A program made the position numbers and the translations under genes. A model generated the notes under the pieces. The model was not told where the DNA came from and did not search any database. It saw only the letters and a program-made list of their open reading frames with translations. Positions 1 through 64,000 of a stretch of DNA of 64,000 nt are shown here, in pieces. Each line of letters begins with the position of its first letter. Within the stretch, counting starts at the first letter, position 1. Source of the stretch: Altererythrobacter sp. BO-6 (GTDB lineage: Bacteria; Pseudomonadota; Alphaproteobacteria; Sphingomonadales; Sphingomonadaceae); NCBI RefSeq assembly GCF_011047315.1, contig NZ_CP049259.1, positions 1,488,001 through 1,552,000 on the forward strand. Reading direction: 5' to 3'.

Positions 1-464
1 GCCTGTCCGAAATGGCGGCGGCGGCGATTGCGGGCGCCAAGGGCAAGGTCGCGACCGGCGCGACCTATCTCGCCATGGAAGGCCCGCAATTCTCGACGCG
101 CGCGGAAAGCCGCATGTACCGCGAGTGGGGGGCGGATGTGATCGGGATGACCGCCATGCCCGAAGCCAAGCTCGCGCGCGAGGCGGAGCTGCCCTATGCG
201 CTGGTCGGCATGGTGACCGATTACGATTGCTGGCGTGAAGGCGAGGCGGTGGATGTGGCGCAGGTCGTCGCGCAGATGCAGCTGAACGGCAAGCTGGCGC
301 GCGACATGCTGGTGCGTTTCATCAATGCGCTGCCGGAAGCGCGCGAGCCTTCGCCGATCGATTTTGCGCTGGAAGATGCAGTGATCACCGCGCCCGACAA
401 GCACGATCCGGCGCTGCTGGCCAAGCTCGATGCGGTGGCCGGGAGGCTGCTGGCCGGGGGTTAA
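1..464 (+). CDS. mtnP: S-methyl-5'-thioadenosine phosphorylase, C-terminal part (5' end outside window)
   Basis: The protein is the C-terminal half of a purine nucleoside phosphorylase/MTAP-family enzyme, which splits methylthioadenosine with phosphate into adenine and methylthioribose-1-phosphate in methionine salvage. The frame is open from base 3 and so continues upstream of the window. Family motifs are visible: AMEGPQFSTRAESRMYR (substrate and phosphate pocket), the VIGMTAMPEAKLARE segment with the conserved Met-Thr, and the LVGMVTDYDCW loop with the purine-binding Asp. The TAA stop overlaps the stop codon of the next, convergent gene by a few bases (shared TTAA). Annotation is confident; only the N-terminal part is missing. 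Confidence 0.93.
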   Translation, partial: LSEMAAAAIAGAKGKVATGATYLAMEGPQFSTRAESRMYREWGADVIGMTAMPEAKLAREAELPYALVGMVTDYDCWREGEAVDVAQVVAQMQLNGKLARDMLVRFINALPEAREPSPIDFALEDAVITAPDKHDPALLAKLDAVAGRLLAGG

Positions 465-1096
465 TCCGCCTGCAGCTGCGCGAAGTGCTGCAGCACTTCG
501 GCCTTGCTCACCACGTCGCCATATTTGGCATTCATGTCGAACAGATTGGCCCGGTGCACGTCTTCGTGGCGATCGCCCACCGCTTCTTCCACCACGATCG
601 GGATGAAGCCGTGCTGGCACGCATCGACACAGGTCGCGCGCACGCAGCCGCTGGTGGACAAGCCGGTGATGACCAGGCTGTCATTGCCATTGGCTGTGAG
701 CGTGGAAGCGAGCGAGGTGCCAAAGAAGCTGCTGGCATATTGTTTGGAAATCACCAGCTCGTCGTCACGCGGCGCCAAGCCTTTGGACCAGGCGCCCATC
801 GGATGCCCGGCCACGAAATTGCGCAACGGCGCCACCTTCTGGGCGAACCGCCCGCCATCGATCATCGACGGATGGAAGCTGACATTGGTGTAGATGATCA
901 GGATGCCCGCCTTGCGCGCCGCCTCGACCAGTTCGATGGCTGATGCGAGCGCGTGTTCCACACCCGCATACAGCTCGCAGTTCCTATCGAAATAGGCTTC
1001 GACAAAATCGACCAGGATCAGGGCGGGCTTGCGCCCGAACCCGATCCTGCCTTCGAAGACGCCGGCATAATTTCCCTGTGCGCCTTGCGTGCTCAC
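461..1096 (-). CDS. Isochorismatase-family cysteine hydrolase, N-carbamoylsarcosine amidase-like
   Basis: A 211-residue cysteine amidohydrolase. The catalytic triad of the family is in place: Asp30 in LILVDF, Lys118 in ISKQYASSFFGT, and Cys151 in TGLSTSGCVRAT. The SGCVRAT context is typical of the N-carbamoylsarcosine amidase group rather than of true isochorismatases. I chose the GTG start at 1094-1096 because GAAAGGAG sits eight bases upstream; an earlier ATG would run into the end of the preceding gene. The gene lies 28 nt downstream of the TonB receptor, as the last gene of a minus-strand operon that starts at the racemase-like gene. With HyuA/HyuB nearby, a role in hydrolysing an N-carbamoyl intermediate is plausible (inference). 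Confidence 0.85.
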   Translation of the reverse strand: MSTQGAQGNYAGVFEGRIGFGRKPALILVDFVEAYFDRNCELYAGVEHALASAIELVEAARKAGILIIYTNVSFHPSMIDGGRFAQKVAPLRNFVAGHPMGAWSKGLAPRDDELVISKQYASSFFGTSLASTLTANGNDSLVITGLSTSGCVRATCVDACQHGFIPIVVEEAVGDRHEDVHRANLFDMNAKYGDVVSKAEVLQHFAQLQAD

Positions 1097-1124
1097 CCGA
1101 AGGGCTCCTTTCGCCCGGCTTGCG

Positions 1125-3659
1125 TCAGAACTTGTAGCCCACTTCGACACCGAAGCGGCGCAGGCCGCCCGGAGAGATGAACGACCCGCCGAATTCGACC
1201 GCCGTGATCACTTCGTTGAGGTATTTCTCGTTGAAGAGATTGTCCGCGAAGGCCGTGACTGACCAGGTATCGGTTTCAAGCCCGACGCGCACGTCCATCA
1301 CCGAGAACTCGTCACGCTGCGAAATCGAATAATCGGCATCGCCGACAAAGGCCGGCAACGCCAGCGCGGAGCCGGGCAGCAAGCCGCTGAACAGCGTGGG
1401 GTTGGGATCGTCCTGCAGTGTGTGGAACCACGTCGGGCCGGTTATGCGGTAATCGGCGCGTGCCACGAAATCGATCGTGTTGGTCACCGGCAGGTCAAGC
1501 TGGGTGCCGAGGTTGATCGTGTAGTCGGCCGTGTGCGGTGACTTGTTGCCGACGGTAACCGGGCGCGAGGCATTCTCCTTGATCTCGCTCTCGGTCACAT
1601 TGGCCGAACCGAACACGCTCCAGCCTGGCATGATCTCTGCGCTGAGGTTGAGCTCGGCGCCATAGACCTCGACTTCATCAATGTTGGACACCACGCGCAG
1701 CAGGCCAAAGCCCCCGACAAAGAACTCGAAGAACTGCATGTCGTCGATCGTGGTGTAGTAACCGGCGAGGTCGAAGTTGACTACGCCGCCGATTTCACCC
1801 TTGATCCCGGCTTCGAACGCGCTCGATTTTTCCTTGCGGTACTGGTCTTCGATCAGCACGTCGGTGCCGATGAACTGGTTGAACGCGGCATCGACGATCG
1901 CTGCCGAGCCCTGGTTGTTGAACCCGCCCGATTTGAAGCCGATCCCCCAGTTGGCATAGAGATTGACGTCATCGCTCAGCTCATAGCGCAGCGAAATCTT
2001 GGGCTGCAGCTGCTTGAACTTTTCGGACTGGCCGGCGATCGGCTGGACCACGCCACCCACTACCGTCTGCCCGGGGTTGATCGGCCCGCCGGTGATGGGA
2101 TCGAACACGGCGGGGACGAGGCTTGAAACCTTGCGGTCCTCGATATCGTAGCGCGCGGCAAGCCCGAGTTCGAGGCGGTCGCTCACTTCGAAGTCGGCCG
2201 ATGCGAACACCGCGTAGACATCGGTCGAGAAGTCATCGTGATAGAGCTGGGTGGTCGGGTTGGCCGAACCCGGCGCGTTGTAGAGCTGGCGGGTCACGCC
2301 ATTGCCCAGGTCCGCGCCCAGGCTGACGCCGACTTCGCGATCGATGTGCAGGTAATAGGCGCCGATTTGCCAATCGACATAGCCGTCACCATTCGATGCC
2401 AGCCGCACTTCCGCGCTGAAATCGCTCTGCTGGCGGATCTGGTATTGCGTGCCGTCGCAAGTGGTCGGGCTGTACGGCCCGAAGGTCGAGCCATTGGCCG
2501 GATCGAAAATGAACGGAATGGGGTTGTTGCCAATGAATGTCGGCGCATTGAGCGGGTAGCCGGTAAGCGCCGCCGTAGAGGCGAAACAGGCGGCGTTGGC
2601 GGCCGCGAGGTCGCCGGTCGCGGTACCGGTGAAGTCGAGGAAGCGTGCAAAGTCCGCCGAAGTCCCGTCTGCCGTCAGCGACTGGTCGACATCGCTGTAA
2701 AGTGCCCAGGCGGTCAGCGTGGCGCCTTCGAATTCATGCTCGATCTTGGCCGAGGCTTCGAAGGTCTGCTGCGCGTTGGTGGGCCGGATGTTCGAATAGA
2801 AATCGAACGGATGCTCGTTCACGTCCTCGAAGAAGGCCGGATCGACGGCTGCAAAATTGGGCAGGTGGAAGGCCGCGTTGAAGTTGATCGAGGCGCCCTT
2901 GAGATCGGCATAGCGCGCCTTGACGTCGAGCTCGGTCGCGGGGCCGAGATTGGCCACGAAGCGCCCGTCGATCGACCACACTTCCTGGTCGTCGATGGTT
3001 TTCGAGCCAAGGAAGGAATTGCGGTAGAAGCCATCCGTTGTCGAATAATTGCCCGAGATCACGAAGCCCGCCCCTTCGCCTACCGGCGCCGACACATAGG
3101 CGCTGGCGGAATAGGTCGAATCCTCGGCTGCGCTTACCTTGACCCCGCCTTCCAGCACATCGCCCGGCTTGAGCGTCTGGATCACGATCGCACCAGCTGC
3201 GGCGTTACGGCCGTAAAGGGCACCCTGCGGGCCTTTGAGGATTTCGATCTGGCGCAGCGTGCCCTGGTCCTGGTTGAGCTGTGCGGTATTGGTCTTGAGG
3301 ATCCCGTCAACCACCAGCGCAACCGAGCTTTCCGCGTCGCGCGCGCCATTGATCCCGCGGATGTTGATCTGCGTGTCGCCGGCCTCGGCAGTCCCGGTGA
3401 CGATGGTAACGCCCGGGGTCAGCTGGACGAATTCGTCAGCCGTCTGGATGCCGGTCTTCTCCAGTGTATCGGCGGTGAACACGGTGATCGCGGTCGGCAC
3501 CTCGGCCAACGTTTCGTTCTGGCGGCGGGCAGTGACGATGATCGCGTTGCTTTCCTCCGCCTCTTCGGCGCCAGCGGCATCCTGTGCCAGCACCGGCGTT
3601 GCAGCAAACAGGGCACCAAAGGCGGCGCCCGATGCGAGAATGGTCTTGAAGTTCCTCAT
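1125..3659 (-). CDS. TonB-dependent outer-membrane receptor
   Basis: An 844-residue TonB-dependent receptor. It has a signal peptide ending near AATPVLAQ (residue 26), a TonB box-like stretch (IIVTARRQ, about residues 40-47), a plug domain (about 50-165, with LVVDGI and the LKGPQGALYGRNAAAGAI motif) and a long beta-barrel ending in the usual aromatic terminus (VEVGYKF). It belongs to the sphingomonad receptor class that also imports carbohydrates and aromatics; the substrate cannot be read from sequence. AGGGAGAA before the ATG is a good ribosome binding site. It sits in the operon between the NTF2-like genes and the amidase-like hydrolase, so it probably imports the substrate of that pathway (inference). 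Confidence 0.93.
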   Translation of the reverse strand: MRNFKTILASGAAFGALFAATPVLAQDAAGAEEAEESNAIIVTARRQNETLAEVPTAITVFTADTLEKTGIQTADEFVQLTPGVTIVTGTAEAGDTQINIRGINGARDAESSVALVVDGILKTNTAQLNQDQGTLRQIEILKGPQGALYGRNAAAGAIVIQTLKPGDVLEGGVKVSAAEDSTYSASAYVSAPVGEGAGFVISGNYSTTDGFYRNSFLGSKTIDDQEVWSIDGRFVANLGPATELDVKARYADLKGASINFNAAFHLPNFAAVDPAFFEDVNEHPFDFYSNIRPTNAQQTFEASAKIEHEFEGATLTAWALYSDVDQSLTADGTSADFARFLDFTGTATGDLAAANAACFASTAALTGYPLNAPTFIGNNPIPFIFDPANGSTFGPYSPTTCDGTQYQIRQQSDFSAEVRLASNGDGYVDWQIGAYYLHIDREVGVSLGADLGNGVTRQLYNAPGSANPTTQLYHDDFSTDVYAVFASADFEVSDRLELGLAARYDIEDRKVSSLVPAVFDPITGGPINPGQTVVGGVVQPIAGQSEKFKQLQPKISLRYELSDDVNLYANWGIGFKSGGFNNQGSAAIVDAAFNQFIGTDVLIEDQYRKEKSSAFEAGIKGEIGGVVNFDLAGYYTTIDDMQFFEFFVGGFGLLRVVSNIDEVEVYGAELNLSAEIMPGWSVFGSANVTESEIKENASRPVTVGNKSPHTADYTINLGTQLDLPVTNTIDFVARADYRITGPTWFHTLQDDPNPTLFSGLLPGSALALPAFVGDADYSISQRDEFSVMDVRVGLETDTWSVTAFADNLFNEKYLNEVITAVEFGGSFISPGGLRRFGVEVGYKF

Positions 3660-3702
3660 TTTCAGTTCTCCCTGAACTGTGTGTTTGATTGGATCGGCGC
3701 TG

Positions 3703-4113
3703 TCAGGTCAGGACGTTGGCGCCGCTCATATAGACATAGACTTCCTGGAACTTCGGCCCGTCCGCCCCCGGACGCAGCCGCCAGAAATTGGTGTTGTAAA
3801 GCAAGGTCACATTGCCATCGGCATCGTGCAGCTCGGCAGTGAAACAGGCCGCGATGCGCCCGTTCGCTTCGTCCACTGTGCAAGTGAAATCGCGATGGAT
3901 GATGGTTTCGTAAGCGCCGAAGAAATCTTCGAACATGCGGCGGATTTCGCCTTTGCCCGCATGGCGGGTGAACGCGGTCTGGACGCAGAACAGCGCTTCA
4001 TCATGGAAACAGTCGAGCGTAGCCTCCATGTTCTTCGCATCGACATTGGCGAAGTATTTCTGCGTGGCGAAGTCGATCAGGGCGGCCCGGTCAAGCGTGG
4101 GTTCGTACTGCAT
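3703..4113 (-). CDS. NTF2-like (SnoaL/ketosteroid-isomerase fold) protein
   Basis: A 136-residue small alpha+beta-barrel protein of the NTF2-like superfamily. An N-terminal helix region (ALIDFATQKYFANVDAKN) is followed by ATLDCFHDEALF and strands ending in QEVYVYMSG. The superfamily includes isomerases, dehydratases, polyketide cyclases and non-catalytic binding proteins, so the reaction is not predictable. Its ATG overlaps the TGA of the preceding gene (TGATG), which signals translational coupling. It is a paralogue of that preceding gene: both end in VYVYMSG-x-N. There is no sign of a membrane segment or export signal, so it is probably cytoplasmic. Confidence 0.8.
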   Translation of the reverse strand: MQYEPTLDRAALIDFATQKYFANVDAKNMEATLDCFHDEALFCVQTAFTRHAGKGEIRRMFEDFFGAYETIIHRDFTCTVDEANGRIAACFTAELHDADGNVTLLYNTNFWRLRPGADGPKFQEVYVYMSGANVLT

Positions 4114-4545
4114 CAGGCGTCCCCTTCCTTCAGCAAGTTGTCGCCGCTCATATAGACATAGACGCGGTGGAACAGCCGGTCCTTCAGATAGAAGCGGTTG
4201 CAGTTTTCATAGCGCAGCTGATCGCTGCCATTGGGGGGTGATCAGCACGGTGAACTGGCTGCAGATCGCGTTCGTTTCCGGATCGGCGGTGTGGACGAAA
4301 TTGCCGTGCCAGATCTGCTCGAAATCGGCGAACAGCTTGACGAACATCGCCCGGATCGCCTCGCGCCCTTCATGCACCGTATTGCTGGTGACTTCGGTCA
4401 GCACCGCATCGGGCGTGAAGCAGTTGAGCACCTTGTCGAGGTTCTTGTTGTCGACCCCGTCGAAATAGCGCTTGGTCACAATGTCGATGTAAAAGGGATA
4501 GGGCAGCGGCGCCTGTCCGAATCCGCCTTCGCTCCAATCGCTCAT
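4113..4545 (-). pseudogene. NTF2-like protein, frameshifted (second copy of the pair)
   Basis: The frame begins with MSDWSEGGFGQ at 4545, its ATG overlapping the racemase-like gene's TGA (TGATG). It is open to a premature stop near 4207. If one base is dropped from the six-C run (coding strand; + strand G run 4233-4238), the frame continues through NGSDQLRYENCNRFYLKD to HRVYVYMSGDN and stops at a TGA that overlaps the next gene's ATG. The restored protein is about 143 residues and matches its neighbour in fold and C-terminus. The clean junction on both sides after correction argues that the extra C is a sequencing error or very recent mutation. Function as for the neighbouring NTF2-like gene. 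Confidence 0.8.
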
Positions 4546-5288
4546 CAATACCACCCCTTTCGGATGTCTGCGTGCTTGGGCACTTCGGGTGCGGGAAAGG
4601 CCTTCTTCGAATGGGTCAGGCCCAGCTCGATCTGCGTTTCGAGCAGCTTGTAGGCAACCTGCCCCGGGTTCAGCACCGGGATCGGCAGCTGGCTGTCGAG
4701 ATAGGCGGCGCTCTGGTGCATGGTGGTGGAGCCGAGCACGATGACATCGGCCCCGTCTTCCTCCATCGCCTTTTCCGCTTCGGCCTTGAGCTTGCCGAAT
4801 ACCACCTCTTCCTTGCCTTCCAGCAACTCGGTGACATCGGGCCGCGTGTCGATCGACCGCAGCGAGGCGACCCGATCCCACCAGCCATATTCGGTCAGCG
4901 TCTTTTCATAGAGCGGGAACCACTCGGGCCACATGGTCAGCACAGTGAATTTCTTGCCCAGCATCATCGCCATCGCGAAGCTGGCCTCTCCCGGGCCGAC
5001 CACCGGTATGCTGAGCGCGCTGCGCAAGGCACGCATGCCGCTGTCGCTGACCGTGTCGATCAGCACGCCGGCATAGCCTTCTTCCTCGGCGGTGATCCCG
5101 GCCTGGAACACGGTCCAGTCCATCAGCAGCGTATCGTGATAGCTGTCACCCAGCGCCGCGCCCCAGCGTACCGCTTCGAATTCGGGCTTGAAACCGGGGC
5201 GCACGAAATGCTCCGGCAATTGCTCGGCCCGGTTGGCAACGCCAGCCTCATCCATCGGGATCGGCACGATGACCTTGATACGGTTCAT
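4545..5288 (-). CDS. Asp/Glu/hydantoin racemase-superfamily protein without any cysteine
   Basis: A 247-residue two-domain protein of the Asp/Glu racemase superfamily. It shows the two pseudo-symmetric halves: GVLIDTVSDSGMRAL (about 75-89) with IPVVGPGEASF, and DVIVLGSTTM (181-190) with IPVLNPGQ. Known racemases and arylmalonate decarboxylase carry catalytic Cys in these loops; here the aligned residues are Thr79 and Ser187, and the whole protein has no Cys. It is therefore unlikely to work by the usual two-thiol mechanism. I chose the ATG at 5288 (MNRIKVIVP) because family members begin at this strand and the upstream extension has no family sequence. It is first in the minus-strand operon, behind a GntR-type palindrome. 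Confidence 0.8.
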   Translation of the reverse strand: MNRIKVIVPIPMDEAGVANRAEQLPEHFVRPGFKPEFEAVRWGAALGDSYHDTLLMDWTVFQAGITAEEEGYAGVLIDTVSDSGMRALRSALSIPVVGPGEASFAMAMMLGKKFTVLTMWPEWFPLYEKTLTEYGWWDRVASLRSIDTRPDVTELLEGKEEVVFGKLKAEAEKAMEEDGADVIVLGSTTMHQSAAYLDSQLPIPVLNPGQVAYKLLETQIELGLTHSKKAFPAPEVPKHADIRKGWY

Positions 5289-5325
5289 GTCACCCAAATC
5301 CGCTGCTCCACTTGACGTTCCCACT

Positions 5326-5337
5326 ATTGTATACAAT
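5326..5337. promoter_or_regulatory. Palindromic operator, FadR/FCD-type GntR class
   Basis: ATTGTATACAAT is a perfect 12-nt palindrome 38 nt upstream of the racemase-like start. It fits the published pattern for FadR-subfamily regulators (t.GTa...tAC.a). A TTGACG (minus strand, 5350-5345) just upstream on the operon strand could be part of a -35 element, so binding would probably block the promoter. The 10-nt core is repeated at 7989-7998. The neighbouring GntR gene at 5527 is the natural candidate to bind it (inference). Confidence 0.65.
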
Positions 5338-5526
5338 TTATACCCGTCAAGCGAATTCCCGTTCCCTGTCATTCTTGATGGTTAGGCTGTGATATTTTGG
5401 TGGCGGAAAGTTTTGCAGCGAGGGGTCCATGGCGTATCCGAAGCGGTTCATGATCCCTGCCTCCGCCATCGATTGCACCAATTGCACAGCGGTTGTGGTC
5501 TGCCTTTGCGACATGGATGATCGCCG

Positions 5527-6165
5527 ATGAGCCGCGCGTCCGACCATGCCTATGACAAGATCCGTGCGCATCTGCTGAGCGGCGCGGTCAAACCGGGCGA
5601 ACAGCTGACAGAAGACCAGCTGGCGCAGGTGACCGGTGTCAGCCGCACCCCAGTGCGCGAGGCAGTGCGGCGCCTCGAGGGCGAAATGCTGCTGGTGCGC
5701 AGCGAATCCAAGCGCATATTCGTGGCCGACTGGAGCCGCGACGACATCGACGAGATGTTCACCCTGCGCCAGATGCTGGAAGGCCACGCCGCCGAACGCG
5801 CAGCGCGGCGCCTCAAACGCGACGAGATCGACCGCCTCGAAGCGGTCAATCGCGAGCTGCACGATGCGGTCGATCATGATCCGCCCGATGTCGCCCGCTT
5901 CCTCGATGCCAACCGCACCTTTCACGAAATCATCACCGAGGCAGCGCATTCGCCGCGGCTGGGCCAGGTGCTGGCGATGCTGGTGGAGGCGCCGGTGGTG
6001 CTGCGCACCGCGCGCAGCTATTCGGTCGAGGACCTCAAGCAGTCGGCGCGCGACCATGACGAGCTGATCGCCGCGTTCCGCGCGCATGACCCGGACTGGG
6101 CGCGGGCGGTAATGGGCAGCCATTTGCGCCGCGCGTTCCACACCTTTGCCGGATCGGCGGAGTAG
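5527..6165 (+). CDS. GntR-family transcriptional regulator, FCD (FadR) subfamily
   Basis: A 212-residue regulator. An N-terminal winged helix (residues 1-70) contains the signature VKPGEQLTEDQLAQ and GVSRTPVREAVRRLE, and a helical FCD ligand domain (about 75-205) contains DEMFTLRQMLEGHAAE, DANRTFHEIITEAA and the RDHDELIAAF segment. FCD domains commonly bind carboxylates or metal-carboxylate complexes through Asp/His residues, and the D-x3-H and H-x-H-type positions are present here (NRTFHE, ARDHDE). The gene is divergent from the racemase-like operon, with an operator palindrome in the shared upstream region. It probably represses the uptake operon and the CoA-transferase/hydantoinase genes in the absence of a pathway acid (inference). 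Confidence 0.9.
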   Translation: MSRASDHAYDKIRAHLLSGAVKPGEQLTEDQLAQVTGVSRTPVREAVRRLEGEMLLVRSESKRIFVADWSRDDIDEMFTLRQMLEGHAAERAARRLKRDEIDRLEAVNRELHDAVDHDPPDVARFLDANRTFHEIITEAAHSPRLGQVLAMLVEAPVVLRTARSYSVEDLKQSARDHDELIAAFRAHDPDWARAVMGSHLRRAFHTFAGSAE

Positions 6166-6209
6166 GATTGCGTCAGGCCCGTTTGTGGGTGGTTAGGCGA
6201 GTGGCGGCT

Positions 6210-6545
6210 TTAGGCGCTCAATAGGCCGCGATCGGACCATACGTCCTCATGCCCGGGGGCTACCATGAACCTCCATCCCGGCGGCAGGGCCAAGAATGGA
6301 AGGACAGCCGGGCAATGATCGGTAAGATGATAGAGGTGCAATGGTTTGAAGAAGTCAGGGTCCTCTGACCAATCACCAGCCCATATGAACCAGCCCGTTG
6401 TTCCACTCTCTGGCCTATGACGCAGGCCATGAAGTGGAAGTTCGCCACGCAAGGCGCTCTCAGAAACGCCTACCTTATGGGTGCCGTCCGTTGGCGTGAA
6501 ACCAGCGCCATACCGCTTACAAATGTCTCGCTGCTCTTCTTCCAT
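6210..6545 (-). CDS. Small protein resembling Imm33/DUF2185-type immunity proteins
   Basis: A 111-residue soluble protein. The C-terminal half, TGWFIWAGDWSEDPDFFKPL then HLTDHCPAVLPFLALPPGWRF and EDVW, resembles proteins annotated as Imm33 or DUF2185; I recognise this by pattern only. The N-terminal 30 residues (MEEEQRDICKRYGAGF) look like a short helix. It sits alone between the GntR gene and the CoA-transferase and has somewhat lower GC than both. No toxin gene is adjacent. The start codon lacks a strong ribosome binding site, so a slightly different start is possible. The gene call is fairly secure because the coding pattern is good; the immunity role is weakly supported. Confidence 0.55.
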   Translation of the reverse strand: MEEEQRDICKRYGAGFTPTDGTHKVGVSESALRGELPLHGLRHRPESGTTGWFIWAGDWSEDPDFFKPLHLYHLTDHCPAVLPFLALPPGWRFMVAPGHEDVWSDRGLLSA

Positions 6546-6666
6546 ACGTTCAATGTATCGCGGTAGTCTGCCGGCGGCTATCGGGCAGTCGATTTTTCAT
6601 CGTGAACGGCAACATTGGGGTCGTAAGCCGCCATTCATCGAATCCAGGACCGCTGTAGCCTGCGGG

Positions 6667-7848
6667 TCAGATAATCCCGCGCTCTGCCAGGTCAGCGCGT
6701 TTCGCCGAATCCATCCCCAGCAGTTCGCCGTAGATCTCTTCATTGTGCTGACCCAGCTCGGGGCCGACCCAGTCGACATGCCCCGGCGTTTCGGACAGCT
6801 TCGGCGCGACGTTCTGCATCTTGAAGTTCGCATGCTTCGGGTGCGGCAGCTCGATGATCGCGTCGCGTGCGGCGAAGTGGGGATCGGCCAGCATTTCAGG
6901 CGCGCGGTAGATATTGCCCGCCGGAACGCCGTGTTCCTCGCATTTCGCCAGCACTTCCAGGCTGGTGAATTGCTTGGTCCATTCGCCGATCAGGTCGTCA
7001 AGCTCCTGCTGGCGCTGTCCGCGCGCGACATGGCTGTTGTAGCGCGGATCGTCGCCCAATTCGGGCACGCCCATCATCTCCGCCATCCGCTTCCACACGC
7101 TGTCCTGGTTGCCCGCGACGAGCACACTGCCGTCCTTCGTGGGATAGACATTGGAAGGCGCGATCTTGGGCAGGATCGATCCGGTCCGCTCGCGGATATG
7201 GCCTGTCACCGTATATTCGGGAATGGTCGATTCCATCATCGCCAGCACTGCTTCGTAGATCGCCGAATCCACCACCTGGCCCTTGCCGGTCTTGTGCCGA
7301 TGGTTGAGCGCCATCAGCGCGCCGAGGCAGGCATAGGTCGCCGCCAGCGGATCCCCGATCGACAGGCCTGCCCGGCTCGGCGGCCGGTCCGGCTCGCCCG
7401 CGATATAGCGCATGCCGCCCATCGCCTCGCCAATCCCGCCATAGCCGGCGCGGGGGCTGTAAGGCCCGCTCTGGCCATAGCCGGAGACGCGGATCATGAT
7501 CAGCGCTTCGTTGATCGCATGCAGCTGTTCCCAGCCCAGGTTCCAGCGCTCAAGCGTGCCGGGGCGGAAATTCTCCAGCAGGAAATCGGCCTTGGCGGCG
7601 AGCTGGCGGACGATGTCCTGCCCTTCCTTCTCGCGCAGGTTCAGCGTGATCGACTTCTTGTTGCGCGCGACGACGGAGAACCACAGCGGGATGCCCTGTC
7701 CCCAATTGCGCATCGCATCGCCCACCTTGGGCGGTTCGATCTTGATCACTTCGGCGCCGTGATCGGCCAACAACTGCCCGCAAAACGGCCCTGCGATCAG
7801 TTGCCCCATCTCGATCAGCCGCAGTCCGTCGAGCGCGCCTTGTGCCAT
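6667..7848 (-). CDS. Class III (CaiB/BaiF) CoA-transferase
   Basis: A 393-residue family III CoA-transferase, which moves CoA between carboxylic acids through an aspartyl-CoA thioester. The catalytic Asp is Asp166 in GLSIGDPLAATYA. Other family features are IEMGQLIAGPFCGQLLADHG at the N-terminus, KIEPP, the LLENFRPG loop and ASGYGQ-like VSGYGQSGPY. The ATG at 7848 is preceded by AGAGGA on the coding strand; upstream frame sequence is not family-like. It is divergent from the lyase gene and shares the operator at 7989-7998. Together with that lyase it likely activates a pathway acid as its CoA ester before cleavage (inference); the substrate acid is unknown. Confidence 0.9.
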   Translation of the reverse strand: MAQGALDGLRLIEMGQLIAGPFCGQLLADHGAEVIKIEPPKVGDAMRNWGQGIPLWFSVVARNKKSITLNLREKEGQDIVRQLAAKADFLLENFRPGTLERWNLGWEQLHAINEALIMIRVSGYGQSGPYSPRAGYGGIGEAMGGMRYIAGEPDRPPSRAGLSIGDPLAATYACLGALMALNHRHKTGKGQVVDSAIYEAVLAMMESTIPEYTVTGHIRERTGSILPKIAPSNVYPTKDGSVLVAGNQDSVWKRMAEMMGVPELGDDPRYNSHVARGQRQQELDDLIGEWTKQFTSLEVLAKCEEHGVPAGNIYRAPEMLADPHFAARDAIIELPHPKHANFKMQNVAPKLSETPGHVDWVGPELGQHNEEIYGELLGMDSAKRADLAERGII

Positions 7849-7988
7849 GATTTCGGGATCCTCTTGCTTTGATAAACGCAGTAGAGTCACTGCAGCCCAA
7901 TATAGTGCGATGTAACCAAAACATAGCGCCGGACAGCCCGCCGTACGCCATGCGATTCCGCGTCGCCCTATAAACGCGGCATTTGCAT

Positions 7989-7998
7989 TTGTATACAA
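7989..7998. promoter_or_regulatory. Second copy of the GntR-type operator
   Basis: TTGTATACAA, a perfect 10-nt palindrome, lies between the divergent CoA-transferase (start 7848) and lyase (start 8046) genes, 47 nt upstream of the lyase start. It is identical to the core of the palindrome at 5326-5337, and both are flanked by an A/T run (ATTT on the right). Its placement allows control of both directions. Shared sites in front of two transcription units next to a GntR gene are the main evidence for a single regulon. Confidence 0.65.
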
Positions 7999-8045
7999 TT
8001 TGCGTATCAGGCGCGGACCCCCACGAATTCTCGCAGAGCGATTCC

Positions 8046-8954
8046 ATGGCTGCCGAAAGCATCGAACTGGTAGAAGTCGGCCCGCGCGACGGGCTGCAGA
8101 ACGAGCCCGACATCATCTCGACCGAGGTGAAGCTGGCGCTGATCGACCGCATGCTCGATTACGGCGCGCGGCGGCTGGAAGTGGCGAGCTTCGTCCACCC
8201 GCAGCGGGTGCCGCAAATGGCCGATGCCGAAGCCGTCATCGCCGGCCTGCCCGACCGTGCCGACGCGACCTATATCGGGCTGACGCTCAACAAGCGCGGC
8301 GTGCTGCGCGGTGTCGCCACACGCGACGGCGGGAAACGCGGGATCGACCAGGTCGGCTGTGTACTCGTCGCCAGCGATACCTTCGGCCAAAAGAACCAGG
8401 GCCAGACCATCGCCGAAGGCATCGCCGAAAATCGTGACATGATCCGCTTTGCCAAGGCCGAGGGGATGCGCGCGCAGATCACCATCAGCGCCGCTTTCGG
8501 TTGCCCTTTCGAAGGCACGGTGAAGCCCGAAACCGTGCTCGCCATCGCCGAGGAAATGGCGGCGGAAGAGCCCGAAGAGATCGCGCTGGCGGACACGATC
8601 GGCGTCGGCACCCCGGCGCAGGTGAGCGAGCTGTTCGCAAAGCTCGGCGAACTGCTCGAAGGGCGGATACCGATGCGGGCGCATTTTCATAATACGCGCG
8701 GCACCGGCATCGCCAATGCCTGGGCGGCGTATCAGGCTGGTGTGCGGATCTTCGATGCCTCGCTCGGCGGGCTCGGCGGTTGCCCCTTCGCCCCCAAGGC
8801 GACCGGAAATATCGCGACCGAGGACCTTATCTACATGATGGAGCGTTCAGGCATCGACAGCGGCGTCGATCTGGATGCCGCCATCGCCACCAACCGCTGG
8901 TTCGCTGAAAGGCTGGGCCGCGAATTGCCATCGATGGTCGCGCGCGCGGCCTGA
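8046..8954 (+). CDS. Hydroxymethylglutaryl-CoA lyase-like enzyme (DRE-TIM family)
   Basis: A 302-residue TIM-barrel lyase. The metal and catalytic residues of HMG-CoA lyases are present: Arg14-Asp15 in PRDGLQNE, His213 and His215 in HFHNT, and Cys246 in the GGLGGCPFA loop, which is the HMGL signature. The usual HFHDTYG is HFHNTRG here, so the substrate is probably not HMG-CoA itself but another 3-hydroxyacyl-CoA (inference). The ATG at 8046 was chosen over an upstream ATG because family homology starts there and the operator lies between the two. It begins a three-gene operon with hyuA (24 nt downstream) and hyuB. Confidence 0.88.
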   Translation: MAAESIELVEVGPRDGLQNEPDIISTEVKLALIDRMLDYGARRLEVASFVHPQRVPQMADAEAVIAGLPDRADATYIGLTLNKRGVLRGVATRDGGKRGIDQVGCVLVASDTFGQKNQGQTIAEGIAENRDMIRFAKAEGMRAQITISAAFGCPFEGTVKPETVLAIAEEMAAEEPEEIALADTIGVGTPAQVSELFAKLGELLEGRIPMRAHFHNTRGTGIANAWAAYQAGVRIFDASLGGLGGCPFAPKATGNIATEDLIYMMERSGIDSGVDLDAAIATNRWFAERLGRELPSMVARAA

Positions 8955-8978
8955 CGAAACCGAAGCCACGGAGAGACT

Positions 8979-11048
8979 ATGACTTACAGGCTGGGCGTCG
9001 ATGTGGGGGGAACCTTCACCGATCTGCTGCTGTTCGACGAGACGAGCGGGAAATTCTGGCGCCACAAGACGCCGTCGACCCCGCATGACAGCTCCGAGGG
9101 CATCCTCAACGGGGTGAAGGCGATCACCGCCGAAGCCGGAGTGTCCGCCAGTGACATCTCCTATTTCCTCCACGGCACGACCGTCGCGACCAATGCGGTG
9201 CTGGAAGGCAAGGGCGCCAAGGTCGGCCTCGTCACCACCGAGGGCTATCGCGATATCATGCAGATCGCGCGCAGCTTCGTGCCGGGCGGCCTTGCGGCAT
9301 GGATCGTGTGGCCCAAGCCGACGCCGCTGGCACATCTGGAGGACACGGTAGACGTGCCCGGCCGTATGGGCGCCGATGGCAAGGAAGTGCGCCCGCTGGA
9401 CGAAGATGCCGTGCGCGCCGCGCTGCGCAAGCTCAAGGCTAACGGCATCGAAGCGCTGACCGTCAGCCTGATAAACGCTTACGTCAACGGCGCGCATGAG
9501 AAGCGCATCGGCGAAATCGCAGCCGAGGAGCTGCCCGGTATCCCCGTCTCGCTCAGCCATGAAGTGCTGCCCGAAATGCAGGAATACGAGCGCACGCTCT
9601 CGACCGTCGCCAATGCGGCGGTGCGCCCGGTGGTGAGCAAATATGTCTCCAACCTGCGCACCAAGCTGGAAGACGAGGGGCTGCAGGGCAAACTCTCGCT
9701 GCTGCGCTCGGACGGCGGGTTGATGAGCAGCCAGAAGGCCGAGGAGCATCCGGTCAACATCCTGATGTCCGGCCCCGCCGGCGGGGTTACCGGCGCGCTG
9801 TGGGTGGCGAAGAACGCCGGTTTCGAGAATATCCTGACGCTCGACGTGGGCGGCACCTCGACCGACGTGGCGCTGATCGAAGGGCTGGAGGCGCGCCGCG
9901 TACGCACCACCGAAGTCGGGCACCTTTCGGTGCGTGCCTCGGCGCTCGACGTGAAGACTGTGGGCGCGGGCGGCGGCTCGATCGCCCACGTTCCGGAACT
10001 GACCAAGGCGCTGCGCGTCGGGCCCGAAAGCGCGGGCGCGGTGCCCGGCCCCGTCGCCTATGGCAAGGGCGGCGCGCTGCCGACTGTGACCGACGCCAAT
10101 GTCGTGCTCGGCTACCTCCCCGAAAACCTCCTGGGCGGCAGCTTCAAGCTCGACCGCGAAGGCGCCAAGAAGGCGGTGCAAACCGTGGCTGACGCGCTGG
10201 GCGTGGGGCTGATGGAGGCCGCGCGCGGGATCATCGATATCGTCAATGAGAACATGTTCGGCGCGCTGCGCATGATCAGCGTGCAGCAGGGCTATGACCC
10301 GCGCGACTTCGCGCTAATGGGCTTCGGCGGGGCGGGCCCGCTGCATGTCAACGCCGTCGCGCGGCTGATGGGCAGCTGGCCCGCGATCTCGCCCGTCTCC
10401 CCCGGCGTGCTGTGCGCGCTGGGCGATGCGACGACGCGGATGCGCACCGAAACCGCGCGCAGCTTCTCGCGCCTGGCGAAAGACACCACCATCGCTGACC
10501 TCGAAGCCGTGCTGGACGAGATGGCAGCGCAGACCCGCGGCGAGCTGCTCGCCGATGGCGTGCCGGAAGACCAGATCACCACGCAGTTCGAAGTCGATAT
10601 CCGCTATGCCGGGCAGGCCTTCGAAGTGCCGCTGACGATCGACAAGCAAGTGCTGGAGGCGGACGGGATCGCAGGCATACTGGCGCGCTTCGACGAGGAG
10701 CACCTGCGGCTCTTCACCTTCAACATGGACACCCCGCACGAAATCGTGAACCTGCGCGCGGTGGCGCTGGGCCAGGCACCCGACTTGCCCGCCGCCGAAT
10801 TGCCCAAGGGTGATGGCGATCCTTCCGCCGCCAAGATCCGCGACCACACGCTGTGGATGGACGGCAAGGAACAAGCCGCAGTGATCTATGACCGAAGCCG
10901 CTTGCGCCAGGGTGACGTGATCCCCGGCCCGGCGATCATCACCGAAATGGATTCGACCACGCTGGTCGAGAGCGGCTGCGTGGCCACGGTCGACAAGGTC
11001 GGCAATATTCTCATCAACCCCCAAGAAACCAAGAGCGCGGAGGGCTAA
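8979..11048 (+). CDS. hyuA: Hydantoinase/oxoprolinase subunit A (HyuA-type, ATP-dependent)
   Basis: A 689-residue subunit of the hydantoinase/5-oxoprolinase/acetone carboxylase superfamily. These enzymes use ATP to phosphorylate and open a cyclic amide or to carboxylate a ketone. The N-terminal Hydant_A_N domain starts with YRLGVDVGGTFTDLLLFD, the phosphate loop, and has FLHGTTVATNAVLE. The central hydantoinase_A domain carries SGPAGGVTGA and LDVGGTSTDVALI, a second actin-like phosphate motif, then VGAGGGSIA. The C-terminal domain follows (about 500-680). GGAGAG precedes the start. It partners with hyuB three bases downstream. Candidate substrates are hydantoins, N-methylhydantoin, 5-oxoproline or lactams; sequence alone does not decide. 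Confidence 0.92.
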   Translation: MTYRLGVDVGGTFTDLLLFDETSGKFWRHKTPSTPHDSSEGILNGVKAITAEAGVSASDISYFLHGTTVATNAVLEGKGAKVGLVTTEGYRDIMQIARSFVPGGLAAWIVWPKPTPLAHLEDTVDVPGRMGADGKEVRPLDEDAVRAALRKLKANGIEALTVSLINAYVNGAHEKRIGEIAAEELPGIPVSLSHEVLPEMQEYERTLSTVANAAVRPVVSKYVSNLRTKLEDEGLQGKLSLLRSDGGLMSSQKAEEHPVNILMSGPAGGVTGALWVAKNAGFENILTLDVGGTSTDVALIEGLEARRVRTTEVGHLSVRASALDVKTVGAGGGSIAHVPELTKALRVGPESAGAVPGPVAYGKGGALPTVTDANVVLGYLPENLLGGSFKLDREGAKKAVQTVADALGVGLMEAARGIIDIVNENMFGALRMISVQQGYDPRDFALMGFGGAGPLHVNAVARLMGSWPAISPVSPGVLCALGDATTRMRTETARSFSRLAKDTTIADLEAVLDEMAAQTRGELLADGVPEDQITTQFEVDIRYAGQAFEVPLTIDKQVLEADGIAGILARFDEEHLRLFTFNMDTPHEIVNLRAVALGQAPDLPAAELPKGDGDPSAAKIRDHTLWMDGKEQAAVIYDRSRLRQGDVIPGPAIITEMDSTTLVESGCVATVDKVGNILINPQETKSAEG

Positions 11049-11051
11049 GCG

Positions 11052-12917
11052 ATGCCGGCACAAATCATCGAAACCAATCCGACGCCCTTCAAGAAGGTCC
11101 CGATCGATCCGGTCACGCTCGACATCATCGAGAACGCGCTGCGCAATGCCCGCATCGAGATGGACGCGACGCTGGTACGCACCGCGATGAGCCCCGGCAT
11201 CCGCGAGCAGGGCGACGCCTTCCCGCTGATCGCCGACCCCGATGGCAAGATGATCGTCGGCCAGTTCGGCAGCTTCATCGGCGGCTTCCTCAAGGGCTTT
11301 GACGGCACGCTGGAAGATGGCGACATGATCTTCCTCAGCGATCCCTATTCCTGCGAGGGCGCCATCAGCCACTCGAACGACTGGCTGGTGCTGCTGCCCG
11401 TGTTCAAGGACGGCCGCCTGATCGCCTACACCGCGATGTTCGGCCACCAGAGCGACATCGGCGGCATGGTGCCCGGATCGATGCCGATCGGCGCCAGCTC
11501 AATCTTCGAGGAAGGGGTGCGTATCCCGCCGGTGAAGATCTGGAAGAAGGGCGAATACAATGACGACCTGATGAAGCTCGTCATGCACCAGACCCGCAAG
11601 CCCGACTGGTGCCAGGCAGACTTGAACGCGCTGATCGCATCGTGCCGCGTTGCCGCGCGGCGCGTGGTCGAAATGGCCGAGCGTTTCGGCGACGACGTCT
11701 ATGTTTCGGCGACGCAGGAACTGCTCGATCGCAACTATCGCGCGATGAAGGCGCTGATCGGCATGGCGGTGGCCGAAGAGCCGGTCAGCTTCGAGGATTA
11801 CATCTGCGATGACGGCAAGGGCTACGGCCCCTACAAGATCAAATGCACCATGTGGCGCGAGGGCGACAAGGTGATCCTCGATTTCGACGGCACCGATCCG
11901 CAGAGCGCCGCCTCGATCAATTTCTATCTCAATGAGAACATGTTCAAGATGTTCTTCGGGATCTACATGATCATGGTGTTCGACCCGCAGATCCTGTTCA
12001 ATGACGGGTTCTACGATCTGATCGACGTGCGCATCCCCGAAGGATCGCTGCTGAAGCCGAAGTTCCCCGCCGCGCTGTCAGGCCGTACCCACGCGCTGGG
12101 GCGGATCTTCGACATCCTCGGCGGGTTGCTGGGCCAGAAGACCCCCGAATTCCTCAACGCGGCCGGGTTCAGCTCGTCGCCGCACCTGTTCTATTCGGGC
12201 TGGGACCGGCGAGGTGGCAAGGAACGTGAATGGTTCCAGCTGTTCCAGATCGGCTTCGGCGGGATTCCGGGCCGGCCGCTGGGCGACGGGCCTGACGGGC
12301 ATTCGCTGTGGCCGGGCTTCACCAATGTCCCCAACGAGTTCCTCGAGCGCTATTTCCCCTTGCGGATCGAGCGCTATGCGACCGAGCCGGACAGCGGCGG
12401 CGCCGGCCTGCACCGCGGCGGCAATGGCATCCGCATGACCTATCGCTTCCTCGCTGACGGGCACATCGCGATCCATGACGACCGCTGGTTCGTGCCTCCC
12501 TGGGGCGTCAACGGCGGGCATCCCGGCATGCGCGCCAAGAAGGTGATCGAACGCGCCGACGGCAGCACCGAAATCGTCGGCAACAAGGTGGAAGATGTGC
12601 CGGTGAAGGAAGGAGACCTGCTCCACTTCATCACCTGGGGCGGCGGCGGCTGGGGCGACCCGCTCGAACGCGATCCGCAGGTCGTGGGCCTCGAAATCCG
12701 GCAGGGTCTTGTCACAGCCGAGGGCGCGCGCGCCTATGGCGTGGTGGCCGATGCGGATGGCACGGTCGATGCCGCAGCCACCGACAAGCTGCGTAGCGAA
12801 ATGAAGGCCGCGCGCGGCGAATTGCCGCTGTTCGATTACGGGCCGGGCATCGAGGCTTTGCGTGCCAATTGCGAAGCCGAAACCGGCCTGCCTGCACCGC
12901 TCCAGCCCGTGTGGTAA
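11052..12917 (+). CDS. hyuB: Hydantoinase/oxoprolinase subunit B (HyuB-type)
   Basis: A 621-residue Hydantoinase_B-family subunit. It starts with DPVTLDIIENALRNARIEMD, the usual family opening, followed by LVRTAMSPGIREQGDAF, the DPYSCEGAISHSNDW metal-site region and GHQSDIGGMVPGSM with the conserved His-Gln-x-Asp. The C-terminal part has PDSGGAGLHRGGNG and GGGGWGDPLERDP, both typical. It is translationally coupled to hyuA: the hyuA stop is three bases before its ATG and the GGAGG ribosome site lies inside hyuA. A hairpin follows the stop, so the lyase-hyuA-hyuB unit probably ends here. It forms the catalytic complex with HyuA. Confidence 0.92.
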   Translation: MPAQIIETNPTPFKKVPIDPVTLDIIENALRNARIEMDATLVRTAMSPGIREQGDAFPLIADPDGKMIVGQFGSFIGGFLKGFDGTLEDGDMIFLSDPYSCEGAISHSNDWLVLLPVFKDGRLIAYTAMFGHQSDIGGMVPGSMPIGASSIFEEGVRIPPVKIWKKGEYNDDLMKLVMHQTRKPDWCQADLNALIASCRVAARRVVEMAERFGDDVYVSATQELLDRNYRAMKALIGMAVAEEPVSFEDYICDDGKGYGPYKIKCTMWREGDKVILDFDGTDPQSAASINFYLNENMFKMFFGIYMIMVFDPQILFNDGFYDLIDVRIPEGSLLKPKFPAALSGRTHALGRIFDILGGLLGQKTPEFLNAAGFSSSPHLFYSGWDRRGGKEREWFQLFQIGFGGIPGRPLGDGPDGHSLWPGFTNVPNEFLERYFPLRIERYATEPDSGGAGLHRGGNGIRMTYRFLADGHIAIHDDRWFVPPWGVNGGHPGMRAKKVIERADGSTEIVGNKVEDVPVKEGDLLHFITWGGGGWGDPLERDPQVVGLEIRQGLVTAEGARAYGVVADADGTVDAAATDKLRSEMKAARGELPLFDYGPGIEALRANCEAETGLPAPLQPVW

Positions 12918-12928
12918 AAGGAACGAAA

Positions 12929-12956
12929 GCCTGCCCTGTCGCTTGATAGGGCAGGC
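12929..12956 (+). terminator. Hairpin terminator after hyuB
   Basis: A perfect 9-bp stem (GCCTGCCCT / AGGGCAGGC) with a 10-nt loop starts 12 nt after the hyuB stop. There is no U-run, so termination may be weak or Rho-aided. It separates the hyuB operon from the FNT channel gene. Confidence 0.55.
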
Positions 12957-12991
12957 AGGCGACCCAAGTCGCCGCAATTGCGGGAGCGCGC

Positions 12992-13840
12992 ATGAACGAT
13001 CCGGACATCATCACGGGGGGCGAAAGCGAATCGCTGACCTCGCCCGAGATCTATGTCGAGGTCGCGCGCGAGGGGATCGAGGAGATGGGCCGGCCCTCGG
13101 CCTCGCTGTTCTGGTCGGCCATTGCGGCAGGCTTCCTGATCTCTTTCTCGCTGCTGCTGAAAGCAGTACTGCATCACGAGACCGCCGATCTTCCGGCGGG
13201 CCATGCGATCGAAAGCCTGGGTTACACCATCGGCTTTATCCTGGTGATCTATTGCCGCTTGCAGCTGTTCACCGAGAACACGATCACCCCGGTCCTGCCG
13301 ACCATCGCCAACCCGTCCGCGCGCAATGTCGGCAATCTCGGGCGGGTGTGGGGCATCAGCCTGCTGGCCAATTTCATCGGTACCGCGATCATGGCCTTGA
13401 TGTTTGCCAAAACGCCGATGGTGCCGCCTGAAACGCTGCAATCGATGCTCTCGATCAGCCAGAAAGTGGCCGACCTCAGCTTCATGGAATCGCTGGTGAA
13501 AGGGCTGCCGTCAGGCCTGCTGATCGCGGCGCTGGTGTGGATGCGGCCCAGCTCGGGCGAAAGCTTCCTCGGGCTGATCCTGCTGGTGACCTATGTCATC
13601 GCCGTGGGCGGCTTCACCCATGTGGTGGTCGGATCGTGCGAGATCTTCCTGTTGGCCTGGACCGGCCAGGGCGCGCTCGGCGAAATGCTGCTGACCAATG
13701 TGCTCCCCACGCTGATCGGCAATGTGATCGGCGGAACCGTGCTGTTCGCGCTGATCGCCTGGGCGCAGATCCGGCGCGAGCTGAAGGCGACCGTTAGCCG
13801 CTTGCATGACGAAGCGGACGCTGGCAGCCGCCGCATGTAA
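12992..13840 (+). CDS. Formate/nitrite transporter (FNT) family membrane protein, YfdC-like
   Basis: A 282-residue inner-membrane protein with about six hydrophobic helices (for example SLFWSAIAAGFLISFSLLL, IGFILVIYC, LLANFIGTAIMALMF, FLGLILLVTYVIAVGGF and the last near 250-265). The LFTENT motif after the second helix and the paired FTHVVVGS motif are FNT features, with the two re-entrant loops related by pseudo-symmetry. FNT pentamers conduct small monovalent anions such as formate, nitrite or lactate with proton. The N-terminal cytosolic helix (SPEIYVEVAREGIEEMGRPS) is typical of the YfdC subgroup. It lies downstream of the hyuB hairpin, so membership in the catabolic regulon is uncertain. 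Confidence 0.85.
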   Translation: MNDPDIITGGESESLTSPEIYVEVAREGIEEMGRPSASLFWSAIAAGFLISFSLLLKAVLHHETADLPAGHAIESLGYTIGFILVIYCRLQLFTENTITPVLPTIANPSARNVGNLGRVWGISLLANFIGTAIMALMFAKTPMVPPETLQSMLSISQKVADLSFMESLVKGLPSGLLIAALVWMRPSSGESFLGLILLVTYVIAVGGFTHVVVGSCEIFLLAWTGQGALGEMLLTNVLPTLIGNVIGGTVLFALIAWAQIRRELKATVSRLHDEADAGSRRM

Positions 13841-13870
13841 CGAAGCGATATCCGTGGGAGGACCAGAGAG

Positions 13871-14848
13871 ATGACTTGCCTCAGCGCGCAATTCCGCCAG
13901 TTCGGCGGCCCCGAAGTGATCGAATGGGTGGAACGCGACATTCCCGCACCCGGGCCGGGCGAAGTGCTGATCGAACACAGCGCGATCGGGCTGAACTTCA
14001 TCGACACCTATCACCGCACCGGGCTTTATCCGGTAGAATTGCCGAGCGGGTTGGGGCTGGAGGCGGCGGGCCGGATCACCGCGCTGGGCGAAGGCGTCAC
14101 CGGTTACGAAGTGGGTAACCGCGTCGCCTATATGGGGCCGGGCCTTGGCGCCTATGCCACACACCGGGTGATGCCGGCCGACGCATTGTTCAAGCTGCCC
14201 GATGACGTGTCTGACGAAGTGGCCGCGGCCGCTATCCTCAAGGCCGCGACGACCGAGGCGCTGGTCGAACGCTGTGCGCATGTGAAAGCGGGCGACACCG
14301 TGCTGGTGCACGCGGCCGCGGGCGGGGTGGGCCTGATCATGGTGCAATGGCTCAAAGCGATCGGCGCGCAAGTGATCGGCACCGTATCCTCGGGCGCGAA
14401 GGCCGAGGCTGCACGCGAAGCGGGCTGCGACCATGTGATCCGCTATGACAGCGAGGAAATCGCCCCGGGCGTGCGCGAATTGACCGATGGCGCGGGCGTG
14501 TCGGTGGTGTTCGACGGGGTGGGCAAGGATACCTTCATAGCCTCGCTCGACAGCCTTTCCCCGCGCGGACTGCTGGTCAGTTTCGGCAATGCCTCGGGCC
14601 CGGTCGACGGGGTGAACCTGGGGGTCCTGGCGCAAAAGGGCTCGCTCTTCGTCACCCGCCCCACGCTGTTCCACTATTATGCCACGCCGCAGGATCGCAG
14701 CGCCGGGATTGCGCGGGTGTGGGACATGCTGGGCAGCGGCAAGGTCAAGGTCACGATCGGGCAGAGCTATGCGCTGAAGGACGCGGCGCAGGCGCATATC
14801 GATCTTGCCGCGCGCAAGACCACCGGCTCAAGCGTGCTGCTGCCCTAG
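13871..14848 (+). CDS. qor: NADPH:quinone oxidoreductase, zinc-free MDR family
   Basis: A 325-residue medium-chain reductase of the QOR type. The N-terminal GroES-like domain has GPGEVLIEHSAIGLNFIDTY and the YPVELPSGLGLEAAG segment. The Rossmann domain has the AAAGGVGLIMVQWLKAIGA nucleotide loop (about 150-168), followed by GTVSSGAKAEAA for the NADPH phosphate. No structural or catalytic zinc cysteines are seen, as expected for QOR. The enzyme reduces quinones or other enones with NADPH in the cytoplasm. GGAGGA in the spacer (31 nt after the FNT gene) serves as ribosome site. It may be co-transcribed with the FNT gene. Confidence 0.9.
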   Translation: MTCLSAQFRQFGGPEVIEWVERDIPAPGPGEVLIEHSAIGLNFIDTYHRTGLYPVELPSGLGLEAAGRITALGEGVTGYEVGNRVAYMGPGLGAYATHRVMPADALFKLPDDVSDEVAAAAILKAATTEALVERCAHVKAGDTVLVHAAAGGVGLIMVQWLKAIGAQVIGTVSSGAKAEAAREAGCDHVIRYDSEEIAPGVRELTDGAGVSVVFDGVGKDTFIASLDSLSPRGLLVSFGNASGPVDGVNLGVLAQKGSLFVTRPTLFHYYATPQDRSAGIARVWDMLGSGKVKVTIGQSYALKDAAQAHIDLAARKTTGSSVLLP

Positions 14849-14901
14849 CGCTGATCCTGGCCCTTGCCCTTGCCCGCCACCCCGCGATAAAAGCCCCCGC
14901 G

Positions 14902-15429
14902 ATGGGCCGCTTGCTTGCAACTTTCCTTGCGCTGCTGACACTTGGCTGGGCTTCACCCGCGCTGGCGGATGTGCAGCTGAGCTTCCACAGCTTCAACGGA
15001 TCGGTGCTGGTCGGGCGCTATCCGCACACCTTCATCGTGCTCGAAGGCGAGCTGGAGAACGGGCAGAAGGTCAACGAGAATTACGGCTTCACCGCCAAAT
15101 CGGCCGGTCCGGCGGTGCTCAATGGCCCGGTCGAACACGACATATTGATCGAGAAGCCGAAATATATCTCTTCGACCAATCGGCATTTCACCGTGACGAT
15201 CACCGATGCGCAATATCGCAAGATCGTGGCCGAGATGAAGGCGTGGCGCGATGCGCCGGGCAAGTATTACGATCTCGACACGCGCAACTGCATCCACTTT
15301 GTCGGCGCCATGGCGCAGATCGTGGGGCTGAAGGTGGAATATCCCAAGGACATGCTGCGCCGCCCGAAGAAGTGGCTCAACTATATCACCTCGCTCAACC
15401 CGTCGCTGGGGGCGCGGACGATCAAGTAA
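14902..15429 (+). CDS. Secreted protein of unknown function with paired His and Asn-Cys motifs
   Basis: A 175-residue protein with a clear signal peptide (MGRLLATFLALLTLGW, cleavage after SPALA near residue 22). The mature part is beta-rich at first (VQLSFHSFNGSVLVGRYPHTFIV) and ends with a helix rich in Lys and Arg. His42 in RYPHTFIV and Cys130 in DTRNCIHF recall the spacing of permuted NlpC/P60-type papain-fold enzymes, where a His precedes the NC motif; this is only a pattern resemblance. I chose the ATG at 14902 because the longer frame upstream overlaps qor and lacks a signal peptide. No homologue is recognised by name. Confidence 0.65.
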   Translation: MGRLLATFLALLTLGWASPALADVQLSFHSFNGSVLVGRYPHTFIVLEGELENGQKVNENYGFTAKSAGPAVLNGPVEHDILIEKPKYISSTNRHFTVTITDAQYRKIVAEMKAWRDAPGKYYDLDTRNCIHFVGAMAQIVGLKVEYPKDMLRRPKKWLNYITSLNPSLGARTIK

Positions 15430-15487
15430 CGGGGGATAGGGCGCGCGGGCGCTTGCCCCGTGCCGCCGCTTGCGGAATCACTCACGC

Positions 15488-16042
15488 ATGGCGATTCTTT
15501 CCGACAAGTGGATCCGCGACAAGGCGACGAACGAAGGCATGATCGAGCCCTTCGTCGAAGCCCAGCGGCGCGAAGGCTGCATCAGCTACGGGCTCAGCTC
15601 CTACGGCTATGACGCGCGGGTGGCAGACGAGTTCAAGATCTTCACCAATGTCGACAGCGCGGTGGTGGACCCGAAGGATTTCGCCGCCAACAGCTTCGTC
15701 GACCGCAAGACCGACGTCTGCGTAATCCCGCCCAACAGTTTTGCGCTCGCCCGCACAGTCGAATATTTCCGAGTGCCGGAAGACGTGCTGGTGATCTGCC
15801 TGGGCAAGAGCACCTATGCCCGCTGCGGCATCATCGTGAACGTCACCCCGCTGGAGCCGGGCTGGGAAGGCCATGTGACGCTGGAGTTTTCGAACACCAC
15901 GCCGCTGCCCGCAAAGATCTACGCCAATGAAGGCGCGTGCCAGTTCCTGTTCCTGCAAGGCAACGAGCGCTGCGAGACGAGCTATCGCGACCGTGCCGGC
16001 AAATATATGGGCCAGCGCGGGGTGACGCTGCCGCGGTTGTAG
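15488..16042 (+). CDS. dcd: dCTP deaminase
   Basis: A 184-residue dCTP deaminase, making dUTP from dCTP in pyrimidine deoxynucleotide synthesis. Diagnostic segments are [11 protein letters not shown] at the start, [13 protein letters not shown], the [11 protein letters not shown] loop with the catalytic Ser-Arg pair, [18 protein letters not shown] with the catalytic Glu, and the QFLFL strand. Length and C-terminus ([13 protein letters not shown]) match the family. The ATG at 15488 was preferred to one six codons upstream because MAILSDKWI is the family N-terminus. It functions upstream of thymidylate synthesis; the nrdA/nrdB genes in the same window feed the same pool. Confidence 0.96.
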
Positions 16043-16258
16043 GGTTGCCGGAATTGGCGCTCATCCGCCGTTAGTGGCGGGACGACAGATTTGTCAGCTT
16101 GCAACCCGGTTGCGGACGTTCGGCCGATGACAGCTTTGCGCTCCCATAGGCAGTAGTTCGGCACTCGCTAACGGTTTGCCCGAAGCGGCCCCCAGGCGTG
16201 ATGAATTTGTCACCTTCGCCCCGACGCGTTTCTGCTCGGGACGGGCGCAATTAACCCC

Positions 16259-17497
16259 CTACGGGCGCCGCCAAAGGTCCTCTAGGGCAACGACGGCGGC
16301 GGCAAGATCGACATCTTCACCGCGACAGATCGCTTCCCGCGTGTGAGTGACTTCGATTGCAGGCGGGACAGATTGATCGCCATAATCGCGGCCGTCCGGT
16401 CCCCAGTTTCCATGGACGGGGAGTGTGACCCGCCATCCGCCTGGAAGATCGAACCTTTCCGAGCTCAGCAGGACGCCGGCGGTCGGTCTGCCAATCAATA
16501 CGGCTGCGGTCTGTTCCTTCGCACCCCAGGCAAAACCTTCAGCCGCGCTTCCCGTTTCAGGGCCGATCAGGATAACGACCGGCTTGTCGAAGCAGCGCTC
16601 GCCGATGTCCTCGATCATCAGCATGGTGGCGCCGTTTCCCTGGCGCACGGCATCGAAAATCGCTTCGGTGGTGTAGGCACCGGTGACGCGGTAAATGTCT
16701 GTGAGGTCCTTTTCCTGAACCGGTCCATCCAGCTTTTCGAGGAACGGACGGGACAACAAGGCAACGCCTGGGCCGGGCTTGCCGAAATAGGCAAGCAGGC
16801 GAAGCGCCGACGCGTTTCCGCCGCTGTTGTTACGGACATCGATCAGCAACCCGTCGGTCTTGCCCAGACTTTCCATGGCTTCGTCGATCAGTTCGGCTGC
16901 ATCGTCGCCGAACCGGTCGGCGCGCAGATAGCCGACCGATCGGCCATCGCCCCGCCGCAGAACGCTCCAGGAAATCGTCCGCTCGCGCGGTGGCCAATAG
17001 GCCGATTCTCGCGGCACCGACAATGTGGTGCGAGTTCCATCGCAGCGTTCGACATCGAGGAGTGCCGGCTGCTCGCGCGGGCCGCGAATGGCTGCGGGAT
17101 CGAGAATACGATCGCCGATCCGCAAGCCTGCCGCACGCGCACCCGATGCAGGGTCGATGTCGACCACCACGTGGGCACCGTCCAGGATATCGGTCAGCAC
17201 AGCGAGGCCCATTGTGGGCGCACTCTTGCCGATCCGTTGAAGACCGACATGCGATACCCCGAGCTCTTTCAGCATCTCCTGGCCGAGGCGTTGAAACTCG
17301 GCATCGGACTTCGCTTCGACCATCGCCTTGCGATAACGCGCGCTGATTGCTGCCCAATCCCGTCCGCCGAAATGCGGATCGTAGAACTGTGTCCTGACCG
17401 TTTGATCCAGAGCTTCGAAGGTTTCGTTGTAATCTTGAGCCGATGCAATCGAGCTGAAGCAACCTAACCCGATTGCGAGCATCGCAATTTTGAACAT
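16259..17497 (-). CDS. S41-family secreted peptidase
   Basis: A 412-residue S41 (C-terminal-processing/TSPc) protease with a signal peptide (MFKIAMLAIGLGCFSSIASA). A helical N-terminal part is followed by a short PDZ-like section around AHVVVDIDPASGARAAGLR and IGDRILD (about 110-135). The peptidase core follows, with LLIDVRNNSGG and the catalytic Ser in PETGSAAEGFAWG (about 310). The position where CtpA-type enzymes have the catalytic Lys (normally E-K-T-x-G-K-G) reads RPTAGVL, so it may use another base, as tricorn-like members do. It is probably periplasmic. The gene is convergent with dcd. Confidence 0.82.
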   Translation of the reverse strand: MFKIAMLAIGLGCFSSIASAQDYNETFEALDQTVRTQFYDPHFGGRDWAAISARYRKAMVEAKSDAEFQRLGQEMLKELGVSHVGLQRIGKSAPTMGLAVLTDILDGAHVVVDIDPASGARAAGLRIGDRILDPAAIRGPREQPALLDVERCDGTRTTLSVPRESAYWPPRERTISWSVLRRGDGRSVGYLRADRFGDDAAELIDEAMESLGKTDGLLIDVRNNSGGNASALRLLAYFGKPGPGVALLSRPFLEKLDGPVQEKDLTDIYRVTGAYTTEAIFDAVRQGNGATMLMIEDIGERCFDKPVVILIGPETGSAAEGFAWGAKEQTAAVLIGRPTAGVLLSSERFDLPGGWRVTLPVHGNWGPDGRDYGDQSVPPAIEVTHTREAICRGEDVDLAAAVVALEDLWRRP

Positions 17498-17842
17498 CTA
17501 TCCTCCGTGGCAGGCACAAGCCTGAGTTGTAAATCAAAGTTCGCCCGTCCAAATTGCATGGTGAGTTGGTGGCGTAAATCACCAGATCGGGACTAGTGCG
17601 ATATTGCAGGATCTGTATGGGACCGGTCCAACCAAGGTCGCTGGACTGGCTCGCTTGAATTAACGCTACCCCACCCACAACCAGCCATCGCCATTTTCCT
17701 ACTGCGGCGAATTCTGGTTCAAACTCTCAGATGGACAACTGTCGTTCCCGCCCCGCTTGCGCGCCCGTTCGGAGTATGGGCGGATCCGAGGGCTGGATCG
17801 CACGACACAGCACGCTTCGGGTGACGCGCATGCTTTCGCGGG
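17498..17842. other. Intergenic region without a supported gene
   Basis: This stretch lies upstream of the S41 gene (minus) and upstream of the repeated regulatory module that precedes the reductase at 18078. Short frames here have no recognisable protein features. A lower-GC segment around 17500-17600 may hold the S41 promoter; no clear -35/-10 pair was identified. Confidence 0.5.
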
Positions 17843-17999
17843 GTCACACAATCCGCCACCACAGATTGACGCTTGTGCAGGCAAAGGTCACACTCTGCCC
17901 CGCCAAAGTTACACTTTGGGCCCTAAAGTCACACTTTTCGCATCCGACAGTCACAGAACCTGGAATTTGGCTCTGGACCGTGTTCCATGTGTTCCATCC
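17843..17999 (+). promoter_or_regulatory. Regulatory module A: six GTCACAC-type units plus doubled GTTCCAT
   Basis: GTCACAC-like heptamers begin at 17843, 17866 (degenerate, TTGACGC), 17887, 17908 (GTTACAC), 17928 and 17950 (GTCACAG). The spacing is 20-23 nt, about two DNA turns, so all units face one side of the helix. Several are embedded in AAAGTCACACTTT. A 9-nt direct repeat, GTTCCATGT then GTTCCATCC, follows at 17982-17999, 32 nt after the last unit start. The reductase start codon is 96 nt after the first GTTCC. A closely similar module in the same orientation to its gene is found at 30565-30719. The function is inferred as activator or repressor binding; no known regulator site matches. 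Confidence 0.7.
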
Positions 18000-18077
18000 T
18001 GCCCGACCGGTCCCCCCTATCAGGCCTTTGACACACGCGGCGCTTGCGCCCATGTCAGCCCGCAAAGGAGAGCATGC

Positions 18078-19259
18078 ATGCCCAGCGACAATCGCGAATT
18101 CGACATCATCGTCTATGGCGCCACCGGCTACACCGGGCGGCTCGTCGCCGAATATCTGGACCAGCACTATGGCGGCCGTGCGGACGGTCCCAAATGGGCG
18201 ATGGCGGGCCGCAGCCTCGACAAGCTGGAGCAGGTGCGCGACGCGATCGGTGCGCCCGACACCACCCCGCTGGTGGTGGCTGATGCCGACGATCCGGCCA
18301 GCCTTGAGGCGATGTGCCGCCGCACCCGCGTGGTGATCACCACGGTCGGCCCGTACCAGCTTTATGGCGACGGTCTGGTCGCGGCCTGCGTCAAGACCGG
18401 CACCGACTATGCCGATCTGTGCGGCGAGCCGGTGTGGATGCGCCAGAAGATCGACGAGCATATGGAAGCGGCCAAGGCGAGCGGCGCGCATATCTGCTTT
18501 TCCTCCGGTTTCGATTCGATCCCGTTCGACCTCGGCGTGCTGATGGCGCAGAAGGAAGCGGTGAAGCGCTTCGGCAAACCCGCGCCGCGCATCAAGGGCC
18601 GCGTGCGCGCGATGGCGGGCGGCGCATCGGGCGGCACCGTCGCCAGCCTGACCGAAACGATGAAGGCGGTGGCGAAGAACCCGCGGCTGATTTCGATCCT
18701 GCGTTCAAGCTTCGGCCTCACCCCCGGCTTCGAAGGGCCGGACCAGCCATCGGGCATGATCCCCGGCTATGAAGAGAAGTTCGGCAAATGGGCCGCGCCC
18801 TTCGTGATGGCGCCGATCAACACCAAGAACGTCCACCGCACCAATTTCCTGCTTGGCCACCCATGGGGCGAGGATTTCAGATATGACGAGATGGTGCTGA
18901 CCAGCCCGGGCGAAGCGGGCAAGAAGATGGCCGAAGGCGCGGTCGAAATGATGAAGAACCCGTTCGGCATGAAGCCGCCCAAGCCGGGCGAAGGCCCGAC
19001 CAAGGAAGAGCGCGAGAACGGCTTTTACGATATCGCCTTCCTGGCCGAGATGCCCGATGGCCAGTCGCTGCTCTACGGGGTCAAGGGCAGATACGATCCG
19101 GGCTATGGCTCGACCAGCCGGATGATCGCCGAAACCGGCATCGCGCTCTTGTCATGCGACAAGCCCGGCGGGATCGGGACGCCGGGCTATTTCCTGGGCG
19201 AAGCGCTGGTTGACCGGCTGCAAGAGCATGCCGAGCTGACCTTTGCGGTGGAGGAGTGA
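18078..19259 (+). CDS. Saccharopine dehydrogenase-like / trans-acting enoyl reductase-family protein
   Basis: A 393-residue NAD(P)-dependent reductase of the saccharopine-dehydrogenase-like family. It starts with FDIIVYGATGYTGRLVAEYL, a Rossmann phosphate loop (about 8-27), followed by VVITTVGPYQLYG and the TDYADLCGEP segment. The ICFSSGFDSIPFDLG motif (about 140-155) is characteristic of the group that includes mycobacterial trans-acting enoyl reductases and many uncharacterised bacterial proteins. AAAGGAG seven bases before the ATG at 18078 fixes the start and excludes a 107-codon upstream extension. The promoter region holds regulatory module A. The substrate is unknown; lipid or acyl reduction is possible. 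Confidence 0.85.
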   Translation: MPSDNREFDIIVYGATGYTGRLVAEYLDQHYGGRADGPKWAMAGRSLDKLEQVRDAIGAPDTTPLVVADADDPASLEAMCRRTRVVITTVGPYQLYGDGLVAACVKTGTDYADLCGEPVWMRQKIDEHMEAAKASGAHICFSSGFDSIPFDLGVLMAQKEAVKRFGKPAPRIKGRVRAMAGGASGGTVASLTETMKAVAKNPRLISILRSSFGLTPGFEGPDQPSGMIPGYEEKFGKWAAPFVMAPINTKNVHRTNFLLGHPWGEDFRYDEMVLTSPGEAGKKMAEGAVEMMKNPFGMKPPKPGEGPTKEERENGFYDIAFLAEMPDGQSLLYGVKGRYDPGYGSTSRMIAETGIALLSCDKPGGIGTPGYFLGEALVDRLQEHAELTFAVEE

Positions 19260-19270
19260 AGGAAGACGAA

Positions 19271-19295
19271 GCGGGGCCAGGTTAACCGGCCCCGC
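19271..19295. terminator. Bidirectional hairpin between convergent genes
   Basis: GCGGGGCC and GGCCCCGC form a perfect 8-bp GC stem around a 9-nt loop containing GTTAAC. It lies between the stop codons of the reductase (+) and the TonB receptor (-), so it can serve both. No long U-run on either side. Confidence 0.6.
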
Positions 19296-19305
19296 CACTC
19301 GTTGA

Positions 19306-21503
19306 TCAGAAGCTGAAGCGAAGGCTTGCCTTGAGGTTGCGTCCCGCCAGCGGCACGAAATCCTTCGTAAAGCTGGCATGGCGGCGGCCGGTAACGTCAA
19401 AGATGTTATCCGCGCCCACCAGCAGGCTGACCCCGTCATTGTCGCGCAGCGGGCGCCAGCTGACCGAGAGATTGACCAGCGTGAAGGCTGAGGTTGGCGT
19501 TTCGAAAGTCTCGACCCGGTCCTGCTTGGCAAACCATTGCACTTCGCCGCGCACGTCGAATTGCGAGGTTTGCGCTTCGAGCGCGCCCAGCAGGCTGAGC
19601 GGCGGGATCCGCGGAATCGGCGAGCCATCGTCGAGCGAGGCGCGGATATAGTCGCCGCGCACATCGGCCATCAGCGTGACATAGCCATTGTCGAACACCG
19701 GATAGCTGAATTCGCCTTCGATCCCGAAATATTTGGCATCGTCCTGCAGGTAGACGAACACCGGCAGCTCGTCCTCTTCCTCACCCGTCTCGGTCAGGTA
19801 GATGTAATCGTCGAACCAGTTCTGGAACACCGCAAAGCTCAGCTGCGCCTTGCCGATCCTGCCGCGCACAAAGCCTTCGACCCCCAGCGCGCGTTCGCTG
19901 GAAAGGTCGGCATCGCCGATCTCGTAAGCCTGGGTGGCGATATGCGGCCCGTCGGAAAACAGCTCTTCGGCGCTCGGCGCACGTTCGGCGCGCGAGAAAT
20001 TGACGCCCGCGCGCAGCGCTTCGTCGCTTTCCCAGATGAAGCCAACCGCGCCGGACAGCGTGTCGAAATTGCGCGCCACGCCCAGCGCCTGCGATCTCGA
20101 CATCGGTGATCTCGTAACGGCCGGCCACTTCGACCTGGAACGGGCCGCCGCCAAATTCCTGCAAGGTGAACAGCGCGTATTGGTCAGTCCGGTTGGGCAG
20201 GACGTAGGCTTCGGCGCCCTCGGCAAAGAAGTCACGGTAATAGTACTGGCCGCCGATCGAGCCGCGCCAATTGCGGGTTTCCTGCTGCACCAGTTCGACG
20301 CGGGCTTCGAGCCCCTCGACATCGAAAGTCGTGCCCACTTCGTCGCCTTCGAACTCGGTGTGAGTGTAATCGCTATAGCCCAGCCGGGTGATCAGCTTCG
20401 AAAACACCCCCTGGCCCAACGCCAGCTGGCCGCGCATGTCGGCGCGGGAATTGCTTGAGGTCGATCGAGACGAGCTCTTCACCCTCCTCTTCGCCTTCTT
20501 CCTCCCCCTCTTCGCCGTGGTGATGGCCCGCACCGGGCCGGGTCGGCACGCCGTAGCGGGTGTCGTACCAGCCGATCGCAGCGCCCAGCATGTTCTCCCC
20601 ATCGATAAAGGCAAAGCCTGCGTTGGCGGTCCAGGTACGTGTTGCACTGTTGGGCAGGATCCCGCGTTGTTCGGCGGCTTCGCGCAATTCTTCCGCTTCC
20701 TCGAGCTCGCCTTCCTCGGCTTCCTCTTCAGCTTCTTCGAGCAATTCGGCGCGCAGCAGCGGCGAGACCTGGTATCCGGCGATCTCCAGGTCATTTGTCT
20801 CGCGCCAGGTGCCGTCAAAATGCACCACGAAGCGGTCGCTCAGCGGCAAATCGACCGAGGCCCCGCCTTCGCGCAGGTCATAGGCCGAATTCCACGAGAG
20901 CAGGCCATCAAGATGCACCGGCTCATCCGGCACGCGGCGCGGGATGCGCTTGTCGATCACATTGACCGCGCCGCCGATCGCCTGGCTGCCATAGAGCATT
21001 ACCGCCGGGCCGCGCAGCACCTCGATCCGCTCTGCCGTGAGCGGGTCGATCGTGGTGGCATGGTCGACCGAGGTGTTGGAGACGTCGATCGTGCCGAGGC
21101 CATCGGTCAGCACGCGCACGCGCTCGCCCTGGAAGCCGCGCAAGACCGGCCGCGAGGCGCCGGGCGAGAAGCTGGTGGCGGACACGCCTGGCAGCTTGAC
21201 CAGCACTTCGCCGATCTGCCCGGCGAGGTTTTGTTGCACATCCTCGATGTCGAACACCGAGGTACCGGCCAGGATATCGAGCTGTTCCAGCCCGGCGGCG
21301 GTGACGATGATATTGCCCTGGTAATCGATCCGCGGGTCATGCACGTCATCGACCACGCGCTCGGAAGCCGGGGCGGCCTCGTCCTGCCGCTGCCCCTCGT
21401 CGGCGGCGACGGCTGGGGCGGAGGCAATGCCCAGGGCAAGCGCACTGGTCATGGCATGGCGCAAAGCGGGAATCGGGAACTGACGGATAGGAAGTGAAGT
21501 CAC
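19306..21503 (-). pseudogene. TonB-dependent receptor, ZnuD/zinc-type, with two apparent frameshifts
   Basis: In three frames this reads as one TonB receptor of about 730 residues. The first frame has a signal peptide, a plug (VLVKLPGVSATSFSPG, RPVLRGFQGERVRVL, IEVLRGPAVMLYGSQAIGG) and metal-like loops rich in Glu and His (GAGHHHGEEGEEEGEE). Frame two resumes at RADMRGQLALGQGVF after about 20446 (GGG on + strand). Frame three resumes at ALGVARNFDTLSGAVGF after about 20092-20098 and ends in LKASLRFSF. Removing one base at each site restores a full barrel. His-rich loops and the plug resemble ZnuD zinc receptors (inference). The GTG at 21503 has AAAGAGG eight bases upstream. Either a decayed gene or two sequencing insertions. 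Confidence 0.8.
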
Positions 21504-21538
21504 AAACGGCCTCTTTCAGGAGTTTGGGATGGTTATGT

Positions 21539-21552
21539 GATGATGTATCATC
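21539..21552. promoter_or_regulatory. Inverted repeat before the zinc-type receptor
   Basis: GATGAT and ATCATC arms flank a central GT, 36 nt upstream of the receptor start codon. A metal-responsive regulator such as Zur would fit the receptor's likely role, but the sequence does not clearly match a published Zur box. Reported as a candidate only. Confidence 0.3.
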
Positions 21553-21682
21553 GCCCATAGCAACTCGCGCGACCTGCGCAAGGCCCGATTTCGCGGGTTC
21601 GATGAGCCGCACTGCGCCGCCGACGAGCAACATGCGCCGGTCGGCTTGCAACCCGATAGGTCTTTCGACTTTTGGAAAAAAA

Positions 21683-21757
21683 TGGAGCGGGCGAAGAGAT
21701 CCGAACTCTCGACCCCAACCTTGGCAAGGTTGTGCTCTACCCCTGAGCTACGCCCGC
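21683..21757 (-). tRNA. tRNA-Gly (anticodon GCC)
   Basis: Read on the minus strand, the sequence folds into a full cloverleaf. Acceptor GCGGGCG pairs with CGCCCGC, followed by T and an encoded CCA. The D arm is AGCTC..GAGC, the anticodon stem CAACC/GGTTG encloses TTGCCAA, giving anticodon GCC (glycine), and the T arm is GAGAG/CTCTT with loop TTCGGAT. Length is 75 nt including CCA. A run of seven T (minus strand) starts right after the 3' end and probably terminates transcription. Confidence 0.96.
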
Positions 21758-21986
21758 TCACTGGCGCTCCGCGATGCGGCCCGATTGGCACTCCATCACG
21801 GGGGAGGCGGCGCGATTAGCAGCGCTTCCCCCAGCCCGCAAGCGGAAAATGTCATGCTTGCAGTCAAGCCCCGTGCCCGCCAAAGTGCCCCTTCACATTC
21901 GTGCGCCAAGCCCCACATGGAAGCCGCACGCGCGAGTCCGTTTTGGCTCGCCTCACATCGGATCAGGAGCACCAATCTTGGCAAGC

Positions 21987-22896
21987 ATGGGCCTCAATCT
22001 CGACGAACAGAAAGCGGTCGACCGCTTCCCGCAAGAATGTGGTCGAACCCTCGATGACCAAGCTGGTGGTGCTCGATTTCTGGGCTGAGTGGTGCGGCCC
22101 GTGCAAGGCGCTGGCGCCGGTGCTGGAAAAGGTCGCCGCCGAATATGCCGACAAGGGCGTGGTGCTGGCCAAGGTGAACGTGGACGAGGAACAGTTCATC
22201 GCCGCACAGTTCCAGGTCCGCTCGATCCCCACCGTCTATGCCATGTTCCAGGGCCAGCCGGTGGCCGACCTGACGCAGGCCCGCACCGAATCGCAGCTGA
22301 AGCAGATGCTCGACCAGATCCTGGCCCAGCTTCCGGTGCAGGCCGGCGCGGACGGCGAGCAGCCACAGCAGGACGTCAGCCAATTCATCGCAATGGGCGA
22401 ACAGATCTTGGCCGATGGCGACGCGCCGCGAGCGGCCACGATTTTCGCGCAGGTGGTGGAAATGGCGCCTGACAATGTGGCGGCGCATGCCGGGCTGGTC
22501 CGCGCGCTGGTGGGCGCGGGCGAAACGGCGCAGGCACAGCAAGTGCTCGACGCGATGGAGCCCGCTTTGCGTGACGATCCGGCGATGGCCCCCGCCAAGG
22601 CCGCGCTCGAACTGGCAGCCAATGCGGTCGACGACAGCGAGCTGGCCGCGCTGCGCGATGCCGCATCCGCCAATCCCGCCAACATGGACAGGCAGTTCGC
22701 CTTTGCCGAAGCGGCCTTTGCCGCAGGTGCCCGCGATGAAGCGGCGGACACGCTGCTCGCCATGGTCGCCGCCGACCGCGAATGGAACGAGGGCGCGGCG
22801 CGGGCCAAGCTGCTGCAGATCTTCGAAGCGGTCGGCCTTGAAGACGCGTGGGTCGTCAGCCAGCGCCGCCGCCTGTCGCACATCCTGTTCGGTTGA
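21987..22896 (+). CDS. Thioredoxin-TPR co-chaperone (CnoX/YbbN-like), with apparent frameshift near the start
   Basis: A thioredoxin domain with the redox motif WAEWCGPCK and cis-Pro segment VRSIPTVYAM is followed by a helical TPR-type region (about 130-300, repeated A-rich helices). This is the layout of CnoX/YbbN, a chaperone-linked thioredoxin. The conserved N-terminus reads MGLNLDEQKAVDRF from 21987 (a TTG at 21978, nine bases after AGGAG, is an alternative start). It then needs one C removed from the CCC run at 22028-22030 to enter the main frame at RKNVVEPSMTKLVVLDFW. Without correction translation could start at ATG 22054. The insertion is probably a sequencing error. The LON-domain gene follows after 4 nt. 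Confidence 0.82.
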
Positions 22897-22900
22897 GGCG

Positions 22901-23512
22901 GTGAGCACGCGCCTCTCGATCTTTCCGCTGCCCGGCGTGATCCTGTTTCCGGGCCTGCAGCTGCCGCTGCACATCTTCGAGCCGCGTTACCGCGCGCTGG
23001 TGGGCGATGCGCTGGTGCGCGATCGCCGCATTGGCATGATCCAGCCGCAGCGCCCGGTCGAAGGTGCGCCGCTCTATTCGGTCGGCTGCGTCGGACGGAT
23101 CGGCGAGATCGAAGCGATGGAAGACGGGCGCTACAACCTCGTGCTCGAAGGCGAAGCGCGGTTTCGCATCATCCGCGAGCTCGACGTCACGACGGCGTTC
23201 CGCCAGGTCGAGGCCGAACTGATCGAGGAAGACGAGGAAGCGGTGCTTTCCGCAGTCGAGCGCGCCAGTTTCGAACGCGAGGCGCGCCGCTTTGCCGATA
23301 ACCAGGGTTACAGCGTGGACTGGGCCTCGGTCGAGCGGCTCGACGACGAATCGCTGATCAATGGCGTGTCACAGATTGCGCCGTTCGATCCGGCGTCGAA
23401 ACAGGCCTTGCTCGAGGCACCCGACCTGCCCGCCCGCTGCGAACTGCTGGTCCAGCTGATGTACTTCTATGGCCGCAGCGACGGCAATGATGACCGGGTG
23501 ACCCTGCAATAG
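22901..23512 (+). CDS. LON substrate-binding-domain (PUA-like) protein
   Basis: A 203-residue stand-alone LON N-terminal domain protein, not fused to a protease. It begins LSIFPLPGVILFPGLQLPLH with IFEPRYRALV, the hallmark of the domain, and continues with RIGMIQPQ, VGCVGRIGEIEAMEDGRYNLVLEGEARFRI. The GTG start at 22901 lies just after the thioredoxin-TPR stop, within a GAGGCGGTGAGC context that provides the ribosome site, so the two genes are probably translated together. Its molecular role in bacteria is not established; association with proteostasis is suggested by the neighbour. Confidence 0.88.
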   Translation: MSTRLSIFPLPGVILFPGLQLPLHIFEPRYRALVGDALVRDRRIGMIQPQRPVEGAPLYSVGCVGRIGEIEAMEDGRYNLVLEGEARFRIIRELDVTTAFRQVEAELIEEDEEAVLSAVERASFEREARRFADNQGYSVDWASVERLDDESLINGVSQIAPFDPASKQALLEAPDLPARCELLVQLMYFYGRSDGNDDRVTLQ

Positions 23513-23536
23513 CGCCTTGCCGCGAAATATCGGCAT

Positions 23537-24616
23537 TCAGATCGGAGAGGCAGGGGCACGATTGTCCGACTGTGGGTGGGAAGCGGACGTTCGAAGTGTG
23601 CAGTCAGCAAGGGTTTCTTGGCATCCAGTCTGATACCGAATGCACCCCCGTCCATCGAGGAAGGGGCTTGCGCTTCCCCCGACATCGGTAATCGTAAGGT
23701 TAGCGCCAGTAGCACCTTCATCCTTGTGAACGAGCATTGTTCCGGAGCAATCGAAACTCAGAATATCGCCTCTAGCAATCCAGTTTTCATGAACTGGGTT
23801 TCCTGAGAGATCATATATTCTGATGTAGTCGCTGCTGTCCGCACCCTTGTGCGCCACAGCGAATTTGGCTGTGCCAGAGGCATAAATGCCCGTTACGTCG
23901 AAGTAGGGACTTGTGAAGTGTTCTCCATAATTGAGAACAGGAGTTATATCGCCATTGGAAAGATCGAAGCGATAAATATGCTCGGGATATTCGACACCCA
24001 CGGCTCCACCGCTGAAATAGACTACATTTCCCTCACCGGAACGCGGGCTCCAGTGAACATCCATCACGCTAAAGTTGGAGAGTACAAGCGATAGGTTTGA
24101 TGTCGTAAGATCATAGATCCAAAGTCGACGGGAAGCGTTCGAAGCGAGATTGTTTGGCTCACTTGATGACTCAGAGAATGCCAGGCGGTCGCCGCTCGGA
24201 GAAAAATCCATCCAAGCAATTCGGCCGGCGCCGGCGCCACGACTTTGGCGTGCTGAGATGAGCGTCTTTGCCCCTATCGCCACGGGAGAAGTTGTCCACG
24301 ACGTCAGGTACAAGTCCCCGTATTCAGCGTAAGCGATAAGCGCATCTTGCTCATCGGAAGCGGTAAACCCATCAAGCTGTGCACTTGGTGCCGAATGGAC
24401 TGTCACATAAGATTGCCCGTCGATACCGGTTAGGCGGAGATCCTGTGATTTCCTTCCATTGTATTGATAGAGAATTTCTGGTGCGAACTCGGTGGAATCG
24501 CCTTTACCGCCCTTGCCGCCGCCATTGCCGCTTTCCTTATTCGGTGGTGCGGCGATGGTCGTCGTGGATACGGCTGCGCAAAGCAGCAATGCGGTGAATG
24601 TGCGGCGCAATGTCAT
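23537..24616 (-). CDS. Secreted beta-propeller-like protein of unknown function
   Basis: A 359-residue exported protein. It has a signal peptide (MTLRRTFTALLLCAAVS, cleavage near TTIAA) and a glycine/lysine-rich linker (SGNGGGKGGKGDS, about 29-41). A series of beta-blade repeats resembles TolB/PD40 propellers: ILYQYNGRKSQDLRLTGIDG, GRIAWMDFSPSGDRLAFS, LWIYDLTTSNLSL, VMDVHWSP, IYRFDLSNGDI and IRIYDLSG. The composition is distinctly lower in GC than the neighbours. It is divergent from the LuxR-type regulator at 24792. No enzyme motif is seen; a binding or sensing role at the cell surface is possible. Confidence 0.72.
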   Translation of the reverse strand: MTLRRTFTALLLCAAVSTTTIAAPPNKESGNGGGKGGKGDSTEFAPEILYQYNGRKSQDLRLTGIDGQSYVTVHSAPSAQLDGFTASDEQDALIAYAEYGDLYLTSWTTSPVAIGAKTLISARQSRGAGAGRIAWMDFSPSGDRLAFSESSSEPNNLASNASRRLWIYDLTTSNLSLVLSNFSVMDVHWSPRSGEGNVVYFSGGAVGVEYPEHIYRFDLSNGDITPVLNYGEHFTSPYFDVTGIYASGTAKFAVAHKGADSSDYIRIYDLSGNPVHENWIARGDILSFDCSGTMLVHKDEGATGANLTITDVGGSASPFLDGRGCIRYQTGCQETLADCTLRTSASHPQSDNRAPASPI

Positions 24617-24791
24617 GTTCGGCCCCTCCGGCGATAAAGTGAGCTAGGCAGGCTAAGATCAGCTAACTTGCCATTTCTGTCATCATCTGTTCTGATGATG
24701 CGGGCCAAAATAAGTTGAGGTATTTCGCCTTTGTAAGGTTGAGTCTCCAATTGAGAATAGGGTCGCGGTTGTTTGCAACAGGGGCAACGCG

Positions 24792-25868
24792 ATGGAAATT
24801 ATTGGCAAGATCTACGAGGCGCTCGATGATGACGAGGCGTTTGAAACGCTCCCTTCCATTGTTGCTGAAGCTGTTGGATCTCGTTCCTGTACCTTTCAGC
24901 TTTTTTCGAAAGACTCCGTTCTCGAAGGGATGTGGCACCACTACTTCCAAGTGGAGATGGACCAATTCTATCGTGAAAATGGCCTACATGTTCACGACTT
25001 GTGGGCGAAGACCATGCTACAAGCGGGTGTCGGCAGGGCAAACTTGCACTCGGAATTTTTAGACACTGCCGAATTCTGTAAGTCGTTTTTTTATAATGAG
25101 TTCATACGCCGGTTCGGAGATGACTCAGCACATTGTCTCGGCTTCGGTTCAGAGACACCTGACGGCGGTCTGGTAGTTATGGGATTGCATCGCGCTAGAT
25201 CCGATCAGGATTTTACAGAAGAAGAGCGCTCAAAGCTGGAGTTCCTTCGCCCCCATATTACCCGTGTAGCTATTCTTCGTAAAAGACTTGCTGAAGCAGC
25301 GGGCAACGCTGTTGGAGCCCTTGCTGCAGTCGATTGCCTGGAAGATGCATATCTAATGCTTGCGCCCGATCGGCGCATTTCCTTTGCAAACGCAGCTGCT
25401 GAAGCACTTTTGCGAGAGCAAAAGCTGATGAGGGCATCCGATGGAAAGCTCTATGTTTGCCGAACCCAAGACGACGATAGACTTTCACGAGCATTAGACG
25501 ATGCCAACCTTAATGAGCTGTCGGGCAAATTATCGTTTCTTGCACGAGACTCGAATAGCGCCGTTTGGCGCTTTACGCTGGCGCCAAAGGCGTTCGATGG
25601 CGAGACCATGGTTCTCTTGTGGATCGACCGATGCCAGCCAGCCCTTGCTGCGCCTGAGGCCATGAAACAGATTTACGGGCTTACACCAGCCGAGCTTCCG
25701 ATTCTGATGGCGGTGAGCCAGGGTCATTCAGCCGGCGAAATTTCCGACCAACATGGGATTTCGATTGCGACCGTGCGCTCGCACATCCAGCACATCTACC
25801 AAAAGACTGGGGTCAACAAGGCAACCCAGTTGGCACAGTTGGTCGCGAGTCTGCCTAGGGTCAGATGA
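24792..25868 (+). CDS. LuxR-type HTH transcriptional regulator
   Basis: A 358-residue regulator. The C-terminal LuxR/GerE helix-turn-helix (about 295-355) reads IYGLTPAELPILMAVSQGHS then ISDQHGISIATVRSHIQHIY and KTGVNKATQLAQLV. The N-terminal 250 residues may hold a GAF-like part (HCLGFGSETPDGGLVVMG) and a PAS-like part (DAYLMLAPDRRISFANAAAEALL). No response-regulator receiver domain is present, so it likely senses a ligand directly. Coding composition is lower in GC than the chromosome around it, like the divergent secreted-protein gene; both may have arrived together. The ATG at 24792 has no strong ribosome site. Confidence 0.85.
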   Translation: MEIIGKIYEALDDDEAFETLPSIVAEAVGSRSCTFQLFSKDSVLEGMWHHYFQVEMDQFYRENGLHVHDLWAKTMLQAGVGRANLHSEFLDTAEFCKSFFYNEFIRRFGDDSAHCLGFGSETPDGGLVVMGLHRARSDQDFTEEERSKLEFLRPHITRVAILRKRLAEAAGNAVGALAAVDCLEDAYLMLAPDRRISFANAAAEALLREQKLMRASDGKLYVCRTQDDDRLSRALDDANLNELSGKLSFLARDSNSAVWRFTLAPKAFDGETMVLLWIDRCQPALAAPEAMKQIYGLTPAELPILMAVSQGHSAGEISDQHGISIATVRSHIQHIYQKTGVNKATQLAQLVASLPRVR

Positions 25869-25945
25869 ATGCACTCGGTTGGGAACAAGCGGCCGCTGCA
25901 ATGTCAGCAATTGGGTCGCCAGCAGTCGGTCCGCTTCAGGCCCTG

Positions 25946-26570
25946 CTAAATCCCGAAACTGCCCTTCAGCCCGTCGATCACATATTGCGCGGCGAGTGCC
26001 GCCAGCAGCACGCCCAGCAGGCGCGTGATAACCGCTTCGACCCGGTCGCCCAGCAGGCGGATCAGCGGCCCCGCAGCCACCAGCGATGCGGCGGTGATCA
26101 CCAGCACCGCGCCCAGTGCACCCAGCACCACCAGCGATCTCTTCAAGTCCCTCGGCCTCGTTCATGAGCAGCATGATCGCCGCGATCGCGCCCGGCCCGG
26201 CCAGCATCGGCATGGCCATGGGGAAGACCGAGACGTCCTCTATCTCCGGGCTGGCAGCGATTTTCTCCGCACGCTCCTCGCGCCGCTGGGTGCGCTTTTC
26301 GAACACCATGTCGAACGCGATGAAAAACAGCATCAGCCCGCCGGCGATACGGAAGCTGTTGAGCTCGATATGCAGCGCGGACAGCAAGTCTTCGCCGAAC
26401 AGCGCGAAAATCAGCAGGATGATAGTGGCGATGAAGCTCGCCCGCAGCGCCATGTTGCGCGCCTGCTGGCGGCTGGCGCCCTTGGTCAGCCCGGCATAGA
26501 TCGGCGCGCAGCCGGGCGGGTCGATCACCACGAACAGGGTGATGAAGGCAGAGACGAACAACTCGGTCAT
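25946..26570 (-). pseudogene. MarC-family integral membrane protein, frameshifted
   Basis: The first frame has the MarC family start MTELFVSAFITLFVVIDPPG, helices such as ASFIATIILLIFALFG and SFRIAGGLMLFFIAFDMVF, and the FPMAMPMLAGPGAIAAIMLL motif. It is lost after MNEAEGLEE at about 26135-26141. A second frame supplies the last part, LVVLGALGAVLVITAASLV and RLLGVLLAALAAQYVIDGLKG, which is the normal C-terminus. One base must be removed to join them. MarC proteins have six membrane helices and an unproven transport role. The gene closes the row argB-yggT-folD-lipoprotein-marC; its start is 3 nt after the lipoprotein stop. Confidence 0.82.
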
Positions 26571-26573
26571 GCT

Positions 26574-27350
26574 TCAGTTCGCGCTGCCAGCCACGGGGCG
26601 CGCAGACATGTCTTCATCGACGACGTTCTGCCATTTGCCGAGATAGAAATAGTCGACCACCACGCGCCGTTTGCCGCCCTCGCGGTGCTCCCAGCGCCAG
26701 CGCAGCGTGCCGTCGTCGGACACCTTGCCGCCATGGGTGAAATCATCGGCGAGCGAGAAGGCCGGCGGCGCGGGGATGGTGGTGCCGCCGCGCGGGCAAT
26801 CGGCGATGCCTGCCTTCACCGCGTCGATCGAGGTCACGACAATGTCGCCGTCCTCGATTGGCTTGGGCGGGGGCGGCTGCGGATCATCGGGCGTGCCAAC
26901 ATCATAGACCCATTTGTATTCGTTGTCTGACTGGCGTTCCCACACCGTGATGAAATTGCCGACGATGCCGTCGGGATCGCGAAAGCGGCCCTGGCTGACA
27001 GCGAGCGCGCCATTGCAGCTCATCCACACTGCGCGCGGTTCCCACTGCACCGGCTTTGCCGGGTTGCTTTGCGCGGCGAGCCATGGCTCCGCCACGATCG
27101 GCCCGTCGCGCCCGTGCATCACCGCGCCCGGCGCGGCGAAGGCACGGAAGGCGGTCCATTGCCCGTCCTCGCGGGCGGCGCGGGCAAAGGCGATTTCCCG
27201 CGCGACGATCTTGCCCGGCTGGGCCTCGCCCGGCGCACCGGCCAGCGCGCGATTGATGATCTGGTCGGGGATGCGCGGGCGCGGGTTCGAAGCGCAGGCC
27301 GCGAGGCTGGCAAGAGCAACACAGGCGATCAGCTTCTTCGCGGCGCTCAT
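26574..27350 (-). CDS. Lipoprotein of unknown function
   Basis: A 258-residue protein with a lipoprotein signal: [19 protein letters not shown], with the lipobox LAAC and Cys19 as the lipid-bearing residue. The mature part has ALAVSQGRF, a [20 protein letters not shown] segment, a proline-rich stretch (PQPPPPKP), then [10 protein letters not shown] and a C-terminal strand pair with [19 protein letters not shown]. The middle ([28 protein letters not shown]) recalls NTF2-like/DUF4440 proteins, but I do not assign it. Its ATG overlaps the folD stop (ATGA), so it is translationally coupled to folD. Confidence 0.72.
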
Positions 27351-28241
27351 AATCCCTCCGGCACCGCAAGCGCTGCATTGCGATAGGCGGCGACGAGCGT
27401 GTTGCGCAGCAGCACCGCGATCGTCATCGGACCGACACCGCCGGGCACCGGCGTGATCGCGCCGGCGACAGCGCTTGCCTCGCCAAAGGCAACGTCGCCC
27501 ACGAGGCGGCCTTTCTCCGCGCCGGGTTCGGGCGACAAGCGATTGATTCCTGACATCGATCACGGTCGCGCCCGGCTTGAGCCAGTCGGCCTTGACCATC
27601 TCTGGCCGTCCGACGGCGGCGACGACGATATCCGCGCGGCGCACCACGGCGGGCAGGTCTTTCGTCCGGCTATGCGCGATGGTGACGGTGGCATTGGCAT
27701 CGAGCAGCAGCTGCGCCATCGGCTTGCCGACGATGTTGGAGCGCCCGATGACAACGGCCTCGAGGCCTGAAAGGTCGCCGTGCAGATCCTTCAGCAGCAT
27801 GATGCAGCCCAGTGGTGTGCAGGGCACGAAGCCGCTCTGGCCCACGCTCAGCCGCCCGGCGTTGATCACATGGAACCCGTCGACATCCTTGTCCGGGCTG
27901 ATGGCGGAGATGATCGCCTGCTCGTTGAGATGCTTGGGCAGCGGCAATTGCACCAGTATACCGTCGACCGCGGGATCATTATTCAGTTGTTCGACTAGCG
28001 CCAGCAACTCTGCCTCGCCGGTGTCGGCCGGCAGGCGGTGCTCGAAGCTCGCCATATTGGCGGCGAGTGTCGCCTTGCCCTTGCTGCCGACATAGACCTG
28101 GCTGGCCGGGTCTTCGCCCACCAGCACCACCGCCAGGCCCGCCTTGCGGCCCGAGGCATCTTCAAACTTCGCGGCAAGGTCGCCCACCCGTTCGCGCAGG
28201 CGCGCGGCAAAAGCCTTGCCGTCGATCAGCGCCGCACCCAT
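27347..28241 (-). pseudogene. folD: Bifunctional methylenetetrahydrofolate dehydrogenase/cyclohydrolase, frameshifted
   Basis: FolD interconverts methylene-, methenyl- and formyl-tetrahydrofolate and is normally essential. The N-terminal part is complete: [20 protein letters not shown], the catalytic Lys in [44 protein letters not shown] and the nucleotide loop [18 protein letters not shown]. The frame leaves the family at VIDV (about 27550). The C-terminus [34 protein letters not shown] is in another frame and is restored by removing one base in GTCAGGAATC. Its TGA overlaps the lipoprotein start. A break in such a gene is best explained by a sequencing insertion. Confidence 0.9.
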
Positions 28242-28245
28242 CGGC

Positions 28246-28548
28246 TCAGGCCGCCCGGATGACGCTGCTCAGCACGATCAGCACGATCTGCAGCACGATG
28301 ATCAGCACCAGTGGCGAGAAATCGATCGCGCCCGTTTGCGGCATCAGATTGCGGATCGGCCGCAGCACCGGCTCGAGCAGGCGATTGATCGAATTGTAAA
28401 AGGCCATCAGGAAGTCGTTCGAGGTATTGACGACGTTGAAGGCGAACAGCAGTCCGATCACGAACTGCACGATGATCAGCATCACCAGCACATTGGTGAG
28501 CAGCGAGATGATTTCGTAGATCGCGTAAAGAGCCTGCATGGTACCCAT
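28246..28548 (-). CDS. YggT-family membrane protein
   Basis: A 100-residue protein with two hydrophobic segments ([20 protein letters not shown] and [21 protein letters not shown]), the layout of YggT proteins. The loop between them carries the family motif [16 protein letters not shown]. YggT proteins are linked to cell-division-site or osmotic functions in some bacteria, but the activity is unknown. It lies between argB and folD, ending 4 nt before the folD start, so it is probably in the same transcript. Confidence 0.88.
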
Positions 28549-28636
28549 TTTCCGTATTGTGCGTCCCGTATGCGTGTTACATCAGTAATACGCTTGAGGC
28601 CAGCCCTGCGGTTGAAGCCTTGCGCTAGCGTAACTG

Positions 28637-29533
28637 TCAGGCCCGCACCAGCGTTCCCGCGCCGCGCGCTGTGAAGAATTCGAGCAGCATCGCATGCGGC
28701 ACCCGTCCATCGAGCACCACTGCCGCCTCGCAGCCGGATTCCACCGCCTTCACGCAGGTTTCGAGCTTGGGGATCATCCCGCCCGAAATCGTGCCGTCTT
28801 CACGCAGCCGGGCGATATCCGCCGGGGTGAGGTCCGTCATCAGCTGCCCCTGCTTGTCGAGCACGCCAGTGACATCGGTCAGCAGGAACAGCCGCGCCGC
28901 GCCCAGCGCCGCCGCGATCGCGCCAGCCATGGTATCGGCATTGATGTTGTAGGTATGCCCGTCCGCGCCCGCGCCGATCGGGGCGATAATCGGGATCATG
29001 CCCGCAGCCACTGCCGTATCGATGATCGCGGTGTCGACCGTCTCCGGCTCGCCCACGAAACCCAGGTCCACCGCCTGTTCGATATTGCTGTCCGGATCGC
29101 GCGTGGTGCGGCTGACCTTGCGCGCTGTCACCAGCCCGCCGTCCTTGCCCGAAATGCCGATTGCCTTGCCGCCCGCGCCGGCGATCCAGCCGACCAGCTG
29201 CTTGTTGATCGCGCCCGACAGCACCATTTCCGCGACTTCCGCAGTCGCCTTGTCGGTCACGCGCAGCCCGTCGACAAAGGTGCTTTCGACGCCCAGCTTC
29301 TTCAGCATCTCGCCGATCTGCGGCCCGCCGCCATGCACCACCACCGGGTTGATGCCGACCGCCTTCAGCAGGACGATATCCTCCGCGAAGTCGCGCGCCG
29401 CCTCCGGGTCGCCCATGGCATGGCCGCCATATTTCACCACGAAGGTGCGCCCGGCATAGCGCTGGAAATAGGGCAGCGCCTCAATCAGCACTTCAGCCTT
29501 TGCCAGCATGTTCGGATCGCTGCTTGCGCTCAT
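28637..29533 (-). CDS. argB: N-acetylglutamate kinase
   Basis: A 298-residue amino-acid-kinase-family enzyme that phosphorylates N-acetyl-L-glutamate in arginine synthesis. Motifs include [14 protein letters not shown] near the N-terminus, [18 protein letters not shown] (substrate loop), [37 protein letters not shown] and the ATP-site segment [18 protein letters not shown]. An N-terminal extension (about 20 residues, with [13 protein letters not shown]) is the type found in arginine-sensitive NAGK, so feedback inhibition by arginine is plausible. It is the first gene of the minus-strand row leading to yggT and folD. Confidence 0.95.
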
Positions 29534-29645
29534 CCGGGGTCACTCCGTTGCGTTCTTTCGGCGCGCTTAGCGGCTTGGCGGGGAACTGGCAATTTCGCAG
29601 AGCTTGGCCAAGACTTTTCCGCCGCCGCCGTGTTAAGCCCAGCGC

Positions 29646-30185
29646 ATGCCCAAACGCCGCCGCCGCAACCGCAGTCCGCGCCGCTCCCGCTGGATCAGCT
29701 GGTGGGTGCTGTGGCGCATCCCCGTGCTGCTGACCGTGCTGATGCTGGCCTGGTGGTTCCTCTATCGCCCGATCGCCGCGAACATGGGGGAATGGAGCCG
29801 GGTGAGCCAGCGCTTCGACATTTGCGGCACCCGCGGGCGCGGATTTGCCTGCGTCAGTGACGGCGACACGGTGACGCTGGGCTATGGCTCCGAAGCCCGC
29901 CGCATCCGGCTGACCGGGTTCGACGCGCCGGAGATCGAAGGCGCCTGCCCCGCCGAAAGCGCCGCCGCCCTGCGTGCACAGGCGGAGCTGCGCGCCTGGC
30001 TCAACCGCGGCACGTTCGAATGGGACGGCGGGGCCGACCCGCCGCGCGACCGCTATGGCCGCGAACTGCGCGCCGTGCGCCGCACCGCGCCCGATGGCAG
30101 CCGGCAGACGCTTGCCGACCACATGATAGCCGCCGACCTTGCCGAGGGGCCCGGCCCGTGGGAGCGGCAGGACTGGTGCGACTGA
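29646..30185 (+). CDS. Membrane-anchored thermonuclease-like (SNase fold) protein
   Basis: A 179-residue protein. A basic N-terminus (KRRRRNRSPRRSR) is followed by one hydrophobic helix (WWVLWRIPVLLTVLMLAWWF, about 19-38) and then an SNase-like OB-fold domain. The active-site pattern of micrococcal nuclease is recognisable: VSDGDTVTL (calcium Asp), IRLTGFDAPEIEG with Arg, Asp and Glu, and DRYGREL, with the second Arg in this region. Nuclease activity outside the inner membrane is possible but not certain. It is divergent from argB and convergent with the DUF465 gene, with a 21-nt gap. Confidence 0.82.
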   Translation: MPKRRRRNRSPRRSRWISWWVLWRIPVLLTVLMLAWWFLYRPIAANMGEWSRVSQRFDICGTRGRGFACVSDGDTVTLGYGSEARRIRLTGFDAPEIEGACPAESAAALRAQAELRAWLNRGTFEWDGGADPPRDRYGRELRAVRRTAPDGSRQTLADHMIAADLAEGPGPWERQDWCD

Positions 30186-30206
30186 CGCGCGACTGGCGCC
30201 GCCGGT

Positions 30207-30464
30207 TCAACCCGCGCTTTGCTTCGCCTTGTTGAGCAGCGCGGTAATCTCGTCGAGCATCGCCAGCCGCTGCTTCTTCAGCTCCTCGGCATGGGCGTCG
30301 CTCAGCGCTTCGATTTCGGCTTCGTTGCGGTGGAGCGTGCGGTTGATCTCGTGATAGCGCTCGGCCAGGTTGGCAAAGTGCCGGTCATCCACCTTCATGC
30401 GGGTGAGCAGGTCGCGATCGCGCCTGAAGATTTCAGTCAGTTCGTTGGGTGTATGCTGGGACAT
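30207..30464 (-). CDS. DUF465/YdcH-family small coiled-coil protein
   Basis: An 85-residue helical protein of the DUF465 (YdcH) family. The family core is FANLAERYHEINRTLHRNEAE then LKKQRLAMLDEITALL, an antiparallel two-helix coiled coil. The ATG at 30464 has AGAGG upstream on the coding strand; longer versions run into the regulatory module. Such proteins are common in proteobacteria with unknown function. Its upstream region carries regulatory module B (30565-30719), about 100 nt from the start codon, in the same orientation as module A has to its gene. Confidence 0.85.
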   Translation of the reverse strand: MSQHTPNELTEIFRRDRDLLTRMKVDDRHFANLAERYHEINRTLHRNEAEIEALSDAHAEELKKQRLAMLDEITALLNKAKQSAG

Positions 30465-30564
30465 TAGGGTGCCTCTTTCATCGGTGGTGATGCGGAGACT
30501 ATGGCGCAGAGTCGCCGGGCGCACCTTGAGCGAGGTCAAATTTCACCCCATCGAATCCAACCCG

Positions 30565-30719
30565 ATGGAACACATGGAACACGGTCTAAAGGCAAAAAGC
30601 GCCCTTCTGTGACTCTGGCTGCGAAAAGTGTGACTTTAGGCCGCAAAGTGTGACTGTGCGGCGCGAAAGCGTGACCTTGTGGCGCGCGGAGTGTTACCTT
30701 CAGGCGGGCAATGTGTGAC
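30565..30719 (-). promoter_or_regulatory. Regulatory module B: six GTCACAC-type units plus doubled GTTCCAT
   Basis: On the + strand, GTGTGAC-like heptamers start at 30607 (CTGTGAC), 30628, 30648, 30669 (GCGTGAC), 30691 (GTGTTAC) and 30713, spaced 20-22 nt. Read on the minus strand toward the DUF465 gene, the last unit is followed, 33 nt from its start, by GTGTTCCATGTGTTCCAT (30582-30565), which matches module A almost base for base. The segment AAAAGTGTGACTTTAGG is identical in both modules. Orientation relative to the downstream gene, unit spacing and gap to GTTCC are all conserved, which points to one regulator for both genes (inference). Confidence 0.7.
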
Positions 30720-30823
30720 CTTGCGGCGGGACGAGCGGATGCGGGCATGGCCGCGAACCTAGCCCGGGCGGGGGCAAGTAGGAAAATGGCATCGAGCGCA
30801 GGGGTGCGCTAAAGCCCGTGCGC

Positions 30824-31234
30824 ATGAACGCTGCCCAGAAAGATATCGTCAGGGCCGGAGCGGCCTATTGGGCGCTGATCTTCGCGCTGGGGTTTGTGCT
30901 GGGCACAGTGCGAACGCTGTGGAGTGCAGCGGCGCTGGGCGAGACCGCTTTCATCCTGATCGAAGTGCCGGTGATGCTGGCGGCAAGCTGGCTGGCGGCG
31001 CGCTGGCTGGTGGCGCGGTTCGGGATTGCGAGCCGCGGCGCGGCAATGGGCATGGGCGCGCTCGCCTTTGCGCTGCTGATGGTGGCCGAGATGGCGCTGA
31101 CCGCTGCGCTGGGCGGGAACGTGGCGCGCTGGATCGCGGGTCTGTTCGCGCCGCCCGGGCTGTACGGGTTTCTGGGCCAGATCGCGTTCGGGCTAATGCC
31201 GTGGATCGTTGTGCGGCCTGAGCAGCGCCATTGA
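30824..31234 (+). CDS. Small integral membrane protein of unknown function
   Basis: A 136-residue hydrophobic protein with about four membrane helices: AAYWALIFALGFVLGTVRTL, FILIEVPVMLAASWLAARWL, MGMGALAFALLMVAEMALTA and the last near 108-128 (FLGQIAFGLMPWIVV). No family name is recognised. An in-frame GTG six bases upstream could also be the start; ATG 30824 is preferred. The gene lies between regulatory module B, which points away from it, and the 200-bp tandem repeats. Confidence 0.65.
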   Translation: MNAAQKDIVRAGAAYWALIFALGFVLGTVRTLWSAAALGETAFILIEVPVMLAASWLAARWLVARFGIASRGAAMGMGALAFALLMVAEMALTAALGGNVARWIAGLFAPPGLYGFLGQIAFGLMPWIVVRPEQRH

Positions 31235-31270
31235 TGGCGCGTGGCGATGGGCGGGTGTTAGTATCCTGTT

Positions 31271-31870
31271 CGTCATTCCCGCGAACGCGGGAATCCAGAG
31301 CAAAGAAGAAGCTGGACCCCGGATCAAGTCCGGGGTGACGAATTGGTTCACGCTAAGGCGCTAAGTCGCAAAGGGCTTGGCGGCACGCGCCCAATCAATC
31401 TTCGTGCCTTTGCGCCTTTGCGTGAGGAATTAAGCGCGCTGTCACCGGAACTCGGTGTTAGTCCCCCGTTCGTCATTCCCGCGAACGCGGGAATCCAGAG
31501 CAAAGAAGAAGCTGGACCCCGGATCAAGTCCGGGGTGACGAATTGGTTCACGCGAAGGCGCCAAGTCGCGAAGGGCTTAGCGGCGCGCACCCAACCAATC
31601 TTCGTGCCTTTGCGCCTTTGCGTGAGGAATTAAATGCACTGTCACCGGAACTCGGTGTTAGTCTCCTGTTCGTCATTCCCGCGAACGCGGGAATCCAGAG
31701 CAAAGAAGAAGCTGGACCCCGGATCAAGTCCGGGGTGACGAATTGGTTCACGCTAAGGCGCTAAGTCGCAAAGGGCTTGGCGGCACGCGCCCAATCAATC
31801 TTCGTGCCTTTGCGCCTTTGCGTGAGGAATTCAGTGCACTGTCACCGGAATTCGGAATTCTCGAGTGAAA
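31271..31870. repeat. Three tandem copies of a 200-bp composite repeat
   Basis: The same 200-bp unit starts at 31271, 31471 and 31671, an exact period. Each unit contains three hairpins. The first is ATTCCCGCG-AA-CGCGGGAAT. The second is ACCCCGGA-TCAAG-TCCGGGGT. The third is a longer imperfect palindrome built from TTCACGCTAAGGCGC and its partner CCTTTGCGCCTTTGCGTGA. The first two are well-known forms of alphaproteobacterial extragenic palindromes. Copies 1 and 3 agree in a segment (about 31345-31400 and 31745-31800) where copy 2 has about ten substitutions. Open frames in the repeats are not genes. The last copy decays near 31855. Confidence 0.9.
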
Positions 31871-31872
31871 TA

Positions 31873-32901
31873 TCAACTTAGCCACTGGAATAGGAAGGAA
31901 GCGGCAACAGCTGAGGAAACAGAGATTGTCCAAGACAAAAGACTCGGCCAAATCTGGCCCACTAGCCGCGGGCGATCATGCTGTGCGTCCAACTGGAAAT
32001 TGGGCACCAAGCGGTCCGCAATCTTGTTTGCTCCGACGATCAATCCAACAACGCCCAAAATAAAGTAGGCTCTCTCAGGGAGCGCCAAATCGGGCATGGC
32101 GACCAATGCGGCCAACAGAATTAGCGCATTGAAGTTAAGTTTGTGCTTTCCAATGGCTGTTGATAGGTTTTGCTGGCGACGTCTTAGTGACGATGCTGTA
32201 GCTTCTACCTCACCCAACACCCATGCTTCATCTGGCCCTTGAGCCGTAATACGATTGAAGCTTTGCCCCAAATCGATGGTCAAAGACCGGGTCAATCCGC
32301 TACCCGTAGGAGTGTTGACGGAGAATTTGATCCAATCAAGCTTTTCAAGTTGGCTAATGTGATCTTCGAATTGATCGTCGAAACGGGCAAGTTCCGCTCC
32401 TCGATCAATGTGTGTAACCACAATCCTAGAGCCGGAAAATTTGCGCCTGAGATTCGCCAAAATTTCAACCAGGTCGGTCCGATAAAGACGTAAGGCACCC
32501 AAGTCTCGATTTGAGGTATATAACTGCTCCGGTCCGCTGGCCATCGCTGCAACAGCCGATCCGAGATGCGGGAAGAGATTAAAAGTTCCACCCGTTCCGA
32601 TTGAGGAACTCCAATCGCCTTGGAGCTCGCCTCTCGATCCAAATGATGCTTTTGCTTCGATTGTTCCTTGTTCAAACCCCTCAATCTGATCTTTTGGCGA
32701 TCCGGCGATCAAAATCTGATGGCCTGAAATAGTGACTTCTACGAGATACTCGGAAACGCCAAAGTTATCATCAGATATGCGAAGTAGCGCCCGCCGAGCA
32801 GTAGCATCTTCCTCGATGCTGTCCAAAGCAAGATGTAGACGGCCCGTGTTAGTGCCGAAAAGGTGCCCCACCCAATGTGGGGCTAGTGCCTTAAGCTCCA
32901 T
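31873..32901 (-). CDS. Membrane protein of unknown function, lower GC, abutting nrdB
   Basis: A 342-residue protein. The first 240 residues look soluble and beta-rich. The C-terminal 100 residues hold three likely membrane helices (FNALILLAALVAMPDLAL, AYFILGVVGLIVGANKI, TISVSSAVAASFLFQWL). No family is recognised. Its ATG directly follows the nrdB stop (TAGATG, no spacer), so it would be translated by re-initiation after nrdB. Base composition is clearly less GC-rich than nrdB, and the 3' end meets the 200-bp repeat array. This suggests insertion of foreign DNA between nrdB and the repeats (inference). Confidence 0.68.
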   Translation of the reverse strand: MELKALAPHWVGHLFGTNTGRLHLALDSIEEDATARRALLRISDDNFGVSEYLVEVTISGHQILIAGSPKDQIEGFEQGTIEAKASFGSRGELQGDWSSSIGTGGTFNLFPHLGSAVAAMASGPEQLYTSNRDLGALRLYRTDLVEILANLRRKFSGSRIVVTHIDRGAELARFDDQFEDHISQLEKLDWIKFSVNTPTGSGLTRSLTIDLGQSFNRITAQGPDEAWVLGEVEATASSLRRRQQNLSTAIGKHKLNFNALILLAALVAMPDLALPERAYFILGVVGLIVGANKIADRLVPNFQLDAQHDRPRLVGQIWPSLLSWTISVSSAVAASFLFQWLS

Positions 32902-33969
32902 CTACTCCGCCGCCTGCACGCCCTCCGCACCAGCATCGCCGAACAGGCCCGGGCCGTCGTCTTCCAGCGCGCCGGCTTCGTTCGCGGCTTTCGCCTTCTG
33001 GCGCTTGTCGAAGCTCGCCCACACGTCGTTCCAGTTGCCGCGGGTCGCCGCCTTCGAATATTCGGTCGCGCGGGTTTCGAAGAAGTTGGCGTGCTCCACC
33101 CCGTTGAGCAGCGGGGCAAGCCAGGGCAGCGGGTGATCGTCGATCATGTAGATCGGCTGCAGGCCCAGCTGGCCGAGGCGCCAGTCGGCGATATAGCGGA
33201 TATACTTCTTGATTTCCTTCGCGGTCATGCCGGAAACCGGCCCCATCTCGAAGGCGAGATCGATGAAATTGTCTTCCAGCCGCACCGACTTCTGGCAGAT
33301 GTCGATGATGTCTTCCTTCACCGCCTTGGTGTAGCAATCGCGCTCGCGCACGAATTCGTGGAACAGCCGCACGATCCCCTCGCAGTGCAGGCTTTCATCG
33401 CGGACCGACCAGCTGACGATCTGGCCCATGCCCTTCATCTTGTTGAAGCGCGGGAAGTTCATCAGCATGGCGAAGCTGGCGAACAGCTGCATCCCTTCGG
33501 TGAAGCCGCCGAAGGCCGCCAGCGTGCGGGCGATATCTTCGTCCGTGTCGACGCCGAAGATCTGCAGGTAATCGTGCTTGTCCTTCATTTCCTCATATTC
33601 GAGGAAGGCGGAATATTCGCTTTCGGGCATGCCGATCGTGTCGAGCAGGTGCGAATAGGCCGCGATGTGGACCGTTTCCATATTGCTGAACGCGGTCAGC
33701 ATCATCTTGATCTCGGTCGGCTTGAACACGCGGCCGTATTTGTCGTGATAGCAATCCTGCACTTCCACGTCCGCCTGGGTGAAGAAGCGGAAGATTTGCG
33801 TCAGCAGATTGCGCTCATGCTCGGTGATTTTCTGGGCCCAGTCGCGGCAATCCTCGCCCAGAGGAACCTCCTCGGGCATCCAGTGGATCTGCTGCTGGCG
33901 TTTCCAGAACTCGTAAGCCCACGGATATTCAAAGGGCTTGTAGGTCTTACGAGCTTCGAGCAACGACAT
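32902..33969 (-). CDS. nrdB: Class Ia ribonucleotide reductase, beta subunit
   Basis: A 355-residue R2 protein that holds the diiron-tyrosyl radical. Iron-ligand and radical segments are seen: TEHERNLLTQIFRFF, DVEVQDCYHDKY, FSNMETVHIAAYSHLLDTIG (Glu and His ligands and the radical Tyr), EGMQLFASFAMLMNFPR and SWSVRDESLHCEGIVRLFHEF. No N-terminal ATP-cone is present. The ATG at 33969 has GGAG upstream. nrdA is 6.7 kb away on the same strand rather than adjacent, so the two subunits are expressed from separate units. The gene directly downstream starts at the base after its stop. Confidence 0.95.
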   Translation of the reverse strand: MSLLEARKTYKPFEYPWAYEFWKRQQQIHWMPEEVPLGEDCRDWAQKITEHERNLLTQIFRFFTQADVEVQDCYHDKYGRVFKPTEIKMMLTAFSNMETVHIAAYSHLLDTIGMPESEYSAFLEYEEMKDKHDYLQIFGVDTDEDIARTLAAFGGFTEGMQLFASFAMLMNFPRFNKMKGMGQIVSWSVRDESLHCEGIVRLFHEFVRERDCYTKAVKEDIIDICQKSVRLEDNFIDLAFEMGPVSGMTAKEIKKYIRYIADWRLGQLGLQPIYMIDDHPLPWLAPLLNGVEHANFFETRATEYSKAATRGNWNDVWASFDKRQKAKAANEAGALEDDGPGLFGDAGAEGVQAAE

Positions 33970-34206
33970 CTGGTGTTCTCCGTGAATCAGTCCGAACTTC
34001 CAATATAGGGAATCATGCGCCCGAAACGAAGGCAAGAAGGGTGTTTCGGCTGGGGATAGAACGTGCTTTTTTTGAGTCGAGCGGTGGGCGCTTGCGCGGC
34101 GTGCAACCGGGGTGTTGCAGGCGGCGCAAGCGGGGCCCTTGCCTAATTTGCGGGCGCGGGCCAATGGTCGCGCTTTCCACCGGCAGCAAAGGCATGCACT
34201 GAGGCC

Positions 34207-35325
34207 GTGATCGAGATCGACCAAGCCAGGGCGGAAGATTGGCCGGCGATCGCGCGCTTCGTCGCGCGCTGCCATGGTGCGGAGGCGCCGTTCAAGGGCG
34301 AGGCGCGCTGGCGCTGGCAGTTGGAAGAGGCGCCGGGTGCGATCGCCGATGCCGCCCGCCCGCCAAGCTGGATCGCGCGCGCTGGCGATGGCGAGGTGGT
34401 GGGCCAGATCTCGCTCCAGCCGGGACGGGTGTGGCTCGATGGCGAGCCGGTCGAGATCGGCTGGATCGTCGATGTGATGGTCGATCCGCTCCATCGCGGC
34501 AACGGGCTGGGCCACCGCCTTTACCGCGCTATCCTCGATGCCGGCCATATCACCGTGACGCTGACCATGGCCCCGGCCACGCGCAGGATCGCGCAGCGAG
34601 CGGGTTGCGTCGAGCTACCCCCGGTGGCGCAGCTGCTGCGGGTGCAGCGGCTTTCAGGCACCACGCTGCGCCGCTGGGCGCGCCATTCGGCCGCGCAGGG
34701 CGGGCGCGGGCGCTGGATCGCCCCACCCCTGATCGCGCCGGTCGCCGCGCTTGCGGCGGGCGCGGCAACATTGGCGGCCCGGGTGGTGCAGGGCAACAGC
34801 CCCGATTGCACCGAAGCGCGTGAGGTACGGGAAATCGAGCGCGCCGACCCGGAGGATGTTGAGCGGCTGGGACGGCGGTTGCAGCATGCGGGCCTGGCAC
34901 ATGGCGAACGTTCGGCCAAATTCTGGCGCTGGCGGTTCGAGCAGGCGCCCGACCTTGCTTATTGTGTAGCGCGCTATCCGTCTGACGGTGCGGCACGCGC
35001 GCTTATAGCCTGGCGCAAGCCATTGCCCGAAGAATTGCCGGTAGGAACAATCGCGGCGGTGTTGGCCGACCCGGCAGACGGCGACGCACAGCGCATCGTG
35101 CTGGCGCATGCGCTGGCTGCGATGGAGCGGCTTGAAGCGGTAGTAGCGGGCGCGGCGCCGGGCGCGCAGTTCGACAACTATCGTGCTGCCGGCTTCCTGC
35201 CGGTCAAGTGGCACCGCCCGACCGTTTCCGCGCATGATGTGCGTTTGCTGGCTCGCTTCGCGCGCGCGCGCGAATGGCACCTGGACAAGGCCGATCACGA
35301 TTGGGACCAGGTGCATCCACGCTAG
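34207..35325 (+). CDS. GNAT-family acetyltransferase-like protein (double-domain)
   Basis: A 372-residue protein. The N-terminal half is a GNAT domain: RAEDWPAIARFVARCHG, then VEIGWIVDVMVDPLHRGNGL and GHRLYRAIL (the acetyl-CoA loop R/Q-x-x-G-x-G/A appears as HRGNGLG). The C-terminal half (about 205-345) has the look of a second, degenerate GNAT domain (FWRWRFEQAPDLAYCVARY, FDNYRAAGFLPVKWHRP). It starts at GTG 34207. It is convergent with the methyltransferase gene, stop codons overlapping by four bases (CTAG), and next to a glycosyltransferase-deacetylase operon, so modification of a surface sugar is possible (inference). Confidence 0.75.
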   Translation: MIEIDQARAEDWPAIARFVARCHGAEAPFKGEARWRWQLEEAPGAIADAARPPSWIARAGDGEVVGQISLQPGRVWLDGEPVEIGWIVDVMVDPLHRGNGLGHRLYRAILDAGHITVTLTMAPATRRIAQRAGCVELPPVAQLLRVQRLSGTTLRRWARHSAAQGGRGRWIAPPLIAPVAALAAGAATLAARVVQGNSPDCTEAREVREIERADPEDVERLGRRLQHAGLAHGERSAKFWRWRFEQAPDLAYCVARYPSDGAARALIAWRKPLPEELPVGTIAAVLADPADGDAQRIVLAHALAAMERLEAVVAGAAPGAQFDNYRAAGFLPVKWHRPTVSAHDVRLLARFARAREWHLDKADHDWDQVHPR

Positions 35326-35912
35326 CGCAGCGTGACGCCCGGCGCTCGCCAGACCCGGCAGTGCCAGAGCAATTTACCCGCCGTAATCGGCTCGAGCGCC
35401 TCCCAGCCGGGCCCGTCGAGCAAGCCTGCCAGCGGCGCAAACACAGTCACCAGCAGCTGGTCGCTGGCCGATTGCAGCTGAGAGAGGAGCAATGCCGGAT
35501 CTGCGGCGTAATACAGCACTTCGCAGGCGATCACGAGATCGAACCGCTCGCCAGGCAGCAGCAGGGCGAGCTGCTCGCCAGGTCCGGCGAGGAATCGCGC
35601 ACCGGGCAAGCGTTCGCGAGCGCGAGCAATGGCGCGGGGGCTGACATCGAGCCCGGTCAGCTCATGGCAGATCTCGCGCAAGTGCAGCGACTGCATGCCC
35701 TCGCCGCAGCCAAGCTCCAGCAAGCGGTTGGCCCGGCCATACCTCGCCTTAATGATCCGGTTTGTGACCATGAACCGGCGTTGTTCCAAACTGCCGTCGA
35801 GCTGCCAGGGATCCCGCATCCGATAGAGCGTATCGAGCCGGCCATAACGTCCGCTAAACTGCAATCCGCGCAACCAGAAGCGGCTCCAGAGGCGTTGCCA
35901 TAGGCCGATCAT
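35322..35912 (-). CDS. SAM-dependent methyltransferase (class I, NodS-like)
   Basis: A 196-residue class I methyltransferase. Motif I is LLELGCGEGMQSLHL (about 64-78), followed by LTGLDVSPRAIARARE with the ribose-binding Asp and FDLVIACEVLYY as motif IV. The fold and size, and its place with a deacetylase, resemble NodS-type enzymes acting on sugar derivatives (inference). The ATG overlaps the stop of the polysaccharide deacetylase (ATGA), so the two are coupled. It is the last gene of the glycosyltransferase-deacetylase-methyltransferase operon. Confidence 0.85.
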   Translation of the reverse strand: MIGLWQRLWSRFWLRGLQFSGRYGRLDTLYRMRDPWQLDGSLEQRRFMVTNRIIKARYGRANRLLELGCGEGMQSLHLREICHELTGLDVSPRAIARARERLPGARFLAGPGEQLALLLPGERFDLVIACEVLYYAADPALLLSQLQSASDQLLVTVFAPLAGLLDGPGWEALEPITAGKLLWHCRVWRAPGVTLR

Positions 35913-36583
35913 GCAATATGCCTGCGATGGAGCGTACCGAGCGTCTGGCGCAGGCGCTGCACCGGCGACCAGCGCCCCGCCAGCAGCGCTTCAAGTTCGG
36001 CCTGGGCCATGTCGCTACGCAGGCTGGTCCGGTTCCAGATCGGAGCAGCAGGATCGCTCAGCGCGCCGCCGTCACTCGTGTGGATGCGCGTAAAACCGCA
36101 TTGCCGCAGCCAGCCCAGTACACGGCGATCATAAGCGCCGAAAGGGATCGCAACCTCTTCCACCGGCGTGCCAACCGCAGAGGCGATCTCGGCGCGTGCG
36201 GCAATTGTCTCGTCGATCAACTGCGCCCTACTACAGCTCCGCCAGTCAATGTGACTGCGGCCATGCAGCCCCACAGTCATGCCAAGCTCGCGCAATTCGG
36301 CCAGGTCGTTCCGGCGCAGATAATGCAGTTGATCGAGGCGCCCTGCCAGCACGAAGAACCGCGCCGCAATGCCAAGTTCCGCAAGCCGCCGTGCAGCCAC
36401 GAGGTCGGAAGCATTGCCATCATCGAAGGTCCATTCGTAACGACCAATCTCGCCGCTCGCGGCGATACGCGACAGCAGTGCATCGAAAGCTTCGAACGAC
36501 AACCAATAAGGACGCTCATCCGCCTCCACCCCGTCATGCGGTTCTCCCAGCCCATGGAGGTTGAGCACGACCCTGCGCATCAC
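35909..36583 (-). CDS. Polysaccharide deacetylase (NodB-homology domain)
   Basis: A 224-residue carbohydrate esterase 4 protein. The catalytic base Asp and metal Asp lie in WTFDDGNASD (about 50-59) and the metal His pair in GLHGRSHIDW. FGAYDRRVL and TRIHTSDGG correspond to later family motifs. No signal peptide is present, so it may act on a cytoplasmic sugar-lipid intermediate. Its ATG overlaps the glycosyltransferase stop and its stop overlaps the methyltransferase ATG, both as ATGA. It removes N- or O-acetyl groups from a glycan; the substrate is not known. Confidence 0.88.
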   Translation of the reverse strand: MMRRVVLNLHGLGEPHDGVEADERPYWLSFEAFDALLSRIAASGEIGRYEWTFDDGNASDLVAARRLAELGIAARFFVLAGRLDQLHYLRRNDLAELRELGMTVGLHGRSHIDWRSCSRAQLIDETIAARAEIASAVGTPVEEVAIPFGAYDRRVLGWLRQCGFTRIHTSDGGALSDPAAPIWNRTSLRSDMAQAELEALLAGRWSPVQRLRQTLGTLHRRHIA

Positions 36584-37590
36584 CCGTCTGCCCCGAACGC
36601 CAGCCGCCGTGCTTCGGATGCGATCAGCTGGCGGACCGCATGGGGAGGGGTGAACTGCAGCACGCCAGCGAGCGTCGCATGTGCCTGTGCCAGATCACCA
36701 ACCGCCGCCAGCCGCACAGGATGCGCGAGCCCGCTCGCCAGTGCCAGCGGCTGCGCCAGCGGGTTCCAGCGCCGGACAAAGCGGATGCGGTTGCGGAAGC
36801 TGAAATAGGCCGCAAGCGGTGAAGATCGGCGTTCGATCGTGCCGGTGCCGATCGCGCTGCCGCCGACATGCCGCACTACCGCGCCAGGCACATAACGCAG
36901 CGGCAGACTGCCGCGGCGCAGCGCCCAGTCGACCTCTTCATAGAACAGGAAATACTCCTCTGGCAGCAGGCCGCAGGTCTCGACAAAGCGGCGCGAAGCG
37001 ACGCAATTGGCGCCGGTGAAATAATCGAGGGTGGCAGCATCCGGCGGCGGCGCCAGCGCCGCATCTGCACGGGCGTTGACCGAGACGCAGCGCCCGGTCA
37101 GCCGCGAAACGCGCCCGCCATCAGACTGGATCGTGCCGGGGCGCCCGGCAAAGACCGTGCGCCCGCCCATCAAAGCGAAATTACCATCGGCACCGGCGCG
37201 GGCATAGGCAAGCGCGGCCCCGGGGTTCACCTCGCAATCGGGGTTGAGCAGCCAGAACAGGGCAATCCCGGGGTCGGCGAGCAGCACCCGCAAGGCCATG
37301 TTGGTGCCGCGCGCGAAACCGCCGTTCACCGGCGCGCGGAGCAGCGTAAGCCATGCGGTGGTCATGCCCTCTGTCCCTTCGGCAAACTCGCCGTCGCCCA
37401 GGTGCTCCGCCGCCCAGGCACGGATCGCTTCGCAGGTCATGTCGGGACTGCAATTGTCCACCACCACCACTTTCAAGCGGACCCCCTGCGAGGCCCGCAG
37501 GCTGGCAAGGCAGCGTCCGATAAAACCGGCCGCGCAATAGGTCGTGATGGCAACGCCGATCGCTGGCTGGCTGGGTGTCATTGCCGGCAT
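36580..37590 (-). CDS. Glycosyltransferase family 2
   Basis: A 336-residue GT2 enzyme with the GT-A fold: IGVAITTYCAAGFIGRCLAS, VVVVDNCSPD, the DXD-like NPDCEVNPG, and the acceptor-site FLFYEEVDWALRR (ED-W motif). This is the WcaA/RfbN-like rhamnosyltransferase pattern. No membrane helix is predicted. I chose the ATG at 37590; a GTG 13 codons upstream and an ATG three codons downstream are alternatives, and none has a strong ribosome site. It begins an operon with a deacetylase and methyltransferase, probably making a modified surface oligosaccharide (inference). Confidence 0.85.
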   Translation of the reverse strand: MPAMTPSQPAIGVAITTYCAAGFIGRCLASLRASQGVRLKVVVVDNCSPDMTCEAIRAWAAEHLGDGEFAEGTEGMTTAWLTLLRAPVNGGFARGTNMALRVLLADPGIALFWLLNPDCEVNPGAALAYARAGADGNFALMGGRTVFAGRPGTIQSDGGRVSRLTGRCVSVNARADAALAPPPDAATLDYFTGANCVASRRFVETCGLLPEEYFLFYEEVDWALRRGSLPLRYVPGAVVRHVGGSAIGTGTIERRSSPLAAYFSFRNRIRFVRRWNPLAQPLALASGLAHPVRLAAVGDLAQAHATLAGVLQFTPPHAVRQLIASEARRLAFGADG

Positions 37591-37689
37591 ACTAGCCTGC
37601 ACACCGGCTGAATCCACTGCCCGGTGCACAGTTTTGCACGCGGTTCGGACCTCATCCGAGGCTGGTGATTCGCGCCACTTATCGTCCTG

Positions 37690-37726
37690 TTAACCTTTAT
37701 CTCCGTTTCAGCACCCCATGTTAACC
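37690..37726. promoter_or_regulatory. Two GTTAACC half-sites 31 nt apart (CtrA-like, tentative)
   Basis: TTAACC occurs at 37690 and 37721, each preceded by G, spaced 31 nt (about three turns). TTAACC is the stronger half of the alphaproteobacterial CtrA box (TTAA-N7-TTAA), but neither site has a second TTAA at the right distance. The diguanylate cyclase starts 77 nt downstream. Low-confidence suggestion. Confidence 0.25.
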
Positions 37727-37803
37727 ATTGTAATGCGCAGAAATGCTGGAAAAACGCAGGCTTAGGAGATGCTTAACGGGATTGCGGCTAACTTCTGCAG
37801 GCT

Positions 37804-39072
37804 ATGTCACGCGAACCCGCCTCGCACAGTTTCGCCTTGCGCGAAGAGCTCGACGCCGCCCTTGCGCGCCGCATCGGCTATCATGCGTGGTCGGCCGATC
37901 TGAAGCAGGCGCTCGCCCATCACCAGCGCCGCGATGAAGCCGTGCTGCTGCGGTTCCAGCTGCTGATCGGGCTGGGCATCAGCGCCATGTCGCTGTTCTG
38001 GGATATTGTGGCAGTGCCGCAAAAAGTGGATCTCGCGGTCGGCTGGCGATTGCTCACGATTGTGCCGCTGACACTGATCGGGCTGTTCGTCCTGCGGGCG
38101 CAAGACGCAGCCAAGATCAAGCTTGTCATTTCGCTGTCCCTCATTTCCATGGGGATGCTGGCGATGCACCTGGCCAGCTTCGGCTCGACAGAGATCATGG
38201 CGCGCTATTCCATGGCGACCAGTTTCATCCTCGCCCTGGCCTGCCTGGCCTTGCCGTTCACGCCGCAGGAACTGGCGCGGTTCGCCTTGTGGTACGGGCT
38301 TGCGACCGTATTCGCGGCACTCTGGCCGCATGCCATGCCGGCCAGCGAGTTGTCGCTCTATGTCGTATTCACGGCGCTTCTGGGCGTTCCCGCCTGGGCA
38401 ATCGCGCGGCGCCACTGGAACCTGCGCGCCCGCGCCTTCCTGCTGGACCTGCGCGATGACTTCAACCGTGAAGAGCTGGAAAAGAACAACGAGCTGCTGC
38501 GGCAATTGTCCGAACAGGATCCGCTCACCGGCATGCCCAATCGTCGCCAGTTCGAACGGGTCGTGACCGAGCGGATGGAGGCCTTGCCGGCCAAGCGGGC
38601 CGCATCGCACAATATTGCCGTGATGATGATCGATCTGGATCACTTCAAGGCCTTCAACGACCGGCACGGCCACCAGGCTGGCGATCGCTGCCTGATGCTG
38701 GCAGCCGCGCAATTGCAGGCCGTCTTCCCTCACGACTACGGCGTGCTGGCGCGCTATGGCGGCGAGGAATTCATTGCCGCCATGCGCGAACGGCGCCCGG
38801 GCCAGGCTGCCGCGCTGGCAGAGGAAATGCGCAAGGCGATCGCCGAAATGCTGGTGCCGGTACGCGACGAGGCGCAACCGCTGATCACGACCAGCATCGG
38901 GCTGGCACTCGCCCCGGCAGATTCCAATCTCGACCTCGAAGACCTGATCGAAATGGCCGATGTCGCGCTTTACAGCGCGAAGCGCGCGGGCCGCAACCGG
39001 CTCGAAATCGTGATCGCTGACGGCGCGTCAGAACAAGGCAGGGCAAGAACGGGCGAACGCCGCCGGGCGTGA
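37804..39072 (+). CDS. Membrane-bound diguanylate cyclase (GGDEF)
   Basis: A 422-residue protein with a hydrophobic N-terminal half of about six helices (for example LLIGLGISAMSLFWDIV, LTIVPLTLIGLFVL, FILALACLALPF) and a C-terminal GGDEF domain (about 245-405). The signature is RYGGEEFIAAM, with DPLTGMPNRRQFE at the domain start and MIDLDHFKAFND for metal binding, so it should make cyclic-di-GMP. The RxxD inhibitory site normally five residues before the GG is absent (FPHDYGVLARYGGEEF). It acts at the inner membrane; the membrane half may sense a signal. Confidence 0.9.
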   Translation: MSREPASHSFALREELDAALARRIGYHAWSADLKQALAHHQRRDEAVLLRFQLLIGLGISAMSLFWDIVAVPQKVDLAVGWRLLTIVPLTLIGLFVLRAQDAAKIKLVISLSLISMGMLAMHLASFGSTEIMARYSMATSFILALACLALPFTPQELARFALWYGLATVFAALWPHAMPASELSLYVVFTALLGVPAWAIARRHWNLRARAFLLDLRDDFNREELEKNNELLRQLSEQDPLTGMPNRRQFERVVTERMEALPAKRAASHNIAVMMIDLDHFKAFNDRHGHQAGDRCLMLAAAQLQAVFPHDYGVLARYGGEEFIAAMRERRPGQAAALAEEMRKAIAEMLVPVRDEAQPLITTSIGLALAPADSNLDLEDLIEMADVALYSAKRAGRNRLEIVIADGASEQGRARTGERRRA

Positions 39073-39082
39073 TCGCTACCCG

Positions 39083-39373
39083 TCAGCCGGAGCGCTTCTT
39101 CGAGCTGAACCAACTGCCCCCGCCCAGCACGGTGATCCCCAGGAAGAAGCCGAAATCATACCAGCCGCCGGTGTTGGGCACGGCATAGACCGCGATATCG
39201 GGATCGAACAGCGATCCGATGAATGACCACGGAAAGATGAAGCCGTGCCACAGACCCCACCAGAAGCCGGGCGAGCCCGCCTCTTTGGCGACCCCGGCAT
39301 CGATCTGCGACGCACAGGCTGACAGCAGGACAACCAGCGCCGCAGCAGTGGCGATGCGCAGGGGCCGGGTCAT
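39083..39373 (-). CDS. Small lipoprotein of unknown function
   Basis: A 96-residue protein with a lipoprotein signal ending in VVLLSACAS (lipobox LSAC). The rest is aromatic and hydrophobic (FWWGLWHGFIFPWSFIGSLF, YDFGFFLGITVLGGG), with a basic C-terminus. Proteins of this size and pattern (W-H-G-F-I-x-P) occur in several proteobacteria as uncharacterised lipoproteins. The ATG overlaps the stop of the small membrane gene upstream (ATGA), so the two are coupled. Confidence 0.72.
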   Translation of the reverse strand: MTRPLRIATAAALVVLLSACASQIDAGVAKEAGSPGFWWGLWHGFIFPWSFIGSLFDPDIAVYAVPNTGGWYDFGFFLGITVLGGGSWFSSKKRSG

Positions 39374-39585
39374 GCCGCCACTCCCAGATTGCCGGGGATC
39401 AGCACCAGGATGATGAACCACACGAGCGGGATGAACAATACGCCCAGCCAGATGTGGAGCCGCCCCAGCACTGCCCCGCGATTTCCGCCCGCGCCGCGCG
39501 CCAGCCGCCAGCCATTGGCCGATACCGCCAGCGCCAGCAGTGTGCCGATTATGCCGATCAGAGTGGGGTTGAGTGCATCCATCAC
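39370..39585 (-). CDS. Small membrane protein (two helices)
   Basis: A 71-residue protein with two hydrophobic segments (LIGIIGTLLALAVSANGW and LGVLFIPLVWFIILVLIPG). ATG codons at 39585 and 39582 are both possible starts. Its stop overlaps the lipoprotein start codon (ATGA). Function is not recognised; the two genes appear to form a small membrane unit. Confidence 0.65.
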   Translation of the reverse strand: MMDALNPTLIGIIGTLLALAVSANGWRLARGAGGNRGAVLGRLHIWLGVLFIPLVWFIILVLIPGNLGVAA

Positions 39586-39759
39586 CGCCGATCCTATTCA
39601 TCGGCCGTCGCGGACACAAGAGAGCCACGACTCTTCGCCCGATCCGTGCCGCGTCGCAGCCAGACCCCACGAGGCGTTGCCGAGACGGGACGAAGCGAGG
39701 ATCGAACGCGCCACCCACCCGTTAGTCTAGTGTAAGCAATTACAAAGAAAGGATATTTT

Positions 39760-40002
39760 ATGTTTGAGAAGCTACGCATCAAGGAACATATGGAAGTTGC
39801 CGACGCCGAAGGTCGCCATGTTGGCACCGTTGACGGCGTGAAGGATGAAACCATCAAGCTGACCAAATCGGACAGTATGGACGGCAAGCATCACGTGCTG
39901 TCGCTCAATGATGTCGACCGGATCGATGACAACCGCGTCTATCTGAAGGAAGACGCAAAGATCCCGATCGGTCTGGGCAACAAGGCGTCGCTCGCGATCT
40001 GA
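39760..40002 (+). CDS. DUF2171-family small protein
   Basis: An 80-residue protein matching DUF2171, a PRC-barrel-like family frequent in sphingomonads and their relatives: IKEHMEVADAEGRHVGTVDG, KDETIKLTKSDS, HHVLSLNDVDRI then NRVYLKEDA. A strong ribosome site (AAAGGA, eight bases before the ATG) suggests good expression. An upstream AT-rich stretch (TGTAAGCAATTAC) may be part of the promoter. A hairpin with T-run follows at 40048. The role is unknown; stress-related expression is often suggested for such proteins but is not shown here. Confidence 0.85.
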   Translation: MFEKLRIKEHMEVADAEGRHVGTVDGVKDETIKLTKSDSMDGKHHVLSLNDVDRIDDNRVYLKEDAKIPIGLGNKASLAI

Positions 40003-40047
40003 CCGACGTCCGACGTATAGCGGGCCGCCACTGACGGCCTGACGCAG

Positions 40048-40097
40048 AAACCCCGGCTTTCGCCAGTTCCCATGGGATAAAGCGAAACCGGGGTTTT
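40048..40097 (+). terminator. Rho-independent terminator of the DUF2171 gene
   Basis: AAACCCCGGCTTTCGC pairs with GCGAAACCGGGGTTT (one central mismatch), followed by TTTT and T-rich sequence on the + strand, 46 nt after the DUF2171 stop. Confidence 0.85.
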
Positions 40098-40127
40098 GGT
40101 TAGATAATGGAACTTATTTGGCAAATT

Positions 40128-40484
40128 TTACCAAGGAGAATTTACTGCAATCGGTGGGACGTTTGGAAACGCCTCTCCGACCAAAGGCCGCCAAGTATCC
40201 GCCAGATATCTTTCGACGCCATCTCGATATACTTGGTCCACCGAAGCCCAAGTCACGTATAGTGATTTCGAAGCATAAGCTTGGATCGCTGCATCAGATC
40301 TATGAGCTTGCAACCGATCGGCAACCAGTCCTTGCCCGACACGTACGACTTCGCTCGGATTTCCTCCATGCCAGATTACATAGACACCAGCAGTGGCGAT
40401 TTGGCTGAGGTTGACCCTATTTAGTGAGCACCAACTGCCGCCCACGCATTTCATCCACGTCAAATTCATTGTGCAATCTCTCAT
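40128..40484 (-). CDS. GIY-YIG-like small protein
   Basis: A 118-residue protein with the opening of a GIY-YIG nuclease fold: GVYVIWHGG and VVRVGQGLVADRLQAH, i.e. G-V-Y followed by V-G-Q with the Arg of the helix (DRLQAHR). Later, GVERYLADTWRPLVG supplies the position of the catalytic Glu and DTWRPLVGEAFPNVPP ends the domain. Similar small proteins are uncharacterised; nuclease activity is not established. Composition is lower in GC than the flanking genes, and it lies alone between two terminators. The start codon could also be an internal ATG (MNLTWMKCV, five residues later). Confidence 0.6.
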   Translation of the reverse strand: MRDCTMNLTWMKCVGGSWCSLNRVNLSQIATAGVYVIWHGGNPSEVVRVGQGLVADRLQAHRSDAAIQAYASKSLYVTWASVDQVYRDGVERYLADTWRPLVGEAFPNVPPIAVNSPW

Positions 40485-40565
40485 CTAACGTGAGGGATTG
40501 ACTGAACCACACTGTTCACACATTGTGGCTTTGCAACGACAGCCATCCCTCGGGTTGGTAGGTCA

Positions 40566-40599
40566 GAGGCCCGGTCCAGCTCCAACTGGTCCGGGCCTC
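40566..40599. terminator. Strong hairpin downstream of nrdA
   Basis: Arms GAGGCCCGGTCCAG and CTGGTCCGGGCCTC form a 14-bp stem with one T-T mismatch and a 6-nt loop, 48 nt past the nrdA stop. The T-run (AGCTTTTT) is on the + strand side, so the U-tract fits + strand transcription, while on the minus strand (nrdA) the hairpin has no U-tract. Confidence 0.65.
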
Positions 40600-40646
40600 A
40601 GCTTTTTCCGGCTATGTCTTCCGGAAACTCGATTAACTTCCCTTTC

Positions 40647-42725
40647 TCACTGGCAGGCGAGGCATTCCTCGTAATCGGTCTGGTCGCCCGCGCTCAGCTC
40701 AATCTTGGGCGCATCGGCGGTGTTGTCCGCTTCCACCCCGCCAGCGAAACCGGCGCGCTGCACCGACTTCGAGCGCAGGTAATAGAGCGACTTGATGCCC
40801 TTCTCCCACGCCTGGAAGTGCAGCATCATCAGGTCCCACTTGTCGACATCGGCCGGGATGAACAGGTTCAGGCTCTGCGCCTGGTCGATATAGGGCGCAC
40901 GGTCGGCGGCAAATTCGAGCAGCCAGCGCTGGTCGATCTCGAAGCTGGTCTTGAACACGGCCTTTTCCTCCGCGCTCAGGAAATCCAGGTGCTGGACCGA
41001 GCCGCCCTTCTCCAGGATCGAGTTCCACACCTGGGTTGAATCCTTGCTCTTTTCGCGCAGGAGTTTTTCCAGATACGGGTTCTTGACGATGAAGCTGCCC
41101 GACAGCGTCTTGTGGGTGTAGATATTGGCCGGGATCGGCTCGATGCAGGCGCTGGTGCCGCCGCAGATGATGCTGATCGACGCGGTCGGCGCGATCGCCA
41201 TCTTGCAGCTGAAGCGTTCCATCACGCCCATCTCTTCCGCATCGGGGCAGGCGCCGCGTTCCTGCGCCAGCAGCATCGAGGCTTCCGAGGCCTTGGCCTG
41301 GATGTGCTTGAACATCTTCAGGTTCCACACCTTGGCCATCGGGCTTTCAAAGCCGATCTGCTTCATCTGCAGGAAGGAGTGGAAACCCATGACGCCAAGG
41401 CCGACCGAACGCTCGCGGCTGGCGGAATATTTCGCGCGGGCCATTTCGTCAGGCGCGCGGTCGATATAATCCTGCAGCACATTGTCGAGGAAGCGCATCA
41501 CATCCTCGATGAAGCGCTTGTCACCTGCCCACTCTTCCCACTTCTCAAGGTTGAGCGAGGAGAGGCAGCACACTGCGGTGCGATCATTGCCGAGATGGTC
41601 AACGCCGGTCGGCAGGGTGATTTCCGAGCACAGGTTCGAAGTCGAAACCTTGAGCCCCAGGTCGCGGTGATGCTTGGGCATCATCCGGTTCACCGTGTCG
41701 GAGAAGACGATATAGGGCTCGCCCGTGGCCAGCCGGGTTTCGACCAGCTTCTGGAACAGGCTGCGCGCATCGACCTTGCCGCGCACGCTGCCGTCGCGCG
41801 GGCTCGTGAGCTCGAACTCGCTGCCATTGCGCACCGCTTCCATGAATGCATCGGTCACCAGCACGCCGTGATGCAGGTTCAGCGCCTTGCGGTTGAAATC
41901 CCCCGACGGCTTGCGGATCTCGAGGAACTCCTCGATCTCAGGGTGCGAAATGTCGATGTAGCAGGCGGCCGAGCCGCGCCGCAGCGAGCCTTGGCTGATC
42001 GCCAGCGTGAGCGAATCCATCACGCGCACGAAGGGGATGATGCCGCTGGTCTTGCCGTTGAGGCCAACCGGCTCGCCGATCCCGCGGACATTGCCCCAAT
42101 AGGTGCCGATCCCGCCGCCCTTCGATGCGAGCCAGACGTTCTCGTTCCAGGTGCCGACGATCCCGTCCAGGCTGTCCGAAACCGAGTTCAGATAGCAGCT
42201 GATCGGCAGGCCGCGATTGGTGCCGCCGTTCGACAGCACCGGCGTTGCCGGCATGAACCAAAGGTTCGAGATATAATCATAGAGGCGCTGGGCATGCTCC
42301 TGATCGTCGGCATAGGCATCGGCCACGCGCGCGAACAGGTCCTGGTAGTTTTCACCCGGCAGCAGATAGCGGTCGGTCAGCGTTTCCTTGCCGAATTCGG
42401 TCAGGTTCGCGTCGCGCGCCTCGTCAGTGACGATCGTGAAGCGGCGGTCATTGACCTTCTTGCTGTCATCCTTGGGAGCGGCGGCAGCCTGCGCCGCCTG
42501 ACTCAGGGCTTCGGCCATGGCTTCGCCAGCCTTTGCCGCGACCAGTGCATCCGAACCCTTGTCTTCTGCTTCCATTGCCATTGCCTTGGCCTTGCCTTTG
42601 TTGCCGCCCTTGTTGCCGGTTGGCGTTTCCTTCGCCGCTGTCGGCCTGGTTTCCGTTTCGACGCTTGCGTCCACGCCTTGATCCAAACCCATTGCCGCCT
42701 CGTCGCCAGTCCTGAAATCCATCAT
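40647..42725 (-). CDS. nrdA: Class Ia ribonucleotide reductase, alpha subunit
   Basis: A 692-residue R1 protein. Catalytic features: LPISCYLNSV (first redox Cys), STSNLCSEITLP (thiyl-radical Cys with Asn and Glu), AVCCLSSLNL (second redox Cys), IAPTASISII, LYYLRSKS (radical-transfer tyrosines) and the C-terminal ECLACQ pair for thioredoxin or glutaredoxin. The first 90 residues are Ala/Lys-rich low-complexity sequence (for example GGNKGKAKAMAMEAEDKG) and not the ATP-cone seen in E. coli NrdA; core homology starts around RRFTIVTDEA. It reduces ribonucleotides with NrdB. Candidate NrdR boxes lie about 220-270 nt upstream. Confidence 0.95.
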   Translation of the reverse strand: MMDFRTGDEAAMGLDQGVDASVETETRPTAAKETPTGNKGGNKGKAKAMAMEAEDKGSDALVAAKAGEAMAEALSQAAQAAAAPKDDSKKVNDRRFTIVTDEARDANLTEFGKETLTDRYLLPGENYQDLFARVADAYADDQEHAQRLYDYISNLWFMPATPVLSNGGTNRGLPISCYLNSVSDSLDGIVGTWNENVWLASKGGGIGTYWGNVRGIGEPVGLNGKTSGIIPFVRVMDSLTLAISQGSLRRGSAACYIDISHPEIEEFLEIRKPSGDFNRKALNLHHGVLVTDAFMEAVRNGSEFELTSPRDGSVRGKVDARSLFQKLVETRLATGEPYIVFSDTVNRMMPKHHRDLGLKVSTSNLCSEITLPTGVDHLGNDRTAVCCLSSLNLEKWEEWAGDKRFIEDVMRFLDNVLQDYIDRAPDEMARAKYSASRERSVGLGVMGFHSFLQMKQIGFESPMAKVWNLKMFKHIQAKASEASMLLAQERGACPDAEEMGVMERFSCKMAIAPTASISIICGGTSACIEPIPANIYTHKTLSGSFIVKNPYLEKLLREKSKDSTQVWNSILEKGGSVQHLDFLSAEEKAVFKTSFEIDQRWLLEFAADRAPYIDQAQSLNLFIPADVDKWDLMMLHFQAWEKGIKSLYYLRSKSVQRAGFAGGVEADNTADAPKIELSAGDQTDYEECLACQ

Positions 42726-43314
42726 TTGCCCCGCTTTGGTTCGCCCGTTTTACCCTCATCGCGGCGCACGCCCCTGATGGGCGATGTTCCGCTTGTGTTC
42801 GAATCGGCGGGATCACTCCCACCTAGCAATTTCGCAGGCCCAGCGGGGAATTACTTTTCCCCTGTTTGCCCACAGTCAGGCGCGGATTTCCCGGGAAAAA
42901 ACCGACTCATTACCTCATTCGCAGATATGGGATCTGCGACGGGAATGACTAGGTCTAGTAGGTGCCCCCGCGCCTGGAACCACTAGATACTGAATCACAG
43001 CGGACTCGCGCGCAAGAGGGTAAATGTCGATTTACCGTAACGGACGGGGCTGGCGGCAGGGTGTATTAGGTTACTGCAACGCAGCGACGCGCGGGAAATC
43101 CTTGGGTCGCGGCATGCGCAAGCCCAAAAATGAATCTGCGAAAAAATTTTTGCGGGCAAAAAGGCGGGATGCGGCTTGTGAATCAATCGAATCGAGCCGC
43201 GCAATTTTCGAGATCCGTTTCGGCCACCCTTGCCGGGAACGCACTTTGGCGCTGACGCGCACCCACCCGCAGATTGGGCCGCATCAACGCCAAAGCATTC
43301 CGCCTTCCGGGGGT
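42726..43314. other. Intergenic region with nrdA control signals
   Basis: About 590 nt between nrdA (minus) and the TonB-C-like gene (minus). No supported gene. It holds the putative NrdR boxes (42946-42994) and an inverted repeat, GGTAAAT-GTCG-ATTTACC, at 43019-43036. The nrdA leader would be about 200 nt long if transcription starts near the boxes. A lower-GC stretch with GAAAAAATTTTTGC occurs at 43139-43153. Confidence 0.5.
42946..42994. promoter_or_regulatory. Putative pair of NrdR boxes upstream of nrdA
   Basis: CTAGGTCTAG (42949-42958, inside ACTAGGTCTAGT) and CTAGATACTG (42983-42992) match 7 and 8 of 10 positions of the NrdR box core (CWATATWTWG). They are 34 nt apart, slightly more than the usual spacing of about 31 nt. 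Location before a class Ia reductase gene supports the call. NrdR represses nrd genes when dATP and ATP are bound. Confidence 0.4.
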
Positions 43315-43824
43315 TCAGGAAGGGGAATTCGCGGCGATGGTCAAAGCCAGCACCGGCGCGCTCTGCGAATGGGCCGCTTCTGCAATGCGCGCTGCTTCGC
43401 GTTGCGCCAGCTGGCGCTTCAACTTGCCCAACTGACCTTCGCTTTGGGCCACGATGATGTTCGCCTGGATCACCTGATCGTCCGGGTATCCCGCTGGCAG
43501 TGCACCGATCGAGTCGAGCCGGGCCACTGCGGTTAGCGCGGCCCGGTCGACAATGCGGTCACCCGACCTGTGATAAAGAGTGACATTTTCGGCCTGGCCC
43601 TGTTCGTCGACCTGGAAACGGACCTGGGCAAGCCCGCCACGGAAATAGTGGGCGGGCAGTGCGATCCGTCCAAGTTCCTGATCAAGTTCTTGGGATACTT
43701 CAGCCACGAAGCTTTCGGTGCTGCTGGCACCCGGCTTCACAGTGATGTCTTGCGAGACAAGCGGGGCGGGAAAGAGTGCTCCGGCAAGGGCCAGGGCAAC
43801 GCCACTAACGAATGTTCTGTTCAT
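43315..43824 (-). CDS. Exported TonB C-terminal-domain-like protein
   Basis: A 169-residue protein with a signal peptide (NRTFVSGVALALAGALF, cleavage near PLVSQ). The mature part contains a TonB/TolA C-terminal-like fold, LAQVRFQVDEQGQAENVTLY followed by DRAALTAVARLDSIGALPAG, but there is no transmembrane anchor or Pro-rich spanning segment, so it is not a classical TonB. A Gln/Ala-rich helix follows. The ATG at 43824 is preceded by GAAAGGATGATCC on the coding strand, the same leader as its paralogue at 47987-48475. Confidence 0.75.
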   Translation of the reverse strand: MNRTFVSGVALALAGALFPAPLVSQDITVKPGASSTESFVAEVSQELDQELGRIALPAHYFRGGLAQVRFQVDEQGQAENVTLYHRSGDRIVDRAALTAVARLDSIGALPAGYPDDQVIQANIIVAQSEGQLGKLKRQLAQREAARIAEAAHSQSAPVLALTIAANSPS

Positions 43825-44171
43825 GGGATCATCCTTTCGTTCGAAAAAGATGATCGGCCGCAGAGAGTACCGCACATAGTGCGACCACCTAGGTTCCGCG
43901 ATTACGGTCATTGGTCGATCGGAGCGCCGAATGCCTGCGGGCACACGCGTCGTCCTGAGGGGGAAGATACGCCGATCAGATGGACTGTCAAATGGTCGTC
44001 AAATTCTTGTCGCCTCCGTACAACTCGGCTGACTGCCGCGACCGCACAGCCTCATTAACTAACAATGCAAGCGGTCCGGATTGCCTGTCCGGGCAAGAAT
44101 CCATCGCGACTCGCAAAAGGCGCACATCGCCGATTGCGCCATGGCCTGTGCGGGAAGGACGTCCGGCCCGA
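43825..44171. other. Intergenic region without a recognised feature
   Basis: About 350 nt between the TonB-C-like gene and the end of the serine hydrolase, both on the minus strand. Apart from the leader of the TonB-C-like gene next to 43825, no gene, terminator or clear operator was found. A doubled GTCAAAT occurs near 43986-44005. Confidence 0.45.
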
Positions 44172-45851
44172 TCAGTCGCCTGTATCGGATCGCTCCAGAG
44201 CCATTTCCTGTCCGCCCTGGCCGATCACTGCGCCGGTCACCTTGCCATCCACCACGGTCAGCGAAACGGTGGCATCGACGCCTTGCACGGCAAACAAGGT
44301 CTCGCTTTGCGGAACCAGCGTCAGCGAGGGCTGCGAATTGAGTTTGGCGGTCAATTCGCCGCTGGCGCTTACCGCAAGCAGCAGTGTGCCGATTTCGCTG
44401 GTGTATGTGCCGACATAGCTGGCCAGCAGTTCCGGCTCGATCACCACGGCCGGTGCGGTTGAGACCGGCCCGGCCCAGTGCGAAATTTCCGCCTCGCTCG
44501 CGCCGTCCTGGTACATCGCCATCTGGAGCACGTCGTCAGCCCCGCGGCTGATGGCAAACCAGGTCAGGCTGGACGGGCCATAAAAGAACCTGTCCCCACC
44601 AGCCGGAAAGACTTCCCGCTCGCCTCCGCCAGTGCGCATAGTATAAAGCTTGCCATCGCGCTCATAGAACTTGCGTCCTTCGTTATCACTGATGCGATAT
44701 TCCCCAAGCAGAGGCGCAACCGCATCCATATCGAGCGGGACCTTGGCAAGGGCTTCGAACGGCTCACCGATGGCTAAGGCCGCAACCTTTGCCATCAGCG
44801 TATTGGCTGACACTTCGGGTGAATCCGTGTTGTTGAAGACCGCAACAAAGACATCGTGATCCGGCAGGTAAACGCTGGCGGTGTTGAATCCATTGATCCC
44901 GCCGCCATGGCCGATACTGGGCCGACCGCGAAATTCGCTGTTATCAAGCCCCAGTGCGTAATTGATCGTCTCGCCATTGGCGAGCGTGCCACGGCGAGTC
45001 ATCTCGCCGTACATGTCAGCACCCAATACCTTGCCGCCATGCAGGGCATTGGCCCAGGCAGCCAGATCGATCACATTGCCGCGCAAAGCGCCGGCAGCGC
45101 CTGGCACGCTGGCATCGATCGGGACCGCAAGCTCTGCCACACCATCATCGCCGGTGGTATAGCCGGTTGCCATCTCGCGCACAGCCGCTTCGTCGGCAAA
45201 GCTGCGCAAAGTCGCCAGGCCGAGCGGCTTCGAAATCCGCGCTTCCACTGCTTCATACCAAGGCTTCCCGGTAACCGCTTCGATCACCGCACCTACCAGT
45301 ATGTAACCGCTGTTGTTGTAGAGATATTGCTCGCCGGGGGTGAAATCCAATGGCCGATCCTTAAACACCGCGGTCAGTTCCGCAGTGGTCCAGTGGCGGC
45401 TCATGTTGGCTTCATTCATGAAACCGGGGATCGAGGTATAGGAGGCGATGCCCGAGGTGTGATTGAGCAGTTGCCGGATGGTCACGTTGGCCCCCGGCTC
45501 GGGATATTCCGGCAGGAACTTCGACAACGGGTCATCGAGCGAGAGCGACCCCTCCTGCGCCAGCTGCAAGATCACCGCAGCGGCAAACTGCTTGGTAATC
45601 GATCCGAGCCGGAACTGTGTTTCAGGCGTGATGGGCGCGCCCTGCTCGATATTCGCCATGCCCCGTGCGCCGACGAAAACATTCTGCGCATGTTCCGTGA
45701 CGATCACCGATACGCCTGGTCCATCGGCGGGAACGCTTTCTTCCAGCAGGGCTTCGACCTGTTCGGCAAAGCCGTCGGGAACAGCCAGGGCCTGGCTGGG
45801 CAGCAGTGCGATTGATGCCAGCAGCGCGGCCACGCGAATCCGTTTTAACAA
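44172..45851 (-). CDS. Beta-lactamase/penicillin-binding-protein-fold serine hydrolase
   Basis: A 559-residue exported serine hydrolase of the class C beta-lactamase/esterase group. Active-site motifs: SITKQF (S-x-x-K, about 85), YNNSGY (Y-x-N) and HGGGING (H-x-G in place of K-T-G). A signal peptide (IRVAALLASIALLPSQALA) precedes it. The C-terminal 180 residues form a separate beta domain (LGEYRIS, YVGTYTSEIGTLLLAVS) typical of DUF3471-like tails. I prefer the TTG at 45851, which has GGAG seven bases upstream, over an ATG 13 codons earlier with no ribosome site. It probably acts on peptides or esters in the periplasm; it is not a proven resistance enzyme. Confidence 0.82.
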   Translation of the reverse strand: MLKRIRVAALLASIALLPSQALAVPDGFAEQVEALLEESVPADGPGVSVIVTEHAQNVFVGARGMANIEQGAPITPETQFRLGSITKQFAAAVILQLAQEGSLSLDDPLSKFLPEYPEPGANVTIRQLLNHTSGIASYTSIPGFMNEANMSRHWTTAELTAVFKDRPLDFTPGEQYLYNNSGYILVGAVIEAVTGKPWYEAVEARISKPLGLATLRSFADEAAVREMATGYTTGDDGVAELAVPIDASVPGAAGALRGNVIDLAAWANALHGGKVLGADMYGEMTRRGTLANGETINYALGLDNSEFRGRPSIGHGGGINGFNTASVYLPDHDVFVAVFNNTDSPEVSANTLMAKVAALAIGEPFEALAKVPLDMDAVAPLLGEYRISDNEGRKFYERDGKLYTMRTGGGEREVFPAGGDRFFYGPSSLTWFAISRGADDVLQMAMYQDGASEAEISHWAGPVSTAPAVVIEPELLASYVGTYTSEIGTLLLAVSASGELTAKLNSQPSLTLVPQSETLFAVQGVDATVSLTVVDGKVTGAVIGQGGQEMALERSDTGD

Positions 45852-45950
45852 GGCAATTCTCCGGCTTAGTGTATTACTACAATATGCCACTACTAGAGGG
45901 TGCCCCGCCCGTTACGCAAGGCCAATTTTGCACTAGTTCCCAAAGCATTG

Positions 45951-46853
45951 CTAAACGAACAGTCTGTCGCCTTTCAGCGATCTGGTGAAGTGTTCGATGA
46001 AGGCGCGGGTGCGGGCATTGGGTGGCCGGCCATCGGGATAGACCGCGTGGATCGGCAGCACGCCTCCCGTCCACTGTGGCAGCAGCCGCCACAGCTGGCT
46101 GCGTTCGATCGCGTCCCGCACCAGCCATAGCGGCACCAGCCCGATCCCGACCCCCTCGATCAGCGCGGCAAGCGCCGCTTCGGAACTGTCGGTGCGGAGC
46201 CGGGCATTGGGCATGACCTCGCGGATTTCCGCGCCGCGCTCCAGCCGCCAGCTCTCGTGAGTCATGTCCGGCCCGATAAAGGCAATTGCCGGCAAGTCTG
46301 CCAGGCCGTCGACCGTTCGTGGCGTGCCTGCCCGGCTGATCAGGTCCGGCGCGCCGCACACCACCATCGGCACATCGCCCAGCTTGTGCGCCTGATCCGT
46401 CCGGCGGCGCGGCATGCCGATTGCCAGTGCCAGATCAGCTCCGGCTTCGCCCAGTCCGCGCGGATCGTCCGACAGTACGAGGTCGACATCGATCTCGTCA
46501 TGCTTTTCCATGAAGCGACTGACGCGCGGCACCAGCACGAAGCGGCCTAGCGAAACCGGGGCAAACAGTCGCAGCCGCCCGCTCAGCGCCTCGGCGCGGG
46601 CGCCGACCGATTGCTCGGCCTCTTCCAGCGAGCGCAGCACTTCGCGGGCCTTGGCGAGGAAAGCGCGGCCTTCGTCGGTCAGCGAGAACGAGCGCGTTGT
46701 CCGCGCGATCAACCGTGCACCAAGGTGCTCTTCCAGCTCCGATAGACGGCGGCTGATGGTCGGCTGGCTTTGCTTTTCTTCGCGCGCGACCGCGCTGAAG
46801 CTGCCGCGTTCGGCAAGACGGACGAAAACCCGGCAGGCGGCAAGAAAGTCCAT
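45951..46853 (-). CDS. LysR-family transcriptional regulator
   Basis: A 300-residue LysR regulator. The HTH at residues 1-60 reads FLAACRVFVRLAERGSFSAV then KQSQPTISRRLSELEEHLGA. The effector domain (about 90-295) includes LRLFAPVSLGRFVLVPRV and the PDGRPPNARTRAFIEHF end typical of the CrgA/DsdC-like subgroup. A large inverted repeat lies just upstream of its start (46875-46915) and is probably an autoregulatory site. The neighbouring alpha/beta hydrolase is encoded on the same strand upstream, so a divergent target is not visible here. Confidence 0.9.
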   Translation of the reverse strand: MDFLAACRVFVRLAERGSFSAVAREEKQSQPTISRRLSELEEHLGARLIARTTRSFSLTDEGRAFLAKAREVLRSLEEAEQSVGARAEALSGRLRLFAPVSLGRFVLVPRVSRFMEKHDEIDVDLVLSDDPRGLGEAGADLALAIGMPRRRTDQAHKLGDVPMVVCGAPDLISRAGTPRTVDGLADLPAIAFIGPDMTHESWRLERGAEIREVMPNARLRTDSSEAALAALIEGVGIGLVPLWLVRDAIERSQLWRLLPQWTGGVLPIHAVYPDGRPPNARTRAFIEHFTRSLKGDRLFV

Positions 46854-46874
46854 TACGGCGGCTATTTATCCAAA

Positions 46875-46915
46875 ATATGCATAAAAAGCACGATAATCAT
46901 GCGATTTATGCATAT
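46875..46915. promoter_or_regulatory. 11-bp inverted repeat in front of the LysR gene
   Basis: ATATGCATAAA (46875-46885) and TTTATGCATAT (46905-46915) are perfect reverse complements separated by 19 nt. Each arm contains the palindrome ATGCAT, with centres 30 nt apart. The region is AT-rich and starts 22 nt upstream of the lysR ATG, a place where LysR proteins often bind their own promoter. Confidence 0.65.
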
Positions 46916-46980
46916 CGGGAGTATAACCTAATCAAATCCTAACGGAATTTTCGCTGCCTGAGCGCGCTGACGGGCGCCTG

Positions 46981-47868
46981 TCAGGCCGCGGCCCTGGCAT
47001 GCTCCGCAATGTCACGCGCCAAGGTCTCGACCATTTCGACCGGCAAATCATGGCCCCAGCCGGGATAGGTCTTGAGTTTCGCCCCGGACACATGCCGCGC
47101 GGTGTCGTGACCGTGATCGACCGGCACCAGCGGGTCATCCTCGCCATGCAGCACCAGAGTGGGCGCAGTTACCGATGCGAGCCGCTCGCGGCGCGAACCA
47201 TCGGCAAGGATCGCCGCAAGCTGGCGCACGAAGCCTGCCGGATAGACACTGCGCCGCACGTTTTCAGTCACGCGCCGGCGCAACTCCTCCTCGTCAGCAC
47301 GGTATGCCGGGCTGCCGATCGCACGCGCGATATTCATGCCGTGCGCAACAAGCGCATCTTCCTCCATCGACCTGGGCCGCCGGGTGAGCGCCCTGACCGC
47401 GTGCGCGCGCGACCGCGCCAGCGAGCGATGCCCGGTGCTCGAGAAGATCGAGGTCAGCGACGCCACCTTTGCGGGATGCGACATCGCCATGTGCTGCGCA
47501 ATCATGCCGCCCATCGACGCGCCGACCACATGCGCGCGCTCGATCCTCAGCGCATCGAGCAAACCGATCCCGTCGCGCGCCATGTCCGCCAGCGAATAGG
47601 GCGAACGCAGGGGCAGCCCAAGCCGGTCGAAAATGACCATCCTGAGGATGCCGGGGGCCTTCGCCCCTTCCATCTTCTGGCTCAGGCCGATGTCGCGATT
47701 GTCATAGCGGATCACATGGAAGCCATGGCCCGCCAGCGCCTTGACCAGATCGATCGGCCAAAGCGTCATCTGCGCGCCCAGGCCCATCACCAGCAGCATC
47801 GGTGGATCGGACGGATCGCCATGTGTGTCGTAATGAAGAGTTATTCCATTCGCTTCGGCTTCGGCCAT
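46981..47868 (-). CDS. Alpha/beta-fold hydrolase
   Basis: A 295-residue alpha/beta hydrolase. It has the oxyanion segment MLLVMGLGAQMT, the nucleophile elbow VGASMGGMIAQ (Ser about 118), an acid in EDDPLVPVDHG and the His in YPGWGHDLP. Close family members act on esters or as chloroperoxidase-like and proline-iminopeptidase-like enzymes; the substrate is unknown. The ATG at 47868 was chosen because the N-terminal 21 residues of the longer frame are not family-like. It precedes lysR on the same strand by 127 nt. Confidence 0.85.
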   Translation of the reverse strand: MAEAEANGITLHYDTHGDPSDPPMLLVMGLGAQMTLWPIDLVKALAGHGFHVIRYDNRDIGLSQKMEGAKAPGILRMVIFDRLGLPLRSPYSLADMARDGIGLLDALRIERAHVVGASMGGMIAQHMAMSHPAKVASLTSIFSSTGHRSLARSRAHAVRALTRRPRSMEEDALVAHGMNIARAIGSPAYRADEEELRRRVTENVRRSVYPAGFVRQLAAILADGSRRERLASVTAPTLVLHGEDDPLVPVDHGHDTARHVSGAKLKTYPGWGHDLPVEMVETLARDIAEHARAAA

Positions 47869-47986
47869 ACTTCTCGCAACCCGTGCAATGCAGTTCCGCG
47901 CCGCGATTTGCTGCGGCGCGGATGCCTGCATCCTTGGCGAAGTTGCACCACCTCTGCAAGCCGGGTGGGCAAGGCCTGCAACGCGA

Positions 47987-48475
47987 TCAGCCGCCCAGCA
48001 CTACCAGCCTCTGCTCCGCCCCGTTCGAAGCGAGCCGGGCTTGCTCCGACTGTTCGAGCTTGGCCGCCAGCCGGGCATGGTCAAGCTCGTCGCGGGCAAA
48101 GATGACATTGGCCAGGAACTCGGCGTCGCGAACGCCGCTCACGGGTGCCTGGTTGAGATCGCGCAGCATGCGCACGGCGCGGTATGCGATCGATCTTGCG
48201 GCTGTGCCGGTCGAATTGCTGTAGGTCGAAAGGTCGGTCGGCCTGCCGTTCTCGTCCAGGCGGAAACGAATCTGGACGATGCCGGATTCGATCCGTCCGT
48301 CTTGCCTGTACGAGGCATTCCGAAGGTTTCGGTCAAGGTCCGACGATACGTCGTCCTGCCACTGTTCGAACGCCGATTGCGAGACGACGTAGATCGGCGC
48401 ATCATCGGCGAGAGCAGGGGAAACGGCGGCAAAAGCCAGCGCCGCCGGAAGCGAGATTTTGAAGAGAGTTTGCAT
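47987..48475 (-). CDS. Exported TonB C-terminal-domain-like protein, paralogue of 43315-43824
   Basis: A 162-residue protein with a signal peptide (TLFKISLPAALAFAAVSPALA). The mature core, GIVQIRFRLDENGRPTDL followed by SIAYRAVRMLRDLNQAPVSG, is the same TonB-C-like motif as in the gene at 43315. A Glu/Gln-rich helix (ARLAAKLEQSEQARLAS) follows. The leader on the coding strand is GAAAGGATGATCCG before the ATG, matching the paralogue. No membrane anchor. Probably periplasmic with unknown partner. Confidence 0.72.
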   Translation of the reverse strand: MQTLFKISLPAALAFAAVSPALADDAPIYVVSQSAFEQWQDDVSSDLDRNLRNASYRQDGRIESGIVQIRFRLDENGRPTDLSTYSNSTGTAARSIAYRAVRMLRDLNQAPVSGVRDAEFLANVIFARDELDHARLAAKLEQSEQARLASNGAEQRLVVLGG

Positions 48476-48756
48476 CGGATCATCCTTTCCATTTGGGGGA
48501 TGACCGACCGGTTTAACCATGGGGGGCGAGCCCAGTCCCAACGCCTAACCGCAGTATCAACGGCCGATCCGGAAGCGCGGGATATGGGGGTAATCGGGGG
48601 GTCGTGCCCGCGCTTCCTGACCCATATCTTGCCCTTGTGCACCTTCGCGGCAATCACGGATCGGCAGGCGGCGTTTCCATTCTGCCGATCACGTGTCACT
48701 TCCCACGAGCGGGCAATCTTGTCCGACGAGCGGCGAAGCCTGTGCAGGACGGTTCG

Positions 48757-49455
48757 TTAGGCCACCGCGGTTCCGAATAACGCGCCCACCCCCGCGGTAA
48801 CCGCCATGGCCGCCGCGCCCCAGAACACCACCCGCAACACGGGCCTGAGCATCGGTGCCCCGCCGGCGCGCGCGCCCAGCCCGCCGAGCAGGGCGAGGAA
48901 CACCAGCGAGGCAGCAACCACCGCTATAACCAGCGTTTCGCGCGGTACGAGGATGACCGTGACCAGCGGCAGCGCGGCGCCCACGGCAAAGGTCGCAGCG
49001 GAAGCCAGCGCCGCCACCAGCGGGCGGGCCGTGGTCAGTTCGGAAATCGCCAGCTCGTCGCGCGCATGCGCACCCAGCGCGTCATGCGCCATCAACTGGC
49101 GCGCCACTTCATCGGCCAGCTCGCCATCGAGCCCGCGCTCGCGATAGATCGCGGCGAGCTCTTCATGTTCGAACTCGGGCTGGTCAGCCAGCTCCTTGCG
49201 TTCGCGGGCGAGGTCAGCTTTTTCCGTGTCCGATTGCGAGCTGACCGAGACATATTCGCCCGCCGCCATCGACAGCGCGCCCGCCGCTAGCCCGGCCGAT
49301 CCGGCGAGCAGGATTACCGGCTTGTCCGCCGCCGCTGCGGCCACGCCCACTACCAGGCTGGCGGTCGAGACGATGCCATCATTCGCGCCCAGCACTGCCG
49401 CCCGCAGCCAGCCGATGCGGGTGATATTGTGCTGTTCGGAATGCAGGCGGCTCAT
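48757..49455 (-). CDS. VIT-family (CCC1-like) metal transporter
   Basis: A 232-residue integral membrane protein of the VIT1/CCC1 family, which moves Fe2+ or Mn2+. It starts RIGWLRAAVLGANDGIVSTASLV, the conserved Asn-Asp motif of helix 1, followed by SAGLAAGALSMAAGEYVSVSSQ. A charged cytosolic helix pair (about 75-135, rich in Glu) forms the metal-binding domain, and three more helices follow. Its ATG overlaps the nadB stop is not the case; rather, the nadB stop-side overlap is ATGA at 49452-49455, where nadB ends and this gene begins. It is last in the ABC-methyltransferase-nadB unit. Confidence 0.88.
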   Translation of the reverse strand: MSRLHSEQHNITRIGWLRAAVLGANDGIVSTASLVVGVAAAAADKPVILLAGSAGLAAGALSMAAGEYVSVSSQSDTEKADLARERKELADQPEFEHEELAAIYRERGLDGELADEVARQLMAHDALGAHARDELAISELTTARPLVAALASAATFAVGAALPLVTVILVPRETLVIAVVAASLVFLALLGGLGARAGGAPMLRPVLRVVFWGAAAMAVTAGVGALFGTAVA

Positions 49456-51038
49456 GGCACCAGCACCGTATCGCGCGCCACCGGCAATGTCTCGGGGTAA
49501 TCGAGCGTATAATGCAGTCCGCGGCTTTCCTTGCGTGCGAGCGCGCTCTTCACGATCAGCTCGGCCGATTGCAGCAGGTTCCGCAGTTCGATCAGGTCAG
49601 TGGTGACTCGGAAGTGCCCGTAATAGTCGTCCACTTCCTCGGTCAGCAGCTTGATCCGGTGCGCCGCGCGCTCGAGCCGTTTGGTGGTGCGCACGATCCC
49701 GACATAGTTCCACATGAAGCGGCGGATCTCGGTCCAGTTCTGCTTGATCACCACTTCCTCGTCGGGATCGGTGACGCGGCTTTCGTCCCAGTCCTTGATT
49801 GCCGGGGGCGAAGCCAGATCGTCCCAGCAGTCGAGGATGTCCTTCGCCGCCGCTTCGCCGAACACGAAACATTCGAGCAGGCTGTTGGAAGCCAGGCGGT
49901 TGGCACCATGCAGCCCGCTTTCGGTGCATTCGCCCGCGGCCCACAGCCCGGGCAGGTCGGTCCGCGCGTCGAGCCCGATCAGCACCCCGCCGCAGGTATA
50001 ATGCTGCGCCGGAACGACCGGGATCGGCCCCTTGGTCATGTCGATCCCCAGTCCCAGCAGCTTCTCATGGATCGTCGGAAAATGTTCGCGCACGAATTCG
50101 GGCGGCTGGTGGCTGATGTCGAGATGGACGTAATCGAGGCCATAGCGCTTGATCTGGTCGTCATTGGCGCGGGCCACGATATCGCGCGGAGCCAGCTCCA
50201 TCCGCTCCGGGTCATACCGCTCCATATAGCGCTCGCCGGTGACCGGGTTGAAAAGCCGCCCGCCTTCGCCCCGCACCGCCTCGGTGATCAGGAAGTTCTT
50301 GACGTCAAGGTTGTAGAGGCAGGTCGGGTGGAACTGCATCATCTCCATGTTGGAGACGCGGCACCCGGCGCGCCAAGCCATGGCGATCCCGTCGCCCGTG
50401 GCGCCGCGCGGCGCGGTGGAGAACTGGTAGACGCGCCCGGCCCCGCCGCTGGCGAGGATCGTGGCGCGCGCCACATGCTTTTCGACCTGCCCGGTCGCCT
50501 CGTTGAGCGCATAGGCGCCCCACACATGCCCGTTGCCGGAGAACCGTTCGCCGTGCCGCCCGGTGATGAGGTCGATGCAGGCACGGCCGGGCAGCAGCGT
50601 GATGTTGGGATTTTCCTCGGCCGCCTTGAGTAGCGCGGCCTGCACCGCCCAGCCGGTCGCATCGGCGACGTGGACAATGCGGCGGTGCGAATGCCCGCCC
50701 TCGCGGGTGAGGTGGAGATCGGGGCCATCGCGATTGAACGGCACGCCCAGTTCGATCAGCCGCTCGATCGATTGCGGCGCGTTCTCGATCACGAATTCCA
50801 CCGTCTCGCGCCGGTTGAGCCCGGCGCCCGCCACCATGGTGTCACGGATATGGTTCTCGAACGTGTCGCCGGCATCGAGCACTGCGGCGATCCCGCCCTG
50901 CGCCCAGGCGGTACTGCCCGAACGCAGGTCGCCCTTGGCCAGCACCAGCACGCGTTTCGTTTCCGCCAGCGCCAGCGCGGCGGTGAGCCCGGCTGCACCC
51001 GAACCGATGATAAGGACGTCGTGGGTCGCTTGCGTCAT
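49452..51038 (-). CDS. nadB: L-aspartate oxidase
   Basis: A 528-residue FAD-dependent enzyme that oxidises aspartate to iminoaspartate for NAD synthesis. Motifs: LIIGSGAAGLTAALALAE (FAD loop), STAWAQGGIAAVLD, EGGHSHRRIVHVADATG with active-site residues, GGAGRVYQFSTAPRGATGDG, and HYTCGGV then LPGLWAAGECTESGLHGANRLASNSLLE. The C-terminal helical domain starts near 430. nadA and nadC are not in the window. Its ATG is 2 nt after the methyltransferase stop, and its TGA overlaps the transporter's ATG (ATGA), so all four genes from 52704 to 48757 are tightly packed. Confidence 0.95.
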   Translation of the reverse strand: MTQATHDVLIIGSGAAGLTAALALAETKRVLVLAKGDLRSGSTAWAQGGIAAVLDAGDTFENHIRDTMVAGAGLNRRETVEFVIENAPQSIERLIELGVPFNRDGPDLHLTREGGHSHRRIVHVADATGWAVQAALLKAAEENPNITLLPGRACIDLITGRHGERFSGNGHVWGAYALNEATGQVEKHVARATILASGGAGRVYQFSTAPRGATGDGIAMAWRAGCRVSNMEMMQFHPTCLYNLDVKNFLITEAVRGEGGRLFNPVTGERYMERYDPERMELAPRDIVARANDDQIKRYGLDYVHLDISHQPPEFVREHFPTIHEKLLGLGIDMTKGPIPVVPAQHYTCGGVLIGLDARTDLPGLWAAGECTESGLHGANRLASNSLLECFVFGEAAAKDILDCWDDLASPPAIKDWDESRVTDPDEEVVIKQNWTEIRRFMWNYVGIVRTTKRLERAAHRIKLLTEEVDDYYGHFRVTTDLIELRNLLQSAELIVKSALARKESRGLHYTLDYPETLPVARDTVLVP

Positions 51039-51040
51039 GG

Positions 51041-51772
51041 CTAGCGCGCTATCACCAGCCGATAGCCCATGTCACGCACTTCGGCATCCAGCAGTGCGGC
51101 GTTCTCGCGCGCCCAATCCCCGCTACGTAAATCGGCTGCGAGCTGTTCAAGCCCGGCCTCAACGCCGACCAGCTTCCAGAACGACGAGCTGCCCTTGCGG
51201 ATACGCGGATCGAGATAGGCTTCGGGCCGGCGCCAATAGGCATAGAGAAACCCGTCGCTGCAATCGTGCGGGACCGGCACGGTTTCGATATCGACCGGGC
51301 CTAGATGGCGTTCATAGAAATCCAGCGGGGGCATCTGGTCCTCGTCAAGCGTGACAAGCTGCGGCCAGTATTCCATCTGCCATGCGCCCCGGAATGCCGG
51401 ATCGAAGGTCAGCAACACGACCGGACCGCGCGCGACCCGGCGCATCTCGGCCAATCCCTTTGCCTGGTCGGACCAGTGATGGATTGTAAGGACCGCCATG
51501 GCCGCATCGAACGATTTGTCAGCAAAAGGCAGGTCTTCAGCGCTGCCCTGCACCGCCGGTGCGCTGCCGGACGGGCGCTGCGCGATCATTTCCGCCGAGG
51601 GTTCAAGCGCGGTTACGTCGCGATCGATCGGCTCATAAGAGCCCGCGCCCGCACCGACATTGAGCACGCTCTGCGCATCGCCCAGCGCGGCGTGAAGCTG
51701 CGCAGCGATGCGCAGATCGGGGCGGCGCAGATTGGCATAATCGACCCCGATCGTATCGTAGAGCGCACTCAC
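51041..51772 (-). CDS. SAM-dependent methyltransferase (class I)
   Basis: A 243-residue methyltransferase of the ubiE-like group. Motif I: VLNVGAGAGSYEPID (about 37-51). The acidic ribose-binding residue is in VTALEPSAEMIAQR, and FDAAMAVLTIHHWSD marks the active-site region. It is sandwiched between the ABC ATPase gene upstream (whose stop overlaps its ATG as ATGA) and nadB downstream. The substrate is unknown; a small molecule is more likely than nucleic acid from the domain type. Confidence 0.83.
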   Translation of the reverse strand: MSALYDTIGVDYANLRRPDLRIAAQLHAALGDAQSVLNVGAGAGSYEPIDRDVTALEPSAEMIAQRPSGSAPAVQGSAEDLPFADKSFDAAMAVLTIHHWSDQAKGLAEMRRVARGPVVLLTFDPAFRGAWQMEYWPQLVTLDEDQMPPLDFYERHLGPVDIETVPVPHDCSDGFLYAYWRRPEAYLDPRIRKGSSSFWKLVGVEAGLEQLAADLRSGDWARENAALLDAEVRDMGYRLVIAR

Positions 51773-52704
51773 CCCGCGCTCGTCAGCTGTACGAACACAT
51801 CCTCCAGGTCGGGCTCGCGTGTGGTCACGTCTTCGATGATGTAACCATGCTCCTGCACCTTGGCCAGCACCTGCCCCGCGCTCGCCTGGTCGCGGTTATA
51901 GGTGATCTCCAGCACGCGCGGCTCGACCAGCTCGGCCTTGTGGAAGCCGGGCTCGACGATCGGCCCGGCTAGCTCCTTGTCGACCGTGACGCGCACGATC
52001 TTCTCGCGCGCCATCTCGATCAGTTCGCGGGTCGGCTTTTTCGCGATCAGCTCGCCGTGGTTGATGATCGCGATCTGGTCACACAATTGCTCGGCTTCCT
52101 CGAGGTAATGGGTGGTCAGCACGATGGTGACGCCATCGTCATTGAGCCGCGTGACAAGTTCCCACAGCTGCTTGCGCAGTTCCACGTCGACGCCGGCGGT
52201 CGGCTCATCCAGCACCAGGATCGGCGGCGCATGGACCATCGCCTTGGCCACCATCAGCCGCCGCTTCATCCCGCCCGACAGCGTGCGGGCATAGGCATTG
52301 CGCTTGTCAGACAGCCGCACCGCTTCGAGCAGTGCCTCGCTGCGGCGCAAATGCTTGGCGATGCCATAGAACCCGCCCTGGTTTTCCAGCACTTCGAACG
52401 GGGTGAAGAACGGATCAAACACGATTTCCTGCGGCACGATCCCGATCGATGCGCTGGCGTTGCGCCGGTCCTGGTCGATGTCGAACCCCCAGATCTCCGC
52501 GCTGCCGCCGGTCTTTGTGACCATCCCGGCAAGGATATTGATCAGGGTGGACTTGCCCGCGCCATTGGGGCCCAGAAGGCCGAAGATCTCGCCTTCGGGC
52601 ACATCGAAACTGACGCCTTTGAGCGCCTCCTTGCCCGGCGCGCCCTTGATCCCGGCATAGGTCTTGCGAAGATCGTGGATCGAAATGGCGGGCGGTGTGG
52701 TCAT
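51769..52704 (-). CDS. ABC transporter ATP-binding protein
   Basis: A 311-residue ABC ATPase. Walker A is GLLGPNGAGKST, the Q-loop is VPQEIVFD, the signature is TLSGGMKRR, Walker B is ILVLDEPTAG and the switch His is TTHYLEE. The C-terminal 80 residues (KIVRVTVDKELAGPI...) form the extension of DrrA/NatA-type exporter ATPases. No permease gene is adjacent in the window. The ATG at 52704 excludes an upstream extension that crosses the divergent gene region. It is first in the unit with methyltransferase, nadB and VIT genes. Confidence 0.88.
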   Translation of the reverse strand: MTTPPAISIHDLRKTYAGIKGAPGKEALKGVSFDVPEGEIFGLLGPNGAGKSTLINILAGMVTKTGGSAEIWGFDIDQDRRNASASIGIVPQEIVFDPFFTPFEVLENQGGFYGIAKHLRRSEALLEAVRLSDKRNAYARTLSGGMKRRLMVAKAMVHAPPILVLDEPTAGVDVELRKQLWELVTRLNDDGVTIVLTTHYLEEAEQLCDQIAIINHGELIAKKPTRELIEMAREKIVRVTVDKELAGPIVEPGFHKAELVEPRVLEITYNRDQASAGQVLAKVQEHGYIIEDVTTREPDLEDVFVQLTSAG

Positions 52705-52792
52705 GGCCCAGCGCACTAAGCCTTTCTGCGCTGTCTGCAAAGGGGTGCTGACCCGTTGCGAATCCGGCGCGTTCCGATTATCGGCAGGTGCC

Positions 52793-53047
52793 ATGAGCAT
52801 AGCCCCACCCGAAGTGATCACTGTCGAAACCGCCCGTGTCAGCTGCGACGGTGCCAGCGGCATCCGTGGCGGTGCGAATTATCGCCCGGCCGCGCTGGGC
52901 CATCCGCGCGTGTGGCTGCAGATCGACGAACATGGCTATGTCGATTGCGGCTATTGCGACCGGCGCTTCGTGCTCAAGGGCGGCCCGGCCGACGGGGCCG
53001 ACCACGCCAGCCTGCCCGACATTTCCGAAGGCGCCAGCCCGCAATAA
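52793..53047 (+). CDS. Zinc-finger (CHCC-type) small protein
   Basis: An 84-residue protein of the zf-CHCC family, related to the mitochondrial complex I accessory subunit NDUFS6. The zinc ligands are Cys in RVSCDG, then His in LGHPRVW and Cys-x2-Cys in VDCGYCDRRF. Alphaproteobacteria carry this protein as a small complex I-associated factor. The ATG at 52793 begins MSIAPPEVITVETARVSCDG, matching family length. It is divergent from the ABC ATPase gene. Confidence 0.83.
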   Translation: MSIAPPEVITVETARVSCDGASGIRGGANYRPAALGHPRVWLQIDEHGYVDCGYCDRRFVLKGGPADGADHASLPDISEGASPQ

Positions 53048-53135
53048 TCGGCGCGCGTGCTGTCGCGGCTCATCGCCGGTTCAGCAATTTGTGATATAGT
53101 CCAAGCACGAAACCCGCTTTGCAAGGAGTCGTGCC

Positions 53136-53573
53136 ATGATCCGTATTTTGCGCCCCGCCCTGATCGCCACCGCCGGACTGGGCTTGATTGCCCCGCCGCT
53201 GGCTGCGGCGGATGAGCCGCAACAGGAACAAACCGAAGGCGAGCAGGAACTGGCCAAGCTGCTTGAAGGCCGCGTGGCCGGTGAGCCGGTCCGCTGCATC
53301 AATACCTTCGGCAACCAGAACCTGCGCATCATTGACGAAACCGCGCTGGTCTATGGCCGCGGCGACACGATCTACGTCAATCGCACCAAGCATCCCGAAG
53401 ACATCGACGATGACGAGATCCTGGTGATCAAGCGGTTCGGAGGCTCGCAATTGTGCCGGCTCGACAATGTCACCACGGTCGACCGGTTCAGCCACATGTT
53501 CTCAGGCGTGATCTTCCTTGACGACTTCGTGCCCTATACCAAGGTCAAAGAACCGAAGGACGGCGACGGCTGA
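53136..53573 (+). CDS. Secreted protein of unknown function
   Basis: A 145-residue exported protein with a signal peptide (IRILRPALIATAGLGLIAPPLAA would exceed a short motif; cleavage is near PLAAA, residue 25). The mature part is acidic and includes GRVAGEPVRCINTFGNQNLR and SQLCRLDNVTTVDR, with two Cys that may pair. Such proteins are frequent in sphingomonads without assigned role. AAGGAG lies eight bases before the ATG. The gene is convergent with the serine hydrolase at 53578, with only a few bases between the stops. Confidence 0.72.
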   Translation: MIRILRPALIATAGLGLIAPPLAAADEPQQEQTEGEQELAKLLEGRVAGEPVRCINTFGNQNLRIIDETALVYGRGDTIYVNRTKHPEDIDDDEILVIKRFGGSQLCRLDNVTTVDRFSHMFSGVIFLDDFVPYTKVKEPKDGDG

Positions 53574-53577
53574 CCGA

Positions 53578-55068
53578 TTACTCGTCGCTCTTCACGAAGA
53601 TCGAGCCATAGGAATCCATCACGGTCCGGCCTTCTTCGCGGCGGATCGTGATTTCCCCGCCCTCATCGGGATCGACGAAGCGTTCCGGCCCGACCGGGAC
53701 CATGCGAAAAGTATAGCCATTGGGCGTGCGACCGATCAGGTCAGCCCCGTCAACGCTGAAGCTCACCGCAACCTCGGCCTTGCCTTGCTCGACGTAATCG
53801 CCGGCGAGCCGGGCCAATGCATCGCCTGAAAGCGCGAAGCGGGTCTTGACCTCGCGTGGCTCATGCGGCCAGCCATAGGCGCGCATCGCCGTGCGCATGA
53901 TGTCGCCCAGCACAGTCCAGCCGCCCGGCGCATTGGTCAGCACCACGATCGCTTCGTCGCGCGCCGGATAGGCGTTGAACTGCGTGCGATAGCCGCGGTT
54001 GCCGCCGCTGTGGGAGAAGCGCAGTTCGCCCTTGCCGCCAACGTCGACCACCGACACGCCCAGGCCATAGTCGTCCTCAACCACGCGCAGGACTTCCGCC
54101 GCAACCGCCGGATCGATCCCGGCGGAGCCATCGCCCTTCGCGGCCCGCATCAGGGCATGAGCAAAGCGGCCATAGTCGGCGGGCGTGGTCCACAGGCCAG
54201 CCGCCGCGGATTCGGGATAGCTGTTCCACCCGCCAGGCACCGGCCCGTCAAAGCCGTCCTGCGCGCGCGCGACATCGGCAGCGGGCGGCTGCAGCGCAAA
54301 GCTGCTGTGCGCCATGCCGATCGGGCGAAGCACCAAGCGATCCATCAGCGCAGCGAAGCTTTCGCCGCTCACCGTTTCCGCCCACAATTGCGCCAGCGTA
54401 TAGCCGCCGCCTGAATAGTTGAACGTGCCGATTTGCGCCGGATCGATGATCACCGGGCCAGTGTTGGACCCGCCCGCGCCCAGCACCACGCCCAGCGTTG
54501 TCGGCACTGTCTCGCCTTCGGCATAGCCGGGAAAACCGGAAACACTGGCGCCATTGGTGTGTGACAGCAAGCCGCGCAATGTCACCTTCACACCGCCAGG
54601 ATTTACGGCGCGCGGATCGAGCAATCCGGCAAGCGCAGGCATGATATCAGCATCAAGGCTGAAGCCGCGCTCGCGCGCCAGCGCCGCGATCCCGACCGAT
54701 GCGACGGCCTTTGACATCGATGCGGCCTGGAACAGCGTATCCGGGCCGCCGCTATCGGCGCCATAGAAGCCCTGCCAATGCGTTTCCCCGCCGCGCATCA
54801 CCGCCACGGCAACGGCAGAGACGCCCTGGCTCGCCATGCGCTGTGCGATTGTGAAAGCCGGATCATCCTCGCCCGCAAACTCGGCTGCCCGAAGCAGGCG
54901 GGTCTCGATCGCGACCTGCTCGCCCGGGAGTGCCATGTCGCCTTGCTGCATTGGGTCGGCAGGCGGCTCGTTTGACGCCTGGGTAGGTACCGCCAAACCG
55001 AACGCGATCAGCGCGGCAATGTGGCGGAGATCAAAGGGCTTCCGGACAGCGGGTGTAAGACAAGTCAT
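53578..55068 (-). CDS. Beta-lactamase-fold serine hydrolase (second of two)
   Basis: A 496-residue exported protein of the class C beta-lactamase/esterase group. Motifs are SMSKAV (S-x-x-K, about 118), YSGGGY (Y-x-G instead of Y-x-N) and HSGGNRG (H-x-G). A signal peptide lies in about residues 14-32 (HIAALIAFGLAVPTQA). The C-terminal part (about 390-496) is a beta-rich tail with LAGDYVEQGKAEVAVSFSVD. It shares the group with the hydrolase at 44172, but only the core motifs are obviously alike. Probably a periplasmic peptidase or esterase. Confidence 0.82.
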   Translation of the reverse strand: MTCLTPAVRKPFDLRHIAALIAFGLAVPTQASNEPPADPMQQGDMALPGEQVAIETRLLRAAEFAGEDDPAFTIAQRMASQGVSAVAVAVMRGGETHWQGFYGADSGGPDTLFQAASMSKAVASVGIAALARERGFSLDADIMPALAGLLDPRAVNPGGVKVTLRGLLSHTNGASVSGFPGYAEGETVPTTLGVVLGAGGSNTGPVIIDPAQIGTFNYSGGGYTLAQLWAETVSGESFAALMDRLVLRPIGMAHSSFALQPPAADVARAQDGFDGPVPGGWNSYPESAAAGLWTTPADYGRFAHALMRAAKGDGSAGIDPAVAAEVLRVVEDDYGLGVSVVDVGGKGELRFSHSGGNRGYRTQFNAYPARDEAIVVLTNAPGGWTVLGDIMRTAMRAYGWPHEPREVKTRFALSGDALARLAGDYVEQGKAEVAVSFSVDGADLIGRTPNGYTFRMVPVGPERFVDPDEGGEITIRREEGRTVMDSYGSIFVKSDE

Positions 55069-55173
55069 TTCCGGCGCTTAAGCGTGACTACGGTTGTAGA
55101 CGTAAGCGAATCGACGGACCGAGACTCTTGATCGACGAAACGAAAGCTCGCGTTTCTCGCGCCGGCCAACGGC

Positions 55174-55542
55174 TCAACGCAATGTCGGCAATTCCGTCGC
55201 GAACTGGTGATAACGCTCCAGCACAGTGTCAGAAATCGGCGCATCGCGATCCCATCTGCGGGTATCGAAGGCGCGTGCCGGGGTTTCCGGCAAGGGTTGC
55301 TCCACGGCGTCCCTTCGCACAGCATATATGCGGCCAATCATCGGGCTATGCTGCGGCATTGCCGCATGCGATGCTTGCTCACCGATAGCCCTCGGCAGGT
55401 CGATTTGCACCACTTCGATCGCGTGAGGCTGCCACGTCTTTGCGGACAGATCGCCCAATAGGTGGCCTGCGTCGTGGTGCGTAGCCAGCACCAGGCAGAC
55501 GGCGGCCATCACCAGGCAACCGAGGAAGAGTAGCACGACCAT
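55174..55542 (-). CDS. Small protein with N-terminal membrane anchor, unknown function
   Basis: A 122-residue protein whose first 20 residues are hydrophobic (VVLLFLGCLVMAAVCLVLA), followed by a soluble part rich in His and Arg (THHDAGHLLG, YAVRRDAVEQPLPETP, RRWDRDAPISD). No family is recognised. The ATG at 55542 has AAAGGAC upstream on the coding strand, which favours it over a longer frame. It stands alone between the serine hydrolase and the nitronate monooxygenase. Confidence 0.55.
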   Translation of the reverse strand: MVVLLFLGCLVMAAVCLVLATHHDAGHLLGDLSAKTWQPHAIEVVQIDLPRAIGEQASHAAMPQHSPMIGRIYAVRRDAVEQPLPETPARAFDTRRWDRDAPISDTVLERYHQFATELPTLR

Positions 55543-55751
55543 GTCCCGTCCTTTCCGGATACCGGCACAGTCATGGCTGCACCGGAACCCGGCAATCGAA
55601 AAAACAGACGGCGCTACAGCCTGGCTGCGATTGGCTCGGCTCTTAGCGGCAAGCCTGAAACTGAGCGCCCAGTTTCCCGACTTACAGGGCCACAAACTAC
55701 TGGTAAATTCGTAGGACTGCGTAAGCGTTTGTCAGCATTGATGGGCCGTCA

Positions 55752-56726
55752 TCAGGCCTTCGCCATCACATTCATCCGCGCAAGGATATCCTCGGCTTCC
55801 TGCATGATCCGGTCGATCAGTTCCTTGCAGGTGGGGATGTCGTTGATCAGGCCCGCGACCATGCCGCAGCTCCATGCGCCGGCATCCATGTCGCCTTCCA
55901 TCATGATCCGTGGATAGACGCCGGCGACCTGTTCGATGATGTCCTCGAACTTGAGGTCGGCACCCTTTTCCTTTTCGATCCGCAGCAATTCCTCGACCGC
56001 GTCGTTGGTCATGACGCGCTCGGTATTGCGCAGCGGGCGCATGACCAGCCGCGTGTCGAGTTCGGATGCAGCGACAATCGCCTTCTTCACGTTTTCGTGC
56101 ACCGGCGCTTCCTTGGTGGCGATGAAGCGGGTGCCCATGTTCATGCCTTGCGCGCCCATCGCCAGCGAAGCGACAAGGCTGCGCCCGTCAGCCATTCCGC
56201 CGGATGAAACGAAGGGGATCTCCAGTTCGTCCGCCGCGCGCGGCAGCAGGATGAAATTGGGCACGTCGTCTTCGCCCGGATGCCCGCCGCATTCGAAGCC
56301 GTCGACGCTGACAGCATCACAGCCGATCGACTGCGCCTTGAGCGCGTGGCGCACGCTGGTGCATTTGTGGATCACCTTGACGCCTGCGTCCTTGAAGTAG
56401 GGCAGCACCTGCACCGGGTTGTTGCCGGCGGTTTCCACCACCTTCACCCCGCCTTCGATGATGACCCGCACCAGCCCGGGATAGTCGGGCGCATTGACCG
56501 TGGGCAGGAAGGTCAGGTTCACGCCGAAGGGCTTGTCGGTCATGTCCTTGCAGCGCGCGATTTCATTGGCGAGTTTTTCCGGCGTGCCTTGCGTCAGGCC
56601 GGTAATGATGCCGAGGCCGCCCGCATTGGACACCGCCGCCGCCATTTCCGCAAAGCCGACGAAATGCATCCCGCCCTGGATAATCGGGTGCTGGATGCCG
56701 AACATTTCGGTGATGGCGGTTTTCAT
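55752..56726 (-). CDS. Nitronate monooxygenase (2-nitropropane dioxygenase family)
   Basis: A 324-residue FMN enzyme. It starts with ITEMFGIQHPIIQGGMHFVG and continues FAEMAAAVSNAGGLGIITG; the VSVDGFECGGHPGEDD segment and IPFVSSGGMADGRSLVASLAMGAQG for the FMN phosphate are diagnostic. The protein oxidises alkyl nitronates or acts as an enoyl-reductase-like FMN enzyme; the family is often annotated broadly. It is on the same strand as the endonuclease III-like gene, 96 nt downstream of it. Confidence 0.9.
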   Translation of the reverse strand: MKTAITEMFGIQHPIIQGGMHFVGFAEMAAAVSNAGGLGIITGLTQGTPEKLANEIARCKDMTDKPFGVNLTFLPTVNAPDYPGLVRVIIEGGVKVVETAGNNPVQVLPYFKDAGVKVIHKCTSVRHALKAQSIGCDAVSVDGFECGGHPGEDDVPNFILLPRAADELEIPFVSSGGMADGRSLVASLAMGAQGMNMGTRFIATKEAPVHENVKKAIVAASELDTRLVMRPLRNTERVMTNDAVEELLRIEKEKGADLKFEDIIEQVAGVYPRIMMEGDMDAGAWSCGMVAGLINDIPTCKELIDRIMQEAEDILARMNVMAKA

Positions 56727-56822
56727 GTTTGTCTCTCCCGTGGAACGCGTGATTGGCCGGGAAACAAGCGGAGATTCGGGCGCGTGGCAAGTGCGCTTTT
56801 GGCAGGCCGCGAAGCCGTAGCG

Positions 56823-57527
56823 TTAGATCGGTCGCGTGCCGGTGTCGCAATCGCTGCGCGCCGGGCATCCGTGGCATTCGGGCTTGCGCGGGCGGCAATA
56901 GGTCTGCCCCAGTTTCTTCAGCAGCAAGTGGTGTTCGTCCATGTCTTCGGCTGACCATTCGGGCGGCACGATCGGCATCAGCGCGTCATAGGTTTTCGCC
57001 GTATCGGCCTTGGCAGGCACGATCCCCATGCGCTGCATGACCCGGCGGTGATGGCCGTCGATCACCATTGCCTTGCGGTTGAAGGTGCTGGCGTTCATTA
57101 CCCCCGCACTGTTCTTGCGCGCGACGCCGGGAAGCTGTTCGAGCCATGCCATCGCCTGTGCTGTCTCAAGGTTGGAGAGATGCCGAAGGTCGACCGCGCC
57201 GCGTTCGGCGATGATGGCATTGAGGCAGTCCTTGAGCCGCTGTGCCGCGACGCTCGGGAAGGTCTGCCGCTGAAGCCGCGCTTCGAGCTCTTGGGCGGGA
57301 GTCGCCGCAACCGCTTCCCACGATCCGTATTCGGCGAGCAGGCCGTCGGTCGAGGCATTGCTGGCGGCGGTCTTGGTCTGCGCGCCGATCACGCCGTGGA
57401 CCAGCACCCATTCGGGCGAGCGGCGCTTGTCCGGCGGGCGGATGATCCGCCCGAACCGCCCGATCAGCGCGGTGTGCAGCCGACGGAGGGTGTCCGTACG
57501 AGGATCAGTGCCGAGTGGAAGTTGCAC
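56823..57527 (-). CDS. Endonuclease III-like DNA glycosylase (HhH-GPD, 4Fe-4S)
   Basis: A 234-residue HhH-GPD protein. The helix-hairpin-helix reads WLEQLPGVARKNSAGVM, with the Lys expected for the glycosylase/lyase step, then MVIDGHHRRVMQR with the catalytic Asp (usual endonuclease III has V-D-T-H). Four Cys ligands for a 4Fe-4S cluster follow at the C-terminus with the canonical 6-2-5 spacing (CRPRKPECHGCPARSDC). It removes damaged bases. It starts with GTG at 57527, 9 nt after the guaA stop, so it is co-transcribed with guaA. It differs from standard Nth enough that a more specialised substrate is possible. Confidence 0.85.
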   Translation of the reverse strand: MQLPLGTDPRTDTLRRLHTALIGRFGRIIRPPDKRRSPEWVLVHGVIGAQTKTAASNASTDGLLAEYGSWEAVAATPAQELEARLQRQTFPSVAAQRLKDCLNAIIAERGAVDLRHLSNLETAQAMAWLEQLPGVARKNSAGVMNASTFNRKAMVIDGHHRRVMQRMGIVPAKADTAKTYDALMPIVPPEWSAEDMDEHHLLLKKLGQTYCRPRKPECHGCPARSDCDTGTRPI

Positions 57528-57536
57528 GCCTCGGCG

Positions 57537-59111
57537 TCACTCCCACTCGATCGTCCCCGGCGGCTTGCTGGTGTAGTCATAAACCACGCGGTTGATCCCC
57601 TGCACTTCGTTGACGATGCGCGTCGCGCAGCCGGTCAGGAAATGCGGGTCGAACGGGTAGACGTCGGCGGTCATGCCATCGGTGCTGGTCACCGCGCGCA
57701 AGCCGCACACGCTGTCATAGGTGCGGTAATCGCCCATCACGCCGACGGTGCGGACCGGCAGCAGCACGGCAAACGCCTGCCAGATCGCGTCATAGAGCCC
57801 GGCCTTGCGAATTTCGTCGAGGTAGATCGCGTCAGCCTTGCGCAGGATATCGCAGCGCTCTTTCGTGACTTCGCCGGGAATGCGGATCGCCAGGCCTGGT
57901 CCGGGGAAGGGATGGCGGCCCACGAATTGCTCGGGCAGGCCCAACTCGCGGCCCAGCGCGCGGACCTCGTCTTTGAACAGTTCGCGCAAAGGCTCGACCA
58001 GCTTCATGTTCATCCGCTCGGGCAGGCCGCCGACATTGTGGTGGCTCTTGATCGTAACGCTTGGCCCGCCGGTGAAGGACACGCTTTCGATCACGTCAGG
58101 ATAGAGCGTGCCCTGCGCCAGGAAATCGGCGCCGCCGATCTTCTTCGCCTCAGCCTCGAACACGTCGATGAAGGTCTTGCCGATGAACTTGCGCTTGGCT
58201 TCGGGGTCGGTGACGCTGGCGAGGCCGCTCATGAACTGTTCCTCGGCATCGACCACCACCAGCGGGATATTGTAGTGGTCGCGGAACATGGTTTCGACCT
58301 GCTCGCGCTCGTTGAGACGCAGCAGGCCATGATCGACGAACACGCAGGTCAGCTGGTCGCCGATCGCTTCGTGGATCAGGATCGCCGCGACCGAGCTGTC
58401 GACCCCGCCCGACAGGCCGCAGATAACCTTGCCGCTACCCACCTGTTCGCGGATCTCGCGGATCTTGGTCTCGCGGTATGCGGCCATGGTCCAGTCGCCC
58501 GGCAGGCCGCACACCTTGTGCACGAAATTGGCGAGCAGCTTGCCGCCATCGGGCGTGTGGACGACCTCGGGGTGGAACTGCGTACCGTAGAATTTGCGGC
58601 GCTCGTCGGCAATCACCGCGAAGGGCGCGCCATCGGAAATGGCGACGATTTCGAAGCCGGGCGCGAAGCGGGTGACCTTGTCGCCATGGCTCATCCACAC
58701 CTGGTGGCGCTCGCCGACGCTCCACAGCCCTTCGAACAGCGCGCAATCCTTGGTCACGGTCAGGAACGCGCGGCCGAATTCGCCGCCTTCACCGGTTTCG
58801 TGCCCGGGGCGAACTTCACCGCCGAGCTGGTGGCTCATCACCTGCTGGCCATAGCAGATGCCAAGGATCGGCACGCCCGCTTCGAACAGCAGTTCGGGCG
58901 CGCGCGGTGATCCTTCCTCCGGCACTCCGGCGGGCGAACCCGACAGGATAATGCCCTTGGGCTTCAGGCGGTGGAAAGCGGCCTCTGCCTGCGAGAAAGG
59001 GGCGATTTCGGAATAGACCCCGGCTTCGCGCACGCGGCGCGCGATCAGCTGGGTCACCTGGCTGCCGAAATCGACGATGAGGATGGAGTCGGGAATGTGC
59101 TGCTGGTCCAT
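57537..59111 (-). CDS. guaA: GMP synthase (glutamine-hydrolysing)
   Basis: A 524-residue enzyme that makes GMP from XMP, glutamine and ATP. The N-terminal class I amidotransferase has [27 protein letters not shown] with the nucleophile Cys, and the FHPEVVHT segment with the His-x-Glu dyad. The ATP-pyrophosphatase domain has the P-loop [12 protein letters not shown]. The dimerisation domain ends in PPGTIEWE, the standard C-terminus. Family length and motifs are complete. It is divergent from the UrcA gene and heads a short unit with the endonuclease III-like gene. Confidence 0.97.
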
Positions 59112-59326
59112 GTCGGCCCGTTAAGGATGCGCGGCCAAGCTGTCCAGCATTCGCCGCGCCCTTTGCACGACTGGCAAGGCCCGATTGCAGTTTTGGCAAT
59201 GCCTGTAGCAATCTTCGCAACTGCAGCATCGGGAACGCTGCACTGCACCATGAGTTTTTGTTTGCAACCCGGGCCTTCGCGCGCCCGGTCGAACATTCTA
59301 CCAGGGCATTCCATCAGGAGTTTTAC

Positions 59327-59629
59327 ATGCGTCTCGTTCTTGCTTCTGCCGCAGCGGCACTCGCACTGGTCGCCGTTCCGGCCACTGCCAACACCGACAC
59401 CGTTGAGGTGCGCGTCGCCTATGGCGATCTCAACCTCACTACCGCTGAAGGCCGCGCCGCGCTCGATCAGCGTGTGCACCGCATGGCTGTAAAGGCGTGC
59501 GAAGTGGCCGATCCGTTGGGTCGCGCCCCGGCCAAGACCGACTGGAACTGCGTCGCCGCCACCAAGCGCGCCGCACTGGCACAGGTCGAGCGGAACGACG
59601 CACCCCGCACTGCGATGGGCGCCGACTAA
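59327..59629 (+). CDS. UrcA-family exported protein
   Basis: A 100-residue protein with a signal peptide (LVLASAAAALALVAVPATA). The mature domain matches UrcA, a family found in alphaproteobacteria: VRVAYGDLNLTTAEGRAALDQ, RVHRMAVKACEVA and NCVAATKRAALAQV, including two conserved Cys. AGGAG sits seven bases before the ATG at 59327. Function is unknown. A GC-rich hairpin with TTTCT follows at 59664. Confidence 0.9.
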   Translation: MRLVLASAAAALALVAVPATANTDTVEVRVAYGDLNLTTAEGRAALDQRVHRMAVKACEVADPLGRAPAKTDWNCVAATKRAALAQVERNDAPRTAMGAD

Positions 59630-59663
59630 GCCTCTCGCACAAGCTTTCAAAGCTTCCTCCCGG

Positions 59664-59696
59664 CCGGCCCTCGTTCAGCAGAGCGGGGGCCGGTTT
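59664..59696 (+). terminator. Terminator after the UrcA gene
   Basis: CCGGCCC pairs with GGGCCGG across a 16-nt loop, followed by TTT, 35 nt past the stop codon. A second C-G rich arrangement (CGGCCGGCCC) may shift pairing. Confidence 0.6.
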
Positions 59697-59697
59697 C

Positions 59698-60173
59698 TCA
59701 TGTCCGCAGCAAGGCGCGACTTAGTTGCATTTCACGCAACACATTTGAGCGTTTTCTCATTTGTGTTTAAAAGAACGAAACATTATTTCTTGTGCATCGC
59801 AGCAAGGCAGGGCTTTCTCTCCCCCCTTCCAGGCCGCGATGCCAAGGCCTTGCCGGGATCTCTCCCCTCCCAACCCGGCAATTGGCCAGCCCGGTTGCCA
59901 GCGCCCCTCTCCCCTCCCGGGCGCGTCCGGATCCGCTGAAGCCTGCCAGGGCGCAGGGCCGGATCGGCAAAAGGCAACCAGCGCAGCGAGCGAGGCGTGG
60001 TCGCCACCAGTCCCCCCAAACCCGGTGGCCACGCCTCTCTCGCAAATGCCGCCGCGCATTGCGGTGCGGCCGGCAAGGCCGGGATCAGTTCGCGCTGTAA
60101 CCATTGGCGCGAGGCCCGCGAACCAGCCGGTGACGCCGCCATGACGGCCAAGAACACAAGAAAGGAAAACATC
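59698..60173. other. Intergenic region before the 27-codon gene
   Basis: About 475 nt with no supported protein gene. The first part (59720-59790) is AT-rich with TTGCATTTCACGCAAC forming a 5-bp stem. The rest is GC-rich with CCCCTCTCCC-type stretches. It could hold a long leader for the small gene at 60174, but no known RNA family was recognised. Confidence 0.45.
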
Positions 60174-60257
60174 ATGCAGAATATCGCAGAAAAGCTCTTC
60201 TCGCTGATCGCCGCGATCAGCCTGAGCGGACTGATGTTCAACGCCGTAATCGTCTGA
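60174..60257 (+). CDS. Putative 27-residue hydrophobic microprotein
   Basis: A short frame begins 10 nt after a strong AAAGGAAAA ribosome site and encodes MQNIAEKLFSLIAAIS followed by LSGLMFNAVIV, ending with TGA. The segment from residue 8 to 27 is hydrophobic enough to span a membrane, with a short charged start (AEK). The strong ribosome site and long leader argue that it is real. Function unknown. Confidence 0.5.
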   Translation: MQNIAEKLFSLIAAISLSGLMFNAVIV

Positions 60258-60451
60258 GGCTTGCCCTGGCCTCAGGCCGCAGAGGCGCGGCCGCCCGTCT
60301 TGATCTCCCCCCTCCTACGGACGGCGGCCGCGTCTCATCGCAATTCATTTTCCGGGAAACAAGCGCCGTTGCACTGCTACATCTGCAGGCTTGCACCTGG
60401 CCGCCGCGTGATCTCTTGCAGCGCGATATCGCATGCAAGGAAAGAAGCGGG

Positions 60452-60883
60452 ATGAACACCAAGGTCGCCTTTACCGGATTACTGGCACTCACTCTGGCGC
60501 AAACGGCTCAGGCGCAAAGCCAGCCGGTCCACTGGGCCGAAACCCGCAGCGAAGCGCAAGCGCAGGTCGCTTTTACATTGCCGCTGGGCCATGCCCGCAG
60601 TGCAGCGCGCACCGCTCCGCGGGTCGAGTTGATGCTGCGGCAGGGCACCCCGTCGAGCGAATTTGCGATCATCGATCACGCCGAGCAGCAGCGCTGGCAA
60701 GAACGCCGGATCGGGCTGACGCTGAATGACAGCCCGCGCCTGATGCTCAATGGGCGCGAATTGCAGACTATGGAGCGCAAGCACGGCGTGAGCGATGTCG
60801 TGCTGATTGCCGGCGGGGTCGTGCTTGCCCTGGGGATCGGCGCGCTGATCGCCTACGATGCCATCGATGACGCGAGCGAATAG
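60452..60883 (+). CDS. Exported protein of unknown function with C-terminal hydrophobic segment
   Basis: A 143-residue protein with a signal peptide (MNTKVAFTGLLALTLAQ, cleavage near AQAQS) and a second hydrophobic stretch near the C-terminus (VVLIAGGVVLALGIGALIAY, about 115-134). The central part is beta-rich and basic (ARTAPRVELMLRQGT, RIGLTLNDSPRLMLNGREL). No family is recognised. AAGGAAAG lies upstream of the ATG at 60452. It is convergent with the acyl-CoA ligase gene. Confidence 0.65.
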   Translation: MNTKVAFTGLLALTLAQTAQAQSQPVHWAETRSEAQAQVAFTLPLGHARSAARTAPRVELMLRQGTPSSEFAIIDHAEQQRWQERRIGLTLNDSPRLMLNGRELQTMERKHGVSDVVLIAGGVVLALGIGALIAYDAIDDASE

Positions 60884-60896
60884 CGCACGATTACGG

Positions 60897-62450
60897 TCAG
60901 AATTGCTCGCCTGACCGGGCAACCAGTTCGCGCAACTCGGTCTTGAGCAGCTTGCCGATGTGGCTGCGCGGCATTTCCTCGATCGGATAGAGCGCCGCGA
61001 GCCGCTGGGTCTTGCCCAGGCGGGCATTGACGGCGTCGCGGATCGTATCCGGATCGCGTGCACCATCGCCCAACCGCACGAAGCCCACGGGCGTCTCGCC
61101 CCAGCGCTGTGACGGCACGCCCACAACCGCCGCTTCGAGCACGTCCGGCTCCTTGTCGAGCTCGGCCTCGAGGTCACTCGGGAAGATGTTGAACCCGCCA
61201 GAGATGATCATGTCCTTTGCGCGGCCGACCAGTTCGACGAAACCGTCTTCATCGACCCGCCCGATATCGCCCATGCGTTGCCACACGTCGCCCGTTTCGG
61301 GATCGGTCCAGTAACCCTCGCGAGTCTTTTCCGGCTGGTTCTTGTATCCGCTCATCATCGTCTGGCTGCGGCCGATCAGGTTGCCCGGCGTACCCGGCGG
61401 CACCGGCCGGTCATCATCGTCCAGCACTTTCAGTTCGCTGCCCGGCGCGGGCCGGCCGACGGTGTGCAGCTTGCCCGGGAAATCGTGGCACGGCAGCAGG
61501 CACACCACCCCTCCTTCGGTCATCGAATAGATCTCGATCAGCCCGCCCGGCATGCGCCGCAACACCTCTGCCTTTAGCTCGGCGGAGAAGGGCGCGCTCG
61601 TGCAGTATTTGAGCTTGAGCGCCGACAGGTCGAACTGGTCGAAGCGCGGCTCTGCCATCAGCCGCTGGTATTGCACCGGCACCAGCATCGTCACGGTCAC
61701 GCCATGCGCCTGCGCCCGCTCGAGCCATTCCAACGTGTTGAACTTGCCCATGATATTCACTGTCCCGCCCGCCAGCAGCACCGGCAGGAAGGCGACCATG
61801 GTCGTGTTCGAATAGAGCGGCGTCGAGGCGAGCGAGCGCACCGGAATTCCTGCGCCGAGATAGCTTGCCGCGGTGGGCGCGAACTGGCGCCAGCGCATCT
61901 GGTGCGAATGGACGATGCCCTTGGGAATGCCGGTAGTGCCGCTGGAATAGATGATGTTGAACGGATCTTTCGGTGCCGGTTCGAACGCCGGTGCACGGGT
62001 GCCGGACGGGGCCATCCAGCCCGCCAGATCCTCCAGCGCCACATGGCCCAGCTCGGGCAGGAAATCCGGCCCCAGCTCTTCGCGTTTCGCAGCATCGATG
62101 AACAGGTGCCGCGCGCCGCTGTCTCGCGCCATGCCGATCAGCTGTTCCTTCGAAGCGCTGGTGGTGAGCGGCGCTGCCACCCCGCCTGCGCGCACCGCAG
62201 CGAGGAACACCAGCGCGTAGTTGATGCAGCTTGTGCCCAGGATCGCCACCGCCTGCCCGCTTTCAAGGCCCGTTGCGACCAGCTGCGCCGCGATCCGCTC
62301 CACATTCTCGTCAAGCTGTGCCCAGGTCAGCTCGCGCTCCCCATCGCACAGGGCAGGGACGTCAGGCTGCGCCAGCGCCCAGGCCTTGAGAACGGCAGAA
62401 AAGTCCCCGAATTCGGCACTCAGCAGCGCCCGTGCATCTGCGTGATTCAT
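60897..62450 (-). CDS. Acyl-CoA synthetase / AMP-dependent ligase
   Basis: A 517-residue ANL-superfamily enzyme that activates a carboxylic acid through an acyl-AMP. Motifs are FNIIYSSGTTGIPKGIVHS (phosphate loop), IEIYSMTEGGV, DIGRVDEDGFVELVGRAKD and GFNIFPSDLE, with the catalytic Lys in GKLLKTELR. The early SFKAPLLGL-type region of long-chain enzymes is not seen; substrate class is not decidable. The ATG at 62450 was chosen over an upstream frame start because MNHADARALL begins a family-like helix. It is divergent from gyrB. Confidence 0.88.
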   Translation of the reverse strand: MNHADARALLSAEFGDFSAVLKAWALAQPDVPALCDGERELTWAQLDENVERIAAQLVATGLESGQAVAILGTSCINYALVFLAAVRAGGVAAPLTTSASKEQLIGMARDSGARHLFIDAAKREELGPDFLPELGHVALEDLAGWMAPSGTRAPAFEPAPKDPFNIIYSSGTTGIPKGIVHSHQMRWRQFAPTAASYLGAGIPVRSLASTPLYSNTTMVAFLPVLLAGGTVNIMGKFNTLEWLERAQAHGVTVTMLVPVQYQRLMAEPRFDQFDLSALKLKYCTSAPFSAELKAEVLRRMPGGLIEIYSMTEGGVVCLLPCHDFPGKLHTVGRPAPGSELKVLDDDDRPVPPGTPGNLIGRSQTMMSGYKNQPEKTREGYWTDPETGDVWQRMGDIGRVDEDGFVELVGRAKDMIISGGFNIFPSDLEAELDKEPDVLEAAVVGVPSQRWGETPVGFVRLGDGARDPDTIRDAVNARLGKTQRLAALYPIEEMPRSHIGKLLKTELRELVARSGEQF

Positions 62451-62551
62451 GCGCGCGTTGATAAGCGGGCGGGATGCCCAAGTCGAGCGGTGGAAAACCG
62501 CCCGCAAACTGGCCTGAAAGCTTGGGATTCGCCCCTGCCGCGCCTATATGA

Positions 62552-64000
<1,449 letters not shown>

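Follow-up and report, generated by a model that had tools for sequence, protein, structure and literature searches.

A putative GntR-controlled catabolic regulon in sphingomonads combining HyuAB, an amidase, a CoA-transferase and an HMG-CoA-lyase-type enzyme

Cluster enzymes and their described relatives

In creatinine-type degradation, a HyuAB hydantoinase and an isochorismatase-fold amidase suffice without CoA chemistry. A locus of Altererythrobacter sp. BO-6 has both enzymes in common with that pathway, but adds a TonB receptor, a class III CoA-transferase and an HMG-CoA-lyase-type lyase. The initial annotation of the window (the whole 64,000-nucleotide stretch of DNA that was analysed) had listed ten genes here; all ten are found at their coordinates and on their strands, and their Pfam domains match the families assigned. 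The gene set is a new combination of known parts. Our literature survey, conducted at the level of titles and abstracts, turned up no description of such a set of genes, of the palindrome or of the racemase clade.

HyuA (8979..11048, plus strand; PF01968/PF05378/PF19278, Hydantoinase_A) and HyuB (11052..12917, plus strand; PF02538, Hydantoinase_B, 492.4 bits) are encoded by separate genes. In the solved N-methylhydantoinase the two are probably fused, since its chain is 1288 residues long. HyuA has the motifs of ATP-dependent hydantoinases, oxoprolinases and lactamases: DVGGTFTD, DVGGT and GAVPGP at positions 8, 289 and 353. In extracts of PMC8453981, the phosphate and adenosine motifs are defined as DxGGTxTD, DxGGT and GxxPGP. 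The same extracts place CapAB of Pseudomonas jessenii in this two-subunit ATP-dependent hydrolase family; the ATP and metal motifs are shared, but CapB has an adjacent cysteine pair in its pocket (PMC8453981) and HyuB here does not. In HyuB, HSND at 107 and HQSDIGG at 132 are spaced like H99/D102/H124 of CapB, and with a first aspartate placed by its context, SPGIREQGD, they give an Asp-His-Asp-His metal site at the motif level. The top-scoring NCBIfam model is caprolactamase: HyuA scores 556 bits as caprolactamase alpha versus 334 and 179 as acetophenone carboxylase subunits, and HyuB scores 220 bits as caprolactamase versus 131 as acetophenone carboxylase. The scores of 556 and 220 fall below the caprolactamase cut-offs of 1000 bits and HyuB contains no CC; caprolactam is rejected as the substrate on the profile cut-offs and the missing cysteine pair.

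The amidase (461..1150, minus strand; PF00857, 117.9 bits) is N-carbamoylsarcosine-amidase-like. Its isochorismatase domain carries the Asp, Lys and SGC nucleophile motifs that we take to mark such enzymes, and the SGCVRAT sequence first reported for it is present. Its best solved match is the N-carbamoylsarcosine amidohydrolase 26st (E 6.4e-41). The true start may lie near 1096, judging from a relative, L023, in which the open reading frame begins at LSTQGAQ. The pairing of HyuAB with an N-carbamoylsarcosine-type amidase, as initially proposed, is borne out at the level of sequence, in that N-methylhydantoinase and N-carbamoylsarcosine amidohydrolase score highest among solved structures.

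The enzyme types of succinate-hydroxymethylglutarate CoA-transferase and HMG-CoA lyase also adjoin in this locus. The CoA-transferase (6667..7848, minus strand; CaiB family) belongs to family III (PF02515, CoA_transf_3, 414.7 bits) and resembles dicarboxylate transferases of the succinate-glutarate/HMG type; its solved relatives include, third in the list, succinate-hydroxymethylglutarate CoA-transferase 9br7 (E 3.3e-60). However, its best NCBIfam score, 297.6 bits for SucGlutTfsCaiB, is far under the equivalog cut-off of 750. The HMGL-like lyase (about 8046..8954, plus strand) passes the HMG-CoA-lyase subfamily profile PRK05692 with 297.6 bits versus a cut-off of 246, and carries GGCPFAPKATGN, which matches GGCP[FY]AP, the HMG-CoA lyase signature. 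This end of the cluster would fit a substrate with a hydroxy-acid skeleton.

The two remaining core genes encode a TonB-dependent outer-membrane receptor (1125..3659, minus strand; PF00593 and PF07715), whose solved relatives match weakly and in the plug region only and give no clue to the ligand, and a regulator (5527..6165, plus strand) with both a GntR domain (PF00392, 61 bits) and an FCD domain (PF07729, 91.1 bits).

A conserved palindrome and a conserved core

The palindrome TTGTATACAA occurs in identical form at the two places first noted. One copy (5327..5336) lies upstream of the racemase-fold gene, which starts at 5288, and is a candidate operator for the minus-strand operon and perhaps also for the GntR gene. 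It overlaps a weak promoter-like sequence on the minus strand (TTGACG-16-AATAGT, 9/12 matches). The other copy (7989..7998) lies between the starts of the CoA-transferase gene (7848) and the lyase gene (about 8046), and could serve the lyase-HyuA-HyuB operon and possibly the CoA-transferase; no sigma-70-like promoter was found there. The initial annotation had suggested a genome-wide scan for the palindrome, and these two copies are the only exact sites in the 3.04-Mb genome. Allowing up to one mismatch still gives only 2 matches in the window versus 0.16 expected, a number reached in 1 of 100 shuffles.

The palindrome is strongly enriched in relatives, with 125 exact copies in the 1.457 Mb of 80 loci versus 0.27 expected, and among 160 palindromes of equal composition it ranks first, the runner-up having 12 copies. 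Sixty-three of the 125 sites precede the racemase gene by no more than 200 bases and 55 precede the lyase gene; the other 7 also front these operons by locus coordinates. Among 37 genomes of the same genus, every HyuB-positive genome (29/29) has at least one site, whereas 7 of the 8 HyuB-negative genomes lack it; the one exception, G033, retains part of the cluster and with it both sites (Fisher p 8e-7, a value that ignores relatedness). Of the sites listed for 18 same-genus genomes, 3/35 lie away from the cluster. Outside the genus the motif is less specific, because 7 of 11 HyuB-negative genomes there carry one to five sites.

Co-conservation of the genes, another check suggested at the outset, was assessed in 64 loci of at least 15 kb, all selected by the racemase gene, with a separate identity threshold for each gene. 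Of the nine remaining genes, eight are present in 61 to 64 of these loci: GntR and NTF2-like protein a in 64, the CoA-transferase, HyuA, HyuB, the receptor and NTF2-like protein b in 63, and the lyase in 61. The amidase is found in 47, while the stretches fetched for the other 17 lack it, and 45 of the 64 loci have the complete set of ten. At locus L037 of Parasphingorhabdus marina DSM 22363, a culturable relative, core, insert and both palindromes are present, but the fetched sequence contains no amidase. These counts are not independent, because the genomes are related. The linkage nevertheless survives rearrangement, since at least five gene orders exist; in one locus (L101), the gene for NTF2-like protein a is some 10 kb distant, on the opposite strand. 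The CoA-transferases, lyases and amidases that occupy this locus each divide into a high-identity and a low-identity group, probably because homologues of the same family have replaced one another.

A further 25 HyuB-positive relatives lack the racemase gene. In the loci of 20 of these, the CoA-transferase is kept in 18, GntR in 17, the lyase in 17, the receptor in 15 and the amidase in 14, and 18 retain at least one palindrome. An exact site was not found at L211 and L213; the latter is a cut contig, and in that genome the site is on a different piece of the cluster. The gene set and both sites are also preserved at locus L139, from outside the order, where the GntR protein is 45% identical.

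Taken together, these observations define a core of GntR, TonB receptor, HyuAB, CoA-transferase and lyase, which the amidase accompanies in most cases. The racemase-fold gene and the two NTF2-like genes form an optional insert. The single regulon first proposed is supported by genes that stay together through rearrangement and by sites that front the operons even without the insert, but the initial reading is corrected in that the insert genes do not belong to the core. The conserved co-occurrence of gene and site makes the adjacent GntR protein the candidate to bind TTGTATACAA.

A racemase-fold protein without catalytic cysteines

The racemase-fold gene (4545..5288, minus strand; Asp_Glu_race, PF01177) likely starts at the ATG at 5288, because the first-listed start of its open reading frame, 5372, lies upstream of the palindrome. 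The protein matches the fold and family profile of Asp/Glu/hydantoin racemases, and its predicted model has the allantoin-racemase fold, with allantoin and hydantoin racemases as the best fold matches in the one list of matching solved structures on which the comparison is based. As first noted, its sequence contains no cysteine at all. Allantoin and hydantoin racemases (5lfd, 3qvk, 2eq5) have two catalytic cysteines, whereas the members of this clade have Thr or Ser at one position and Ser at the other (T79 and S187 here). Among 131 distinct sequences collected, 124, the window's included, are at least 40% identical, and neither cysteine occurs in any of the 124. An ordinary two-thiol racemase is rejected as the function, given the replacement of both catalytic cysteines. 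Arylmalonate decarboxylase is also rejected, for the lack of the proton-donating Cys188 and of the LMGTSLSF and ILLSCGGL motifs.

More distant racemase relatives lie near HyuAB, isochorismatase-type hydrolases or polysaccharide-deacetylase-family proteins in 7 of 16 neighbourhoods (L144, L145, L150, L151, L152, L159, L160). In the other 9 (L141, L142, L146-L149, L156-L158) no HyuAB or amidase match is present, and for L157 and L158 the annotation agrees.

Two NTF2-like proteins accompany the racemase-fold protein. Protein a (3703..4113, minus strand) is SnoaL-like (PF12680, 27.5 bits) and has one weak but plausible solved relative, 3b8l (E 0.0007). Protein b (4207..4545, minus strand; SnoaL/NTF2-like by Pfam) is frameshifted here: one base is inserted relative to its nearest relative, L023, so that the frame stops early at 4207. 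This frameshift may be a sequencing error. In 80 named loci, the protein runs to 125-144 residues in 74, has no match in 5 and matches weakly elsewhere in 1.

Proposed pathway and alternative readings

We propose that the locus is a local catabolic regulon, controlled by the GntR protein and fed by the receptor, for a cyclic imide or hydantoin-like compound, and we give this reading a probability of roughly 0.6. The GntR/FCD regulator would bind TTGTATACAA in front of the two target operons and keep them repressed until a carboxylate intermediate appears. Import of a scarce or bulky substrate would fall to the TonB receptor, and HyuAB would open its cyclic amide, an imide or hydantoin-like ring, at the expense of ATP. 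The isochorismatase-fold amidase would then strip the nitrogen of the amide or carbamoyl group so freed, the class III CoA-transferase would load CoA onto the resulting branched hydroxy-dicarboxylate, and the HMG-CoA-lyase-type enzyme would cleave it in a retro-aldol reaction to an acyl-CoA and an oxo acid. The racemase-fold protein and the NTF2-like pair may provide an accessory step, probably on the ring compound before HyuAB, that widens the substrate range.

An unlikely alternative is that one regulator governs two separate functions: a hydantoin or ureide salvage route, in which HyuAB and the amidase yield an amino acid, and a module of CoA-transferase and lyase for organic acids that has no relation to it. 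The solved relatives of HyuAB and the amidase favor it, as does the sufficiency of these two enzymes in creatinine-type degradation. However, the lyase shares an operon with HyuAB, and both it and the CoA-transferase remain linked to HyuAB in different families and despite several rearrangements. The genome also has a parallel cluster in which isochorismatase-type and polysaccharide-deacetylase-family proteins are again joined with a lyase and a CoA-transferase of their own, which speaks against a division. We regard as improbable a role of HyuAB as an ATP-dependent ketone carboxylase whose product is degraded by the CoA-transferase and lyase, with no nitrogen ring involved. The cluster versions of G612 and G198 do include DUF1302 and MMPL genes, and that of G612 also DUF1329, a set that we take to be associated with hydrophobic compounds. 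Yet HyuA and HyuB both score higher as caprolactamase than as acetophenone carboxylase, and the amidase accompanies HyuAB in 47/64 loci. Extracts of PMC8453981 relate HyuAB-type proteins to acetone and acetophenone carboxylases, but also describe the known carboxylases as having extra subunits.

The substrate could instead be an oxindole, for example dioxindole-3-acetic acid, which arises when auxin is oxidised; HyuAB would open the lactam, the CoA-transferase would activate the acetyl arm and the lyase would free acetyl-CoA. We think this very improbable. It does draw on IaaCE of Aromatoleum, which serves indoleacetate degradation together with a class III CoA-transferase, and ring opening would leave a tertiary hydroxy acid, a fitting substrate for an HMG-CoA-type lyase. 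In extracts of PMC8453981, the hydantoinase-like IaaCE is aligned with CapAB. Against the oxindole, the amidase would be left without a job, a non-systematic look at the fetched loci recognised no indole oxygenase or anthranilate gene, and a literature search joining auxin degradation with these enzymes returned no paper with this set. The chance that another, perhaps global, regulator binds the palindrome in place of the adjacent GntR protein seems slighter still. Stray sites in relatives, commoner outside the genus, would suit such a regulator, but this genome has just two sites, the same-genus genomes without HyuB are siteless save for the one with a cluster fragment, and all 64 loci carry the GntR gene.

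Within the preferred reading of a cyclic imide or hydantoin-like substrate, a more specific version is tentative and rather unlikely. In this version, the pathway would serve cyclic imides that are branched, hydroxylated or unsaturated, such as maleimide-type fragments of tetrapyrrole breakdown, the Cys-free allantoin-racemase-fold enzyme would perform a new imide-ring reaction before HyuAB, and the products would be an acyl-CoA and a 2-oxo acid. It is supported by two genomes of other classes, because genes of the LeuC and LeuD families (G612) or of the LeuD family (G799), and a PrpR-type regulator, join the cluster there. We also count in its favor that LeuC, lyase and CoA-transferase genes lie together in the parallel cluster of this genome, and against it that the extra LeuC is missing from 21 of the 29 same-genus HyuB-positive genomes and that the cluster is not tied to phototrophy. 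The cluster does not depend on an extra LeuC, which is present in 8/29 HyuB-positive and 1/8 HyuB-negative genomes of the genus. Turnover of the organism's own bacteriochlorophyll is likewise rejected: the reaction-centre family PF00124 is present in 24/29 HyuB-positive versus 6/8 HyuB-negative same-genus genomes. Among 24 other relatives it is present in 2, though 13 of the 24 have HyuB.

According to extracts of PMC4219479, transposons hit a hydantoinase/oxoprolinase gene when Sphingomonas wittichii RW1 was exposed to salt; from these extracts, no link of that gene to the cluster was established.

The Cys-free racemase-fold clade presents a sharply delimited target in the search for new enzyme chemistry. 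The putative pathway is widespread among sphingomonads and, with an adjacent regulator gene and a defined candidate operator, offers a directly testable entry to organic nitrogen use in a group of which many members are aquatic. If the GntR protein binds both sites, the regulon would provide a ready reporter for finding the substrate.

Gene layout and co-conservation

Ten genes occupy positions 461-12917. A minus-strand operon carries the genes for the amidase (461-1150), TonB receptor (1125-3659), NTF2-like a (3703-4113), NTF2-like b (about 4113-4545) and racemase-fold protein (4545-5288). These are followed by the GntR/FCD gene (5527-6165), the class III CoA-transferase gene on the minus strand (6667-7848), and a plus-strand operon for the lyase (8046-8954), HyuA (8979-11048) and HyuB (11052-12917). 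The NTF2-like b frame stops early, at 4207; relative to its nearest relative, locus L023, the gene has a single extra base near 4225-4235, at a short one-base run, reflecting either a real frameshift or a sequencing error. A search with the racemase-fold protein gave 99 relatives, and the best 80 supplied the named loci compared here; NTF2-like b is 125-144 residues long in 74 of these, has no match in five, and has only a weak match, located elsewhere, in L101. The 500-base gap between the GntR and CoA-transferase genes (6166-6666) contains a 111-residue minus-strand open reading frame (6210-6545), possibly a remnant gene. Downstream of HyuB lies a formate/nitrite-transporter family gene (12992-14848), as also in genome G014 (L213), and a quinone-oxidoreductase-like gene is close to HyuB in several relatives.

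The initial annotation proposed that these genes form a single regulon, and their co-conservation, one of the checks set for that proposal, supports it. Of the named loci, 64 span 15 kb or more. All were picked via the racemase gene (whose count of 64 is by construction); with per-gene minimum identities of 38-60%, eight genes are present in at least 61 of them: GntR and NTF2a in 64 each, CoA-transferase, HyuA, HyuB, receptor and NTF2b in 63 each, and lyase in 61. The amidase is found in 47 and missing from the other 17 fetched stretches; all ten genes occur in 45. There are multiple gene orders, the most frequent in 22, 14 and 12 loci. Identities fall into two groups for the CoA-transferase (57-63% and 72-95%), the amidase (44-53% and 62-95%) and the lyase (54-65% and 72-96%, plus one distant 36% match), so homologues of one family appear to have been exchanged in place at this locus, which argues that their function is needed.

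A palindrome at the operon fronts

The 3,035,715-base genome has exactly two copies of the palindrome TTGTATACAA, at 5327-5336 and 7989-7998 of the window; by chance, 0.16 matches would be expected in the window if one mismatch is tolerated. The observation of these genes and sites is confirmed. A weak promoter-like match is seen at the first site, and none at the second.

The 80 named loci contain 125 exact palindromes in 1.457 Mb, versus 0.27 expected from composition, which ranks this palindrome first among all 160 same-composition palindromic ten-mers (the next has 12). Of the 125, 63 precede the racemase-fold gene and 55 the lyase gene, in each case by no more than 200 bases. By locus coordinates, the remaining seven are likewise at operon fronts: before a TonB receptor gene preceding the racemase gene in L076, L080 and L083, before the CoA-transferase in L047 and L082, between the lyase and the amidase in L077, and ahead of HyuA in L088, which gave no lyase match. 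The 79 readable racemase upstream regions comprise 63 with an exact site, seven one base off, six two bases off and three four bases off; for the 70 lyase upstream regions, 55 are exact, eight are one base off and seven are three to five bases off. Exact sites stand at both fronts in 54 of 70 loci.

Site counts were also compared with HyuB presence in 61 relatives, including the window's own genome, 37 of them from the same genus. Within the genus, all 29 HyuB-positive genomes carry one to three sites and seven of the eight HyuB-negative genomes carry none (Fisher p 8e-7, uncorrected for relatedness). The remaining one, G033 (77% complete), carries receptor, GntR, lyase, HyuA, partial HyuB and both sites on a short contig. 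Among the matches listed, which cover 18 same-genus genomes, coordinates place 32 of 35 sites at the cluster or at fragments of it; the other three, one each in G004, G011 and G023, have no query genes within about 5 kb. The association is looser outside the genus, where one to five sites occur in 7 of 11 HyuB-negative genomes, and 2 of 13 HyuB-positive genomes lack the site altogether.

Proposed core regulon and optional insert

HyuB is present in 42 of the 61 relatives and a racemase-fold gene of at least 60% identity in 17, all HyuB-positive (chance 4.7e-4, relatedness ignored). We fetched HyuB loci for 20 of the 25 genomes with HyuB but without such a racemase gene, including G039 and G045, which have distant paralogues only. 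These 20 loci carry the CoA-transferase in 18 cases, GntR in 17, lyase in 17, receptor in 15 and amidase in 14, with 27 exact palindromes spread over 18 loci. Because core genes and sites are kept without the racemase gene, the racemase-fold and NTF2-like genes, initially taken as equal members, are instead an optional insert in the proposed core regulon. Locus L211, which has no exact palindrome, adds a TRAP-type transporter, an amidohydrolase and a second CoA-transferase to the core cluster; paired glutathione-S-transferase-like genes adjoin the core cluster in L139, L154 and L210 (by Pfam for L154, by eye for the others).

Beyond the order, L139 (G400, same class) retains both sites together with the gene set. 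In G612 and G799, from other classes, and in G198, from another order of the same class, the genes for HyuAB, lyase, CoA-transferase, racemase-fold protein and NTF2a are also found together; G612 and G198 have an amidase too, and their lyase and transferase were identified by similarity to those of L188/L189. The G612 and G198 clusters gave no match to the receptor query and contain DUF1302, MMPL and YCF48-like genes, with DUF1329 also in G612. The G612 cluster has LeuC and LeuD family genes and that of G799 a LeuD family gene, both with a PrpR-type regulator; a LeuC-sized member that scores higher lies elsewhere in G612, which makes the cluster copy look like an additional one. A second catabolic cluster in the window's genome, at about 986-1006 kb (L188, G000 C1 986000-1005900), has genes for LeuC, an HMG-CoA-lyase-type lyase, a CoA-transferase, and isochorismatase-fold and polysaccharide-deacetylase-family proteins, as well as methyltransferase-like genes and, judged by eye, one for an aldehyde dehydrogenase; its counterpart adjoins the first cluster in the genome of L031 (G801).

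Pathway reading

HyuA and HyuB have the family's ATP and metal motifs, as defined in PMC8453981. Both score highest as caprolactamase subunits, yet far under the cut-off, and HyuB lacks a vicinal cysteine pair, making caprolactam an unlikely substrate. The best solved matches are N-methylhydantoinase for HyuA (E 1.3e-143) and N-carbamoylsarcosine amidohydrolase for the amidase (E 6.4e-41); the TonB receptor has no close solved relative. The lyase is above the HMG-CoA-lyase subfamily cut-off and has its signature, and the CoA-transferase resembles formyl-CoA/oxalate, succinate, glutarate and hydroxymethylglutarate CoA-transferases.

Together, an HMG-CoA-type lyase and such a transferase activate a branched hydroxy-dicarboxylate and split it into acyl-CoA and oxo acid. 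This suggests an order in which ring opening by HyuAB and amidase action would precede activation of such a hydroxy-dicarboxylate by the CoA-transferase, and the lyase would then yield acyl-CoA plus oxo acid. Since an extra LeuC is found in just 8 of the 29 HyuB-positive genomes of the genus, the pathway does not require a separate hydratase, and a substrate already bearing the hydroxyl would be favored. No association with phototrophy was found.

Among 16 neighborhoods of racemase relatives at 45-59% identity, seven (L144, L145, L150, L151, L152, L159, L160) contain HyuAB, isochorismatase-type hydrolases or polysaccharide-deacetylase-family proteins, a family that includes cofactor-free allantoinases, whereas nine (L141, L142, L146-L149, L156-L158) have no match to the HyuAB or amidase queries. 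The tie of the racemase fold to cyclic-amide chemistry is therefore frequent, not universal, and does not name the substrate. In L145, L151 and L152, cysteine-free racemase-fold genes stand in tandem, two or three together, close to two isochorismatase-fold genes, with an acyl-activating enzyme recognized by eye in L145 and L151; these loci probably represent a different pathway with the same fold.

We found no description of this gene set in the literature, with preprints and most subscription papers outside the search. The pathway is plausible but unproven, a variant built from known parts whose most novel piece is the cysteine-free racemase-fold clade.
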